A DNA stretch of 64,000 nucleotides from Bryum argenteum (Eukaryota > Streptophyta > Bryopsida > Bryales > Bryaceae): the NCBI GenBank assembly GCA_037043015.1, contig CM073329.1, forward strand, positions 4,914,648 through 4,978,647, read 5' to 3'. The notes under the pieces were generated by a model, which worked only from the letters and a program-made list of their open reading frames with translations, was not told the origin of the DNA and made no database searches. Positions 1 to 64,000 of this stretch are shown here, one piece after another (the stretch's first letter is position 1; every line of letters starts with the position of its first letter). The position numbers and the translations under genes were made by a program.

Positions 1-1683
1 AGACCCCCCTCTTCGACTACCCCCCGTTCTTGCTCAGCGACACCAACTTGCTCATCGGAGGGGATACGCAGCTTACCGAGGCGGATGACTCCACGGGCGC
101 AGGCTCATATGTCACTCTAAACCCGAGTAGTACTCACTTTAACTTAAGCTCTCCCGACAGTTGTGGCTCGTTACTCTACAGAAAGCCACTTCAAATGCGA
201 GGTAGCGACTCCTCATTCACCACTTCCTTCACTTTCTCCATCTCCAGCGAGGACTCCGCCAATGCCGCCGGGTTCGCATTTGTCCTCCTCCCCCAGAATC
301 ACACCACCGGAATCCCCGGTGGCAAGCTCTGTTTGATGCCACGAAATTTGGATGCCACCAGTAGCCAGTTCTTCGCAGTGGAGTTCGACACATTCAAAAA
401 CCCGGAGTTCAACGACACCAGCAACAACCATGTCGGTGTCAACATCAACAGCATGAATTCCTCGTTTACTTACAACTTGTGTGGGGACGGAATTGACGAG
501 TGCACTTATCTTATGTTTAACCCGTTGCTCACCTCCTTATCAACCCCTTTGGAATTCACATCATGGATCGAGTATGATTCCGTGACGAAAAACCTGGCGG
601 TGTTCCTTACAAATGGTTCCACATTGAATGACATCGCGAAACCTGCTAGTGCTATCATTAAAGCCCCTGTCGATCTGAGCGATGTGATGACTGACAACAT
701 GTTCGTGGGGTTCACCGGATCAACCATTAGTTTTATAGAGTCGAAGAAAATCACTTCCTGGAGGTTCCGCTCAAGCGCCAGACTCACAGAAGTTACGTAA
801 GTACTGTGCAGCAACATTGTCCAACCATTTTAGAACTCTGATTGACAGTTTGCCAAAGTTGTAGTCCGGATCTGTCCAACTCCACTAGTTGCGATTGAGG
901 TGGTCTTTGATTGCAGCCCCGCCGCCTTCGGGTCCAATTAACAATGGAACTTCGCCACCTTTGGCTCCAATTAACAATGGAACTTCGCCAGGTATCAAGG
1001 GACCTCCAGGCTTGAGCCCGGGAAGCAATGGATCGACGGCGAAGCTCGTTGTGGGGATTGTTGGGAGTGTGGCTGGAGTGCTCGTCATACTATTAATTTA
1101 CAAGATTTTCAGATTGTTCAACCGGCCTCTACGTATCTTCCTCTCCCATGCAGGCGGCAAGGATCAGGGAGGGAAGAACTTCCCAGACTGGCTCTACGAC
1201 GAGATGACATCAAGCTGGAAGCTGAAGCACTTCATCGAGGTGTTCTTAGACCGAAGGCGTTTGGAGAAGGGCAAAAAAGTCGCGGACAAGATCATCGAAG
1301 CGCTCGGCGAGACGGAGGTGGGAATCGTGGTGGTCACACCTGAGTTTTTCACTAAAAAGTGGCCCATGACGGAGTTGATTTCTTTCATGAGGTCTCAAGA
1401 CTACAAACCAGCCGTGAAAATCCTGCCGCTGTTCTACCAAATGCGTGTGGATCAAGTTAGAGAAAATTTGCGGAAAGGAGTGTGGGAAGTTGAATGGACG
1501 GAGTTTTCCAGGCATGGCAATCATCCACTTGTGATGGAAGATTGCCGAGCTGCAGTGCAGCAGCTGTGTGATGTGTACGGCATAGAGTACAATTTCAACG
1601 ACGGGGGCCACGATCGAGAGTATATTAAGCTGATTCTGAAAGAGGTCGGTGGGATTGTGCGAAAAGGACTTTTGAAGAGATAA
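1..1683 (+). CDS. Gene A: L-type lectin-TM-TIR receptor-like gene, 5' partial
   Basis: The frame is open from base 3, so the start codon and signal peptide lie left of the window. Exon 1 encodes an L-type (legume) lectin domain. It keeps the metal-site pattern VEFDTFKNPEFND...NNHVGVNINS, the GG of loop B and the cysteines shared with its paralogs. After an intron (793-916) exon 2 encodes two copies of a Pro-rich repeat ending in NGTS, a transmembrane helix (about 1039-1113), a basic stretch (RLFNRPLR) and a TIR domain (about 1129-1683). The TIR shows IFLSHAGG, the BB-loop-like FLDRRRLEKG, and KKWPMTEL with Trp at 1360-1362 and Glu at 1372-1374, the position of the plant TIR NADase glutamate. 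Expected topology is type I, lectin outside and TIR in the cytosol. The exon 1 donor that would keep the frame is mutated, so the main product may be a secreted lectin. Function is inferred; no direct evidence. Confidence 0.82.
793..916 (+). other. Intron of gene A with an altered splice donor
   Basis: The acceptor ttgcag (911-916) is shared with genes B and C. Exon 2 needs one base left over from exon 1. Gene C has G at the base aligned with 793, giving a usable donor GGTACG; gene A has T there, giving GTTACG, so that donor is lost. The next donor, GTAAGT at 797-802, is strong but leaves two bases over and puts TAA (939-941) in frame eight codons into exon 2. Retaining the intron also stops, at 798-800. 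Canonical splicing therefore yields a lectin without membrane anchor or TIR. Confidence 0.75.
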
Positions 1684-2906
1684 TCGAAGGTGGAGGCTGT
1701 TGATTCCGATTGCTTCAGTCTTCTCTCTCCATTTTTGAATGCAAGTGAAACCCAGTGCATTTCCTTGGTCTCGTACTTGGCACAGTCAACGACAGTGCTC
1801 CATCCACAAAGATGACAAGGAATGGAGGAAACTCAAGTTACAGCCTGATCTGTGATGCGAAGTGCACGAATCAGTATGTGCCATCACCGTTTCCTTCCAC
1901 GGACGCTGGGTGTTGATTGCAGCAAGAAGTTCAATTCCACAAAGTAAGTGTAAGGTAGAGGAACCCATAGTCGATAAGTTAAGGCGATTTGCATAGTAGA
2001 AGTTGTATTACTCATGGGGAGAAATTTTTCTCGTATAAGGAAATAAGGTTTAGGTAGAATGCACATTTTTCCAATTTTTTTTTTCTCAAAATTGAAATTA
2101 CTACAAATTAAAAAGGTGTAAAGTTGATCCGGACTAGTTACCAATATGTAGCTTCACCTGTAACCGATAACTATAAGACTAGTTCTCAAACACAAATTCA
2201 CTAATTCCCGTGATGGAAACTGATGTAATTGAGCTAATCACATGACTAATAGTTGATACTGTCGTTCAGAAGAGGCCGGTCATGCTTAAAGCCGAGCACA
2301 AGGCTAACAATAACCAAGCAGTCCGAAGTTGGAAAACCAACACACCATGGCACCTAATTTTGCTGCTTAATTTAGTGCAGCCATTCTAAACCAGGAAGCC
2401 ACCATGCACAATCACAGAAAGTTGCCACGATTTTCACTGTTTGCCAAAACCAAATGTTGACAATGCGTCAATCAGACCGTGGCGATTGGGGAGTCTACAA
2501 CTTGGACATGGGGACCATATCGACTATGGGTCCTCTACCTTATCTGTTTCTAGATCCACTTGAAGCGCACCGGAGCCATTGTAAGCCCCTTCAATGACAG
2601 ATAATAGTTCCGCTTTTGGACCGCGAATGTAACAAAAGTCTCACCTTTGGATCAGGGTATCCTTCGCTGGAGTGATTTCTTCATTGCATTTTCATCTCTG
2701 TGTACGAATGCTCCGGCACTTTTTTTCATTCGATCGGTCTTTTCTCCAGGAATATCCAGGAATTTGAGAAACGTGTGGAGGTACAGAGCAACTTGGATCG
2801 AATGCTTTGTCTAAGCTTCGTAGGCTAGAGAGGGTGGTTGTAAGGTTCTAGAGACTGTACGTGAAGCTTGGTTGCAGGATGAAAGGTTTGGCGATACTTA
2901 CAGTTT
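1684..2906. other. 3' flank of gene A, partly conserved in units B and C
   Basis: There is no convincing gene. Bases 1686-1760 match the sequence after gene C and after the TIR relic behind gene B. Bases 1790-1960 match the flank of gene C on either side of a repeat inserted there (22170-22580). Bases 2551-2900 match 9810-10260 behind gene B, including a block reading GGATGAAAGGTTTGGCGATA. The flank was therefore duplicated along with the genes. A noncoding terminal exon is possible but unproven. Confidence 0.6.
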
Positions 2907-3737
2907 AACCCCTAATGTCGAAAAGAGCCCAAAACGGGTCTGCTCAGCCCCTTATTTACTACATTTAGCTCGTATGGTGATGAAATCTTTTGTAAGTTGT
3001 ACAGTTCTTCCGTACCTTTCCAAAAAGTTATTTCTTGCTTCAAAATTCTCCATAGTTTAGGAGATATTCATGGTCAAAGTTTGAAAATACTATTTGAAAT
3101 CTGCTCAAAACTGCCCAAACTGTGGTACGTTCTTGTTTATTCTCAAAATCTGCCCAAAGTAAATAAGATCGTAAGAACTTCAAAAAGTCACCAAAATTTG
3201 AGATTTTACTTTTTTGCAAAGTTTTTTTGTACTTGAAAATATGGTTTTTAAGCATGATCTCACCGTTTGGATCTTTCATCCAATTATGCTTTGCATGCCA
3301 TATTTCTTATAAAAGATGGGCCTGTGAAGTTGAATTTTAGCATACCTCCATGTGAAAATTTGAGCATTTCTCCACGTTTTAAAAATCGGATGAGGGTAAA
3401 CATTGCATAGACATCCTAACTCACTTGGGAAGAAGAATTTGAAGAGTCGCAGTTCACATTTATTCTTAAAATTGGTTTTTTGTGCTCACAAAGGATTTCA
3501 AACCCATTTTGCAACAAGGGAAAAAACTCTTTTTTCGACTTTTGAATATTATGATCTAACAATTGGTAAGGAGTTTGAAACTATTTTTTGGTACAAAAAG
3601 ACATGGACAAGTTACATACAAGATCTAAGCGTTACATACTTGAGATTATGTCAAAAGTTGAAAATTTTCCCCTTTCATTGAAAAATGAAGGTTTTGAGGA
3701 GTTTTGGCAGTATTGGGGGCTTTTGACTTTAGGGGTT
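2907..3737. mobile_element. MITE-like DNA element, copy 1 (831 bp)
   Basis: The block is absent from the matching flank of gene B, where the sequences on both sides nearly abut. Its ends are imperfect inverted repeats: AACCCCTAATGTCGAAAAG on the left and, read on the other strand, AACCCCTAAAGTCAAAAG on the right. The interior is AT-rich and resembles 4109-4935. It has no transposase, so it is non-autonomous. No clean target duplication is visible and the superfamily is undetermined. Confidence 0.6.
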
Positions 3738-4108
3738 GAAGGAAAGTCAATCTGGGTAGCTCAGGAGACCAATGGCCATATGCAAATGGTTTTAGCGTTG
3801 AGAACATATGCCCTCGTAGATTTATTTTATTTTATTTTAGATTATTTTATTAATCATTTGACAATTCATCTTTCTAATTAACTACAAGAAATAGACTAAT
3901 CACGGTGAGAGGATTTTTCCCTCCTTTCCTCTCATAAACGGCTTGACTCCCCGTAAAAAGTATCTCTTATCTACTACTTTGATAAAATATAATTTTGAAA
4001 TTGTATGTACGGAGCATTCTAATGACAAGGTCCTGTAGTGCTTGGGTCCCGTGATGAATGGGTCTTGTGGTCATATGCACATATTTATACTTGACGTCAC
4101 GATGTGTA
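3738..4108. other. Noncoding flank shared with unit B
   Basis: Bases 3738-4030 match 10265-10535 behind gene B, for example the stretch starting ACTACAAGAAAT and a run of GAGGATTTTTNCCCTCCTTTC. No gene is seen. Confidence 0.5.
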
Positions 4109-4935
4109 TAATCCCCTAAAGTTTCAAGAGACCCGTTATAGGAACGATTTGGCTCGGGTCAGGTCCTTCTAATTTACTAAATTTATATTGTATGAAATTG
4201 AAATCTTTGCAAATCGCAAAGTTTCTCCATACCTTTCCGAAAATACCATTTCTCCTCCAAATTTTCTCATACTTCAAGAGATATCTGCAATCAAAAAATC
4301 TGAAACTCCATTAGTGCATCTTGAATTGCTCTACATGCTTGTTTATCCTCAAAATTTGCCCAAAATTATTTAGATGCTTAAACTACAAAATTCACTAAAA
4401 TTTTAGATTTTACTCTTTTTCAAAATTTTCATTTGTACGTGTAAATATGGATTCAAGGTCTGATCTCACTCCTCAAATTCTTACTTCACATGCCTTTTTA
4501 ATTGTCAAAATGGGACCTTTGTATTTGAATTCCAGCAAACTTCCATGTAAAGAATAAAACATTTCTTTAGGTTTTATAGGTCCTATGGGGATAAAAATTG
4601 TGTAGACATGACTCAAACTCACCCAAAAACAAGAGTTCAAAGAGCCTTAGGTCGAATCTACTCCAAGAGATTGTAATATTGGTCCTCAAAATATTGCTAT
4701 CTCTTTCGATGACACAAGAGAGAAAATTTTTCTTGTCCACTACTTTGAACATCATGATCTCACAAAGGTGTGAAATTTGAGTCTAAGATTTGATGTACAT
4801 GATCTAATACAGGTTAGGTAAATTGGATCCTACAGCTACATTCTTCAAAATACATATTAGATAAAATATCTTGCATTGAAAAAGAGAAAGTTTTGAGGGT
4901 AGAGCATGCAAATAGTACCTCTAAACTTGAGGGAT
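4109..4935. mobile_element. MITE-like DNA element, copy 2
   Basis: This is a diverged relative of 2907-3737 in the same orientation; bases about 4330-4510 match 3123-3310. The ends are inverted repeats, TAATCCCCTAAAGTTT on the left and TAATCCCTCAAGTTTAGAGG read on the other strand on the right. There is no coding capacity. The ends are set by eye and may be off by a few bases. Confidence 0.5.
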
Positions 4936-5999
4936 TATCTTGTTCTGTTATGATATTCAATGGGCTAGGACTGTTTGAAACTTCAATCATCCTTAGATTA
5001 TGAAGTAAAATTCATCTTAAACTTGCAAATTGACATATTCCTCCGCTCTATGATTTCCACACTGTATAATCGGCAACATCCAATTTGACAACTTCTTTAT
5101 CTGAAACCCTGTTTCACATCACATAATAGTAAAGTCATCATACTCCACGCATTACGTTATTGCCACACCAAAACTTGAGACTATATATCAACACAATGAT
5201 CAACAGGTTCAAAGAAGTAAATGGAAAATTACATGAAGCTTCCGAAGATTACGACACACCAATATGGCCAAGCATAACCTAAAATGCCTTTTTGAATCTT
5301 ATCGCACCCTTCAAGACGTCTGTTTTTGTCACTTTCCGCAAGTATCAAAGAAATTTGATTGTGCTCTCTTGTAGCACAGTCAAATCAAGTATTTAGTGGT
5401 ATCCCTAACACAGGAGAGATAGAAGGCTTTTCCACTTCCTGCAAGTGGAAATCTTCAAAGACATACCCTCGTGTCACATGGTAAATTGCATTTTCCTATG
5501 TCATTTTCTTACTTCTCAAAGTGAGAATTGTCCAATTTTTGCCACATCGTCAATTGAATGAAGTGGGAAAGAGACAAGTAAAATTGTTACTTCATTTGCA
5601 GGAAGGAAAGGCTCCTATGTTGTGTTACCACATAAGTCATCGTCACGGTTTCAACAGCTAAAAACTAAACTTACACCTTTTGCTCCTCTAGGCAAATCCA
5701 ACAAAAGACACTCATAATCTGAAGAAATCTAGGTGTTGTATTCATGTGCAGACGGATGTGGCCAGACTATATTCCTCTAATATACTCAAAGAAAGCAACA
5801 AAAAATGAACATGCATCGAAAGACCTCTGGAATGACATACTTAACTTAATATGGACAGTCCATGGTCTACAATTAATAACAATAGTTGCAAAATGATTTC
5901 TAGAATCTAGGTTCTATGAAGATACTCTTCAAATAAGTAGATTTTAAGGTCATGGATAGAGGGATCTCCCCATGTTTTAAAGTCCATAAATAAGCCCAA
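4936..5999. other. AT-rich intergenic DNA, nothing recognised
   Basis: No gene, RNA, repeat array or mobile element end was recognised here. The ORFs are short and unconvincing. Confidence 0.5.
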
Positions 6000-7501
6000 A
6001 GTCCATATTTAGTTAAATGATGCATTGGAGCTATATCTACACTTTCCCATGACTAATCCAAAGCCGATATTCATCTTTTGAAACGCAATAACAAGAGTGG
6101 CTTCAGTACGAGATGATACCGACACTGTTACTTGGCCACTGTTAGCCATACTGTAATCGGAAACATCCAATTTGAGAGACCTGGAGGTCTTGATGAGCTC
6201 GCATTCAACTGTGCATTGCAACTGTGCACTGCAAAATCGCCGGATTAATCGTCTGGCTTACAGTACTGCATCAGAATATTCATGTACTTCTATTCGGCTT
6301 CCCACCACATTATCACCTGTATAGTTCACTCGACATTTGATTTGATGTCTGATCGTTTACTTTCGCGGCTCCGGAATTCCTCGTTTTAAACGATACAGAG
6401 CAAGGTTTCAATACCTTACATCGGCACCGAAAGAGGTCGATGTAGGACTCTTCTTTGTTGCGTAGAAACGAATGGCTGGTTATTGTTTTGTGAGTAAGCC
6501 GAGAAAGCCGGCTCTCGGCTTGAACAGGATCATCACTCAGCATTGAACAGGGAGCACAAGAACGGATATGTTGCTGTAAGGGATTTGTTGTTCTTTTGAC
6601 AACGTTCCTGGACTCAAGTCGCGAAGAAGCTGTGGTCTTCTTCGATCTCGATCGTTGAGTTTCCAGTTAGGTAAACAATGCCTCGAGATCTGCCGTATGT
6701 TTTGTGTCTTCTTATTACATGTAGAACTAAATGCGGATCTCTTACACAAGTTTCGAAAACGTGTATTCGATGTAGGCTGGGCCTCCTTGTCTCCTTCCAC
6801 TTTTGACGATGAGCAGTTTTGTGAGAGTATGGATAGAATGAATGGAGGTTGATCAAGTTCAAGTGGAAAAGTATGATCGCGATCAATAAATCTCAAAGGA
6901 AGTGTCCGCCCGCATGTCTGTAATCTAGAGGATGATTAGAAAGGAAAAGAACAAAGTATGAGTGCTGGACAATGAAAGTATCAGACCACCTATCTAGTGA
7001 GAGTATCAGACCACCTTTCAAGTGAGCCTTCTTGCAAAGAGAATTGGAGTTCACTCATAAGGTCCAAGTTGCGAGATCTTTACATATTGAAACCTAAACC
7101 ACAGCGCAGCACCACTTTGCCGTCTATTCATTAATCATAATCCCAGTTTGTGAGAGAGCTATTGAGTGACTTATGGCTGTGAACACGGCTTTGTAGATGT
7201 CCCATAGATTAGGGTAGTGGTTTGAGCCTATCAGATCCTCGAAGTGGCTAACAGTGTCGGTATGCTACGTAACTGCTATGATAGCACATTAATTTCTTCA
7301 AGTGTATCCCAAAGGTTCTTCGTATGTGAACGGCAACAATGTTGCTTGTATCCATGTATTGAGCGAAATGTAGGTCGGGCGCTCGTAAGCAAGGTCACTC
7401 CAAGTACTCGATTGCACAAACGACAGGAGATAGATGAATATCTTGACAGTTTGAATCAGGCAGAACACGGAGGTGCCACGCATGCAAATTTCGAAGCATC
7501 G
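6000..7501 (+). promoter_or_regulatory. Conserved 5' region of gene B
   Basis: Blocks across this stretch recur in the same order before gene C (18590-20152) and pseudogene D (23850-25001). Examples are GGCTCTCGGCT (6511), GTTGCTGTAAGG, GAACAATGC-type sequence near 6675 and GTGGCTAACAGTGTCG (7244). No reading frame is kept between the copies, so this is probably promoter plus 5' UTR, perhaps with a UTR intron; a donor-like CCAGGTACGT is seen in copy C at about 19316. No TATA box could be fixed. Confidence 0.55.
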
Positions 7502-9448
7502 ATGGGTATGTTGCGGCTACTTCACATTCTGGTACTCATGATACATCAAGGGAGGATACTAGTCGAAGCTCAGACCACCTTCAACTACCCCCCATTCAAC
7601 GACACCAACTTGCTCTTCGGAGGGGATATTCAGCTCACGGAAAATGCATTTTTCGGCACCTCAGAAGTCGATCTCAATACAGGTGCTAAAGTTAACTTCA
7701 ACACTGCCGGCACTTGTGCCTCGTTACTCTATGGAAAGCCACTTCAAATGCGAGGTAGCAACTCCTCATTCACCACTTCCTTCACTTTCTCCATCATCGG
7801 CACCCACTCCGCCGGGTTCGCATTCGTCTTCCTCCAGCAGAACCACACCACCGAAAGCCCCGGAGGCAAGCTCTGTTTGATGCCGCAAAATCTGGATGGC
7901 ACCAGTAGCCAGTTCTTAGCAGTGGAGTTCGACACATTCCAAAACCCGGAGTTCAACGACCCCAGCAACAACCATGTCGGCGTCAACATCAACAGCATGA
8001 ATTCCTCGGTCACTTACAACTTGTGTGGAGACGGAATTGACGAGTGCACTTATCTTGTGTATGGCATTTCGACCTTAAACGTCGTTCACGAATTCACGTC
8101 GTGGATCGACTATGACTCCGTGACAAAATCCCTGGCAGTATATCTTACAAATGGTTCCACACTGCAAGACATTGCAAAACCTACTAGTGCTGTTATTCAA
8201 GCCTCGGTCGATCTGAGCGATGTGATGAAGGAGAACATGTTCGTGGGGTTCACCGGATCGACGAGAGATAATATTCGAGAGTACAAGAGGATCATGTCCT
8301 GGAGCTTCAGCACAAGCGCCAGACTCACAGGTATGCACCGTGCAGTATCAATCTATGCAACTTCCCATTAAAATTGTCAAACCATATCAGAACTTCGATT
8401 ATCCGGATCTGTCTAACTCTATTAGTTACGATTGAGGTGGTATATGATTGCAGCCCCGCCACCTTTGGGTCCAATTAACAGTGGAACTTCGCCACCTTTG
8501 GCTCCAATTAACAATGGAACTTCGCCACCTTTGGGTCCAATTAACGATGGAACTTCGCCAGGTATCAACGGACCTCCGCCACGAGCTCCAGGGTCAAGCC
8601 CAGCCAACATTGTACCAGCTTCGTCGACCGGGGGTAGTGACAGCAAAAGTGCGATAATTGGTGGGACAATCGGTGGGATAGTTGGTGCGGTTGTGTTGCT
8701 AGTCATGTTCATCTTCTATTGGGTGAAAAAATTGTTGAGGCTGCCACTACATTTCTTCATCTCACTTACAGGTGGGAAAAAACAAATTTATAGAAACTTC
8801 ACAAAGAGCCTCTACCGCAAGTTAACAAAAAGCTGGACGTTGAAGTGCTTCATTAAGGTGTTCATGGACAGTGAGCGTTTGGATATGGGTGAGCCATACA
8901 TACCGCGACTTGACCTAGAGCTCGATAAGATGGAGGTGGGAATTGTGGTGGTCACACCCGAGTATTTTACAAAAAAATGGCCCATGACAGAGTTGATCTC
9001 TTTCATAAAGTCTCAAGACAAAAATCGGGATGTGATTATCCTACCCCTCTTCTACGAAATGACTGTCAACGACGTTCGAGACATTCTGAATATAGCTAAG
9101 CTGCTGCAAGTTAATCCGGAGGAAGTTGATCCGGGGCAAGTTATTCGGGGGCAAGTTGATCCGGAGCAAGTCAAAAGGGAGCTGGGGCAAGCATGGAACA
9201 GAGCATGGAACGAGAGGACCTGCCGTGAAGAAGCTTCAATTCCGTTCGAAGATTGCCAACATGCAGTGCAGAAGTTGTGCGGTAATAGCGGCATAGAGTA
9301 CAAGTTCAGAGACAGGTGCTATGATAAAGAGTACATCGATCATATTGTGAAGGAAGTCGGTAAGATTGTGCGAAAAATTATTTGGAAGAGAGTGAAAGAT
9401 GTCGCCTCCTTCAATAGAAATGCAAGTCGAATCCAGAGCAGCTCTTGA
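7502..9448 (+). CDS. Gene B: L-type lectin-TM-TIR receptor, two exons, 607 aa
   Basis: Exons are 7502-8330 and 8454-9448 (829 + 995 nt, in frame). The ATG at 7502 starts a signal peptide (MGMLRLLHILVLMI) that aligns with gene C. The frame is open further upstream, but that part is not conserved as protein. Residues about 25-276 are the lectin domain. About 277-335 are three Pro-rich NGTS-type repeats plus a Ser/Gly stalk, with possible N-glycosylation sites. About 342-366 is the transmembrane helix, followed by KKLLRLP. About 373-590 is TIR. The TIR has VFMDSERLDMG and KKWPMTEL with Trp452 and Glu456 at the expected NADase positions. A four-copy in-frame 15-bp repeat enlarges the region after ILPLFYEM. 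A likely role is sensing glycans or other ligands outside the cell and signalling through TIR activity; this is inferred from domains only. Confidence 0.88.
8331..8453 (+). other. Intron of gene B
   Basis: The donor is CACAG|GTATGC and the acceptor GATTGCAG|CCCC, 123 bp apart. One base is left over upstream and two downstream, joining to an Ala codon just before the Pro-rich linker. The acceptor side is nearly identical in genes A and C. The intron separates the lectin module from the linker-TM-TIR module. Confidence 0.85.
9107..9166 (+). repeat. Four in-frame 15-bp repeats in the TIR of gene B
   Basis: The four units of the type CAAGTTGATCCGGGG encode QVNPE, EVDPG, QVIRG and QVDPE. They lie in the TIR between the ILPLFYEM strand and the C-terminal helices. 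Genes A and C have no such insert. Being a multiple of three, it keeps the frame. Confidence 0.85.
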
Positions 9449-9548
9449 TTAAACTCAGCACACTCAATTGTCGACAATGAGACTAATGAGTTTGTTATGA
9501 ATCGTCAGGGAGTGTATACATGCTAGCTTCTTGTTGAACAGATATTTC

Positions 9549-9770
9549 ACTTCTGACCAAAAACAAATGGGATGAAGCATGGAATTCGAGTAGTTCAGTG
9601 AGGGGAATCATCCAATTCCTCCACAAGAATGCCGTAAAGCAGTGGAGGGGTTGTGCGCAATTCACGGCGTAAATTACAGTTTCAGCTACTAGGGCCACGA
9701 TCGAGAGTATATCAAGCGGATTCTGAAAGATGTCGGTCAGATTTTGCAAATTTTTTTTTGGAAGAGATAA
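9549..9770 (+). pseudogene. TIR 3'-end fragment of a lost lectin-TIR unit
   Basis: About 100 bp after the gene B stop lies a second copy of the end of the TIR exon. The translation matches GNHP.....CRKAV..LC, then GHDREYIK.ILK and the final WKR stop (taa 9768-9770), as in genes A and C. It contains stop codons and lacks the lectin, linker, TM and TIR core, so it is a relic. The following bases (9771-9830) match the 3' flank of gene A. It probably marks an unequal exchange or deletion between units. Confidence 0.8.
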
Positions 9771-10539
9771 GCGAAGGTGGAGGCTGTTGATTCCGCTTGC
9801 TTCAGTCCGAAGCGCACCTGAGCCATTGTAAGCCCTTCCGCCATCAATCTGGGATTGACTTTCGAAATCCGGAGAATACACCACGTGAGTTTTGTAACAT
9901 TCCCGACATTGCTTTGGTGTTTCCACTTTTGACAGATTTAAGTTCCTCAATTGAACCACAATTGTAAGTAAAGTCTCATCTTTTGATTAGGTGTCCTTCG
10001 CTGGAGTAGTTTACTTCATCGTCCTCAAGTGTCAGGTCTTTTCAGAAATGCTCCGGTACTTTTCAGTATTCAATCGGTCTTTTCTTCTTTCTGTTTAGAG
10101 ATTCACGATGGTAGTTGTGCACATATGAAAGCTGCAATCTCCAGGAATTTGAGAAAAGTGTGGAGTTTCAAGCAACTTCGATCGAATGCTTTGTCTAAGC
10201 TTTGTAGGCTAGAGAGAGTGGTTGTAGCTTGGTTGCAGGATGAAAGGTTTGGCGATAGTTGTTAGAAGGAAAGTGAATCTAGGAAGCTCAAAGGCGAGTG
10301 CCCACAAGCGGAGAGGTGTCTGATTTAGCTTATTTTGTTCCATAACAATCCATATGTATTAATTGGTTGACAATATATTTCTGAACTACAAGAAATGAAC
10401 CACTCATCTTAAGAGGATTTTTACCCTCCTTTCGTCTCACAAACGGTTCAATTCCGCGCGTATAAAGTGTCCCTTCTCTACTACTATAATAAAATGCAGT
10501 TATGCAATTATGTGTTCGGAGTACCTTGATGATAAGTTG
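9771..10539. other. 3' flank, copy of the flank behind gene A
   Basis: Bases 9810-10260 match 2551-2905, and 10265-10535 match 3738-4030; the 831-bp MITE of unit A is absent here. No convincing gene is present. Confidence 0.55.
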
Positions 10540-10800
10540 TGTTGTTCAAATACATAGTTATAGTAGTTACCAGTTAGCTTCGGCTAGAGGATATAGACAC
10601 ATTATTTACATATCTCCATCATGTAGTTAATACTAGTTAGTGAGCATCCGAGGTACTTAGCCGATGTTGGTTGTTTGTTCATGACGTTAGTGTTTTCTCT
10701 TCAGCTTTTGCTCATGGAATAAACGTAGCCCTTCGTGTTGTGAGCGATACATTCAAGTCTCGCTTGTTTTTTTTTTTTTTTTAGTTCCTTTCGAACAACA
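10540..10800. mobile_element. Short insertion of about 260 bp with inverted ends and a T-run
   Basis: This block interrupts the flank shared with unit A (near 4030). The ends are TGTTGTTCAAA and TTTCGAACAACA, inverted relative to each other. A run of about 18 T lies at 10765-10782. It could be a MITE, a SINE-like retroposon or a short solo LTR. A possible 4-bp TGTG flank duplication is too short to decide. Confidence 0.4.
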
Positions 10801-11865
10801 TGTGCGTTCCTTGGGTCTCGTGATGAATGGATCTTGAATGCCATGATATATACAACTCTACACTTGACGCTAAGAGGTTTATAATCCCCTTATGCTCTAG
10901 AGGTTCAAGGGCTGTTGGTTGGAGGATACAAGGTTTGAAAATAGTTACAATTTGATAGGATAGTGAGTTTGAAAAGCTCATCGGGCCATGGCACGGCAAA
11001 AGGGATCGGTGGTGAGCACTTTCGCCAATCTAGATGTTTTATCTTATTTTTTTAATATTTATATAGAACAATTGGTTTATGATCAATTAACATACATTTG
11101 TACCAAAGCAGAGCACCTACACTATCTGCCTAGGAAAGAAATTAAGAACATTTCCAACAGACTAGCTACATTTAGCAAGACAAAGGTTATTTTCCTCCCC
11201 TATACAATCATTGTTCGACCCGTCAAAAAGAGGCCCTTGACCCAACAAAGCTAGCAACCCTCCAAAGTATATGCATGCCTATCCAATCAAGTGCCACTTA
11301 AACGTATTTTTTGTATAAATATGCAAAAAGCAATTGAGACCGTCATTGCTTCAAACCTTAGCCCTACCTTTACAAAACCTCTCTCTAACTTTCTTCATGA
11401 GCTCAAATCTTCACCTTCCATGTAATTTGCCATGTGACTAATGTCTATCACCCTTTTTTTTAGGTGCAATAGAAACTTTTCATACTACTATGGTAGAAGT
11501 ACCTAAAACCACCAGCACCCCCAGTATCAACCTATAGGTCTCCCCATAACCGCACCTAGCCTGAACTAGCATTGTCAGAACACTCAATTCAAACTGACCA
11601 ATCAAACAATCAAAAAGCAGGTGGTTTTGGGTCGAATCGTGAATGGAAATTTGTACCGGCTAGGTGTGACAATGGGACAGTCTACAGATTAGTTTTGGGT
11701 CACTAAGTACTTTTGCCTTTGGAAATTTATATTTATTTATGTAACATTTGGGAGTTAAATTTTGTAAAAAATTGCATCCTATGAGAAAAATTCTTTCCTA
11801 CATGGGAAAAATATACCCCAAAAATAACCATTCTAAAAAAACCTCAAAAAGCTTAAGTTGGTGGT
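10801..11865. other. Intergenic DNA before the Copia element
   Basis: Bases 10810-10920 resemble 4045-4140 in unit A. The remainder is AT-rich with no recognised gene. The last five bases, GTGGT (11861-11865), are the left copy of the Copia target duplication. Confidence 0.5.
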
Positions 11866-12194
11866 TGTTGGATGAATTTCGTTTAATATGAAGATCGATG
11901 ACTTCTGTCCGTTCCACCACGTTCCACCACCGTACATAAGCTTGTTGTACATTGATAGTTCTTACCTTGCACAGATGTTTCCGTAGGAGTGTTTGTAGTG
12001 CGCTGGTGTTGTCTTTCACAGCTGCGCTTAAGCGGTGTGAAGTGTAAGCACAGTGAATAACTTCCTTCCATTGTGTAGTGGTCTTTGATTTCTTTTCAAT
12101 AATACATTGTGCTGTAGCACATTTCTCAGAGCGCTTTCCCATTTGTCTATTCGTATTTTGCATACGATCTGCTGCTTTGTAGCTATTTCTCACA
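11866..12194 (+). repeat. 5' LTR of the Copia element (329 bp)
   Basis: It starts TGTTGGATG and ends TTTCTCACA, the usual TG...CA. It differs from the 3' LTR by one base and by one extra 10-bp unit. Confidence 0.95.
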
Positions 12195-12206
12195 GGTTAT
12201 GGGCCT
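12195..12206 (+). promoter_or_regulatory. Copia primer-binding site matching the initiator tRNA-Met anticodon arm
   Basis: GGTTATGGGCC follows the LTR directly. Its complement, GGCCCATAACC, is the anticodon-arm sequence of plant initiator tRNA-Met rather than its 3' end. This fits the half-tRNA priming known from some Copia elements. Confidence 0.7.
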
Positions 12207-15200
12207 TATCTCTTCGCTATAGACAATAGAAGAAAATAGAGCGACGTGACTTCTTTGAAGGTTTTCGATGGTACGAAGTTTGCTGTATGGAAGTTCCACA
12301 TGGAGATTTGCTTTGAGGAGAAGATGGTTTTGGACGTTATCAACGGATTTACGATAGCGCCTTCTCTCAGCGAGCCGGAGGAACTTTGCGAATTATGGAA
12401 CAAAAAGAACTCGATGGCTCGGCGAATGATCAGTTCCACTGTTACTCTCCCTGTTCTCGAGAACCTGGTGAACTGCACTACAGCTGCATGCATGTGGTCG
12501 ACTCTTTGTTCATTCTATCAACAGAAGTCGCAGGAAAATATTTACTCCGTCCAGGCGAGTTTCTTCGATTACAAGATGGTACAAGGAGATAGCATGAACA
12601 CACATGTTAACAAGGTGTTAGCTCTTGGAAATCTTCTTAAAGATCTCAGGAAGCCCGTTGTAGAAGACATGCTCATTTCCAAAATATTCTCTAGTCTCCC
12701 GCCGAGTTACAATGCCATTATTGCGGCATGGACGAATCTTGCCGATGCTGATCGTACTGTTAAGAATCTTAAGACGAGGCTTCTTCAGATGGAGAACATT
12801 ATATCACTATAGAATGGAAATGTCGAGAGTGTGATGGACAAAGCTTTTTTCTCTCGTACGAATCGTAACTCGAGTTCATCCACTTCAAAGTATCAACGTC
12901 CAGAGCATATTAAGGAACGTTCAGAGGAGAAGGAGCGTAACAAGGAGCATCTCCGGCTACTCAAGGAAAATTCCTTGTGCTACAATTGTGGGAAACCACG
13001 TCATTGGCCAGATGAATGTCCGGAACCGCCTCGGTCTGATTCTAAGAGATCTGAGAAGTCTTCTCGAAATTCTAACAATCGAAAACAAAGTGATGCAAAT
13101 ACTGCTACGAGTCAGCCTTTATCATGCAACTCTGATCATGATTCTGATTGCAACTCCGCTGAGAGTGATTCTTACGCGTTCATGACAATAAGTTGACACT
13201 CTCAAGCACTTAGTGACAATCTTGACTCACGGACGTGGTATGCGGACACTATTGCGACTGAGCATATGACTGAACATAGAGATTGGTTTTCAAACTTTAC
13301 TCCAGTTGATCCTGGCAAATGGTCTGTTGCTGTGGCCGATGATCGAGACGTTTGGGTTCTAGGAACGGGTGATATCAATATTATGCTTACGGTTGATGGT
13401 TCTCAGCAACATGGCACGCTCCGAAAAGTTCTGTACGTCCCAGATCTTCGACGAAACCTCTTCTCTGTCGGATTGGCTTCTTTATCCGGCATATCTTTTG
13501 TCACTCTCGGTGGGACGTGCGCACTATATCGAAATTTTGGTAAAGGACCAAAGATAATGGAAGGAGTGCGAGTTGGCACATTGTATGAGTTATCTTTCTA
13601 TCCTCTTCCACCAGAAGTTGTTGCGTCTACGGTAACCCAAGCTCTCAACACAGCCTCGCGACTCGTTACAGATCTGAGTTTATGGCATCGTCGAATGGGA
13701 CACATCAACGTTGACACTATGAAGAAAATGAGCACTCATTCGAGTCTGGAGAATTTTTCTCTTGCTCCATCGGCAAAGCTTCTCCATGTATGTTCAGGGT
13801 GCGTTTATGGAAAACAACACAAGGCTTCATACTCAGTTGTTCCGGATAAACAACGCTCACAGATACCATGCGAGCGTCTTCACGCGGATTTGAGTGGAAA
13901 GATTTCCGAACCATCACTCGGTGGTGCTGTGTACTATCTTCTTCTCAAAGATGATTGTACCTCATACCGTTTCATGTATTTTCTCAAAAAGAAATCGGAA
14001 ACTCTTTCTTACGTCATCCAAGCTCTTCGGCTTATCACCCGACAAACCGGCAATGATGTCAAGTTTCTACATACGGATCAAGGAACGGAGTTCTATAATA
14101 CTGAGTTCAACACTTTTCTAGAGAAAGAAGGAATTATCCGAGAGCTGAGTGTAGTTTACACACCTCAGCAAAATGGATATGTTGAATGAGATAACCGGAC
14201 CATTGTAGAGTCAGCGTGTAGTATGCTACATACTACCAGCGTTCCTTTGAAGCTTTGGGCAGAAGCCATGAGTACAGCGGTGTATCTTCTCAATCGAGCG
14301 ATAATCACACAAGTTGGGATTAGAACACCGTACGAATTATGGAACCACAGGAAGCCTGCCATCAGTCATTACCGTGTTTTTGGAACGATAGCATACATCT
14401 TTCTTGACAAGCGGTCTCGTACTAAGTTCGAGGCTCATGGTGATCGTGTTGTTTTTATCGGCTACAGCAACATGAGCAAAGCGTGGAGGTTTTGGAAACC
14501 AAACACCGTTAAGGTTTTCGAGCGTTCGGACGTTATCTTTGACAAGACCTTGAACTATTGTTCAACACTGTTTCCAGGTGAACATTCTACAATCAGTGAC
14601 CTTTCGTACAATATCTTTCCGGACTTTGAAGCGTATATTCCAAATTCCGACACGAGTGAAAATTCCACAAGACCTTGTTCACAAGATATGGAAGGCTCTC
14701 GCTCCAAATCGCTAGACAATCCTTGTTCCATCATGCGTAACTCTTCAGTGGGAGATACCTTGCCTACGGCTGACACTCACATTATGGAGGAAAACTCTTC
14801 AGTTTCTCTTCCACTGGGAGAGCTTTCTCCAATGGTTACCGATCAACGTCAGTCTTCACCTCAGGTTTTGAGCAGTCAACCTTCATCGAATTTTTCTCCT
14901 TACTATGATTCCTCACTGAATATACCTAAACTTCGCTCAATACCAGAGATCTATGCTGCTGAAGGAAACTTATCAGATGAGGAGCTCAGTCATACTAGAC
15001 GTTTCCATGCAGCTTTGGTTGACTCAGCTAGTACATACAGGGAGCCACAAACCTACAAGGCAGCCTTAAAGGCACCGGATGTTTCTTCTTGGCAGGATGC
15101 CATGAACAAAGAATACCAATCGCTCATTGATAACCGAACGTGGACTCTTGTTGAACCTCCTCCGGGTAGGAAGATCATCTCGAACAAGTGGGTGTACAAG

Positions 15201-16723
15201 TTGAAGTATCGGACTTCTGGAGAGATTGACAAATATAAGGCTCGACTTGTGGCGAAAGGCTATAGCCAAGTTGCTGGTATTGATTATGAGGCAACATATA
15301 GCCCCGTAATCAAACATGCTTCTATTCGTACCATTTTTGCTGTAGCAGCGGCTCGCTAGATGCAATTGATGCAATTTGACATTGGTACCGCTTACCTCAA
15401 TGGTGACCTAGCTGAAGATATTTTCATGAAGCAACCTGAAGGATATGAGGATGTCAATCACCGAGGTTATGTTTGTCGACTTCACAAGAGTTTGTATGGA
15501 CTCAAGCAGTCTGGACGGCAGTGGAATATGAAATTCGACGATTTTCTTAAGCGACATGATCTTACACCAAGCGATTATGACTCCTGCGTTTACTACCGAG
15601 TTAATTCGACCCGGGAGATAGATACGATTGTTGGTATCTTTGTAGATGATGGCATGGCATGTTCTACGGATCCTACTGTACTCGACATTATCATCAAGCA
15701 CCTCGAAACAGAATTCAAAGTCGTGCGGAGTAACGCGGAGTACTACGTTGGATTTCAAATTCAACGAGATCCTTTCACAGGTTCTATTTTCATACACCAA
15801 TCTAAGTATATTGATGATATTGTGAAAGGCTTCAATATGGCAGATGCGAATCCTGTTTCTACACCGGCGGATCCACATTCTCCTATTTGGGACGACCCGG
15901 AAGATGAACCCTGAGCCCTGAGATACCCTTCAAAGCGATAATTGGATCGATTATGTACGCAATGGTTCTTACAAGATTTGATATCTGCTACGCTGTTAGT
16001 CGAGTTGCAACATACACCGACCGGCCGAGACATCGGCATTGGATAGCTGCCAAACGGATTCTGCGTTATCTCAAAGGCACAACTAATTTTGGAATTCTCT
16101 ATCATGGTTCGATAAACCATTTGACTCTTCATGGATATTGCGACGCCGACTTCTCAAATGACCAAGACGACAGGAAGTCAAGAACCGGCTACGTCATGAT
16201 TCTAAGCAATGGAGCTATAGATTGGACGAGCAAAAGGCAGGGGTGCACAGCTGAATCGACTATCGAGGCTGAGTTTGTCGCTATTGCTGAGGCTTTGAAA
16301 GATACGCTATGGCTCGCTAATCTCCTCAGAAGCCTTGGCATTCCTCAAGATGCTCCTACGATCCTCTATTCAGATAACCAGGGTGTTATTCATCTTGTGA
16401 AGAATCCGCGTTACCACAAGAAGACGAAACATATTGAGCGCAAGTATTACTTCATTCGGGAGAAGTTTAATAAGCGACAAATGGACATCCAATATGTCAA
16501 TATGAAAAATCAACTCGCCGATGTCTTTACTAAAGCTGTGCCACGGGAAGCTTTCTCTTCATCTGTGTCTCTTCTTGGACCTACCGAGACTCCACCGTAC
16601 GTTAAGGGATGATTTTCGACTTCAACAAAGCGTACGCGGGAAAGTTTTTGAATTCAAACTCAACGAGTGGGAGAGACTAATCAAGTTCCGTTTCGTTCGA
16701 ATCTTCATATACTCGAGTGGGAG

Positions 16724-17042
16724 TGTTGGATGAATTTCGTTTAATATGAAGATCGATGACTTCTATCCGTTCCACCACCGTACATAAGCTTGTTGTACAT
16801 TGATAGTTCTTACCTTGCACAGATGTTTCCGTAGGAGTGTTTGTAGTGCGCTGGTGTTGTCTTTCACAGCTGCGCTTAAGCGGTGTGAAGTGTAAGCACA
16901 GTGAATAACTTCCTTCCATTGTGTAGTGGTCTTTGATTTCTTTTCAATAATACATTGTGCTGTAGCACATTTCTCAGAGCGCTTTCCCATTTGTCTATTC
17001 GTATTTTGCATACGATCTGCTGCTTTGTAGCTATTTCTCACA
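16724..17042 (+). repeat. 3' LTR of the Copia element (319 bp)
   Basis: Near-perfect direct copy of 11866-12194, again TG...CA, followed by the target duplication GTGGT. Confidence 0.95.
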
Positions 17043-17090
17043 GTGGTTTTAGGGCATTCAACCTTACATCATCAAATATTCTACTGGTCT

Positions 17091-17462
17091 TTAACCCTTA
17101 AACGCCCAAGCAAGCCCGAGGGGCATGATTCCAACAGAATCTTCCTTATAGCTCTCACTGTACTCAACTTTTCACTTGTATTTTGATGTCAAACTGGTCA
17201 CCTTCTTCTGATGCATTGAATTAGTCAGATTTGACAATTCAAATCACAATTTGTATGAGTGATTTTGTGCTTTGAAAGGATTATGGTAGGTAGGTTGGGA
17301 TGGTACATAACCTTGTAGGAGGTTGCAAGCTCATCATTGATTGGTTCATTCACAATGCCCAAGTTCAAAAAGTGCACTATTCATGATGCCCAAGTTCAAA
17401 AGATGCTGTGATCAATTTTGGGCTGCCCATTTCAGACCCCATGGGCGTTTTTAAAGGGTTAA
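17091..17462. mobile_element. TTAA-flanked MITE, 372 bp
   Basis: The ends are inverted: TTAACCCTTAAACGCCCA on the left and, read on the other strand, TTAACCCTTTAAAAACGCCC on the right. The interior (for example GGAGGTTGCAAGCTCATCAT near 17320) recurs at 22170-22580. TTAA flanks with CCCTT-type ends suit a piggyBac-like MITE, but that class is inferred from the ends alone. Confidence 0.65.
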
Positions 17463-18589
17463 TACTAATTCTGTATAGAATTTTGTAAGACTATGAAAAC
17501 AATCAATAACTACTTGTTCAGATTGGGGGCCCATGGAAATGAAGGGCCAAAAGAGTCTATTTTTGGCTCTGAAGGCCCCCACCCCCATTTTATGGAAGGG
17601 CTTTTATTTTCTAAACATAGTCTCTAGGGAAATGGAGTACCTTTGGGAGCTTCACTTTTCAAGCCTTGCGGCGAAGTGGACTATATTAGTTCCTGGCTAA
17701 ACATGCCAATAAAAAACAAAAATTGTGCAAGAAAAATACCTTAAAATATTATCAACCCCCATTTCTAGTGTAAAGTCAACGAGGCCAGCCTCTACTCCTA
17801 TACTAATAAGGAAGCTTCATTTCAATGGCCCTAAGATAACTCAAAAACCAGCCCTACCTTGTTGAACAATCAAATGGTTTGACTCATTTTTACCAAAAGA
17901 GACACATTTTCAAAGAAAGAGTCATAAATGGTTACAAGTAATTTGGATTTTAACCATGTGATCTTCTAGGAGACCACTAGATACATATTATACATCATGT
18001 GGGTCAAATTTAATATGATGAGGCCTCATCACCCACCACCATTCGGTAGTTATGAAGCCAAAATTTTGGCAGATGAGATTCTTCAGCAAGTGGTTTACGA
18101 AGCAGATTAAGACAATGATACTTAAACAGTAGTCTTACCAACTTACTATTAGAGTTTGGTTGTTAAATCTTTAGAAAATCTACCAGAGCTCCCTGTGGGT
18201 AAAGGTTGATATGCTAGGGTAATATTTGAATTGAGTACTTTTACTAACTTAAGAAGGAGTTTACAAGTGATGAGGCCTCAGAGAGTGCAAGATCATATTG
18301 TGTAAGTACTCAGAAAACAACACAAAATCTTAGCATTTTCACATTGAAGTGAAAATACTACCGATAGGCTTTTTTGAATGAAAGATCACCAACTACAATA
18401 TCTTTACTTTCATCCCAATTGTGCAAATAGTGGTCTTGCAATGATGAAAATTGCGCAAAAATCAGCAAAAAAAGAAATGTCCAAACTTGTACAAGTGAGG
18501 AAGTTATGGCATACATTTTTGTACAAGTTGCTAGTTACTACTTGTCATCCAAAATGTTGTCTTCCGCCTCAAGTAACCTTCATCACTTG
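17463..18589. other. AT-rich intergenic DNA
   Basis: Nothing recognisable: no long ORF, tandem array or element ends. Confidence 0.45.
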
Positions 18590-20152
18590 AACTGACATAT
18601 TCATCCTCTATATTTCCTGACTGATGTAGCCGCCAAGTTGCAATTTGAGGAACCTTCAGGTCTTGATGAACTCGCACAGGCCATTTAGTGCACTGCCATA
18701 CTGAAGTGGTAATCACCTGGCGAAGTTCTCTCTAAATACTGGTGATCGAGGCTTTTACCTGTCCCCGCCCGTAACACAAGCTCTGCCCGCGCCTGAACGA
18801 GTCTTTAGAGATTGCACTTCATCTGTGTTGAGGGCGGGGACAGTCAAACCCTCGATCCCCGTTCGTAACCAGTATTTACAGAGCTCCTCACCTGGCTGGC
18901 TGACTGATATCATTATTCGACTTAGATGGTTCAGTCGGTATATTAATATGTTGTCTGACTGCTGACTTCCGCGGCTCACGAATTCTGTGTTTTAAACGGT
19001 AGAACGTAAGTAAGCAAGCAGCTTAGCACCACAAAAGGTCGAGCTATAGTAGCCAGAGCACTGCCTTTTTTGCACAGACGACTGTTTATCGTTTAGTGAA
19101 TATCAAGAAGGGAAGCCTGGGGAGGAAGTTTGAGATCAATAGTTTTCCGGCTCTCGGCTCGAACACGGTTGTCACTCAGCACTTTGAACGGGGAGCTTGT
19201 GAAGCACAACAACGGATTTGTTGCTGTAAGGAAGTGTCCGTTACCTCAGCTCTACCGACAACGCTGCTGTACTTAACACAAAGAAAAAGCAGTCTAATTC
19301 GATCACATTAAGTTCCCAGGTACGTGAACAATGCTTCGATCGATGTTTTTGAGTATGGGTATGGCATGTAGAACTGAAAGTGATTCTTGTACGAAAGTTT
19401 CGAAGAAGTGATTCTATGTAGGTTGGGCCTTGAACAACATTCTTGTCTCCTTCCGTTGAGCAATTTTGTGAGGGTATGGATATGATGGGTGGAGTTTGAT
19501 ACAGTGGAAGTAGAAGTTCAAGTGGAAAAGCATGTTCGCGATCAGCAACCCGTAGAGGTGGTGTCGGCTCGCATGACTGTAAACCACAGGATCATTACGT
19601 AAAGGAAAAGAACATAGTATAAGTGCTTGAGAGTAAGAGTATCTCAAATAGTACATTCCTATTGCGAATTGGAGTTCGCTCATCAGGTCCTTCGGAGATT
19701 TGTACATACTTGAAACCTAAGCTATTTGTTTCGTAAGTTCAAGGCACATTCCTCATGGTTCAAGGTTGAGAGAGCTATCGACTGAGATAACTCCACCTGA
19801 AGCTGTGACCCTGGCCATTTAGATGTCCGATCGATTGAGGTTTACGGTTCAGTTTATCATCAGGACTCGAAGTGGCTAACAGTGTCGATATGCTACTCGT
19901 GAGATCTGCTATAAGAGTCTAAATTCATAAAGAGTAACCATTCCTAGAGTCCTCTAATGTCAAATACAACAGTGTTGCTTGTATATATTCATGTTTTGAT
20001 ACAGCCGTGGACATTCTGCATGATCCGAAAGGTCGGAAGCTCGTAAGCGAGGTCAATTCCCATTTACTTGATTGCTTAATCGATAGTGCATGTCAAGAGA
20101 AAGATAAACATCTGGACAGTTTGAATCAGGAAACGGAGGCCTACATGCATTG
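18590..20152 (+). promoter_or_regulatory. Conserved 5' region of gene C
   Basis: Ordered blocks match 6000-7501 and 23850-25001. They include GGTCTTGATGA near 18658, TTTTAAACGGTAGAACGTAAG near 18988, GTTGCTGTAAGGAAG near 19220, GTACGTGAACAATGC near 19320 and GTGGCTAACAGTGTCGATATGC near 19870. It is probably promoter plus 5' UTR. A foldback element (18733-18878) interrupts it. Confidence 0.55.
18733..18878. mobile_element. Foldback (long inverted repeat) insertion upstream of gene C
   Basis: Left arm 18733-18770 and right arm 18832-18878 pair in blocks: TAAATACTGGT with ACCAGTATTTA, GATCGAGG with CCTCGATC, and CTGTCCCCGCCC with GGGCGGGGACAG. The loop is about 60 bp. The conserved 5' regions of B and D have no counterpart. 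It could form a strong hairpin if transcribed. Confidence 0.7.
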
Positions 20153-22007
20153 ATGGGTTTGTTCCAGCTACTTCACGTTCTGGTACTCATGATTCTTCAA
20201 GCAACTGTAATACTCGTCGAAGCTCAGAACGAAGCTCAGAATGGCGGCACGACCTTCAGCTATCCCCCCTTCAATTACACCACAAGTAACTTGCTCTTCG
20301 GAGGGGAGGCGGAGATCAACGAGGAAAATGCAATTTTCGGCATCACAGAAGTCAATCTCAATCCAGGTACTGGAATTTACAACGACACTACTCCCGCTTC
20401 TTGTGCTTCGGTACTCTACGGAAACCCACTTCAAATGCGAAGCAAGGACTCTTCATTCACCACTACCTTCACTTTCTCCATCGCCGGCACGAACTCCGCC
20501 GGGTTCGCATTCGTCCTCCTCCCCCAGAATCACACCAGCGGAGACCCCGGATGCAAGCTCTGTTTGATGCCGCAAAATTTGGATGCCACTAGTAGTCAGT
20601 TCTTCGCAGTGGAGTTCGACACATTCAAAAACCCGGAGTTCGACGACCCCAGCAACAACCATGTCGGTGTCAACATCAACAGCATGAATTCCTCGTTCAC
20701 TTACAACTTGTGTGGAGACGGAATTGACGAGTGCACTTATCTTGTGTATGGCAATTCGAACAACTTCATATCAACCAGATCCTATGACATTCACAATTTC
20801 ACGTCGTGGATCGAGTACGATTCCGTGACGAAATACCTGGCGGTTTTTCTTACAAATGGTTCCACATTGCAAGACATCGCAAAACCTCCAGGTGCTATCA
20901 TTGAAGCCTTTGTCGACCTGAGCGATGTGATGAATGACAACATGTTCGTGGGTTTTACCGGATCAACCAATGCTAATGATGAAGAGTTGAAGAAAATCAC
21001 TTCGTGGAGCTTCAGTACAAGCGCCAAACTCACAGAAGGTACGTAAGTACTGTGCAGTATCAATCTATGCAACATTGTCAAACCATATCAGAACCCCGAT
21101 ACACAGTTTGCCGAAATGGTAGTCCGGGTCTGTCGAACTCCACTAGTTACGATTGAGGTGGTCTTTGATTGCAGCCCCGCCACCTTTGGGCGCAATCGAT
21201 AATGGAACTTCGCCAGGTATCAACGGACCTCCACCTTTGGGCGCAATCAACAATGGAACTGAGCCTGGTATCAACGGACCTCCGCTACGAGCGCCAGGCT
21301 TAAGCCCAGGCAACATTGTATCAGCTTCGTCGACCGGGGGTAGTGGCAGCAATGGATTGAAAGCGGAGCTGGCTGTGGGGATTGTTGTGGGAGTGGCTGT
21401 TCTCCTCGCCATAGCCATCGGCTACAAGCTTTTCAGATTGTTCAGGCGGCCGCTTCGTTTCTTCCTCTCTCATGCGGGTGGCGACGATCAGGAAGGGAAG
21501 AACTTCCCAGACTGGCTCCGCGACACGATGACAGAAAGCTGGAAGCTGAAGCGCTTCATCAAGGTATTCTCGGACCGAAGGAGTTTGGAGACGGGCAGGC
21601 GATTCCCCGATCAGATCAAGCAAGCACTCGAGAAGACTGAGGTGGGAATCGTGGTGGTTACACCCGAGTTTTTCACTCGAAAGTGGCCCATGACAGAGTT
21701 GATCTCTTTTGTGCGTTCTGAAGAGAGGAATCCGGCCGTGAGAATCCTGCCGCTGTGGTACCAAATGACTGTGACCAAGGTTAAGGAGGATCTGCGGGCA
21801 GGAAAGTGGAATCAAGCATGGACGGAGATGTCCAAAGAGGGCAATCATCCACTTCCGCTTGAAGACTGCCTTAAAGCAGTGAAGCGGCTGTGCGAAATGC
21901 AAGGCGTTTCGTATACTGCCAATAGCCGCGGCCATGATCGAGAGTACATTAAGCAGATTCTTAAAGAAGTCGGTAGGATTCTGCGAAAAGAACTTTGGAA
22001 GAGATGA
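20153..22007 (+). CDS. Gene C: L-type lectin-TM-TIR receptor, two exons, 572 aa
   Basis: Exons are 20153-21038 and 21175-22007 (886 + 833 nt, in frame). Residues 1 to about 24 are a signal peptide (MGLFQLLHVLVLMIL). About 32-295 are the lectin domain, with FFAVEFDTFKNPEFDDPSNN and the cysteine motif NLCGDGIDEC. About 296-358 are two Pro-rich NGT repeats and a Ser/Gly stalk. About 360-382 is the TM helix, followed by basic RLFRRPLR, which fits a cytosolic C-terminus. About 388-572 is TIR. The TIR has FFLSHAGG, FSDRRSLETG and RKWPMTEL with Trp466 and Glu470 at the plant TIR NADase positions. Exon 1 ends in overlapping donors: the first keeps the frame, the second truncates the protein after the lectin. 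No kinase, NB-ARC or LRR is present. Confidence 0.9.
21039..21048 (+). promoter_or_regulatory. Tandem splice donors of gene C
   Basis: GTACGTAAGT holds two donors 4 nt apart. Cutting before 21039 joins to 21175 in frame and gives the full receptor. Cutting before 21043 uses the stronger GTAAGT but shifts the frame to TAA at 21200-21202, giving a secreted lectin with nine extra codons. Tandem donors of this GYNNGY type are known alternative-splice sites; use here is untested. Confidence 0.65.
21039..21174 (+). other. Intron of gene C
   Basis: 136 bp, ending GATTGCAG as in A and B. It separates the lectin exon from the linker-TM-TIR exon. Confidence 0.8.
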
Positions 22008-22169
22008 TTCAAGTTGGGAGCTGTTGATTCCTAACGCTGCAGTCTCCTCTCCATTTTACAATGCAAGTGAAACCTAGCGCATTCCGTATGTCTCGTACGT
22101 AGCACATGGCACGTAGTACAGACAAGTCTGCTCCATCCGTAAAGATGACAATGGATAGAGATTTTGTTT

Positions 22170-22580
22170 TTGCTTTGAGAACTTTGATACAGTTAAGGTT
22201 CAAGCAAGCCCGAGGAAGCCCAACAGAATTTTGATACAGTTGGCCGCGGAAGCCCAACAGAATTTGCTCTGTAGATCTCACTGTACTGAAATTTTCACTT
22301 ATATTTTGATGTTAAGCTGGTTACCTCCTTATGATGCATTCAAAAAGTGAAATTTTACTATTTAAAGCACAATTTGTACGAGCAATTTTGTGGTTTGAAA
22401 GGATTGTGATAGGTAGGTTGGAGTTGTACATAACATTGTAGGAGGTTGCAAGCTCATCATTGATTAGTTCATTGATCATTGATGCCCAAGTCCAAAAAAT
22501 GATGTGATCCAATCTTGAGCTGTCCGTTTCGAAACACATGAGTATGTAAGGCTTAAGATTTCTCTAGATTAGATAGGTAA
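22170..22580. repeat. Interspersed repeat related to the TTAA MITE
   Basis: This is a diverged copy of 17091-17462, inserted in the 3' flank of gene C; the sequences on both sides continue as one block in unit A (1790-1960). A 33-bp stretch from it (22433-22465) appears inverted and perfect at 22731-22764. Confidence 0.55.
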
Positions 22581-23849
22581 ATCTCAAATGCAAAGTGCAC
22601 GTATCAAGTCGTGCCATTGCCCTTTCATTTGGTTTGATTACAGCAAGAAGTCGTACTCTACAAAGTATTGTCAATCAATGATGATCTTTATGTCTAGATC
22701 CAATGGAAGTATCAACTGGATTTAGACATCCAATCAATGATGAGCTTGCAACCTCCTACAATGTCCTACAATGTCTAGATCCAATTGTATTGTCCTTTTA
22801 ACCATAAAATCGCATTCTTTGTCATATCCTTTATGGATGGTTTTCCTACCAGTGAAACAAGGGAATTGTTAGCATGGCTTCAGTGTTTCTACCTTTGACA
22901 AATTTCTAACAGATTCGGAATGGCATTGCTAATTTACAAAATTCCCATCTTCACTGGAGTGGTTTTATTCGTTGTGAAGTTCAAATGCTCGGAATGGTGA
23001 AGTGGTTTACATTTTCATCTAATCAACTTTTTGCAAGAACCCCTAGATTTGAATTCCACATGTTAAATCTGCACTAATATTTAAGTACCACATTTTGTAT
23101 CATTTGGAATATCATCACCAAACTCTCTAATATTAATATTGATTCAACAATACTTAATCATTGTAGCCTCACCCACTTTTAACCCAAAATGATCAAATTT
23201 CATATGTATTAGGTCACATTCCACCAAGTTTTGTCCACAAGAAGCTGCAATTTTGAGGTATTGGGTGTTTGGAGGGTAATATCATCACCTCAGTCTACAA
23301 AATCATTTAGCTTAGAAATATTTAAGGGAGAGTGCTCAATAATCGCTCAAATTTCAACTTTTGAAATCTATAATGAAGTTAACAGTGAGGAAAATTTTAG
23401 AAAAAAATAAAAAAATAAGTGCATGAGGAAAGTAAGTGGAAGAAAAATCAGAGGAGTTTCATTATTTTCAAACTCTATTATGAATCTTTGAGAATGAACT
23501 TATAGGTGTTTCTATAAGAGTGCCCTAATTTGACACCTTACTATCATGACTACAAATTCTATTTTTTGTTTGTAAATCCATTACAAATTCTTTAGTTAAA
23601 GGGGTAAGAATAATAATTATGATATTAATTGAAAACTAAATAATTGTTGAATTATGTTTGCTAGGGTTTTGAAATTTTAAAAAAATGACTATGACACCCT
23701 ATTTGCAACGAGTACATGGTATTGTGGAATTGCGAAGCTATTATGTATCCATGTGGGAAGAAGCACTGAGCATTGTTTTCGGTACAACTCCATTTTAGAG
23801 CACTCTCTCTTAGACTTGGACTTTGAAGAGTCACTGAGGCTATGACAAT
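22581..23849. other. AT-rich intergenic DNA
   Basis: Bases 22585-22665 are 3' flank shared with gene A. The remainder shows no gene or element I can support. Confidence 0.45.
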
Positions 23850-25001
23850 AAAAAATCAGCCAAAAGTGGAAAGACACATTCATCCATTCTACCATATGTT
23901 CTGACTGCAGTAATAGCCAACTCTCCCACTTGAGGGACCTGCAGTCGTTATGAGCTTGGAAAGGCCAATTACTGCAATGCGGATCCGCTATGACAGTGTA
24001 CTGAATCACACTATTGAGGTCATTAATTTGGCGACTGTACTATAGTCATCTGACTTCCCACTTGCTCCACTGTCCGAGTGTTGACTGCAGCTATGATAGC
24101 ACTCACAGGTTCTGTCAGTGAACTAATTGGTAGAATGTAGACTCACAGTACGTCCTGCAAGCAGGGGTTCATGAACTTACGTCGGCACTGAAGAAGGTTG
24201 GGTTAGCAGGCAGAGCATTCCTCTTTGTTGCAGTAAGGAAGTCATGTTACCGACAGCGCTGCTGTACTCATGCCGATCGAGGAAATTGAGTGTGGTCGTC
24301 CTCGATCTTGTTCAAGTCCCGAGTAAGTGAACAATGCCTTGAACTCTTGCGTGAATTTTGAGTTTGGGTGATACTTAATCCTCGAGTTCTTCCACTTTTT
24401 GCATGTGAGGATGGCTTGCCCGACAAGCCGTCTTGACGGGTATTTGTAAACTTCAGAATAATTGCGAAGGAATCTGGCGAAGTATGAGTGCGTGACAGTA
24501 GGAGTATCAGACCATCGTTTTAGTACGCCTTCATTGTGAGCTCCGAAGTGGACTTCGGAGACCTGTACATGTTGAAAGCTTAACTACAGGGGCAGACCCT
24601 TTTTGTTCCGAAGGCAAATTCCTCATCTTTCAAAGTAAAGGAAGCTACCGAGTGAGATTGGTCCAATCGGAGATTTGATCATGGCCATGTAGATGTCTAG
24701 TCTACTGGGTTTCCAGTATGAGTGGCTGACTGTAGTGTCGTTAACGTACAGAAGAGAGAGTAGTTTTTGCAAGTGCATTCGAATATTCTTCTTATCTTAC
24801 GAACAACCGTGTTTTTCGTGCTCGTATTTATGTTCTCACTCTGCAACATGTTGCATCTGTAGGTAGAATCTCGTTATTCGGAAGGGAGAAGGTCATCTGT
24901 GACTTAATCTCACAGTCTTGAGATAGAGCATGTTCGGAGGTTGCATGGCTTAGGAGTTCAAATCCTCGAGCATTTCGATTGGACTTGAATAGGACTTGGG
25001 C
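23850..25001 (+). promoter_or_regulatory. Conserved 5' region of pseudogene D
   Basis: Blocks match those upstream of B and C, such as GAGGGACCTGCAGTCGTTATG near 23930, TTGCAGTAAGGAAG near 24228, GAGTAAGTGAACAATGCC near 24310 and a GTGGCTGACTG block near 24722. This is the remaining promoter side of the fourth unit. Confidence 0.5.
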
Positions 25002-25749
25002 ATGGATCTATTGCGGCTAGTTTACGTTCTGATACTCATATATCAAGCAAGGATAGTTACTCGTTGAAGCTCAGAATGGCACGACCTTCAACTTCCCCAC
25101 CTTCACCGCCACTAACAAAGCTGACTTGCTCTTCAGAGGTGCACTACCCGAATTGACACAGTCCGGCGTCTTGCTCAATGGACTTGGTATGGGTTTGGGC
25201 TGTAGCTCCCTACTCTATGGAAAGCCATTTCAAATGCGGGGTAGCAACTCTTCAATGATCGCCTCTTTCAGCACTTCCTTCACTTTTTCCATCCTCGATC
25301 GGCACCAACTCCACTGGGATGGCATTCGCCTTCCTCCCCACAACGAAACCGCCGGAGACGCAGGAGGTCCGCTCTGCCTCTTGCATCAGTCAGAATGGGA
25401 GAATACCGTCACCCAATTTTTTGCAGTGGAGTTTGACAAATGGAAAAACCCGTAGTTCGATGACCCCAGTAACAACCATGTCGGTGTCAACATCAACAGC
25501 ATGACTTCCTCCGCCACTAGCAACTTGTGTGGAGATGGAGTTGACAACTGCTCCTGTCTTGTTTCTGACTACACAAACGTTTAACCCTGGTAACAATTTC
25601 ACTTCCTGGATCGATTATGACTCCGTGACGCAGAGCCTGACGGTTTTTCTCACGTATGGAACAATAATGCAAGGCGCTAAGAAACCTGCAAATGCTATCC
25701 TTCAAGCCTCGGTCGATCTGGCAATGTGATGAATGAGAAAATGTACGTG
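25002..25749 (+). pseudogene. Pseudogene D: lectin-TIR family, cut by the CACTA element
   Basis: From the ATG at 25002 the signal peptide and lectin domain align with genes B and C (for example GKPFQMRGSNSS, AVEFDKWKNP, HVGVNINSM). The frame is broken by a stop at the end of the signal peptide, frame changes in the lectin core (near 25300 and 25560) and a TAG at 25453. Homology ends at ATGTACGTG (25749), where the CACTA end begins. The rest of the lectin and the whole TIR exon are missing from the window. It had probably decayed before or after the insertion; the order cannot be told. Confidence 0.85.
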
Positions 25750-25900
25750 CACTACTAGAATACTGCCCCCGTAGCTACGTTTTTTCAGCTACGTTTCCGG
25801 TTTTCACTATGTTACGGATGCTGTGGGCTACGTTTGCCAAAATGTCGAAAACCCGCTGTCCGGAGCTACGTTTGCACTACGTTCGTGGGGAACTGCTCAA
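25750..25900. repeat. CACTA terminal and subterminal repeats
   Basis: After CACTACTAGAA, the word AGCTACGTTT or GCTACGTTT and close variants occur about five times in both orientations (25772, 25789, 25829, 25863 and nearby). Such arrays bind the CACTA accessory protein in known elements. Confidence 0.75.
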
Positions 25901-26985
25901 TTTCCTGAGAACGCGACGTTCCCTCCGACGGGATTCCCTTAGTGCGCGGCTTTAGTACTGTAAGCGCCATCCTTACATGAACTGTAAATACACGTGTCCA
26001 CTAAGGGACGGGCTGCAACCTGAGCCGGTGCAATGATACAGTTACTGGAGCCTTTTAAACTGAGTAAACTTTGTGTGACCTATCTGCTTATCTGGAAAGC
26101 GGGTTCTTATAGTAATTTTCTCCTGGATCTTTGACAACAGGTGGAAAAAATATAATCCCTCCTTGTATATAGATGCCTATTTCAGTGAGTGGTTTAATTA
26201 GAGGATTGGGTAATACTCGGGAGATGTAAATGAAAATATTTGAGTTTGAAATCAATACCCTTCTATTCATGTACATATAGGAGATATCATATGGTAACAC
26301 CTTGTATAATTTGTGCGAAATTTCAGCACATCCATAATGTAGATTGCTGATAATAAGTTTCGGGATTAAAGGTGGTACATAAGTTTTACTGGCGAACGTA
26401 ACAACACAAGGATTACGGATCCATGCTAAGAACAAGGTTTGCCCATCACATCCGTAAATACTTACATATGGGAAGTTAATTTTTTCTTGCGTTTAATATA
26501 CGCTGAGAATAGTTTTGCCGTTCCATATTTAACCTGCGGCCGTATTTCAGGGTAGATGTCTGGTTCTATGTTATTGTGTTATATTACAATCCGTATAAAA
26601 AACTCCGAATTTCTTTTATTGTAAGTAATGTCCCAAAAATCTGCCAAAATTACGGATGTGAGGAAACATTCGGTTTGAGCTGCACTGATTCTTAGAAATC
26701 CGGATAATTCATATTAATTGTAAGAAACCAAATATCAGTATCATATAGTATCACGAATGCCCCACACAGGTAGAAAACCATCGCTTGTATCACCACTTCT
26801 GGTAAGTAGATTGTGTAAGACCTTGGATGAACACTGGGTTATTCCTACTGCACCATTTATTGCCTTCCTGAGAACGAGCCCTCTCCGATCATGGCTTGTA
26901 CCTATTCGGAAAAGATTCCAACTTGCATCATGGACTGGCATTCAGGAGGCTAATGCATCATGACGAAGGAAGACAGCATTCTACA

Positions 26986-27414
26986 CTACTCTAAGAGTCG
27001 AGCAAAAATCTGAAACCTGCCTGGAGCATATTTATATCTCCATGGACCAACCGCATTATACTTGGAAATTTGATGGCGGTCCATGAGCTCCGCATTATCA
27101 ATGAATGCGCACCAAAACTTAGACACTAATCTCATTTTGAACATGTTCTGTATCTGACTAGCATGGTTACCTCCGCGGATCTTGGGCCACACTTCCTCAG
27201 CCACTATGACATTAGGGATTTTTGGAAGGAGTTCATTTCCTTCAAATCCATGGTCTGGAAGAAAGTCCACGTCTCCACTCGCTCGCTTCAGTGTCTGCTC
27301 CACGGTTACTGTCTTGCTGCCACCATGAATTTGGTACTCTGTTCCTAAGTGACGGACTGTCGTTCTGCAAGTAGTCGTTGCATGATGCATACCAGATTTC
27401 CTACGTGCCACCAT
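26986..27414 (-). CDS. Unrecognised minus-strand ORF inside the CACTA element
   Basis: This 142-codon frame lies downstream of the transposase body in the same direction. It contains no motif I recognise. It could be a 3' exon of the transposase or of the accessory protein, or a chance ORF. Nothing else in 25900-28260 looks coding with confidence. Confidence 0.3.
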   Translation of the reverse strand: MVARRKSGMHHATTTCRTTVRHLGTEYQIHGGSKTVTVEQTLKRASGDVDFLPDHGFEGNELLPKIPNVIVAEEVWPKIRGGNHASQIQNMFKMRLVSKFWCAFIDNAELMDRHQISKYNAVGPWRYKYAPGRFQIFARLLE

Positions 27415-28263
27415 ATGTCGAGATCTCCCTATACGACAGAGTACACGTTAGTACCCATCCTATTCATGTTCGACACAAGGCTCTAAACTCATGCAGTGTA
27501 CATTTCAAGGCAATGTGATTGCCGTAAGAGAATCCTACAGAAACATGTTTTCCAAAACTCCAGCACCTACTGTTTCCATTCCCTGTGTGTATGTATTTAA
27601 CGAGCACAACTACAAAACGGAATTCCAATCCATCAGGAATCGTACCGTACAGTTTCTTACAATAAATCGAATCACATTTGCCGATAGACAGTCCAGATAA
27701 CTGTACAAATTCGGATTACAGCAGTAGAGGTGTGATTGAGTAATACCTACAAATCTTTGTATGCGGCCAGCTAATATGCGGTTCTCCTGACAGAGTCTTT
27801 GGCTACTCTCCGACTCCTTCCACTTCTGGTTCTGAAAGCAAGAAGTCAAATCCCTGCAACGGGGACTACCAACTCCCTATCCCGCGCGTATGGCTCAGCA
27901 ACCACCTTGTTGTTTCCAGAGAGAGACAAGCCAAGATGCCGAATGTGGCAAACGACGGTGCTACTTAGTAACTCGAAAGATTACCCCATTTCGGCTTACA
28001 TGAGTATTTTCTGGAAGAACCTCATTGGAGGATGGATATTCCCGATTACGTTCTCACACCCTTTTCGGCAACATGTGGAGGTTTCCGTGATGTTAATTAG
28101 CCCCATGAGTGGTCCCGCTCCTTGACTGCACGTCGATTGCCGACAAACAGGGGCCTCCATGAGAACACGCCGCCACCATAGCTGAGTAAGATAATGTGTA
28201 CCTGGCGCCTCAATGTTCTCACTATTCGCCGCCCTAATTTACAGAAGAATGAAAACGTAGAAA

Positions 28264-28821
28264 TTAAACATTTTCGTAGAGACTAGACCCCGATGGAATT
28301 TTTGTGAGTTTCTGATAGTGTACCTGAGTCGACACGGAAGCTGCAGTACCCATACGATGCAGTGGTGTGTCATTCTCCATTTCGCCATCACTTTCGATGT
28401 CTAGTAACTCATCTTCACTAGTAAATTGCTCGAAGTCCTCTGGGTCATCTAAGAAGGCAGCCGGTGTTTCTTCGTTATCGGAGTAATATTCCTCTGCAGT
28501 AATGTCCGCAGGGACAGTGTTCCTTTCGTCATCTTCTTCGTCGACGCCCACTCCTTCGCCGGCATCATCATCAGCTTCAATAGTCAACAACTCCGATAAT
28601 GTTGCATCCGGAAGAAACAATTCTGCACCTCCTTCGCCAGGGATCGGTCCTGGTAAATTGCCTTGAAAAGGTAAAGTGTTTACAGTCTCTGTTTCCGATG
28701 CTGTCGGCAACAACTTTGGCCTTTTGAAGGTTTGTGTACCAAGTCCCCACAGTCTAAGTCATATCTCTCCCTCCAAGGTTCCATGCAGGGAGCATTAAGT
28801 AATAAAAACCTATGGGCTTGT
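28264..28821 (-). CDS. CACTA transposase, C-terminal part left of the gypsy insertion
   Basis: On the minus strand, bases 28821-28740 encode QQAHRFLLLNAPCM and continue the protein that stops at 40140 on the other side of the gypsy element. A long acidic frame (28713-28264, rich in Asp and Glu, for example DDDAGEGVGVDEEDD) follows in another frame. An intron or a frameshift must lie near 28715-28760 if both belong to one protein. Acidic tails are common in CACTA proteins. Confidence 0.55.
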
Positions 28822-30297
28822 TGTGAGCCATCTAAATGACTCATTAACATAGATTTGCTTAACTTTGCAAATTTTGAGTAAATGTTTTATGAAAAACTTC
28901 TAAAAACTCTAATTCATTTTACTTATGTTCTTTGATTATTTAAGCGACTCTAAATTCTAATCCTAGTTTCCATTTTAATTTAATTCCCCATACTAATTCT
29001 CTAATTTTAGTATTTGGTTATATAGCCATTTCATTTCAATTCCCATACTAATTTTCTAATCTTATTATTTGGGTAAAAGCCATTTTAATTTAATTTTCCA
29101 TACTAATTTTTTTTGATCGTAGTATTCGGTTAAATAACCATTTCATTTTTATAGCCTCTACTAATTTTCTAACCATATAATTAGTCTAATAGCCCATTTC
29201 CGTTTATTCGCCCATACTAATTTCTACTCGCAGTAATTAGTTAATAGCCATTTTCCATGTTCCGCCCATACTAATTTCTTAACGCAGTAATTACTTAATA
29301 GCCATTTTCTCATAACCTCAACCCATACTAATTTCTGGCTACACTAATTAACTGCCGCCCACACTAATTTCAGCAGAGGCCACACTAATTATTAATGGAG
29401 GAATCTTGAACCGTTCATCAACTCTCTTATTGAGTTGAAAATTTCTTCTTTGTAGGTGTATATAACAAGAAGAGTGTCTCTTCAAAAATCATCTTTTAGT
29501 TTCCTTTTAGTTCTTGTGTGTCGTTTCTTCCTGCTCCCGGTGGTTCGTCACATTCGGTGTTGCTGCTGTTGCTGGAGTGTGCCTCGGTGGTTTCTCATGC
29601 TGGAGTGTGCCTCGGTGGTTGGTTGCTACTTCCTGTTCGGTGATTCTTGTGATTCGGTGGTTTCTCATATTTCGTGGTTGCTACTTGCTACTTCCTGTTC
29701 GGTGGTTGCTGTTGGTGGTGGTGGAGTCCAGCGCACTCGTCTCCTCGTACCGCTTCCGGAGCTCGCGTCGGTAGGCCATGTCCGTCAAAGACGCCGTCTT
29801 TCATGCCGCTCAGCAGCTTTGGGAACGCTACATCCAGGCTCGCCGCACGTCCCACACCGGTTTTTCGAACCACGACGAGCGGGTCTTGCTTCATCGCATT
29901 CGAGTTGATCGAGATAGTTATCGTTTCGGTGCTAGAGACTCTCCTTGTTAGTGGCTGGAAGTGCCTACGAGTGCAATATCTCATTGTGCAAGTTCTTAAT
30001 CATCACTAGAAGCAAGTTTTAGTCGATCGAGATAGTGCTAGTTCGATATTCGAACCTTCTACAAGTGATTACGAATAATGCACTATTCGAGTTCTAATCT
30101 TGTATTGCACTGTCGGTCTTTGGATTCTCTGGAATGTCCCAGTTCTAGTGCAAGTTGATCATTATCTCGCACGGTGCAAGGAGTTTCAGTCGATCGGATA
30201 GTGCTAGTTTCGGTATTGTCAAGTGCTTCTGAGCTCTCTGGAATGAGCAGTTCTAGTGTAGATTTATCGATTAGTTGAGTGCATTTTTGGGCTCACA
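28822..30297 (+). repeat. 5' LTR of the gypsy element
   Basis: It starts TGTGAGCCATC and ends GGGCTCACA. It is a direct copy of 38659-40134. Short ORFs inside it are not genes. Confidence 0.95.
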
Positions 30298-30299
30298 TT

Positions 30300-30317
30300 T
30301 GGTGCGTTTGCCGGGAG
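30300..30317 (+). promoter_or_regulatory. Gypsy primer-binding site, tRNA-Asp-like
   Basis: TGGTGCGTTTGCCGGGAG lies 2 bases after the LTR. It resembles TGGCGCCGTTGCCGGGG, the site complementary to the 3' end of tRNA-Asp used by many plant Tat/Athila elements. Confidence 0.65.
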
Positions 30318-30633
30318 AATCAAACCATTGCTTGGAAGGCAATTTAGTCATGTTGAAGGAGCAATATAGTGTTGAATAGGTATGTTGAGATCATTAGTTA
30401 GATAAACTAAAATTTTCTTTTAAGTTAGAAGTTTTTTAAAGTTAAGTTAGTATAGTTAGATACAAGTCAATTTAGGTTTGAAATAGCTCAAAATTAGGTC
30501 TAAGTCAAGTATTCAACTTAATCAAGGCATGTTGAGAAATAGCCTTGGTAGACTTAGATTAAATTTAGAACACTTCTAGCACATAGATTAGTAACAGTGG
30601 AGAGTAGATAGTAAGTTTTTAGATCAAAGGGAC

Positions 30634-30665
<32 letters not shown>

Positions 30666-33600
30666 GTAGAAGGAAAGTACTTGAAGGGATTACAACAAAT
30701 TGGAGCATGGAGTAAAGCTGGGATTTGGGGTCGTGATTGGATTGCAATATCCGGGTAAGTAAAATTTCTGCATATGGCAACAGGTGTAAGGGTTAGAGAC
30801 CTTAGAACCGTGATCGCTAGGCATTGATTATTGTTTGATCTTCTTCGACATCCAGGTAAATGTTCTTCAAAGTGTTTTATGTGTAAAATTCACCAAAGAA
30901 TGAATTTTGTACCGTAATTTTATGTCGTTTGCTATTGTAGTGGGTAAATCCAGACCTATCAATTGTGAAGAAAGCGAAAGTGGGTAGGCTCCCTGCTGCC
31001 GCGGTGGCAGAGTTTTTTCTTCACAAATTGGTAGTATAAGTTCAGCCCCACACGTTAGTTGTCTGTATAGCATCTAGGTGGTCTTGGACAGCCTTGCATT
31101 GGGATTACCATGCAGTTAGGTGTTCAAGCAGCCTAGGTGTTGTTTTCCGTTTCCTTTCCCTGCCAGAAAGTTTTGCAAATCTAAGTGGGTTGCAGATTCT
31201 CTACTTAATTAACCTCCAGAATTTTTTACTAAGGTGAAACTTAAAAGCTTCCAAGTGTGTATGGAATTTAGAACTTAGTTGAGGAGTTTAGACTTAAAGG
31301 AGCTATAGTTAGTACTAGGACGTGATCGAATAGATTAGAGCAGTACCTATGTTACTTATTGGGATTATACGGGTTATATTCTACATTTGGAAACCTTGGT
31401 AAGTTTAATATCCTAACTAATTTTTTTTGAAGTTATGGTTAAATGCAACAATCAACTAGGTCACATAAACCAATCTTAGTAAAGCCTTTACAACGATTTA
31501 GAGCACTGCCTAATACTGCTTCGCGTTTGAGATCTGTTGGAAATTTAGACACAAACGTTAATTCACAAGCTCAAGCTATAGACGATTTTATAGAAGCTAA
31601 CTTAGACAATTTAGAGGTTCTTGCAGATACTGGATCTCCATCAAACCTATTTCCGGTGTTCAACCAATTTGATTTGCCGTTAGAGTTTGAAATCATGGAA
31701 CCACCCGAACCTCCACCAATTAACCCCTTGGTTCGACCAAGGGGTTTGCCTATAGTTGTGCCAGAGGGCCTTCAAGCCGCGCCTATGCCTCCAAATCTTC
31801 CCATTTTTAGAGGTTCTAGAGATGAAGATCCCTCGGCTCATGTTAAGCAATTTATCGAGATGCTCACAACGTGTTTGATCACGGATGGTAGGTATTATTT
31901 GGTGTGGTTTCCGACCACATTAAAAGATATGGCTTATGAATGGTATGGCAATCATCCCGCAAATACGTTCATCACATGGGACATGTTGCAACGAGCATTT
32001 TTGGAACACTTCCGACCCGAGGTAGGTCAAAGTGCGGCATTAACCGCTCTATCATCGCTTAGGCAAGGTCAAGATGAAGACATTTCGTCTTACATTCGCC
32101 GGTTTGAGTTAGTGGTCACTCGATTTGTCGGTAACTTGTTAACCGATGACACTCTCCAACATTTTTTCATTCAAGGTTTTTGTAAAGAAACTACGATTAA
32201 AGAAGTATTGCATGCCCGACCTAGGAATCTAGCCGATGCTAAAGAGGCCGCTAGGTTGGTTGAACAAATTAACAAACAACATGAACGATTATGGAGAAGA
32301 GAGGACCAAAACATACCAAGTTTTATACCAATTCACGCTAGGCCCTTACACGAGAATGTACAGCGTGCAACCACTCACAAGCCGGTGGTAAATCCATCCT
32401 ACCCCGTGCCTTTGAACACGAGATTTCCAACGGATACGTTAGCATTGACATATCCGGTTAGCAATGATAGATGGAAGGAAGAGATTAAAGCCGAATTACA
32501 AGCCTCTCAGAAGGGATTTCATGATCAAATTGCTCAACAACTTAAGTCTATGACTGAACAAATGTCTATGATGATTAGGAACCAACAACCAAATTCCGTT
32601 CCTCTTCCAATAGAATCTGGCCATCATGCTTCCGGTTTGTGGTGCACAAACTGTGGGCAACCAAGTCACAGTGACCAATTCTGCCAAGTTGCGCCAACTT
32701 TGCGCACGTCACAGGGTAAACAACCGTTTAATAACATTCAACCATATGGTGAGTCAAATCGTCAAGATCGCGGTTATGAGTCTCAAAATCAAGGTCCTAG
32801 AGGTCAACGACGTTTTAGACACGAAATTCATCCATTTTGCGGTAGAAGACATCCACCCGGTAGTTGTTGGTTAGAGAATGGTGTGATTTGCGGTAATTGT
32901 GGTGGAAATCACCCTACCGATGTGTGCAACCGGCCAGATAAGGTAATTCCCCTGAATATGCCTAATTACGATTATGCTCGTCAAGCTCAAGAAAATTTGA
33001 GGGGATCTCGCCAACCTTCGGGTTCTAACAACCTAAGACCGCCCAATTTGTTTTATGATTATGCCCAAAATAGGCAAAATCATAATTCTCCGTCGGCATT
33101 GCAAACAAACCGTGGTACAATTCCCTTAAATCAGAAGACAAATCAAGGGGTAGGACCATCTCAATCTAATGCAAATTTTGCCCATGGTACGCAAGATGTT
33201 AGATTTTCGACCGAACCATTAATACCACCAACCATTAACGGCGGACCCTCTATTGCTTCTACCTCACAAGTGCCTCTTCAAATGAACCTAATTCTACACG
33301 AACTCGCGATGGAAGAACCGGTACAAGGTGCCAATGTACCAACGTTAGCAGTTATGACTAGATCGCAACACACAAAACCGATTCTAACATCAATTGATGA
33401 AGAAAGTGCTTCGGAAGATTCACCGCATTTATCAGATTTAAATGATACATTGAAAAATGCGGTAGAAGACACTTTAAAAGAAGGTGTCAAAAATTCTATA
33501 CTCCAGCCAACTCTGCTTCCATTTGATCGATCGCCTAGGGACGAGGAAGAAAGGCTAAGTGAATTCTGGGAAGGACCAACAATACCGGAGTTGGAAAAGT

Positions 33601-36600
33601 TTCCCCTCCGTTATTGGAGGAGCCAACCATCGTGACACCGTACGATTTGATATCGGATCTCACTCGCCTTAAGGCAGACATTTCGATTGCTCAATTGCTA
33701 GAGCTTGTCCCAAAGCTGTTAAAAGGGTTCAAAAAACAATCAACGACAAGACGAAGGCAGAGGAGGCCAATCGCAAGAACCGGTGCTAATTTGGTTAAAT
33801 TCAAACCTTTTGCTGTAAAAGCTATCGAGATTGAGGCGTCCATAGTAGATAAGGTTATACCCAATGTGGTTGTCGACAGTGGTAGTGGGCTCAACATTAT
33901 GCCTCTTAACACTATGGAGAAGCTAGGATTGTCTATTACCGGCAAATCTCCCTATATTATTAACATGGCAGATCAAAGTGAGGATAAGCCGTTGGGAGAG
34001 ATCAAAAATTGTAAAGTAACCTCGGGAGGAGAGGAATACTCCGTTACTTTCCAAGTCGTTAGAATGAAAACCAACAAGCATGGTTATCCTTTATTGTTAG
34101 GGCGTCCATGGTTACGACTTGCGGCCGCTAAGACCGATTGGGGAGGAAACAAACCACATATGTTGTATGGACCCCCTCACAACATCTCCAAGGTGAGAAT
34201 TAAACCCGAGGACGCTTTTTGTGACGATTGGGACTCTTCAAGTGATGATGAATTACCGGTAGCAATTTCACGAAAGGATAAAGGCAAACAAGTTCAATTT
34301 GCAAAACCGGAGTCTAGTGTCATACCTCAACCGGAAACTACACCAATTCGTTGTTTAGGCCCGGCGTTGTACGATTGGGAAGATGAAGGGGGTTTTGCCC
34401 AATGGTTGGCAAACCACCCCAATTCTAATTCGGACGTTAGTGTTTCTATTAACTTCATTGAGAAATTCACCTTAGTTCCGGAAGACATGAGAGGGTCGAA
34501 CCTTGTAACCTTTCTAGATGATGTGCGTTACGAGGATGTGTTTGAATTGAGCATGGATGGGACACAAGCAGATAACATAGAATTTCTTATGGATGAAAAA
34601 GAATTAGTCCCATCTCTTAAATTCAAACAAACATCAGAAGGAGTCATGGCCGGCAACGAATTAAACTCATATCCTTCAATTCCAAATGATTGGTATCGAG
34701 GTTCGGGAGAGCAACCCCACGTACAACAACAGGATTGGAAAACCATGGATGTGGCTAGTATTGGAGAGAGTCCACGGTTAATCAAAATTGGGGCCCAATT
34801 GTCCGAATTAGAGGTTGTCGTACAAGGCCCTGGTCAAAGAATTCAAAGATATTTTTGCGTGGTCTTATTCAGACCTTAAAGGAATTCCGCCCGAGATAGT
34901 TGAACATCGAATTCCCTTAATTCCGGGGTCTATGCCAGTGAGACAAAAACAACGTCGGATGAACCCCGCTCTTCAACTTCTTGTTAAAGCAGAATTAGAA
35001 AAGTTAAGTGAAGCCGGTTTCATTAAACCCGTTGAAATCGCGGATTGGGTCTCACCAATGGTATTGGTGAAGAAAAAGAATGGTAAGTTAAGAGTTTGCA
35101 TTGACTATAGGAAACTAAACCAATGCACGCAAAAAGACCACTTTCCACTTCCATTCATCAACACCATTTTAGATGAGGTGGCCGGTTTTGCTAACTACAC
35201 CTTCATGGATGGTTATTCTGGTTATAATCAAATAGCGGTAGCTCCGGAAGATTATCACAAAACGGCATTTATAACACCTTGGGGCACTTTTGTTTATGTG
35301 GTCATGCCATTTGGACTATGTAATGCACCTTCTACATTCCAAAGGGCCATGACTTGCGCTTTCTCCGATTTGCTACACAAGTCCATGACCGTTTTTATCG
35401 ATGATTTTAGCACTCAATCTACCAAAGAAGCACACTTAGATGCGGTGCGAGCATGTTTTGAACGATGTAGGAAATTTAGGATTGCTCTAAATCCAGACAA
35501 AATCTATCTGGCGGTCGAACGTGGCTTATTACTTGGATACATAGTTTCTCAGAATGGTAGGGAACTGGATCCAGAAAAGGTTAAAGTAATCGCGAATTTA
35601 GCACCACCTACCGATGTTAAGGGAATTCAACGCATTTTGGGCCATATAGGTTGGTATCGAGAAACAATTCATGATTATGCTACAAAAGCCCTCCCTATCA
35701 CTAGGCTTCAACAAAAAGCTATTAAATTTGAATGGACCCCCGAGTGCCAAGAAGCGTTTGAAACACTCAAACGAGATCTTAGTTCTTACCCCGTGCTTAA
35801 ACCACCAAATTGGGAATTACCATTTCATGTTTATTGTGATGCCTCGGCGGTAGCGGTAGGTAGTGCTCTGTGTCAACCTACCGGGGAAAGAAAGAGAGAT
35901 TATCCTATTGCATTTGCTAGTAGACAACTAAATGCCGCGGAGAGAAATTACACTACCACGGAAAGAGAGTGTTTAGCTATGGTCTACTCGGTTAAAAAGT
36001 TTAGACACTTCCTCTTGCTTAATCGCATAGTGTTTTTTGTGGATCACATGGCCATCCGCTATTTGGTCAATAAAGCCGACCTAAGCGGTAGAATTGCACG
36101 GTGGGTCCTTCTCCTTGAAGAATTCGACTACACGGTACAATTTAAACCGGGAAGAAAACACCTCCAAGCGGATCATTTGTCTAGACTTCCGGGAGAGCCT
36201 AGCACTATGCCTATCGATGATAGTTTGATAGATGAGAATCTATTTTACATTTCCTCCCAACCTTCATGGTACGATCACATTACCGAGTTTCTAACTCACC
36301 AAACAATGCCGTTGGGTCTATCCAAAAATGAACGCCGAAAGATAAGGTTAAATAGTCGCCATTTTGCGGTAATTGGTGGCCGATTGTATCGTAGAGGGAT
36401 AGACTCTATACTACGCCGGTGTGTCACAGAAAATGAAATACCGGAAATTCTCTCCGCATGCCACGATAGTGCATGTGGGGGGCATTTCTCGGGCATGTTA
36501 ATAGGCCAAAAAGCATTGAGAGCGGGCTATTATTGGCCAAACATGTTTCAAGATGCCCACACTTATGTTAAAAAGTGTGATGCTTGCCAACGGTATGCGC

Positions 36601-38254
36601 GGAACGATTTGCGTATGAATCTTCCGCTACATGTATCTTTGCCGCTAGTTCCTTTTGAAAAATGGGGAATTGATTACATCGGGGAAATTCACCCTAGTTC
36701 TTCTCGTGGTATGCAACATATTGTAGTAGCAACCGAGTATCTAACCAAGTGGGCAGAAGCAAGAGCAGTTAGAACAAATGATGCGAAACATGCCGCCAAC
36801 TTCTTGTTTGAACAAGTTATCACCCGATTTGGTTGTCCTAAGATTTTAATTAGTGATAGAAGCAAACATTTTCTAAATAAGATGATTGATGAGTTAACCA
36901 CCCGATTTAACATCAACCATCGCAAAACCACGCCTTATCATCCTCAAACAAACGGTCATACCGAGCGAGTAAACCAAACCTTGGTTACCATTTTACGCAA
37001 GACCGTCTTGGACTCCAAACGAGATTGGGACATCAAACTTCCGACGGCATTGTGGGCTTATAGAACCACTTATAAGGTTACAACTCGGGCCACACCTTTT
37101 TCCCTTGTCTATGGTGTAGAATCGGTTTTGCCTATTGAGTTTGAAATTCCATCATTGCGTATTGCCATTAAGGAACGATTGTCAGATAACGCATCTTTGA
37201 GTCATAGGTTGGGAGTTCTAGAAGGTTTGGATGAAGCAAGGCGTACAAGCGCCCAACATGTGGAAGTCATCCAACGGCGAAGGAAACTAACATATGACAA
37301 AAGGAACAAAGTTAGAACCCTTCGACCAGGTATGTTGGTTTTATTACAAGATGCGCGACGCTTGGACTTTTCGGGTAAATTTGATGCTCTATGGATGGGA
37401 CCATATGTTGTGAAGGAGGTGTTTCACAACAACACCGTTCAATTACAAACTTTGAACGGTGAAGACTTCCCTACCCGAACCTCGGGAAGTCGGTGCAAAG
37501 AGTACAAAGTGTGATTTGAAAATCGCAAGTCTTATAAATTTTTAGCACTAATTTTCTTTAGTCTACGTCTAGGTCTAGGATATCATTTTCCCACATTAAT
37601 TTTGGTCGGGGATATTGAAGGTCTTAGGCTCAAGGCATAGGCGGCGAGCACTTAACTTCCTTTAACTCCTAATTCTTTGTTCATTTTTTTCAATTGCGAC
37701 ATCTTATGATGAACAAGTTAGGTGATTAGAAGGGGAAGTGTCTATGATAACCTTACTTACTAATAGGTATTTAGTAGTATTATTTCCTATTTTCAATTTT
37801 GACTTTCTTAGCCTTCTATCTAATATGTTTTCTATTTAGTAGTTTCAGTTCAAACCATTAGAGGGAGAATTTTGTTTCATTAACTTCTCTTTTAGAAAGT
37901 GATAATTATATTATTTGGAGTTAGCTCATAGTACTAATTTTTAATTTGTTTCCAAATCAAGTAGTGAAGAGAAACCTTGAATTTTAACTTTGACTTGTAA
38001 GCCTTTCGTGGGTTACAATTTCTTTCTCTTAGTCCAAACCCACTCTATCGGGGGAGGTGCAATCTACTCTTCTAAACTCTAATATAGGTCCAAGTCATTT
38101 TCACATGAGGCGGACAAGTACCTTTCTATGCTATAATTTTATTTTTTCTTTTTATTGGTCGCTTCAAACTAATGTAGGAAGTAGGAAATGTCGAGTATAC
38201 CAGGGTATTTTGCGGAGCAAAGAGCATCCCGTAGCGGTCTTGGTTAATTGACAT

Positions 38255-38325
38255 AGCCGGTCGAACGACGTGCGTTCGAACCCGGTAGTTGGTAGCGCTA
38301 TTCTCACTGAGCTAGTGGTTAGGCA
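38255..38325 (-). other. tRNA-like pol III box pair inside the gypsy 3' noncoding region
   Basis: On the minus strand, TAGCTCAGTGAG fits a tRNA A box. GGGTTCGAACGC, about 30 bases further on, fits a B box. No cloverleaf with intact acceptor stem was found by eye, so this is more likely a tRNA-derived SINE head or relic than a working tRNA gene. Confidence 0.4.
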
Positions 38326-38658
38326 GGAATTTAACCGATTGACCCGGGATATATATATTAACTATCCCAAACCGGTATTCCGGGGAGGTTATATCTACTT
38401 ACTTTTATTTCTTTTTCTTTTCCATTTTAATTTTCTTTCTTTTAGACTACTAACTAGATACTCTCTTCCCAAGCCAAATCCATTTGCGTAGGGATTTCTA
38501 ATTCTTCCACTCAGCCTCTATCTCCTATTTCCGGTACTAATATCAGCTTTCTTAACTATTAGTATAGACCGTGTGCCTCTAATCTTGTTGAGCGTCGTAG
38601 CAAGAGATTTTGGATTCGTTTTACTTGTTTCACAAGTAACCCCAGATGGTGCGCCATG

Positions 38659-40134
38659 TGTGAGCCATCTAAATGACTCATTAACATAGATTTGCTTAAC
38701 TTTGCAAATTTTGAGTAAATGTTTTATGAAAAACTTCTAAAAACTCTAATTCATTTTACTTATGTTCTTTGATTATTTAAGCGACTCTAAATTCTAATCC
38801 TAGTTTCCATTTTAATTTAATTCCCCATACTAATTCTCTAATTTTAGTATTTGGTTATATAGCCATTTCATTTCAATTCCCATACTAATTTTCTAATCTT
38901 ATTATTTGGGTAAAAGCCATTTTAATTTAATTTTCCATACTAATTTTTTTTGATCGTAGTATTCGGTTAAATAACCATTTCATTTTTATAGCCTCTACTA
39001 ATTTTCTAACCATATAATTAGTCTAATAGCCCATTTCCGTTTATTCGCCCATACTAATTTCTACTCGCAGTAATTAGTTAATAGCCATTTTCCATGTTCC
39101 GCCCATACTAATTTCTTAACGCAGTAATTACTTAATAGCCATTTTCTCATAACCTCAACCCATACTAATTTCTGGCTACACTAATTAACTGCCGCCCACA
39201 CTAATTTCAGCAGAGGCCACACTAATTATTAATGGAGGAATCTTGAACCGTTCATCAACTCTCTTATTGAGTTGAAAATTTCTTCTTTGTAGGTGTATAT
39301 AACAAGAAGAGTGTCTCTTCAAAAAATCATCTTTTAGTTTCCTTTTAGTTCTTGTGTGTCGTTTCTTCCTGCTCCCGGTGGTTCGTCACATTCGGTGTTG
39401 CTGCTGTTGCTGGAGTGTGCCTCGGTGGTTTCTCATGCTGGAGTGTGCCTCGGTGGTTGGTTGCTACTTCCTGTTCGGTGATTGCACAGATTCGGTGGTT
39501 TCTCATATTTCGTGGTTGCTACTTGCTACTTCCTGTTCGGTGGTTGCTGTTGGTGGTGGTGGAGTCCAGCGCACTCGTCTCCTCGTACCGCTTCCGGAGC
39601 TCGCGTCGGTAGGCCATGTCCGTGCAGCACGCCGTGCTGTGCCGCTTCGGCGCTGGGAACGCTACATCCAGGCTCGCCGCACGTCCCACACTTCAGTTTT
39701 CTCGAACCACGACGAGCGGGTCTTGCTTCATCGCATTCGAGTTGATCAGATAGTTATCGTTTCGGTGCTAGAGACTCTCCTTGTTAGTGAAACTGGAAGT
39801 GCCTACAGTGCAATATCTGTTGTGCAAGTTCTTAATCATCACTAGAAGCAAGTTTTAGTCGATCAGATAGTGCTAGTTCTGATATTCTGAACCTTCTACA
39901 AGTGATTCTGAATAATCTGCACTATTCCAGTTCTAGTACTGTATTGCCTGTCGGTGCTGGATTCTCTGGAATGTCCCAGTTCTAGTGCAAGTTGATCATT
40001 ATCTGCACGGTGCAAGGAAGTTCTGGTCGATCGGATAGTGCTAGTTTCGGTATTGTCAAGTGCTTCTGAGCTCTCTGGAATGAGCAGTTCTAGTGTAGAT
40101 TTATCGATTAGTTGAGTGCATTTTTGGGCTCACA
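38659..40134 (+). repeat. 3' LTR of the gypsy element
   Basis: Same length and ends as the 5' LTR. The first half is nearly identical to it, while the last ~650 bp carries most of the differences. Confidence 0.95.
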
Positions 40135-40139
40135 CTTGT

Positions 40140-43100
40140 TCCCTGAAAATGGGATCCAAAGGTTTAGGAGATGATAAATTTGGCAATACTATCCCTTTTG
40201 ATCGTATATCCTCCTCCGTTGGTTTTTGTAATCGGGTTGCAAACCTATCCAACCTTTGAGTATATTCATTTACATAGAACATAGATTTTGCACATATATA
40301 TCCTTCGGCGATCGACCCTTCCGGTCGTGCTCGCTGTCTGATAAAGTCTTTTAATACTTTAAGGTAGCGCTCAATGTGATACATCCATCTTATAGAAACT
40401 GGGCCTGCAAGTTCTACTTCTTCTACTATATGCAAGATATTGTGGACTTGTATGTCAAAAATAGAAATAGGTAAATGTATTTCCATTTCACACAATATCT
40501 CTGCCGCTTCCTTCTTCATCTTCGGACAATCCGATATCTTAATTTCTTTCGAGCACACCCAACGGAAAAGGGCCGATAACCGGTGTACAATACTTCGAAT
40601 ACCGGGCGTTAGAGTACCTCTAACGGCAATAGGTAGTAAATCATGGAGCAAATTGTGATAATCATGGGTTTTGAAACCTACAAGCTTACAATTGTTGAAC
40701 TTGTGGCGGAAGCTTGATCCATAGCCAAGAGGAGTACGGGTTGATGATATCATGTGGATGATATTATCGTACTCTTGAGCCTTCCAAATCCAATCGGCTG
40801 GCGTATATGTCCACCTTGTTAGGCCCTTCTCATCGACTCCATCTTCTACCGGGTGAAATCGTTGCAGTACATTGAATTGTTGTAAAGATTTGCGTAATGC
40901 AATTGAATCGGACTTTGTCCCCTTACAATTCGAGAATGTTTTCAGTAATGAAGCTGAAACGTTCTTCTCCGTATGCATCACATCTAGCAAATGAGGGACG
41001 AGCAGGTGCTGATAGAGGAAAGAAAAAACCGATGTAAAACTATGTCAAAACAAGAATTATGGTTTCATGCATATTCAACATTATTTATGGTCACTATATG
41101 AGTACAAAAAGTGAAGCATACAGTACCTATTGAATTCCATCAATTTTATGTATTTGAATCTTATTTTATAAACTACAAATGTCCTAACTAATTCAACTTC
41201 AACATGATTGTACAAAATCTAATAATTTATTCTGAGAACTCAACTAATATACTACTTCGGGTGAAACAATAGGATATTTAGTGTAGTAATGATAAATTAC
41301 ATATAGGAGTGTTACATGGAACACTATAAACGCTGCTCGCTTTTATACACACTTTTTACATATCTACGTATCATATGGTAAATGGTTATGTCTTCGATGT
41401 AATGACACCTTTTTCTTCCTGTAAATATTACATGTACAATTGATTTTGTTAAGATTGTGTATTGTTTTGGTGAGGTATTTCTTCATCTTGTATGCCTATT
41501 ACCACGGTATTAAAAAATTTATATCATCTCTCATTACTAATTCTCTATCGGTTTAACTATCTAATCAACACTTTATATTACAATTAGTCAAGATGTTAAA
41601 GAACTACAAAGGTTGCATTCAAATATATATTGGACATCAGATCGTCCCTTTTTTATAGATTTCAAATCTCACTAGTACTTTTGTCATTTATTTTCTACTG
41701 ATATATTTTCCTCATATTTTGATTAGTACTACTCTTTTATTTGAGGAACTTTGTACTATAAATTATAGCATTGCAAGTAAGAGATAAATAGGGAAAAGGT
41801 AGAGAACTCCATGATACTAACCTTGTAGTAAGGAAGACGGAATAGGATCGACTTATCCTTCATGCCTGAGTCTTTGAGGAGAACTTTATTTCTTTCGACA
41901 TTCCTCCATTGTTTGAGCCAAAATTTTGCTGTTGTTCTCTCCGGCTTAGGAACTTTATTATATGAAGAACCATCAAATTTGTGTCGGTTTCTAATTGCCC
42001 GGTACTTGTGCTTCATAGGGAGGTATTTCCTATGCCCTATATATACTACCTTTCTTAAGAACGTACAATATTTTGACTCTATCACATTTGGGCCACATGG
42101 GGGGCAAGCTTTCAATCCTTGAGTTTGTAAAGAGGAAAATAATCCATACCCTGGGAAGTCATGCAATGACCATAGCATCATTGCATAAAGTTTGAAATTT
42201 TGTTTAGTGTTGGCATCATAGGCGTCAACTCCGTCCACCCACAACCTCAGAAGCTCATCTATCAACGGCTCCATGTATGTGTTAAAATTTTTAACTTTTC
42301 TTTTCCCTGCACAAAGGTCACATTCAATTAGTCTATAAATCCTTATTGAACCGAAGTTTGGTTCTCTCTAAATGTTGGCCCTTATTATAAGTACCTTTAA
42401 TATCTGTACCCTTACTAGGTTTACAAAGCAAGTATTGACTTATGCCACGTCATGGAGGTGTAGTTCAATTCGGTACACGATGACTATAGTCACAACTGAT
42501 TCACATTTAATAGTGACTAACAAATATCATGAAGAAAAAATATTGATTACCAAAATGAAATGTAATGGACAAAAGATTAAGGTTGGGAGTAATACCTGGT
42601 ACGATAGTGGACAATAGAATGTGTCCTTTATGCATTCCAAGCTTAGGGTTCAAATTAAGCAAAGTGCATGTAATAGGCCATAGCGAATTGCTTGTTGAAT
42701 TCAACCCAGCGGGGTTGATACCATCCGTACGAATTTGTAGCATAACGCTTCGGGCATCCTTCATTTTGTCGTACTTATCCTCCATTGCCTTCCAAGCAGG
42801 ACTATCAGCCGGTATTCGCATAACCTCATCAAGACTTCTATTGTCACGATGCCATATCATGCGAGGAGACAGACTCGGGCTCCGGTAATAAGCAAGAAGG
42901 CGTGGTATTATAGGGAAATACCACATTCTCTGCACATTAACAAAAATTGTAAATAACACTGTGGATAAATCCAAGAGCATTCAAGTTATACTTCAGCATT
43001 CTAATGGTATTTGTTATTAAAACTTGGGGTGTCGTTTATTTTATTTTTAAAAAATTTTCATTCCCTCGGATTGAACTGACTGTGTACAAAAGCATACGGA

Positions 43101-44742
43101 AATAGTAACAAACTGCAACATTTTTTTTAAAAAAATTTTCTCCACATAATATACTCATCGTTATAGTACTTCCACTTTGATGATTTTGTACATGCATTTT
43201 ATTTCGGGAGTTTACTAATATAAACATTTCTGCATTGTATTTAGGCAATTTACTAATATGAACAATTCTGAAGTATCCATGACGCATGCTCTTGCACATA
43301 TTTGGGTAGGATGTGACTACAAAAACATTACCCCATATCAAATTACTAACAAGTAATGCATGTGAATTAGCTGATAAAGTCGTCAAGATTCTACACAGGT
43401 ACGGTGTTATGATATCAGAAACTTCAGTCACAAATTAAAATGTATTATGTGGTGAAAAATTCTGTGTATTTATGCAGTCTTGTAATATGGGCTAAATACG
43501 AAGTACTAAGAATTAGTAAGAGAGATTAAAATAGTAGGATAAATCATTAATAAGGTTCAGAGAAACATACCTTACGAGGAACTGTTTTGCTTTGTGTAGT
43601 TTCAGTAAACCGGGAAAGATTACATTTGGGGCAGACTTTCCAGTCCTTCTTGATAGGGCCATAGTAAAGGGTTTGGTCACAAGGACATGCATGATAGACG
43701 ATATAGTCAAAACCCACATCACTTACTATCTTGCGTGCTTCAGCTCTTGTTGTAGGCATTCTGGAGTTTAGATTCACAGGGATTACTTTCTCTGAAATTG
43801 CTCTGAAAATGGCATCCATGGCCACATTTGAGATCTGTTTATCAGCCTGGATGGTTAGGAACAAGAAGATAATCGATAAACGACTTGATGTTGCTCCATC
43901 AAAAATCATGGTGGAAGCTTCTTGTTCTAGTACCAAAAGTTTGGCGTCCATGTCTTGAGGAAAATGGTCAATCCTTTCAAGACCATGTGCATCGAAATCA
44001 CAAAGAAGATCCATGTATTCTTCTAATACAAACCTGTCTTCTCGATATATATCATGCTCCTCAACAATTTCTTCACTTCCTCCCACTTCTTGTGTGCCAT
44101 CGAAACTCGGATCCAAATCGGAAGGGTCCACACTTAACCTTTGAGCCTCATACAATCCCTGCGATAGTAAAAAAATTTATAACGTATTTCATTACAATAA
44201 AAATTGACAATAGATCGTAAAAACAATGTAATCTAATTTATACTACTTTAGGATTTGAGGGAAAAACCATGAATATTTGAAGTTATTGTGAACGAGAATG
44301 AAATACGAAGGGCATAGCCTACCCCTTCACTACATAGTTCAATTTTTTACCTATTATATTGTGTTTGTATAATTATATAACTAGAGGATTCATACTATTC
44401 ACGAAATACTGTAACATGCTATTCACGAAAAGAAGACAAGAGTTCCGAATGAATCACCTGATACTTATCAGACATCTTATAGAAATCAATATGATTATCA
44501 ACAATAGATATATATCTCATACTTGGCTTATCCAATTGTGCACATTTACAGCACGGGCAATAGACCTTGAACTCCGGTATATCGGGTGCATCTTCCAATG
44601 TTGTTTCCTCCCGTCTTCTTTTTTTTCTAGAGTATGTTGTTCTGGGGGGCGAGGATGGAATGTCCTCAGTAATTGAGAGTATAGGTGGAGGAGCGGGAGG
44701 AGTGAATTGAGAAACCCCAACAACTTTATGTCGGCGAGGCAT
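40140..44742 (-). CDS. CACTA TNP2-type transposase, several exons
   Basis: This is the cut-and-paste transposase of the CACTA element. The ATG at 44742 starts MPRRHKVVGVSQF. Likely exons on the minus strand are 44742-44458 (Pro-rich, Lys/Arg cluster), about 44160-43571 (a Cys pair set, CPCDQTLYYGPIKK...CPKC, typical of the TNP2 N-terminus), about 42930-42597, about 42310-41822 (LLRLWVDGVDAYD, LHDFPGYG, CPPCGP) and 41005-40140. The last exon is the C-terminal conserved domain found in plant CACTA proteins (for example HDYHNLLHDLLPIAVRG and RWMYHIERYLKVLK). Splice sites such as TATCAG|GTGATT and CGTAAG|GTATG are visible, but exon ends are approximate. The gypsy element splits the last exon, so this copy cannot make the full enzyme. 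Confidence 0.8.
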
Positions 44743-44819
44743 TTTTAAAGACCTACAATACATCCATGATACAAAACATGGTTAATGTGACACATGTTAC
44801 AATGAACAAGGAAAAGTAT

Positions 44820-45010
44820 TAACCAAACATTTAACCAAAATTTAACCAAAATTTAAACCCAAAATTTATCCAAAATGTATCCAAAGTATTAATACTATAA
44901 TTAAACCATAATATAACCATAAAATAGAACCAGAAATTGAACCCAAAATTTTATCCACAATTTTAACCAAAATGTAACCACAAATTTTAACCAAACATTG
45001 AACCAAAACT
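44820..45010. repeat. Degenerate tandem TTTAACCAAAA motif
   Basis: About twelve variants of AACCAAAATTT, AACCCAAAATTT and ATCCAAAATGT follow each other just upstream of the transposase start. This may be the subterminal repeat region of the 5' side of the CACTA element. Confidence 0.55.
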
Positions 45011-45803
45011 TTGACCAAATTCATTAACATTAATTAAAAAACTGAAAAGCAAATTAGTTATTATATTCTTTTCAAAGACTATAAGACAGACTTCCAGAAA
45101 ATACGTATCATAAAACTCACATACGACTTCATACAAATCAGTACGTATTAATTCGATAATTACTTGGCAAAACATTTCTGACCCTCAATATATCCTAATA
45201 TCCTAATATCCTAATTTGACCAGGAGATTAACCTAATCAATTTTTCATGAGTGCGTAAGATGAACCCACTTTCGTTTATCCTCTAAAATGTTGTGTCGCA
45301 AAACCGACTACGTGTACTTTATAAATCTTGAGAAAATATTTAATAAAATCAATCTAAAAAATTTGATAACCTAGTTCTATCACTTCTATGTAAACCTATT
45401 TCACCCATAGAACTCCGTTCAGGCATAACTATGAGCCTAGCCAGAATGTAATTTGTGGAAGGAAAATTTAGTGTGCAGGCCCAATTTTGACAAAAACCGA
45501 ACACATCAATTTATCCACAATTTTAACCATAATTTAACCACAAATTTTAACCAAACATTGAACCAAAACTTTGACCAAAATCATTAACATTACTTAAAAA
45601 CTGAAAAGCAAATTAGTTATTATATTATATTCAAAGACTATAATACAGACTTCTAGGAAATACGTATCATAAACCTCACATACGACTTCATACAAATCAG
45701 AACGTATTAATTAGATAATTATATTGCAAAATATTTTTGACCTCAATATATCCTAATTTGACCAGCAGATTAACGTAATCAAATTTCAATGATTGCGTAA
45801 GAT
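44950..45803. repeat. Direct duplication of about 300 bp (44950-45264 and 45511-45803)
   Basis: Both copies run from a TTATCCACAATTTTAACC block through ACTGAAAAGCAAATTAGTTA and TACGACTTCATACAAATCAG to GCGTAAGAT. The first copy has an extra short ATCCTAAT repeat. The copies are separated by about 250 bp. Confidence 0.8.
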
Positions 45804-46129
45804 TTCGAAATCATTAACAAGCATTAGAAATATAATGCCAGGAGTACGTACCTAGGGTCTGGCGATTGATGCGACTTACAGAGTTCGAGTTATGATGACT
45901 TTGCATTCAATAGCCGTTACCGACGCCGCCACTCCTGCTGCAGGGGTCGTTTTTCCAGGTTCATTTTGTTACCTCCCCCCCTGCATATGCTCCGTGTGAT
46001 CCGGGTGCTCTCGTCGTTGCGTCGTTACGGAGTTTAGGGAAAGTGTGTGTTCAGGTGTTTTCGAAGCTCCACCGCTGTAGAGGCCGTTGCTAAACCGCTC
46101 AGTGTCCGACGATGTCGTTTTTTCCGTAT

Positions 46130-46600
46130 TGAGCTGAGTTCTGCGAGTGCGAGTGCGAGCAATTCTGGTTTTGAAGTTCCTGACTGTCCACCCCGCAGAC
46201 TGCTTGATTTCTGTGAGTCGTCGACTCGATGAGTCTTTAGAGCGTTAAGTGGAGGATTCTTCGAGTCGGTGAGTCGCTGAGTCGTGAGAGTCGTGAGGCG
46301 GGAGTGCTGTGTGACAAGTGTTGTATCGGGAGTGCTGTCTCGGGAGTCGGTGTGTCGCTGAGTCTACACTGTCTCGGAGTCGAGGAGTCGTCCACTCCCT
46401 CTGAAGTCGCTGTCTCGTGAGTCGGCTTCCTCTGTCGCGGGAGTGCTGTGTGGGGAGAGCGCGTCTCGGTAGTCGGTGAGACGCTCAGTATTTAGAGGAG
46501 GAGTCGTCGAGTTCTTGAGTCACTTAGTCGTTTGTCGCGAGTGCTGTGTCGGGAGTGCTTTGTCGGGAGGGCAGGGAATTCTGTATAGGGAGAGCTGTGA
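46130..46600. repeat. GAGTCG-rich low-complexity stretch
   Basis: GAGTCG, GTGAGTCG and GGGAGTGCTGT words recur irregularly. It lies upstream of the exon at 46949 and could be its promoter or 5' UTR. No regular period was found by eye. Confidence 0.6.
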
Positions 46601-46948
46601 GTCCTGAGGCCTGTGAGTGCAGACATCGGAGGTTAGTCGCACAGTGCAAGAGAGGACTTAGTGGTACTAACTATTGCTGACATCCACTGTACAATTTGCT
46701 GTTGTCTTGGTTCGCTCTAGCCGGGATGCCCACGCTTTTTTCCTTTGCTGTTACGCACTCCGGAGGTCCCTAAACACTCCTTTCCAATTTTTCCTTCTGT
46801 TTTGCTTGTTAGTTTTGTGGGATTAGTTTTTGCAGGGTAGATGTTCTCCCATTGTCCTATCTACTCAGCTCTGTTTTTGTTGTGCTAAAGATTTCCTCAT
46901 TCCCCGCCTCCACCTGTCTTGTCTTTCTGAGTTACCATAGTCTTGTCA

Positions 46949-47693
46949 ATGGGAGAGGTAGAAATGGCCGCAAGTGGCGGAGGTAGTGCGGATGCGCCTT
47001 CCCGGCAGTGCAGGAGTGTTCATGACACTGGTGTGAATTGCGAGGGAGATGACACTTGTAATCTGAGAGTGAAAGAGGTGGATACCTTGTATAAGAAAAC
47101 AGATCCGAAGCAACCGTATGCGACAAGGAGTTTGAAACCTACACCACCAGCAATAGAAACGGGCACGTCAGGAGGTACTGAAGCGCGTATGGAGTCAAAG
47201 AGAGGGAAACGCAAGAAGATTGGAGGAGGGCAGCAGCAAATGTGGACGAAGAAATTCCTGCGGAAGAAGAACGGAGGGTTTGAAGAGCAGGAAACAATAT
47301 CGATGTACCTGCGGAGTGCAGATACAGTGATCGATGTATCGATCAAATCGCCAGCGAAGAGGAAGAAGACAAGCCGGCGCCAAGCAAAAGTCAGTGGCTC
47401 TGCCACCTCCACCGGACCAGCAATTGGTGGCAACCAGCAATGCACAGGTTCCTCCGAAACTATGCAGGAGTTGCAACAGTCAGGAGGCTCAAGGAAGAAG
47501 AACGATCCGGCGATGGTGATTCATCTCGTGGACGACAACGGTGATAACTCGGCGAGGACGCACTTGCTAAAAAGTAGCAGCAGAAGGTCGGGGACGGAGT
47601 TAGCACGAAGGAGTCTGCAGCAGCAGTACCTGGAAGCAGATAAGCAGCTGGTTCAACAGGGGACAATCGCAACATGTTCAGCAGGCGGCCAAG
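46949..47693 (+). CDS. Unrecognised gene, first coding exon (basic, low-complexity protein)
   Basis: The ATG at 46949 opens a frame of about 248 codons, ending at a donor CCAAG|GTATGC (exon end 47693, one base over). A possible acceptor TCTCATGCAG lies at 47776-47785. The protein is rich in Lys, Arg, Ser, Gly and Gln with several basic clusters (KRGKRKK, KRKKTSRR), so it may be nuclear. I recognise no domain. It might be a host gene or an accessory exon of the hAT element downstream. Reading on without splicing stops at 47717-47719. Confidence 0.45.
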
Positions 47694-47789
47694 GTATGCA
47701 ACATCGTAAATTTTCCTAAACCTCATCTGCATTTCATGAATTCTGTGAATATATTAATACATGACGTTTTTCGGCTCTCATGCAGGGTT

Positions 47790-48135
47790 CAGGGATGTCA
47801 CAGCGTCCGGACGTCCGGACGTCCGGTAGGGGTCGGGGGACCGTCCGTTGGACGTCCGGAAGGGGTCCGGGGACCGTCCGTCGGACGTCCGGCAGGGGTC
47901 CGGGGACCGTCCGTGACTTAGAGATTCTGGTCATTTTACTAAGGGTAAATGACCAACGGGGTGCGTTCATCGGTCGAACCACCCTGTCGACCGGTCCCCG
48001 ACCTCGCCGTCGGCCCGACCGACCGGTCGGCTGGCCAGGGCGACCGGCCGTCGGTCCGGCCATCGGCCGGGGCGACCGACCGTCGGCCGCTGCGACCGGC
48101 CCTCGCATCCGGCGACCGCCTATGACCAGATGGCC
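47790..48135. repeat. GC island 1 (GGACGTCCGG and CGACCGGTCGG words)
   Basis: The left half is a tandem array with a unit of about 35 bp containing GGGGTCCGGGGACCGTCCGT. The right half carries CCGACCGACCGGTCGG-type words. It lies 70 bp before a TATA-like box and the hAT transposase. CAGGGTTCAGGG at 47783 just before it could be a hAT terminus, but no matching right end was seen. Confidence 0.75.
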
Positions 48136-48205
48136 CCTTTGAGCATCCAATGGTTTAGGAGCATTTAAATTTCAAATTGCAACGGTCATATTCAGAGTTG
48201 GATGG

Positions 48206-48213
48206 TATATAAG
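48206..48213 (+). promoter_or_regulatory. TATA-like box of the hAT transposase gene
   Basis: TATATAAG lies about 200 bp before the ATG at 48414, with GC island 1 just upstream. Position and sequence suit a core promoter. Confidence 0.5.
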
Positions 48214-48413
48214 AGAAGAGACATTGAGTCTCATTTCACTTCCGAATTTTGAACACTTTCCAAGAGCTTTGAGCTGCATAATTCATTTTATGTGTACATT
48301 GCTTGGTAGGTATTGAGTTCGGAAGTGAGGATTTCCGTAAGGAACTCTTGCCATTTTTTTCCCCGTCACGGTCCCACCACTGTTTAAGACTTTGAGGCGT
48401 CCTATTTATCAAA

Positions 48414-51314
48414 ATGGGCCCTGCTCCACATGAGCCTTGGTTTAGAGACATCGAGAAGGAAGGCAAAGCGTCTGGGTCCTTCCTACAGTGCTCTCTATGT
48501 CATGTAATCGTTTTGAAGAAGAAGAGTCGGAATTTGAGTCATTATGGGTACGAGAAGATTCCTGGACATAGGGATTCGAGTTCTGCCCTTTGCCCAAAGC
48601 TGCCTAGGGAAATTAGGCAGTTATTTTAAAGATGTGGTGGGGAGTTCCCTCCATATAACGGAGAATTGGAACTATTTCTCGGTGAATGTTCTCTCACTCC
48701 ATCCACAGACGTTCCAGGTGCTTCAAAACATGACATTCCTGAAACCCCTAGGAGTGACTCTTGTGTAGGGTCCTCGCTAGGCACCCCCATGAATTCAACA
48801 AATCTTTTGGTAGGGTCAACCTCTGCTTCTTCCATGCTTATGAGGGGAATTAGGGATACTCGCCCGATGTTTGGATCTATGAAGCAAACGAAGCAATCTT
48901 CAATTGAAGCTACTTTTGCAGAAGCGGATAGGCGGGAGTTGGATAAACTCGGGCGAAATTTTTTACGAAGCAAATATACCATTCTCAGAGTCAGGAATGA
49001 TGCGTTCAAAGTCGCCGTGATGAAGAAGATCGGGATTTTGTAAATCCTATACTCCACCATCCTACCATGACATTCGGACAAGGTTGTTAGGAGAAGTAAA
49101 GACGGAGTTACAAAAGAAACTAGATAGTAGACTCTCTGAGAGCCTTCGGAAGTTTGGAGGAACTTTGACTATGGATGGATGGTCATCTGTGACTAGTCGC
49201 CCTTTGGTGAATGCGATGCTCGTGACTCAAGCTGGAGAGCTTTTTCTTGGTCTTTGTGGATACTGCGGCCTAGAAAAACAGCGGTGTACATGTCAACTCT
49301 CATGTTGAAGTACATAGAACAAGTTGGACCAGAGAACATTGTTCAAGTATGCACAAACAATGCTTCTGTAATGCTCAATGCCTCAAGAATAGTCCTTGAG
49401 AAATATCCGCACATTTTCATGCAAGGGTGTGCGACACATGCAATGGACTTGTTGTTGGAGGATTGGGAAAAGGCTGGATGGATGGCGAATACTTTGGTCA
49501 TGGCGAAGAGAATGGTCAAGTTTATCAAGAGGCGACAAATGCCCCTAGCTGTGTTTCGTAAACACGAGGCGAAATTCAGCCTACTGATGCCTGGGAAAAC
49601 TAGATTTGCTAGTCAATTCATAATGATAGATCGCTTGTTGGAGGTCAAGGAATCATTGGAGCAAGTTGTTGTCGACCCTATGTTCACAACCTATGCCTCG
49701 AAGAAGACGGTATCTGCTAGAGATAAGCTTATATTCTCACGTAAGGTCAAGAAGGTGGTGTTGAGCGATGAGTTTTGGGAGCAATGCAAAAGACTACGGG
49801 ATATGGTTGCCCCCGTAGTGTACGCTCTGAGAGAATTCGACGGCAAGGCTCCTAGTACGGGCAAGGCATGGCATATCATGCGTGATCTTGAGAGACATGT
49901 CCATACTTTGCACGCACCGCCCATCTCATTGGAACTACTTGAGGTGGCCACCGCAAAAGAGGAGTTTTACCATCGGAAACGGCTCATGACAACGGATTTA
50001 CATGGCGCGGCTGCACTTTTAAATCCTTATTTACTACAAGACCGAGAGTTAGCTGACGATCCCGATCTTACAATAGCTTGCAAGCGTGTTTTACAAAAAT
50101 TATGTCCCGCGGAGGATTACGCAGACGTGGTGAGTGAATTTCTTGCGTTTCGAGTAAGGGGTCTACCATTCCATGACATGCTGGAGCCTAATACTCAAAA
50201 ACTAGCTCCACATGCATGGTGGAAGTTTGAAGGTGCTTGTGCTAAGCTCCTCTCTCCAATTGCAAAGCGAATACTAGCACAGACCGTGTCCTCGTCGGCT
50301 TGCGAACGCAACTGGAGTAGCTACTCTTATGTTCACGACAAGAAACGGAATCGGTTACTACCGGGCAGAGCTGATGACTTGGTCTACATATATTCCAACT
50401 CGAAATTGCTCGCGAATGATAAGTTGAGTGATGATGGGCGGTGGTATAGAGAGAACTTGGATTTAGAGGAAGACCAAGTACATGAGAATAATGAGGAAGC
50501 TGTCGAGGACGAATCAGAGGCTGATGACAATGATGTTTTTGAATTTGGCGATGAAGATGATGATATGACTTTCTTCCCCGCTTCAAATGATGAAGATGCT
50601 CCAAATGTTCATGATGCTAATGGTGATTTTATCGCTCGTGGTCTTTCAGCGGATGATCTAGATGATGAGCAGCCGTTAGCCCGGTTAATGACACAAGGCG
50701 GCATGGACAAATCAAATAACGTCCTACCTGTTATCGCTACTGGTTTACGGTTGGAAAAGGAGGCGATAGATGCGAAGACCACTGCGTGCAACACTACTGC
50801 GGGCACTATGAGCTCTGATCCGGTCGCGGAGAATATCGCATCCGGTAGTAAGGATCAAGTATCTGATCAATGTGCTACTCCCCGCGCTTTATTTCAACCC
50901 TCTACTACAAGGGTTACGACAACCTTGGAGAAATCCTCTAAGGGTTTAGTATCCCTTTCAAGAGCCAAATATGGGAGCATCTCTAGTGACTCCGATGTAC
51001 CCTTGGGCAGGTATTTAAAGAATGCCAATGTTCTTCGTACTGCCACGGGGTTACAGCACATGCTTGGCACTTCCAAGTCGCATAAACGGAAATCTGCAAC
51101 GGTTCCAATTGTTCCGCCTAAAAAACCAAAGATCCCTGTTAATCTCCCCGAATTTGATACTTGGCATAAGTATGGGAATATACAATGTCCAGAGAATAAA
51201 CCCAAGATCAAAGAGGAGGTTCCAAGCGATTATGAATATGATCCTACGGGGTCTAGTGGAGCTGAAGTGAAGGGAGATAGCGATTATGAGCAATCCTCTG
51301 GTCCTGATGAGTAG
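48414..51314 (+). pseudogene. hAT-family transposase, broken
   Basis: The product would be a cut-and-paste hAT transposase. The N-terminal part (from 48414, MGPAPHEPWFRDIEKEG) has a BED-like CSLC...H finger. A linker follows, then YTPPSYHDIRTRLL (about 49040) and the DUF659-type LTMDGWSSVTSRPL. Next come the catalytic region with the CATHAMDLLLEDW and KTRFAS motifs, and the C-terminal dimerisation motif SSACERNWSSYSYVH (about 50300), followed by an acidic tail. One in-frame stop (48627-48629) and two frame changes (about 49025 and about 49260) break it. The last 686-codon frame is intact, so decay may be recent or some breaks could be sequence errors. Confidence 0.85.
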
Positions 51315-51639
51315 TTGAATTTCGCATCTTTCTGTAGTATAGGTTCATAGGACTTATACTTATTATAGAAATTGTAGCTATAGTTTACTGTAGTACTTTA
51401 TTGTTATACTCCAAATGCATTTGGAGATTCTATTGTCTACATGACTACATGTAATGTGTTGAAAAATATTACATATATTTTTACATACTTGTCGTACGAT
51501 AGTCTTGACTCTCAAGCATACAAAAGAAATGCACATTAAATCAAAAAGATTGTAACCCTTTACTTCAAAAATAAGGCCCCATGGATTAATGGTGGCATTT
51601 TCATCATTTTTAAAACAATGACCATACAACCTAAAAAAA

Positions 51640-51642
<3 letters not shown>

Positions 51643-51732
<90 letters not shown>
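51643..51732. repeat. AT dinucleotide microsatellite
   Basis: About 45 uninterrupted AT units lie just past the 3' end of the RING gene. They give rise to spurious Ile-Tyr ORFs. Confidence 0.95.
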
Positions 51733-51733
<1 letters not shown>

Positions 51734-51765
51734 GTGCAACTTAAGGTCCAACATCCGTTCTAACT

Positions 51766-54700
51766 TCAAACTGAAGATCCATCCGATTGGCCAATCTGAG
51801 CTACACTACGAGTACGTGGTCTTTGACTTGGACGGGCAATTCGACCGCCCTCTTCATACTCTTGATCCACGGCTGCGATTTCGCCTCTCATCTCCGCCTG
51901 CCAACTATCCTCCCCATCTTTGCCCGATTGCCTCTTCCGCTTTTTGCTAGGATCCACTTGTTTGTTACGTAAGATTTCCATGGCCTTCTCGATCTTTGCA
52001 ACGACATCCTGTACAACACCTTCAAACTCATCCAATAATAGAAGTTGTGTGTCTTTTGGGTTTAAAAGACATTCTCTCCAAAATGAAATGGCGTCATCGA
52101 TACGCATATCAAACTTCTTCACCGCATTCCAATAAGAGACCTCCACATCTTCAAAAGAATTCTCCGGTATCGAAGTCCGGTATATTGCGGCCTCCTCCAA
52201 TTTCGCGAGTACCACAGCTCTTCCAATTGGAGTATGATCGTACTTCTTGTACTCCTCACCAAAGCTGGTTGAATCGGTTATTTCGTGCCACGAACCATCT
52301 TCTCCCTTTTCCACTTTCTTTGGAGGAAATCGAAAGAAACGGTTGTGTTCGACGCTCCAATGCCCTCCGAAATTACGACAAAACAACTCTCGTTGCTCAT
52401 CACCTTCAATATTCCTCGCCCTGATCTCTATTTCGTAATCTCGTGTCATCCAAAATAATTGATCATGATCCCCGCCAAATTGAATGGCTAGTTGGTGTTT
52501 TGGTTCGGATGTACTCCAGTTAAGAGCATTTCCCCAATCAGAGTAGTTTAGAAATTTCTTCGGGTATTGATCCAATGGAAGATTCCATCGGTTGAACTCG
52601 TGCCCTAGTGGCATAAGATCTTGTATGCCCATCATCTCGTAGAATCTCGTGCTAAATGGGGAGCGACATACTGGACATACCGATTTTGTCATCGCATATC
52701 GGCATATGCAAGTAACATGAAAGTTATGTCCACATTGGCCCAACGTGTATGCGCCCTTTGGACCAAAATTATGTAGGCACACCGCACATTTGTCTTTAAG
52801 TATTGCGGGAGGAGGGTCGCATGTGTTGATTACAATGCGAGCTGACTCTTGTAGGTGCGATGAGAATCTACTATACGGCGCCCATCCTTCCTCTATCTCC
52901 ATAGTCCAATCAACATCATTGTTTCGTCCCATCTTAGAGTAGTTTGTACGCTCCATCATCTCTTCAATATCCCCCCAAAAAGTGACCTCTACGGGGTCAT
53001 ATCGTTTTTTCGATCTGTTCGTACAGAACTTCTCCAATGAAGCATCTACAACTTCACGTGATTCCTTTGATGTAGATGCAATCGATTTCAGATCTTCTTT
53101 TGCCCTCGAAACTAAGCTCCTCCTATCTTGAAGTCGATGAACCCATCCCAACCATGGTAGTATGCATAGGTGGATTGTTGCCTCTGTAGAATCTACCGTT
53201 TTGAAGGTTTTCCGTAATGCCTCCAATTCAGCGACTGCCTCATCTGTCTCTTTACTTGTAACCTCCAACTTCATTGAGCATGCTTTTGCTTCCTCCTCCA
53301 ATTTTGCAACTGTAACATCTCTCTCCTTCTTCACTGCCGCGAACTTCATCGCCCATGCTCGTTGTCGCTCAATCTGTCCATCATCTATCTCCTTTTGTGA
53401 TATTAACTTCAATTCACCCGGAATTTCATCATCGTCATCATCGTCTATTTCGATAATGGTTTTTCCCTTATCTTCTTTACCATCCTCTTCACCAACCTCT
53501 TTGAGAGGAGATAAATCCCTGATATACGTCTTTCTCTTAGCTTCTTTACCATCCTCTTTACCACCCGAATCAATTTGTGAAAGAAAAAGACTATCAGAAG
53601 TCCCGAAATGGTCTTCCCCTTATCTTTATTACCATCCTTTTCACCATCCTCTTTACCATCGTCTTTACCACCCGCATCACATTCTGGAACAACATGACTA
53701 CATGAAGCCCCCTGAATGTCATTCTGTGATGGAACATAGGTGAATCGGTCATCTTCTAAGTCTTCTACCGCATCCTTTTGGCGCATTGCTTCTTGGTACT
53801 TTGCCACATACTCGCTAGCAGGACCTTGGCCAAACAACCGCAATTCCCTGTAAAACTCGTCAAGGAGACGTTGCGTAATTTGCTGTTGTTTCTCCAGTTT
53901 CAAAATGATTAGCTCAGTCTTCACTCGGTCCTTTATTAGAGGATCAAACCGATCTACGAGTGCCTCAAAATTTGTGGCAGCTAGTAGAACGTTGGGCATG
54001 ACACCTGCAAAACAATGAGCCATCTCCACAAAACGAGGAGCCATATCCGCAAGTATTTTTGACCCCATCTTCAAGTTGAACCCTAGATTAGTTATCTGTT
54101 CACCCGTAGTCTCTACCCAATGATTCCCTGACAAACCTTCCTCTTTATCTACCTCATTGCACCAATCTGCCAAACTTTTTGTTTTTTTCATCCACTCATC
54201 CAATGTGTTATCCGGTACTTGATAACGCATATTCCTCTCGAACTTTGGCGCCGCACCCGAATCGAGATCCATGTCATCCATGGCATAAGTTGGTGCTCTG
54301 GTTTCCCGTGGTTCACTTGGCCCTGCCTCCTCTGATGTTGGTACCGGGGTTACACGAGGTTCTTCAACTACGTTTGCACCTTCGAGCCTATCAGTTATAG
54401 TTGGTTCTACGATTGGGGCATCCGTAGCAACCATATTCCTTCCATCCTCCTGATGTGTCGTAGTTGTTGGAGGAGATTCCTTCTCCACCGTCTCATGAGT
54501 TTTCCTCCTCAAGTACTGCAATAAGGCCTTTGTAGAGTTTGATTCTGGATCAAACCTATCAGGGATATCCTTTTGATTTATCCCGATTCGAAGAGGATAT
54601 GCACTACTCGCCGTGAATGTGCTCCAGTTCACCTTGCGCTTCAATATGAGCTCAGCATACACCATGCTCAAGAGCGTATAGGAAAAATAACCCTTGCTCT

Positions 54701-55111
54701 TGGGACGAGTTCCAAACAATGCCACCCAAACTTCTTCAGCACGATGAAGGAAGTGATCATCCTTGCATGTTTGAGGGTTGCAAGTAAAATTATTGGTATT
54801 AACTTTGTGACATTCTCGAGGCCAAAGTTTCCCAATGTGATACATCTTCACATATTTCTTGTACGTCGCCATTCTCCAGTATTCCTCCGTTTCATTGGCC
54901 CAACCGCTCTCAGCTTTGATGGCCTCATTATCCAAGATCTCGTAGTGCAACTCATGTCTCGCTCCTTTTGGTTTCACTCTCTTTGACGGTGTCTCATGTA
55001 AAACCAACTCAGTCCCTACCAATCCTGCGTTTGTGTTTTTACGTCGCGAGGTGACCTCAAGGTCATTCGAGAATCGACTTCCATGTTTGTGTTATCAATA
55101 TCCGTCGCCAT
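51766..55111 (-). CDS. RING-H2 / coiled-coil gene, possible E3 ubiquitin ligase
   Basis: It is read on the minus strand from an ATG at 55111 (MATDIDNTNMEVD), downstream of a TATA-like box (55303-55310). The N-terminal part contains YKKYVKMYHIGKLWP and CKDDHFLHR, shared with the locus at 60952. A long helical middle and a Lys/Asp/Gly repeat tract (about 53650-53440) follow. The C-terminal 548 residues (to 51766) have a coiled coil, then a RING-H2 finger at about 52660-52790 with CAVC...CGHNFHVTC...CPVC, and a conserved-looking tail. RING-H2 proteins normally transfer ubiquitin with an E2; the substrate is unknown. The frame changes twice, near 55030-55080 and within the repeat tract near 53600. 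The second might be a short intron (GTAATAAAG donor); otherwise the copy is mildly damaged. I do not recognise the family. Confidence 0.6.
52660..52790 (-). other. RING-H2 finger region
   Basis: The spacing is C-x2-C-x14-C-x-H-x2-H-x2-C-x10-C-x2-C, i.e. Cys3-His2-Cys3, with all eight zinc ligands present. Confidence 0.85.
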
Positions 55112-55302
55112 GAAGAATAGGGAGTATTTAAATACCCCGAAGATATCCCAAGTATGCAAAAATTCGATCGTGCCGCATGCAAGTATCACGTGACTTCCCC
55201 CCCCACCACAAATGCAGCACACGAGAAGCTAATGCCCACGGTTGCAGCTCAGTTGAGATGGATGAATACAAGGAGAAGTGAGGGGAAATGAGGCCCCAAA
55301 GG

Positions 55303-55310
55303 CCTTTTAT
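55303..55310 (-). promoter_or_regulatory. TATA-like box of the RING gene
   Basis: ATAAAAGG on the minus strand. The following GGGGCCTCATTTCCCCTCAC resembles the sequence after the TATA-like box at 60737 (GGGGCTCATTGTCCCTCAC), so the core promoter is conserved between the two loci. Confidence 0.55.
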
Positions 55311-55324
55311 CCCCCTCCTTCCCA

Positions 55325-55590
55325 ACCCCCTAGAGAGGCCGCGACGGACGGTCGCTCGCCAATCACGGCCGCGACGCCGTCTTGGCGGCGGCGGTCCGGC
55401 CGGCCGATCGTGGCGGTCGATCCGGTCGGCCGACCGGGGCCGCCGTCGTGGCCCGGTCGTTCGGGCGGCGGTCGGCCGCCGACCGCCGGCGCGTCGGCCG
55501 ACCGATTACGGCCGACCGATGTGGCCGGCCGATCGTGGCCGCTCGATGTCGGCCGACCAACGCGCCGACCGATCCGCCGATCCGATGGCG
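55325..55590. repeat. GC island 2
   Basis: Dense CGGCCGACCG and CCGATCGTGGCCG words lie directly upstream of the RING gene TATA-like box. It ends abruptly at a T-run and the AT microsatellite. Confidence 0.8.
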
Positions 55591-55628
55591 GCGCGTTTTT
55601 TTTTTTTAAATTTCTTTTTCAATTTAAA

Positions 55629-55741
<113 letters not shown>

Positions 55742-57444
55742 ATAGTTGAGAGATCTTACATAGCATAGGATCCTTTTTTATTTCGCAAAGTTTTTTGTTA
55801 TTTGATTCTCAGTGATTATTACACACTGAAAAAAGGAATCCTATGTTGATTTCTGAAATGCAATATATTATTTTCTCACGGATACATCTTAACTCTAAAT
55901 TTTAAGTTCATAACCATTTTGAGTGGACTCTTTAAAGTGTAAATCTTCACAAATTCATAGATGTTTCAAACATAAGGCATTCATTTGGTTTCGAATCAAT
56001 ATCTTTCTTCTCTATTTTCCTTTTGTAATTTAATTGACCATTGGCTTCATGAATCTAACTTTGAACCACATGACCTACAACAGTAACTCTATTCCAATAT
56101 TGCATGGTTGAGAATGTCAATTGGAGTATCCTCATCTTAATGTAGGACACTTATTTTGGAACAACGTCATATGGTGAAAAATAGGCTATGAGATTGAAGA
56201 TTCTATAATCCTAATTCCTATGTTGAATGTTCAATGTTCAATATTGTACAAGTATATTTATTGCAATAAATGTGTGATTTATTCCATGTCAATAACATCT
56301 TCATCAAAAATGATAAATACAAAATAGATTATTTTGCACATATTAAGTATGCGATGTACAGTACTACAATTGTTATCCATTTAAAATATAACTTAGAACT
56401 ACACCATACATACACGAGTCCAATATTTCCCTTCCACACACAATGGTGTTTGCAAAGCTTTGCAACACCAAAACTAGAATCAAAATGAAATCTATCCCAA
56501 AATCCCAAGACCCTAAACCGTAATCCGTAAACCGTGTACCATAGAGGCCTAAAGAGTTATTCATACATCCTAAACCATAAACCACAAATCCTATCCACAA
56601 GTGATTTTATCCACTAGATACTCTAAATGAAGAAGAGATGCCTATTTAAAATATTATATTTTCAAAACAATCAATCGAAGGAAGAGTTAATTTGGAAATT
56701 ACTAGAAATTGTGAAGATTATTTTTGTAATCTCTCAAGGCTACCCTTGTGAAATTGACAAACATTTTGACTTGGGTCACTTTGGAACTGAAGTAGTAAAT
56801 TGTTCATGAACATATTTCCAAAAAAGAATTTCAAACAAAGACTAAATTTAACTGCCCTTAATGGACTTCAGACCTAAATATTCTAGATGTAGGTTGTAAA
56901 TTTGGAATTTGGATATGCAAATTTTACCACATGCACTTTGCGGTGTAAGGAGCACCTAGAAAAAATTTAATAAAAAATCATTACTTTTGACCTCTTCATA
57001 TAAGCTGCCCGAAATAGGAAACCTCCACTTTGGTGTCCATGGATCTTTAGGGGTTTATATTTTAAGAAGGAATATTTTAACAATAATAAATTAAGGTGTA
57101 CAATCAAAAGCATGGTCTCTAACTTATAATAAGAATTGGCCCCATGGCCTTTGCTTTCCTTATAGACAAGGGCATCAACTCCCAATGCCTTCACAAATGA
57201 GAAAATTGACCACACTTTTTTGATTGTTAAATGTTTACTTCGATTCAAGCCAATTGGGCACAACAACTCAAAAAGTGAGTGTATTGGCGTGGAGATTTGC
57301 TCGCCTTAACTCCCCTTGAAGAGAGTCCCTTATTATGGATATATTTAAAGCCGAGAGTATCTTTGTCATAAAACATTCTCGCGTGGGACAAAGAGATATT
57401 CCCGACATTCTCTTGTCAGAAAATTCCCTGTCCATATTTAGACG

Positions 57445-57452
57445 CCACGTGG
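57445..57452. promoter_or_regulatory. G-box palindrome, copy 1
   Basis: CCACGTGG lies about 95 bp before GC island 3. It is a classic plant bZIP/bHLH site, kept in both spacer copies. Confidence 0.45.
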
Positions 57453-57544
57453 ATCATACAGGCTAAATATAGTAGTTTTGAAAATGCAGGTATGCAACGC
57501 GAGTAAGTGATCGAAGTTGTGTAAACGGGGAGTTTTGGGGAGAG

Positions 57545-57675
57545 GCAAGAGGAGGAGGGGGAAGGGGGGACGCGGAAGGAGCGACCGACCGGTCGCCCGG
57601 GGGACGTGGTCGGTCCCCAGACCGGTCGCCGGGCCGGTCGCACGCCCGCCCGATGGCGGCCTACCGATATGGGTG
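57545..57675. repeat. GC island 3
   Basis: GCGACCGACCGGTCGCCCGG and GACGTGGTCGGT match the start of island 4; the island is truncated. No TATA box or gene follows it. Confidence 0.8.
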
Positions 57676-58407
57676 GCCGCAGTACAGTTTTTATTTTTTA
57701 TTTTTTTATTTTTTTTAAAAACTTTTATTTTTTTCTTAAATATATAACTAAAATCAGATAAAATTGCATAGGATCCTTTTTTTATTTCTCAAAGATTTCT
57801 GTAACTCGATTTTCAGTAATTACTACACAATGAAAAAGGAATCCTATGTTGATTTCTGAAATGCTAAGTATTCTTTTTTCACGGATACATTTGAACTTTA
57901 AATTTTAAGTTCATAAACATTTCGAGTGGACTCCATAAAAGTATAGATCTTCACGAATTCAAAGATGTTTCGTACAAACACTACTTCAGTACTCATACGT
58001 TATGATCTATGAGGCTCTATGAATTAAACTCTGAGCCACATGACCTACAATAGTAACTCTATTCCAATATTGGTTTAAAATAGGCTATGAGATTGAAGAC
58101 TCTGGAATCATAATTCGTATGTTGATGTTGAATATTGTACCTATATATTCTTTCCAATAAATGTGTGATTTATTCCATGTCAATAACATCTTCAATCAAA
58201 AATGATAAATACAAAATAGATTATTTTGCACACATTAACTATGCGATGTAGAGAAGTGCAACTTGTATCCATGTAAAATATAATTGAGAACTACACCATA
58301 CATACATTAATCCATTATTTTACATCCACACACAATTGTGTTTGCAAAGCTTTGCAACACAAAAACTAGGATTAAAATGAAATCCACCCCAAATCCTCAA
58401 GACCATA

Positions 58408-58452
58408 AACCCTAAACCCTAAACCCTATACCCTAAACCCTATACCCTAGAG
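58408..58452. repeat. Interstitial telomere-like repeats
   Basis: About six CCCTAAA or CCCTATA units occur in a row. The matching part of the other spacer copy (56510-56545) has only degenerate versions. The motif is the plant (Arabidopsis-type) telomere repeat, but the array is too short to be a chromosome end. Confidence 0.7.
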
Positions 58453-60263
58453 GCCTACATAGTAATTCATACATCTTTAACCAAGAACTTAAAGTTTATC
58501 CACAAGAGAATGTATCCATTACATACTGTAAATGAAGAAGTGATGGCTCTTGAAAATATTCTATTCCCAAATCAATCAATCATAGTATACGAATAATCAA
58601 TTTTATATAACATCTAATCTTAGTACGAACGTACTATACGTGTACAATATCAAATATGCTTAAAAATTTAGAAGTTGATGCCATTATTGCCATATGTTAA
58701 ACACTTATAGGGTGGGATATTTTTTAAAATTTATTTGTCTCCCTATTTATTTCTCTTATTTTATGATTGCAAAAATAGTAACAATAAAAACTTATTTCAA
58801 TTACCTTTGTAAGAAGGAAATAAGTAACTATTCAAATCCATACAATAAGAATAATGCTACAATTAATCATATGTACTAGATTATATATATTCTCCTAGGT
58901 TAGTTGAAGGTTGTCAAACAAAAAATAGCGAATAATAGAACTAATTGTTTATGCACAATATTTTTTATAATAAGTACTACTAATTTAGATACACAACGAT
59001 GGAGTAATTTCCAAATACCCATCAATTAATATAGATCATACAATGTGGAAAAGTTAAGGCCCAAATAGAAAGTCTAAATATTGACAAACTCAGTAAGACC
59101 AAAGTTATGAAAAGTAAATGCTCACACATGGTCACCTACATTTCATATATATTTGGAGACATCAATATACTCTCACCAAGGAATAGGTAAAATTTATGGA
59201 ATGTAATCAGAGGGGATTTAGGGCCACCTCAGGGTACACAGTAGGGGGCAAGTCATGAATGGGGGCGAAGACATGACAAAATCTCCTAGTGAGAATGGAT
59301 AACTTTTGACAAAAGTTGGGAGATAGAAGAAATGAATGTGAATCCATGGGAGCTTGCAATACTAGCACTCACCACTATGAACTATGGTGAAACCACCTAA
59401 AGGCGGGAGGCAAAGATTCTTGCCTTTATAAAGATCTCACCTCCCTTGCATTTACTTCATGCGTACATATTTAGGGTGCCCGCCTTTAGGCTTCTCCTTC
59501 TAAAATTTGTATTTCTTTATGTGTGTGCTTTAAAAAAGCACATAAATAGGGTTAGCTTGTCTTTTTCTATTTCCTATCCGTGAAAAATAGTAACCCACTC
59601 CTTTCTCACACCAAGTATATAGATTCCCTCAATTTTCCTTAAGTGTACAAGAATAGGTGGTTTCACTATAAAGGGGCTATGTCCAATATTTTTGGATATA
59701 GTTTATAATTTCAACCATAGGATCTTGAGTAGACTACCATATGTAGTAGTGTGAAATCTTCAACTGTTGGATCATCACTAGATGCGAGATCATAACATTT
59801 GAAATTGAATATGAAACATGTTTTGGCCGTGACGATAAAAGACGAAATGGTGGCCATGGTTGTTAAGGTGTTAGGGAAGAATAATTCAAAAAAATAAAAT
59901 ATAAAAAATAAATGTGTACAAATAAAAAACATGGACTCTAGTTAATAATAAGAATTGGCCCCATGGCCTTGGCTCTCCTTCTAGACATGGGCTTCAACTC
60001 CAAAGGACTTCACGACTCGGAAAATTGGCCCCACTAAATTGGTTGTTAAATGTATTGTCCAATTAAAGCTAATTGGGCAACATAACTCAAAAAGTGCGTG
60101 AATTGGCTTGGAGATTTGTTGGCCTTCACTCCTCTTGCAAAGAGTCCCTTATTATAGATTTATTTGAAGCCGATAGTATCTTTGTCATAAAACATTCCCG
60201 TTTATGACGAAAAGACATTCCCGACATTCCCTTGTCAGAACATTCCCTGTCCATATTTAGACG

Positions 60264-60271
60264 CCACGTGG
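60264..60271. promoter_or_regulatory. G-box palindrome, copy 2
   Basis: CCACGTGG lies about 105 bp before GC island 4, in the same place as copy 1 in the duplicated spacer. Confidence 0.45.
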
Positions 60272-60374
60272 ACCAAACAGGCTAAATATAGTAATTTTGA
60301 AATTGCAGGTATGCAACGCGGGGAAGACATCGAAGTTGTGCAAACGGGGAGTTTTGGGGTGAGGCAAGAGGAGG

Positions 60375-60705
60375 AGGGGAAGGGGGGACGCGGAAGGAGC
60401 GACCGACCGGTCGCCCGGGGGACGTGGTCGGTCGCCAGCCGGTCGCCGGCCCGGTCGCATGGCCGGATGCCGGTTGCCAGGCCGGTCGACCGACCGGTCG
60501 CCGGTCGCCAGGCCGGTCGGCGGACCGGTCGCCGGTCGGCCGGATCGGTCGGCCGGGATCGGGCGGCGGCCCGATCGACCGATCGGCAGCGCCATCGACG
60601 GCCCCGATCGACCGATCGGACGTCGGCGACTTCGATCGGTCGATCCGGCCGGTCGCCCGCCCTGATCATGGATTTGTGCTGCCGGCGGGATCGGACGGCT
60701 TGATG
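60375..60705. repeat. GC island 4
   Basis: Tandem-like CGACCGGTCGCCGGTCG and CCGATCGACCGATCGG words lie 30 bp before a TATA-like box. The long ORFs across it are products of base composition, not genes. Confidence 0.8.
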
Positions 60706-60736
60706 CCGGTGGCCAATGGCGTCCGATCCCGGTTGG

Positions 60737-60745
60737 CATAAATAG
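60737..60745 (+). promoter_or_regulatory. TATA-like box of the plus-strand related locus
   Basis: CATAAATAG is followed by a block resembling the start region of the RING gene (GGGGCTCATTGTCCCTCAC). Confidence 0.5.
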
Positions 60746-60951
60746 GAGGGGAGGGGCTCATTGTCCCTCACTCTAGTGAACGAGCTATACGTTGCGGCTT
60801 TTTTTAAAGCTGCATCGATTGTATACTCGAGTCCGCGTGGGTCACCCACGCCCACACCGCGCATACTTGTCATTTCTTTGGGAATGGCGCCAAGTTTTCA
60901 CGTTCGAGGGGCGAGGCCAAGTCTCCACGACCAAAGGGCGACCCTCCAAAA

Positions 60952-61380
60952 ATGGATTGGGAAGCATGGAGTGACCCAAACTGTGTTGCAGAGCCGGGTT
61001 CGCGAGAGGAGAGGGCGGATATTTGGAATTGCACCATGTGCAAGAAGTACGTGAAGATGTACCACATAATGAAGTTATGGCCGCACGCTGGCGGTAGAGA
61101 AATATGGTCCTCGTCGCGAAGGCCCAGTGAAGAGTTGCAAGAGCGACCATTTTGCGCACAGATATCATGAAGTCACAATTGCAGTTGGAATCAAGAACAC
61201 AAGGCCAGAATTGATGTTGTATTCTACCATGGCCATGGTGGGCTGAAATAGTCCTTCACAAGGACATTGACTGGACTCTTGTGATAGGTTTGAACGTGCA
61301 TTTATTGGATCGCGAGAACCGATTCATTCCCACAAATTGGATGGGACCAAGCGATTGTTATACTACTTATTGAACGTTTG
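60952..61380 (+). pseudogene. Degraded relative of the RING-gene N-terminal domain
   Basis: Translation gives WNCTMCKKYVKMYHIMKLWP, then CKSDHFAHR, then AEIVLHKDIDWT. These match YKKYVKMYHIGKLWP, CKDDHFLHR and AELILKRKVNWS of the gene at 55111 in the same order. Here the first block includes a CxxC pair, suggesting a zinc finger whose cysteines the other copy lost. The blocks lie in different frames (a change near 61240) and a stop follows near 61374. No RING half is present. The promoter region is conserved, so it may still be transcribed. Confidence 0.65.
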
Positions 61381-61541
61381 GTGATATGGATGCCCAACTT
61401 CAACAACATGGAACTCCAAGGGCATATGGGGGCACTCAAAGAAGACTCAAACCATGACGATCGTCAAGCACCGAGTATCCTTTGGCACGGGAAGTGAGGG
61501 GTATTACCATGGAAACCACCAATTGATACTCGGTGAGTTAT

Positions 61542-62096
61542 ATGCCACCTCATCAAAGAAACACACGACGAGCCGAACGCGAGTACGGTAGAGGTGGATC
61601 TAGTTCGAACTACCCATCTCCAATGTATACAGGAGGTACACATGGTTTAGGAGGTGAGCAGGGTAGCGGATCCAATGCTCAATGCAACTCAAGCCCAACT
61701 CATCCTATAAACCCATACAATCATGGGAACCAATACGGTACAACATTCGGAAGTCCCGAGTACCGTAGGCCATCACACCCGAAGGAAACATACGAGTATG
61801 GAGGTCAATATGATAGAAGATCAGACATTGTTGGCTACACAAATTATGGATATGGTCAGAATCCATACGGAAGTAACGACCTGCCTTCAGCACCTTTCCT
61901 ATCTCCTGAGGACGAAGAGGCGAGGTACCAACGAGATCTGCAACAAGCCACACTTCTAAGTCAGCAGGAATACATTGAACAGCTTGAAGCCGAAAGAAAC
62001 TTTAGGCAACCGTACTTGTTTGGAGAATCTTCTCGAGGACCACCTTCTTACGGCGCTACGCCAAGTCGTAAACATGATGATGAAGAATCGGATTAA
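61542..62096 (+). CDS. Tyr/Gly/Pro-rich ORF, 184 aa, unrecognised
   Basis: The ATG at 61542 (MPPHQRNTRRAEREYGRGG) is the first in a frame ending TAA at 62094-62096. The protein is low-complexity (PNPY, YGGQY and similar), then has a charged helical segment (EDEEARYQRDLQQATLLSQQ), and ends in an acidic HDDEESD tail. The same frame upstream (from about 61390) reads as similar sequence with stops, so this may be the surviving end of the degraded gene at 60952. No domain is recognised. Confidence 0.45.
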   Translation: MPPHQRNTRRAEREYGRGGSSSNYPSPMYTGGTHGLGGEQGSGSNAQCNSSPTHPINPYNHGNQYGTTFGSPEYRRPSHPKETYEYGGQYDRRSDIVGYTNYGYGQNPYGSNDLPSAPFLSPEDEEARYQRDLQQATLLSQQEYIEQLEAERNFRQPYLFGESSRGPPSYGATPSRKHDDEESD

Positions 62097-62813
62097 GAAT
62101 GACAAATCATCATACATAGTGTCATTATAGTGAAGGTTATGTAGTTTTTTGCAGCGGATAATGTCTACACCATTATCGCCTTGCTAGGGGCCAATTTTGA
62201 GGATACAGAAATCCATATTTTGTTTATAAATGGATTATCCGATATCGGACTATATCGTTGTATATTAATATACTATGCAATTTGTTATTTCAAGGATTTT
62301 ATCGCGATGTCTTTGTATTTTATACTATAAGTTCACTTGGTGGTAATAATTTCTTCTGTTTGGCTTTAAGCCTTTTTTCACAGTCTCACACTCTCACCTA
62401 ACATATAATATGTTCATCAATTCATTCAAAAAAAGGCATATGTAAGAAAAGTCATATTATGCTTGACTTGACTTCGGACAAACCATTAATATCGCAACTA
62501 CGCTAGGTTGATGTAATGAAGAAGTTCCACAATTCATTATATATTCTCAAATATTGTTCATGAAGATTTGGAGATATTTCTATTGAAGGTAAGAAGTAAT
62601 AAAATAAAATAACAAACAATGGAGAAGAAGTCATTCATTAGAATCATTGCAAGGTATATATAAACAAGAATGTACTTGAAGCCGCTACATATAGAAGGCA
62701 TGTAATACATTTTACTACAAAAAATTTGCCTACATCTACATGAGAACTTCAATGAAGAATCTAAAAATCTAATAAAGCCGCAAGAACTAAAAGAAATGCG
62801 CATAACTAATTTG
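62097..62813. other. AT-rich gap between convergent frames
   Basis: It probably contains the 3' ends of the plus-strand ORF and the minus-strand kinase gene. No other feature was recognised. Confidence 0.5.
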
Positions 62814-64000
62814 CTAATCATACTTGGTGCGATAATGATCATTTGGCACCGGCCAATGGAATGATTCCATGAAGCGGTTGACAACGTGGGTCAGCGTATA
62901 CTTTGCATCAGCGACCATCTCCAAGTATTGGTCAAAAGCATTTGCCAAGTCTTGATTGGACCACCGGTCAGGCCCCGTTGTACTTTGGCAATTCTCGTAG
63001 GCCTTCGACATGCTCTTCTTGAGGATGCGTTGTGCTATTCGTGCCGTAGCAAACTCCTCCGAAGCGCAATCAAGAAGGGGAATAACGTGAATGTCATCAC
63101 TCCGTTTGTACAAGTACGCCACCCGAGGATCTACCCAATATCGTGCTTGTAGAGTATCAATTCGCTCTTGGGGTTTTGTGAACGTATACAAGGACCTCAT
63201 TTTATCATCCATGCTCGTAGTTAGCCCCCAATCACATACTCCAATATACACCCGTGATTCATCTTGAGGGAAGTGAAGAAGTATGTTGTTTGGAGACACA
63301 TCGTTGTGGAGGTAGTTCAACCGGTGGACTTCACACATGATATGCACTAAAGCCCAAGCAAGCTCAGTTCGTTTTTTGCGGAACCGGACCAACTGCCAAG
63401 CTCGAATAAGCTCATCATCAGAATGAGGTGAGAGTCCGATCTTTCCATGAACATCATCTCCATATCTTGCATCAAGGGCCAACATCGATCGAATCGTGCC
63501 GCCATTCCACCAATACGTATAGCCCTGGAATTTATTTGCATGAATGGCTATAAAACGAATAACACCTGGATGTTGTATCCTCACAGCAAGCGCCTCATTA
63601 TGATGCTCCACCTTGGCCAAGTCTGGTCGTGTCACAACATGGATGGGAGTCTTTGCAGCAAATTCCCAAAACTCTTCAATAGCCACAACCCCTCTTATGT
63701 GAACTTTGGAAATTGTGCCGTATCCTCCCTTTAGAGTCCTCTTCTCAAGCTCGATGATACGGGCCGTCATAGGAATTACTATCAAATTATTCGTACGAAC
63801 CAGCTCCATTAACCTTCCTTGTTCCGTGCGCCACCATCCTATGGAACCAACCCGGTTTTTATTATTGGAATACGGCCTCATCGCTTCTTGAAAAGCCTCC
63901 GCCCTCAATACCACAATCCTAAACTCCTCACTACCCGCTCGACTGGTTCTCTTATACCTCTTCAATATGTCGACAGCGTTCCAGAGAGCATCAATTAATC
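62814..64000 (-). CDS. Atypical protein kinase, 5' end beyond the window
   Basis: The minus-strand frame stays open to base 64000, so the true start lies outside; about 395 codons are visible. In order it shows a glycine loop (KGGYGTISKV), a helix-C-like segment (HHNEALAVRIQHPGVIRF), the catalytic loop YLHNDVSPNNILL (about 63289-63320) with Asp and Asn kept but Arg of HRD replaced by Asn, and CDWGL (about 63225) in place of DFG. A SDDIHVIPLL segment matches the kinase helix-F region. The key Asp residues are present, so activity is possible. No membrane segment is visible. It is not assigned to a known plant kinase family and could be a selfish or pathogen-like kinase type. Confidence 0.7.
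   Translation of the reverse strand, partial: LIDALWNAVDILKRYKRTSRAGSEEFRIVVLRAEAFQEAMRPYSNNKNRVGSIGWWRTEQGRLMELVRTNNLIVIPMTARIIELEKRTLKGGYGTISKVHIRGVVAIEEFWEFAAKTPIHVVTRPDLAKVEHHNEALAVRIQHPGVIRFIAIHANKFQGYTYWWNGGTIRSMLALDARYGDDVHGKIGLSPHSDDELIRAWQLVRFRKKRTELAWALVHIMCEVHRLNYLHNDVSPNNILLHFPQDESRVYIGVCDWGLTTSMDDKMRSLYTFTKPQERIDTLQARYWVDPRVAYLYKRSDDIHVIPLLDCASEEFATARIAQRILKKSMSKAYENCQSTTGPDRWSNQDLANAFDQYLEMVADAKYTLTHVVNRFMESFHWPVPNDHYRTKYD

Follow-up and report, generated by a model that had tools for sequence, protein, structure and literature searches.

Moss genes predicted to join an L-type lectin ectodomain to a TIR domain through one membrane helix

Two genes of the moss Bryum argenteum raise the question of whether a plant surface lectin can be wired directly to a TIR domain. 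Both lie in a window of 64,000 nt, the whole stretch of DNA that was analysed (assembly GCA_037043015.1, CM073329.1 4,914,648–4,978,647, forward strand), and all of the features given below are on the + strand. Gene B (7502–9448; predicted product of 607 residues) was composed of two exons in the gene model. Exon 1 (7502..8330) encoded the N-terminus and a legume-lectin ectodomain, and exon 2 (8454..9448) encoded a Pro/NGT stalk, a membrane helix (residues 349–367, 8669..8725, followed by KKLLR), a TIR domain and the stop codon. Gene C (20153–22007; 572 residues) had the same organization, with a signal-peptide-like stretch and the lectin in exon 1 (20153..21038), and the stalk, a membrane helix (residues 359–377, 21363..21419, followed by GYKLFRLFRR), the TIR domain and the stop codon in exon 2 (21175..22007). 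The exons were separated by short GT-AG introns of phase 1 (8331..8453 in B and 21039..21174 in C), which were placed by splice comparison. In the Pfam profile search, the Lectin_legB domain scored 163.1 bits in B and 165.2 bits in C (cut-off 26.3), TIR scored 40.5 and 32.2 bits (cut-off 21.3), and TIR_2 scored 31.1 and 39.6 bits (cut-off 28), respectively. The layout proposed in the earlier note, a lectin, a Pro/NGT stalk, a single membrane helix and a TIR domain across one short predicted intron, was thus confirmed for both predicted proteins.

The window also contained gene A, consisting of a lectin exon (1..797; an open frame with Lectin_legB at 169.9 bits), whose 5' end lies outside the window and which is complete in L033, and a stalk-TM-TIR frame (889..1683; TIR 43.1 bits). 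A broken, lectin-only fragment of the family was located at 25057..25578. It was interrupted by one in-frame TAG, shared 57% identity with residues 21–203 of the gene C product and scored 52.3 bits for Lectin_legB over 25057–25452.

Genome-wide, 14 of the 47 Lectin_legB places were accompanied by a TIR tail of this family on the same strand, and they were distributed over four chromosomes. Four relatives, the C5 copies, located on a chromosome other than that of B and C, were uninterrupted frames of 506, 542, 516 and 595 residues, each with Lectin_legB (66–158 bits), TIR_2 and TIR over the cut-off and a membrane helix in between. Outside this genome, three proteins of 573–589 residues (P0001, P0063 and P0064), from jgi and ena contigs shorter than 5 kb, had an identical domain order. 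TIR and TIR_2 also exceeded the cut-off in the tail of gene A, in P0001 and in others; the C3 tail scored only below it, and the lectin–tail junctions of the C6 and C8 copies depend on assumed introns. A protein search with a C5 tail gave no relative among 178 candidates. By sequence, B and C are members of a tandemly expanded family, so far made up of copies in this genome and the three outside proteins.

Membrane topology was assessed by hydropathy, flanking charge and N-glycosylation sequons. A single strong hydrophobic stretch was found downstream of the lectin in B and in C. The 15 residues after this helix contained three (B) and five (C) Lys/Arg residues and no Asp/Glu, while the 15 residues before it contained one Lys/Arg in each protein. 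Sequons were located mainly before the helix (six before and two after in B, eight and none in C). The topology suggested previously, with a basic stop-transfer segment, was borne out as a prediction for B and C. An N-terminal hydrophobic stretch resembling a signal peptide passed the hydropathy threshold in C but not in B; six of nine proteins passed, the other three being B, P0001 and a member of the C5 group. For the four C5 proteins, the Lys/Arg counts after and before the helix (15 residues on each side) were 2/0, 3/3, 0/3 and 1/2; P0001 had 3/3, and P0063 and P0064 each had 2/3. As these relatives do not share the basic flank that B and C have on the inner side, the positive-inside rule gives the same topology no support there. 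The order of ectodomain, one helix and TIR was found by sequence, and the side faced by the TIR domain is predicted from the charge and sequons of B and C.

The lectin half was compared with legume lectins at two sites. The metal-binding loop residues E, D, N, D and H corresponded to VEFDTFKNPEFDDPSNNH in C and VEFDTFQNPEFNDPSNNH in B. By eye, the loop was apparently complete in all six C9 copies, the group that includes B and C, and in P0001, one C5 copy and two C6 copies. P0063, P0064 and two of the C5 copies had an altered loop, and none was found in a further C5 copy or in the examined C8 copy. At the loop-A Asp of the monosaccharide site, the legume lectins in the alignment read ADGFA or ADGLAF, and B and C read SAGFAF. 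Since this Asp is missing, classical monosaccharide binding by the B and C lectins appears unlikely. The structural model of P0001 (mean confidence 64.6) contained a good lectin, with 20 of the 25 ten-residue blocks of residues 51–300 at 80 or above, and Foldseek retrieved legume lectins throughout the best 50 of 1496 matches.

The TIR tail carried the Glu of the WPMTE motif at residue 456 in B (8990..8992), corresponding in the alignment to the Glu at the catalytic position in other TIRs, and at residue 470 in C (W466–E470; Glu codon 21696–21698), as the earlier note had placed it. This Glu of the WxxxE pattern and the preceding Trp were kept in all 21 family tails compared. WPMTE is no mark of flowering-plant TNL TIRs. 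When 18 other TIRs of the same genome were compared, W-P-M was present in nine of the closer ten and W-C-L in seven of the more distant eight, with no such motif in the remaining one of each set. NB-type exons adjoined the TIR in 9 of 13 loci inspected by eye, which included both sorts. Profile A2 best matched AtTIR (3jrn, 3.2e-15), L6 (the flax rust resistance TIR), RUN1 and RPV1. The solved structures matched by sequence at E 0.01 were TIRs of plants and bacteria, some of them named NAD hydrolases, and no animal TIR was among them. The mean pLDDT of the gene C exon 2 model was 42.6, and little weight therefore attaches to the plant TIRs that Foldseek matched to it; the TIR blocks of the P0001 model were also weak (37–69). 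Because of this low model confidence, the TIR fold assignment rests on sequence. A conserved Glu is by itself no proof of NADase activity, and many animal TLR TIRs have a Glu at that site but no known NADase activity. According to the available text of PMC11218826, 11 of 20 TIRs from non-flowering plants caused cell death in Nicotiana, with moss TIRs among the strong ones, and dependence on the Glu was demonstrated for one fern TIR and one Ginkgo TIR.

Taking together the genes, domains, single frames of the relatives, clustering and conserved Glu, the best explanation, with a probability of roughly two in three for the full mechanism, is that B and C encode surface L-type lectin receptors whose signalling output is a TIR NADase in place of a kinase. 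Such a receptor would be a single-pass protein with the lectin outside, followed by the Pro-rich stalk, one helix and a cytoplasmic TIR, in effect an L-type LecRK whose kinase has been swapped for an NLR-type TIR. Once the outer lectin bound a ligand or clustered, the TIR tails would be gathered on the cytoplasmic side of the membrane, where the assembly would cleave NAD+ and produce nucleotide signals that act in immunity or cell death independently of EDS1. EDS1 is absent from seed-free plants according to the accessible part of PMC11218826; the EDS1_EP profile matched neither this genome (0 of 1) nor any control genome. We infer that ligand sensing could in this manner be linked to NADase signalling in B and C.

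The catalytic step is the part that a competing explanation would replace. The tail may instead be a non-enzymatic scaffold that, like that of a TLR, recruits TIR proteins such as TIR-NLRs through TIR–TIR contacts. The single-pass layout resembles that of TLRs, and partners would be plentiful, with at least 150 TIR places scored in the genome, family tails included. The SH residues that pair at the AE interface in TNLs were not seen in the family tails compared, which, together with the poor confidence of the TIR models, also leans toward a scaffold. However, the invariant Glu and Trp were retained despite fast divergence, and the relatives of solved structure include the named NAD hydrolases. 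A purely scaffolding tail is judged improbable, though it is the strongest competitor of a NADase receptor.

It is considerably less probable that the two exons of the C9 copies, lectin and stalk-TM-TIR, are used separately, with intron retention giving a soluble lectin, the TIR part being a remnant, and only some members being true fusions. A stop codon occurs within three codons of the junction in five of the six C9 copies, so unspliced transcripts would end as lectin only. In gene A the donor GT of the sister copies is gone upstream of the tail (g|ttacgtaag), and this gene may therefore no longer join its halves in frame. Against separate use, a GT-AG intron lies at a common site, within one codon by eye, in five of the six C9 copies, including B and C. 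The tail frames are open, and the bare dN/dS ratios were below 1 in 14 of 15 tail-exon pairs, as in all 15 lectin-exon pairs and all six C5 pairs, although they were rather high (0.46–0.83, with a single pair at 1.22). Moreover, fusion in one open reading frame or predicted protein is seen in all four C5 genes and in each of the outside proteins. Two neighbouring genes are likewise unlikely, and that reading was rejected, since the C5 relatives hold all parts in one frame and P0001, P0063 and P0064 repeat the order. An assembly or annotation artefact, or a chance lectin–TIR neighbourhood, is in essence refuted by single frames across several data sets, including contigs from other sources, even though the check covers one whole genome. 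Under a random placing of 150 TIRs, a number that is a lower bound, about 0.02 of the 47 lectins would be expected to have a TIR within 1.5 kb, against 14 observed; tandem copies are not independent, but these 14 are spread over four chromosomes.

The tails and lectins were compared in separate trees. The family tails formed one side of a branch, with support of 96/99, relative to the 18 other TIRs sampled from the at least 150 TIR places, a sampling in which a closer non-lectin TIR could be missed. Stop-bearing C9 tail fragments near 6.62 and 6.64 Mb were left out, and the join with L001–L008 brings long branches together, a kind of join that may be false. By contrast with the tails, a single clade of the family lectins was rejected, with an AU p value of 8.8e-5, and of 8.6e-6 after long rows were removed. 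The C9 and outside lectins as one clade were not rejected (p 0.14); they shared a clade with the Ceratodon LecRK P0003 (100/97), and the outside lectins were nearer to P0003 (100/98). The first lectin tree contained 64 of 87 rows, the 23 omitted being public rows, mostly seed-plant LecRKs; for the second, six further long rows were removed and one C8 lectin was added (branch 4.74, placement unsure). A single origin of the whole receptor was not accepted. As the tails form one clade while lectin monophyly is rejected, the TIR tail seems to have been joined to at least two L-type lectins.

When the family was compared with known systems, each shared part of the layout. L-type LecRKs also have a legume-lectin ectodomain and one membrane helix, but carry a kinase in place of the TIR tail; the contrast drawn earlier held, as none of the fused proteins scanned gave a Pfam kinase match. 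In animals, Toll-like and IL-1 receptors consist of an ectodomain, a single membrane helix and a cytoplasmic TIR. The family has a similar order of parts, with a legume lectin where those receptors have LRR or Ig ectodomains, and nothing indicates that the receptors as a whole share an ancestor. TIR-NLRs, TIR-only proteins and TNPs of plants share a TIR with the Trp and the catalytic-position Glu, whereas the family has a predicted membrane anchor and an outer lectin, and the full-length fused proteins had no Pfam NB-ARC match.

A survey of open papers, with preprints and most subscription papers outside its scope, gave no earlier plant description of the layout. The available parts of two TIR surveys (PMC9806590 and PMC9153377) do not name it. 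TIR proteins with a short TM region and membrane-associated algal NLR-like proteins, including red-algal TIR-NB-WD40 proteins, are alike in general terms in having a predicted membrane segment beside a TIR or NLR relative, but the accessible text (PMC9153377 and PMC7145615) mentions no single-pass receptor with a lectin ectodomain. Arabidopsis PP2-A5, called a 'TIR-lectin' protein (Santamaria 2019, via PMC12355970), also combines both domains; in the part of that source available, its TIR is N-terminal and its lectin belongs to the PP2 type, and there is no description of a membrane receptor layout. The highly species-specific predicted class TIR-NBS-Lectin_legB-Pkinase likewise holds TIR and Lectin_legB in one protein, but with an NBS and a kinase and in the opposite order, as far as PMC11126693 is accessible. 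For L-lectin RLPs, a 350-genome survey requires one or two membrane helices without a kinase, a definition that the family genes would fit, although a TIR tail is not mentioned for them in the accessible text (PMC10834447).

A broader proposal is more tentative and, in our estimate, falls somewhat short of even odds. The family may represent a plant-own class of Toll-like receptors, in which a TIR NADase is a plug-in tail on at least two moss L-type lectins, exchanging with the LecRK kinase, and an extracellular ligand, possibly NAD+ or nucleotides as for some LecRKs, directly triggers NAD+ cleavage inside, without EDS1. Simple constructs would suffice to test the idea, because each C5 copy is short and has no interruption. 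If true, a surface lectin with a TIR would unite both arms of plant immunity in one protein, an animal-like layout would have been reached separately in plants, and the family would provide a system for asking what TIR products do in plants without EDS1.

Genes B (window 7502–9448) and C (window 20153–22007) were each composed of two exons, separated by a short phase-1 GT-AG intron, and encoded proteins of 607 and 572 amino acids, respectively. The earlier note had assigned a legume-type lectin and a TIR domain to both proteins, and the assignment was borne out by the Lectin_legB, TIR, and TIR_2 profiles, which all scored above the Pfam cut-off in each. A Pro/Asn-Gly-Thr stalk, then a single hydrophobic helix, separated the lectin from the TIR. 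From hydropathy and charge, this helix was followed by basic residues with no acidic residue, and the sequons were located mostly on its lectin side. Because of this basic flank and the sequon placement, the sequences of B and C fit the proposed arrangement, with the lectin outside and the TIR inside, whereas the charge difference across the helix was mostly absent or reversed in the proteins of chromosome C5 and in those from outside the genome. The proposed signal peptide corresponded to a clear N-terminal hydrophobic stretch in C, but the stretch in B was below the threshold; six of the nine family proteins exceeded it.

A search of the host genome (258.8 Mb, 25 contigs) with protein C gave 84 matches. 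Four C5 genes, all lying within 16 kb, contained uninterrupted open frames of 506, 542, 516, and 595 residues, each with Lectin_legB, TIR_2, and TIR above cut-off. These frames make it unlikely that the lectin and TIR exons belong to separate genes, the refuting condition named in the earlier note. Chromosome C9, on which the window occupies positions 4914648–4978647, carried six copies (A, B, and C in the window, two in locus L031, and one in L032). C6 carried two lectin-plus-tail copies and one stalk–helix–TIR tail without a matched lectin, and C8 two lectin-plus-tail copies, the joining on both chromosomes depending on assumed introns; C3 had tails without lectin. The intron layout varied, with uninterrupted frames on C5, an intron after the lectin on C9, and a break inside the end of the lectin on C6. 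Across the whole genome, 14 of 47 Lectin_legB places (some genes being counted as two) had a same-strand tail within 790 bases, compared with about 0.02 of 47 expected if lectins and TIRs were scattered; the 14 span four chromosomes and include non-independent tandem copies.

Loci L037 and L038 (C3, 20.75–20.77 Mb) contained genes for a membrane helix plus a TIR that belong to the tail clade of the family and matched no lectin; in one of them, the start of the helix–TIR part was partly duplicated. These genes are possibly receptors that lost the ectodomain. The two C8 copies at L039 and L040 (12.00–12.01 Mb) had tails approximately 50% identical to P0001, a lectin-TIR protein from outside the genome. 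The L040 lectin, the C8 one placed in the tree, was extremely diverged (branch 4.74) and lacked the FDT metal-loop motif.

With C as query, a search covering 5.8 billion proteins scored 7994 candidates and returned 62 hits, of which 47 had a kinase domain. P0001 (587 residues), with 36% identity over 98% of C, was the sole TIR carrier among them. The TIR part of P0001 retrieved three proteins, P0001, P0063, and P0064, all with lectin and TIR and all from jgi and ena contigs shorter than 5 kb. With a C5 tail as query, none of 178 candidates was returned as a relative. The nearest named relatives of the L-lectin proteins of this genome were from Ceratodon and Sphagnum, which is why the genome is described as moss-like. 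No annotated lectin-TIR protein of Ceratodon, Physcomitrium, or Sphagnum appeared in the three protein searches, which is weak evidence of true absence because shared 5-residue words are required.

The tail of C matched 19 solved structures by sequence, led by bacterial TIRs, with AtTIR, L6, RUN1, RPP1, and Roq1 among those that followed; a six-row tail profile placed AtTIR first (3jrn, 3.2e-15). The Trp and catalytic-position Glu of the WxxxE motif, claimed for B and C in the earlier note, were kept in all 21 tails compared; in two, where the pattern search hit an earlier Trp, the alignment gave WPMTEL, and WCLTEL stood in the tails of C6. The aligned tails showed no SH pair of the TNL AE interface; this pair is described as not strongly conserved across plant TIR groups in section 8 of one survey (PMC9806590). 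In PMC11218826, 11 of 20 TIRs from non-flowering plants caused cell death, and the strong ones included moss TIRs; dependence on the Glu was reported for one fern and one Ginkgo TIR, and seed-free plants were stated to lack EDS1. Given the retained Trp and Glu and these reports, EDS1-independent NADase signalling by the tails would be plausible.

The TIR tree comprised 39 sequences. Its 21 family tails, drawn from five chromosomes and the outside proteins, were on one side of a branch (96/99) versus 18 other TIRs of the genome; these 18 were sampled from at least 150 TIR places, and a long-branch warning applied to the join with eight of them. The tail resembles an NLR-type TIR with an added membrane helix, because NB-type exons, judged by eye, adjoined the TIR in 9 of the 13 other TIR loci listed. 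W-P-M TIR genes with NB-type exons alongside, also by eye, were located at L044, L058, L062, L064, and L065, and this class differed from the W-C-L type to which most of L001–L008 belong. In the lectin tree, the C9 and outside lectins were in a clade including the Ceratodon lectin receptor kinase (LecRK) P0003 (100/97), the outside lectins clustering with P0003, P0004, and P0002 (100/98), and the C5 and C6 lectins formed a separate group (100/99). A single clade of all family lectins was rejected by the AU test (p 8.8e-5; 8.6e-6 in a second test), and in that second test one of the C9 and outside lectins was not rejected (p 0.14). The best reading, within limits set by long branches and sampling, is that TIR and kinase tails were swapped on L-lectin ectodomains at least twice.

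Pairwise dN/dS was 0.46–0.78 for lectin exons (below 1 in 15 of 15 pairs), 0.47–1.22 for tail exons (14 of 15), and 0.52–0.65 for the C5 genes (6 of 6), as plain point estimates and with some flanking bases in the frames of non-window copies. The family frames are kept yet fast-changing, like many immune families. The lectin exon of copy E (L031:8053–9925, minus strand) was closest to its neighbour D (dS 0.138) and the tail exon to B (dS 0.079), so exon halves were likely reassorted within the C9 cluster. The donor GT of gene A is gone, and the product of this gene may be a soluble lectin alone. All C9 copies except B (five of six; L031, L032, L033, and window 21039) had an in-frame stop no more than three codons from the exon 1 junction, preceded by LTEGT, LTEGM, HTEGM, or LTEVT; owing to this stop, a transcript that kept the intron would encode a soluble lectin lacking the tail.

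A Copia-type retroelement was located between genes B and C (window 11920–17043); its coding stretches (12240–16612) were spread over several disrupted frames. Its terminal 276-base direct repeats (11920–12195 and 16768–17043) were 100% identical, pointing to its recent insertion among the receptor genes. The window also contained Ty3/gypsy-like gag, protease, and RT-integrase frames (31443–37511), a hAT-like transposase frame (49197–51311), and a RING-H2 finger frame (51769–53619, minus strand).

The earlier note knew of no description of the L-lectin–membrane helix–TIR layout in a plant, and none was found in the literature covered, preprints and most subscription journals lying outside it. 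In the parts covered, no membrane L-lectin-TIR layout was described for the TIR-PP2 'TIR-lectin' proteins (PMC12355970), for the TIR-NBS-Lectin_legB-Pkinase class (PMC11126693), or in surveys of TIRs and surface receptors (PMC9806590, PMC9153377, PMC10834447); TIR proteins with short transmembrane regions and membrane signatures of algal NLR relatives were mentioned in general terms, with no L-lectin-TIR receptor (PMC9153377, PMC7145615). Each module is already known; the combined plant layout appears new to us, an earlier report being conceivable.

The predicted model of P0001 matched legume lectins, the best listed being 1lec (E 5.3e-18). The metal loop of B and C appeared complete. Their loop-A segment was SAGFAF, compared with ADGFA or ADGLAF in aligned legume lectins, and for this reason classical monosaccharide binding is unlikely as judged from sequence. 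It is also considered unlikely for LecRKs in general in a review, which includes eATP, eNAD+, and eNADP+ among LecRK ligands (PMC10311507). That a NAD-sensing ectodomain and a NADase tail are combined in one receptor is only an idea, which would be striking if true.
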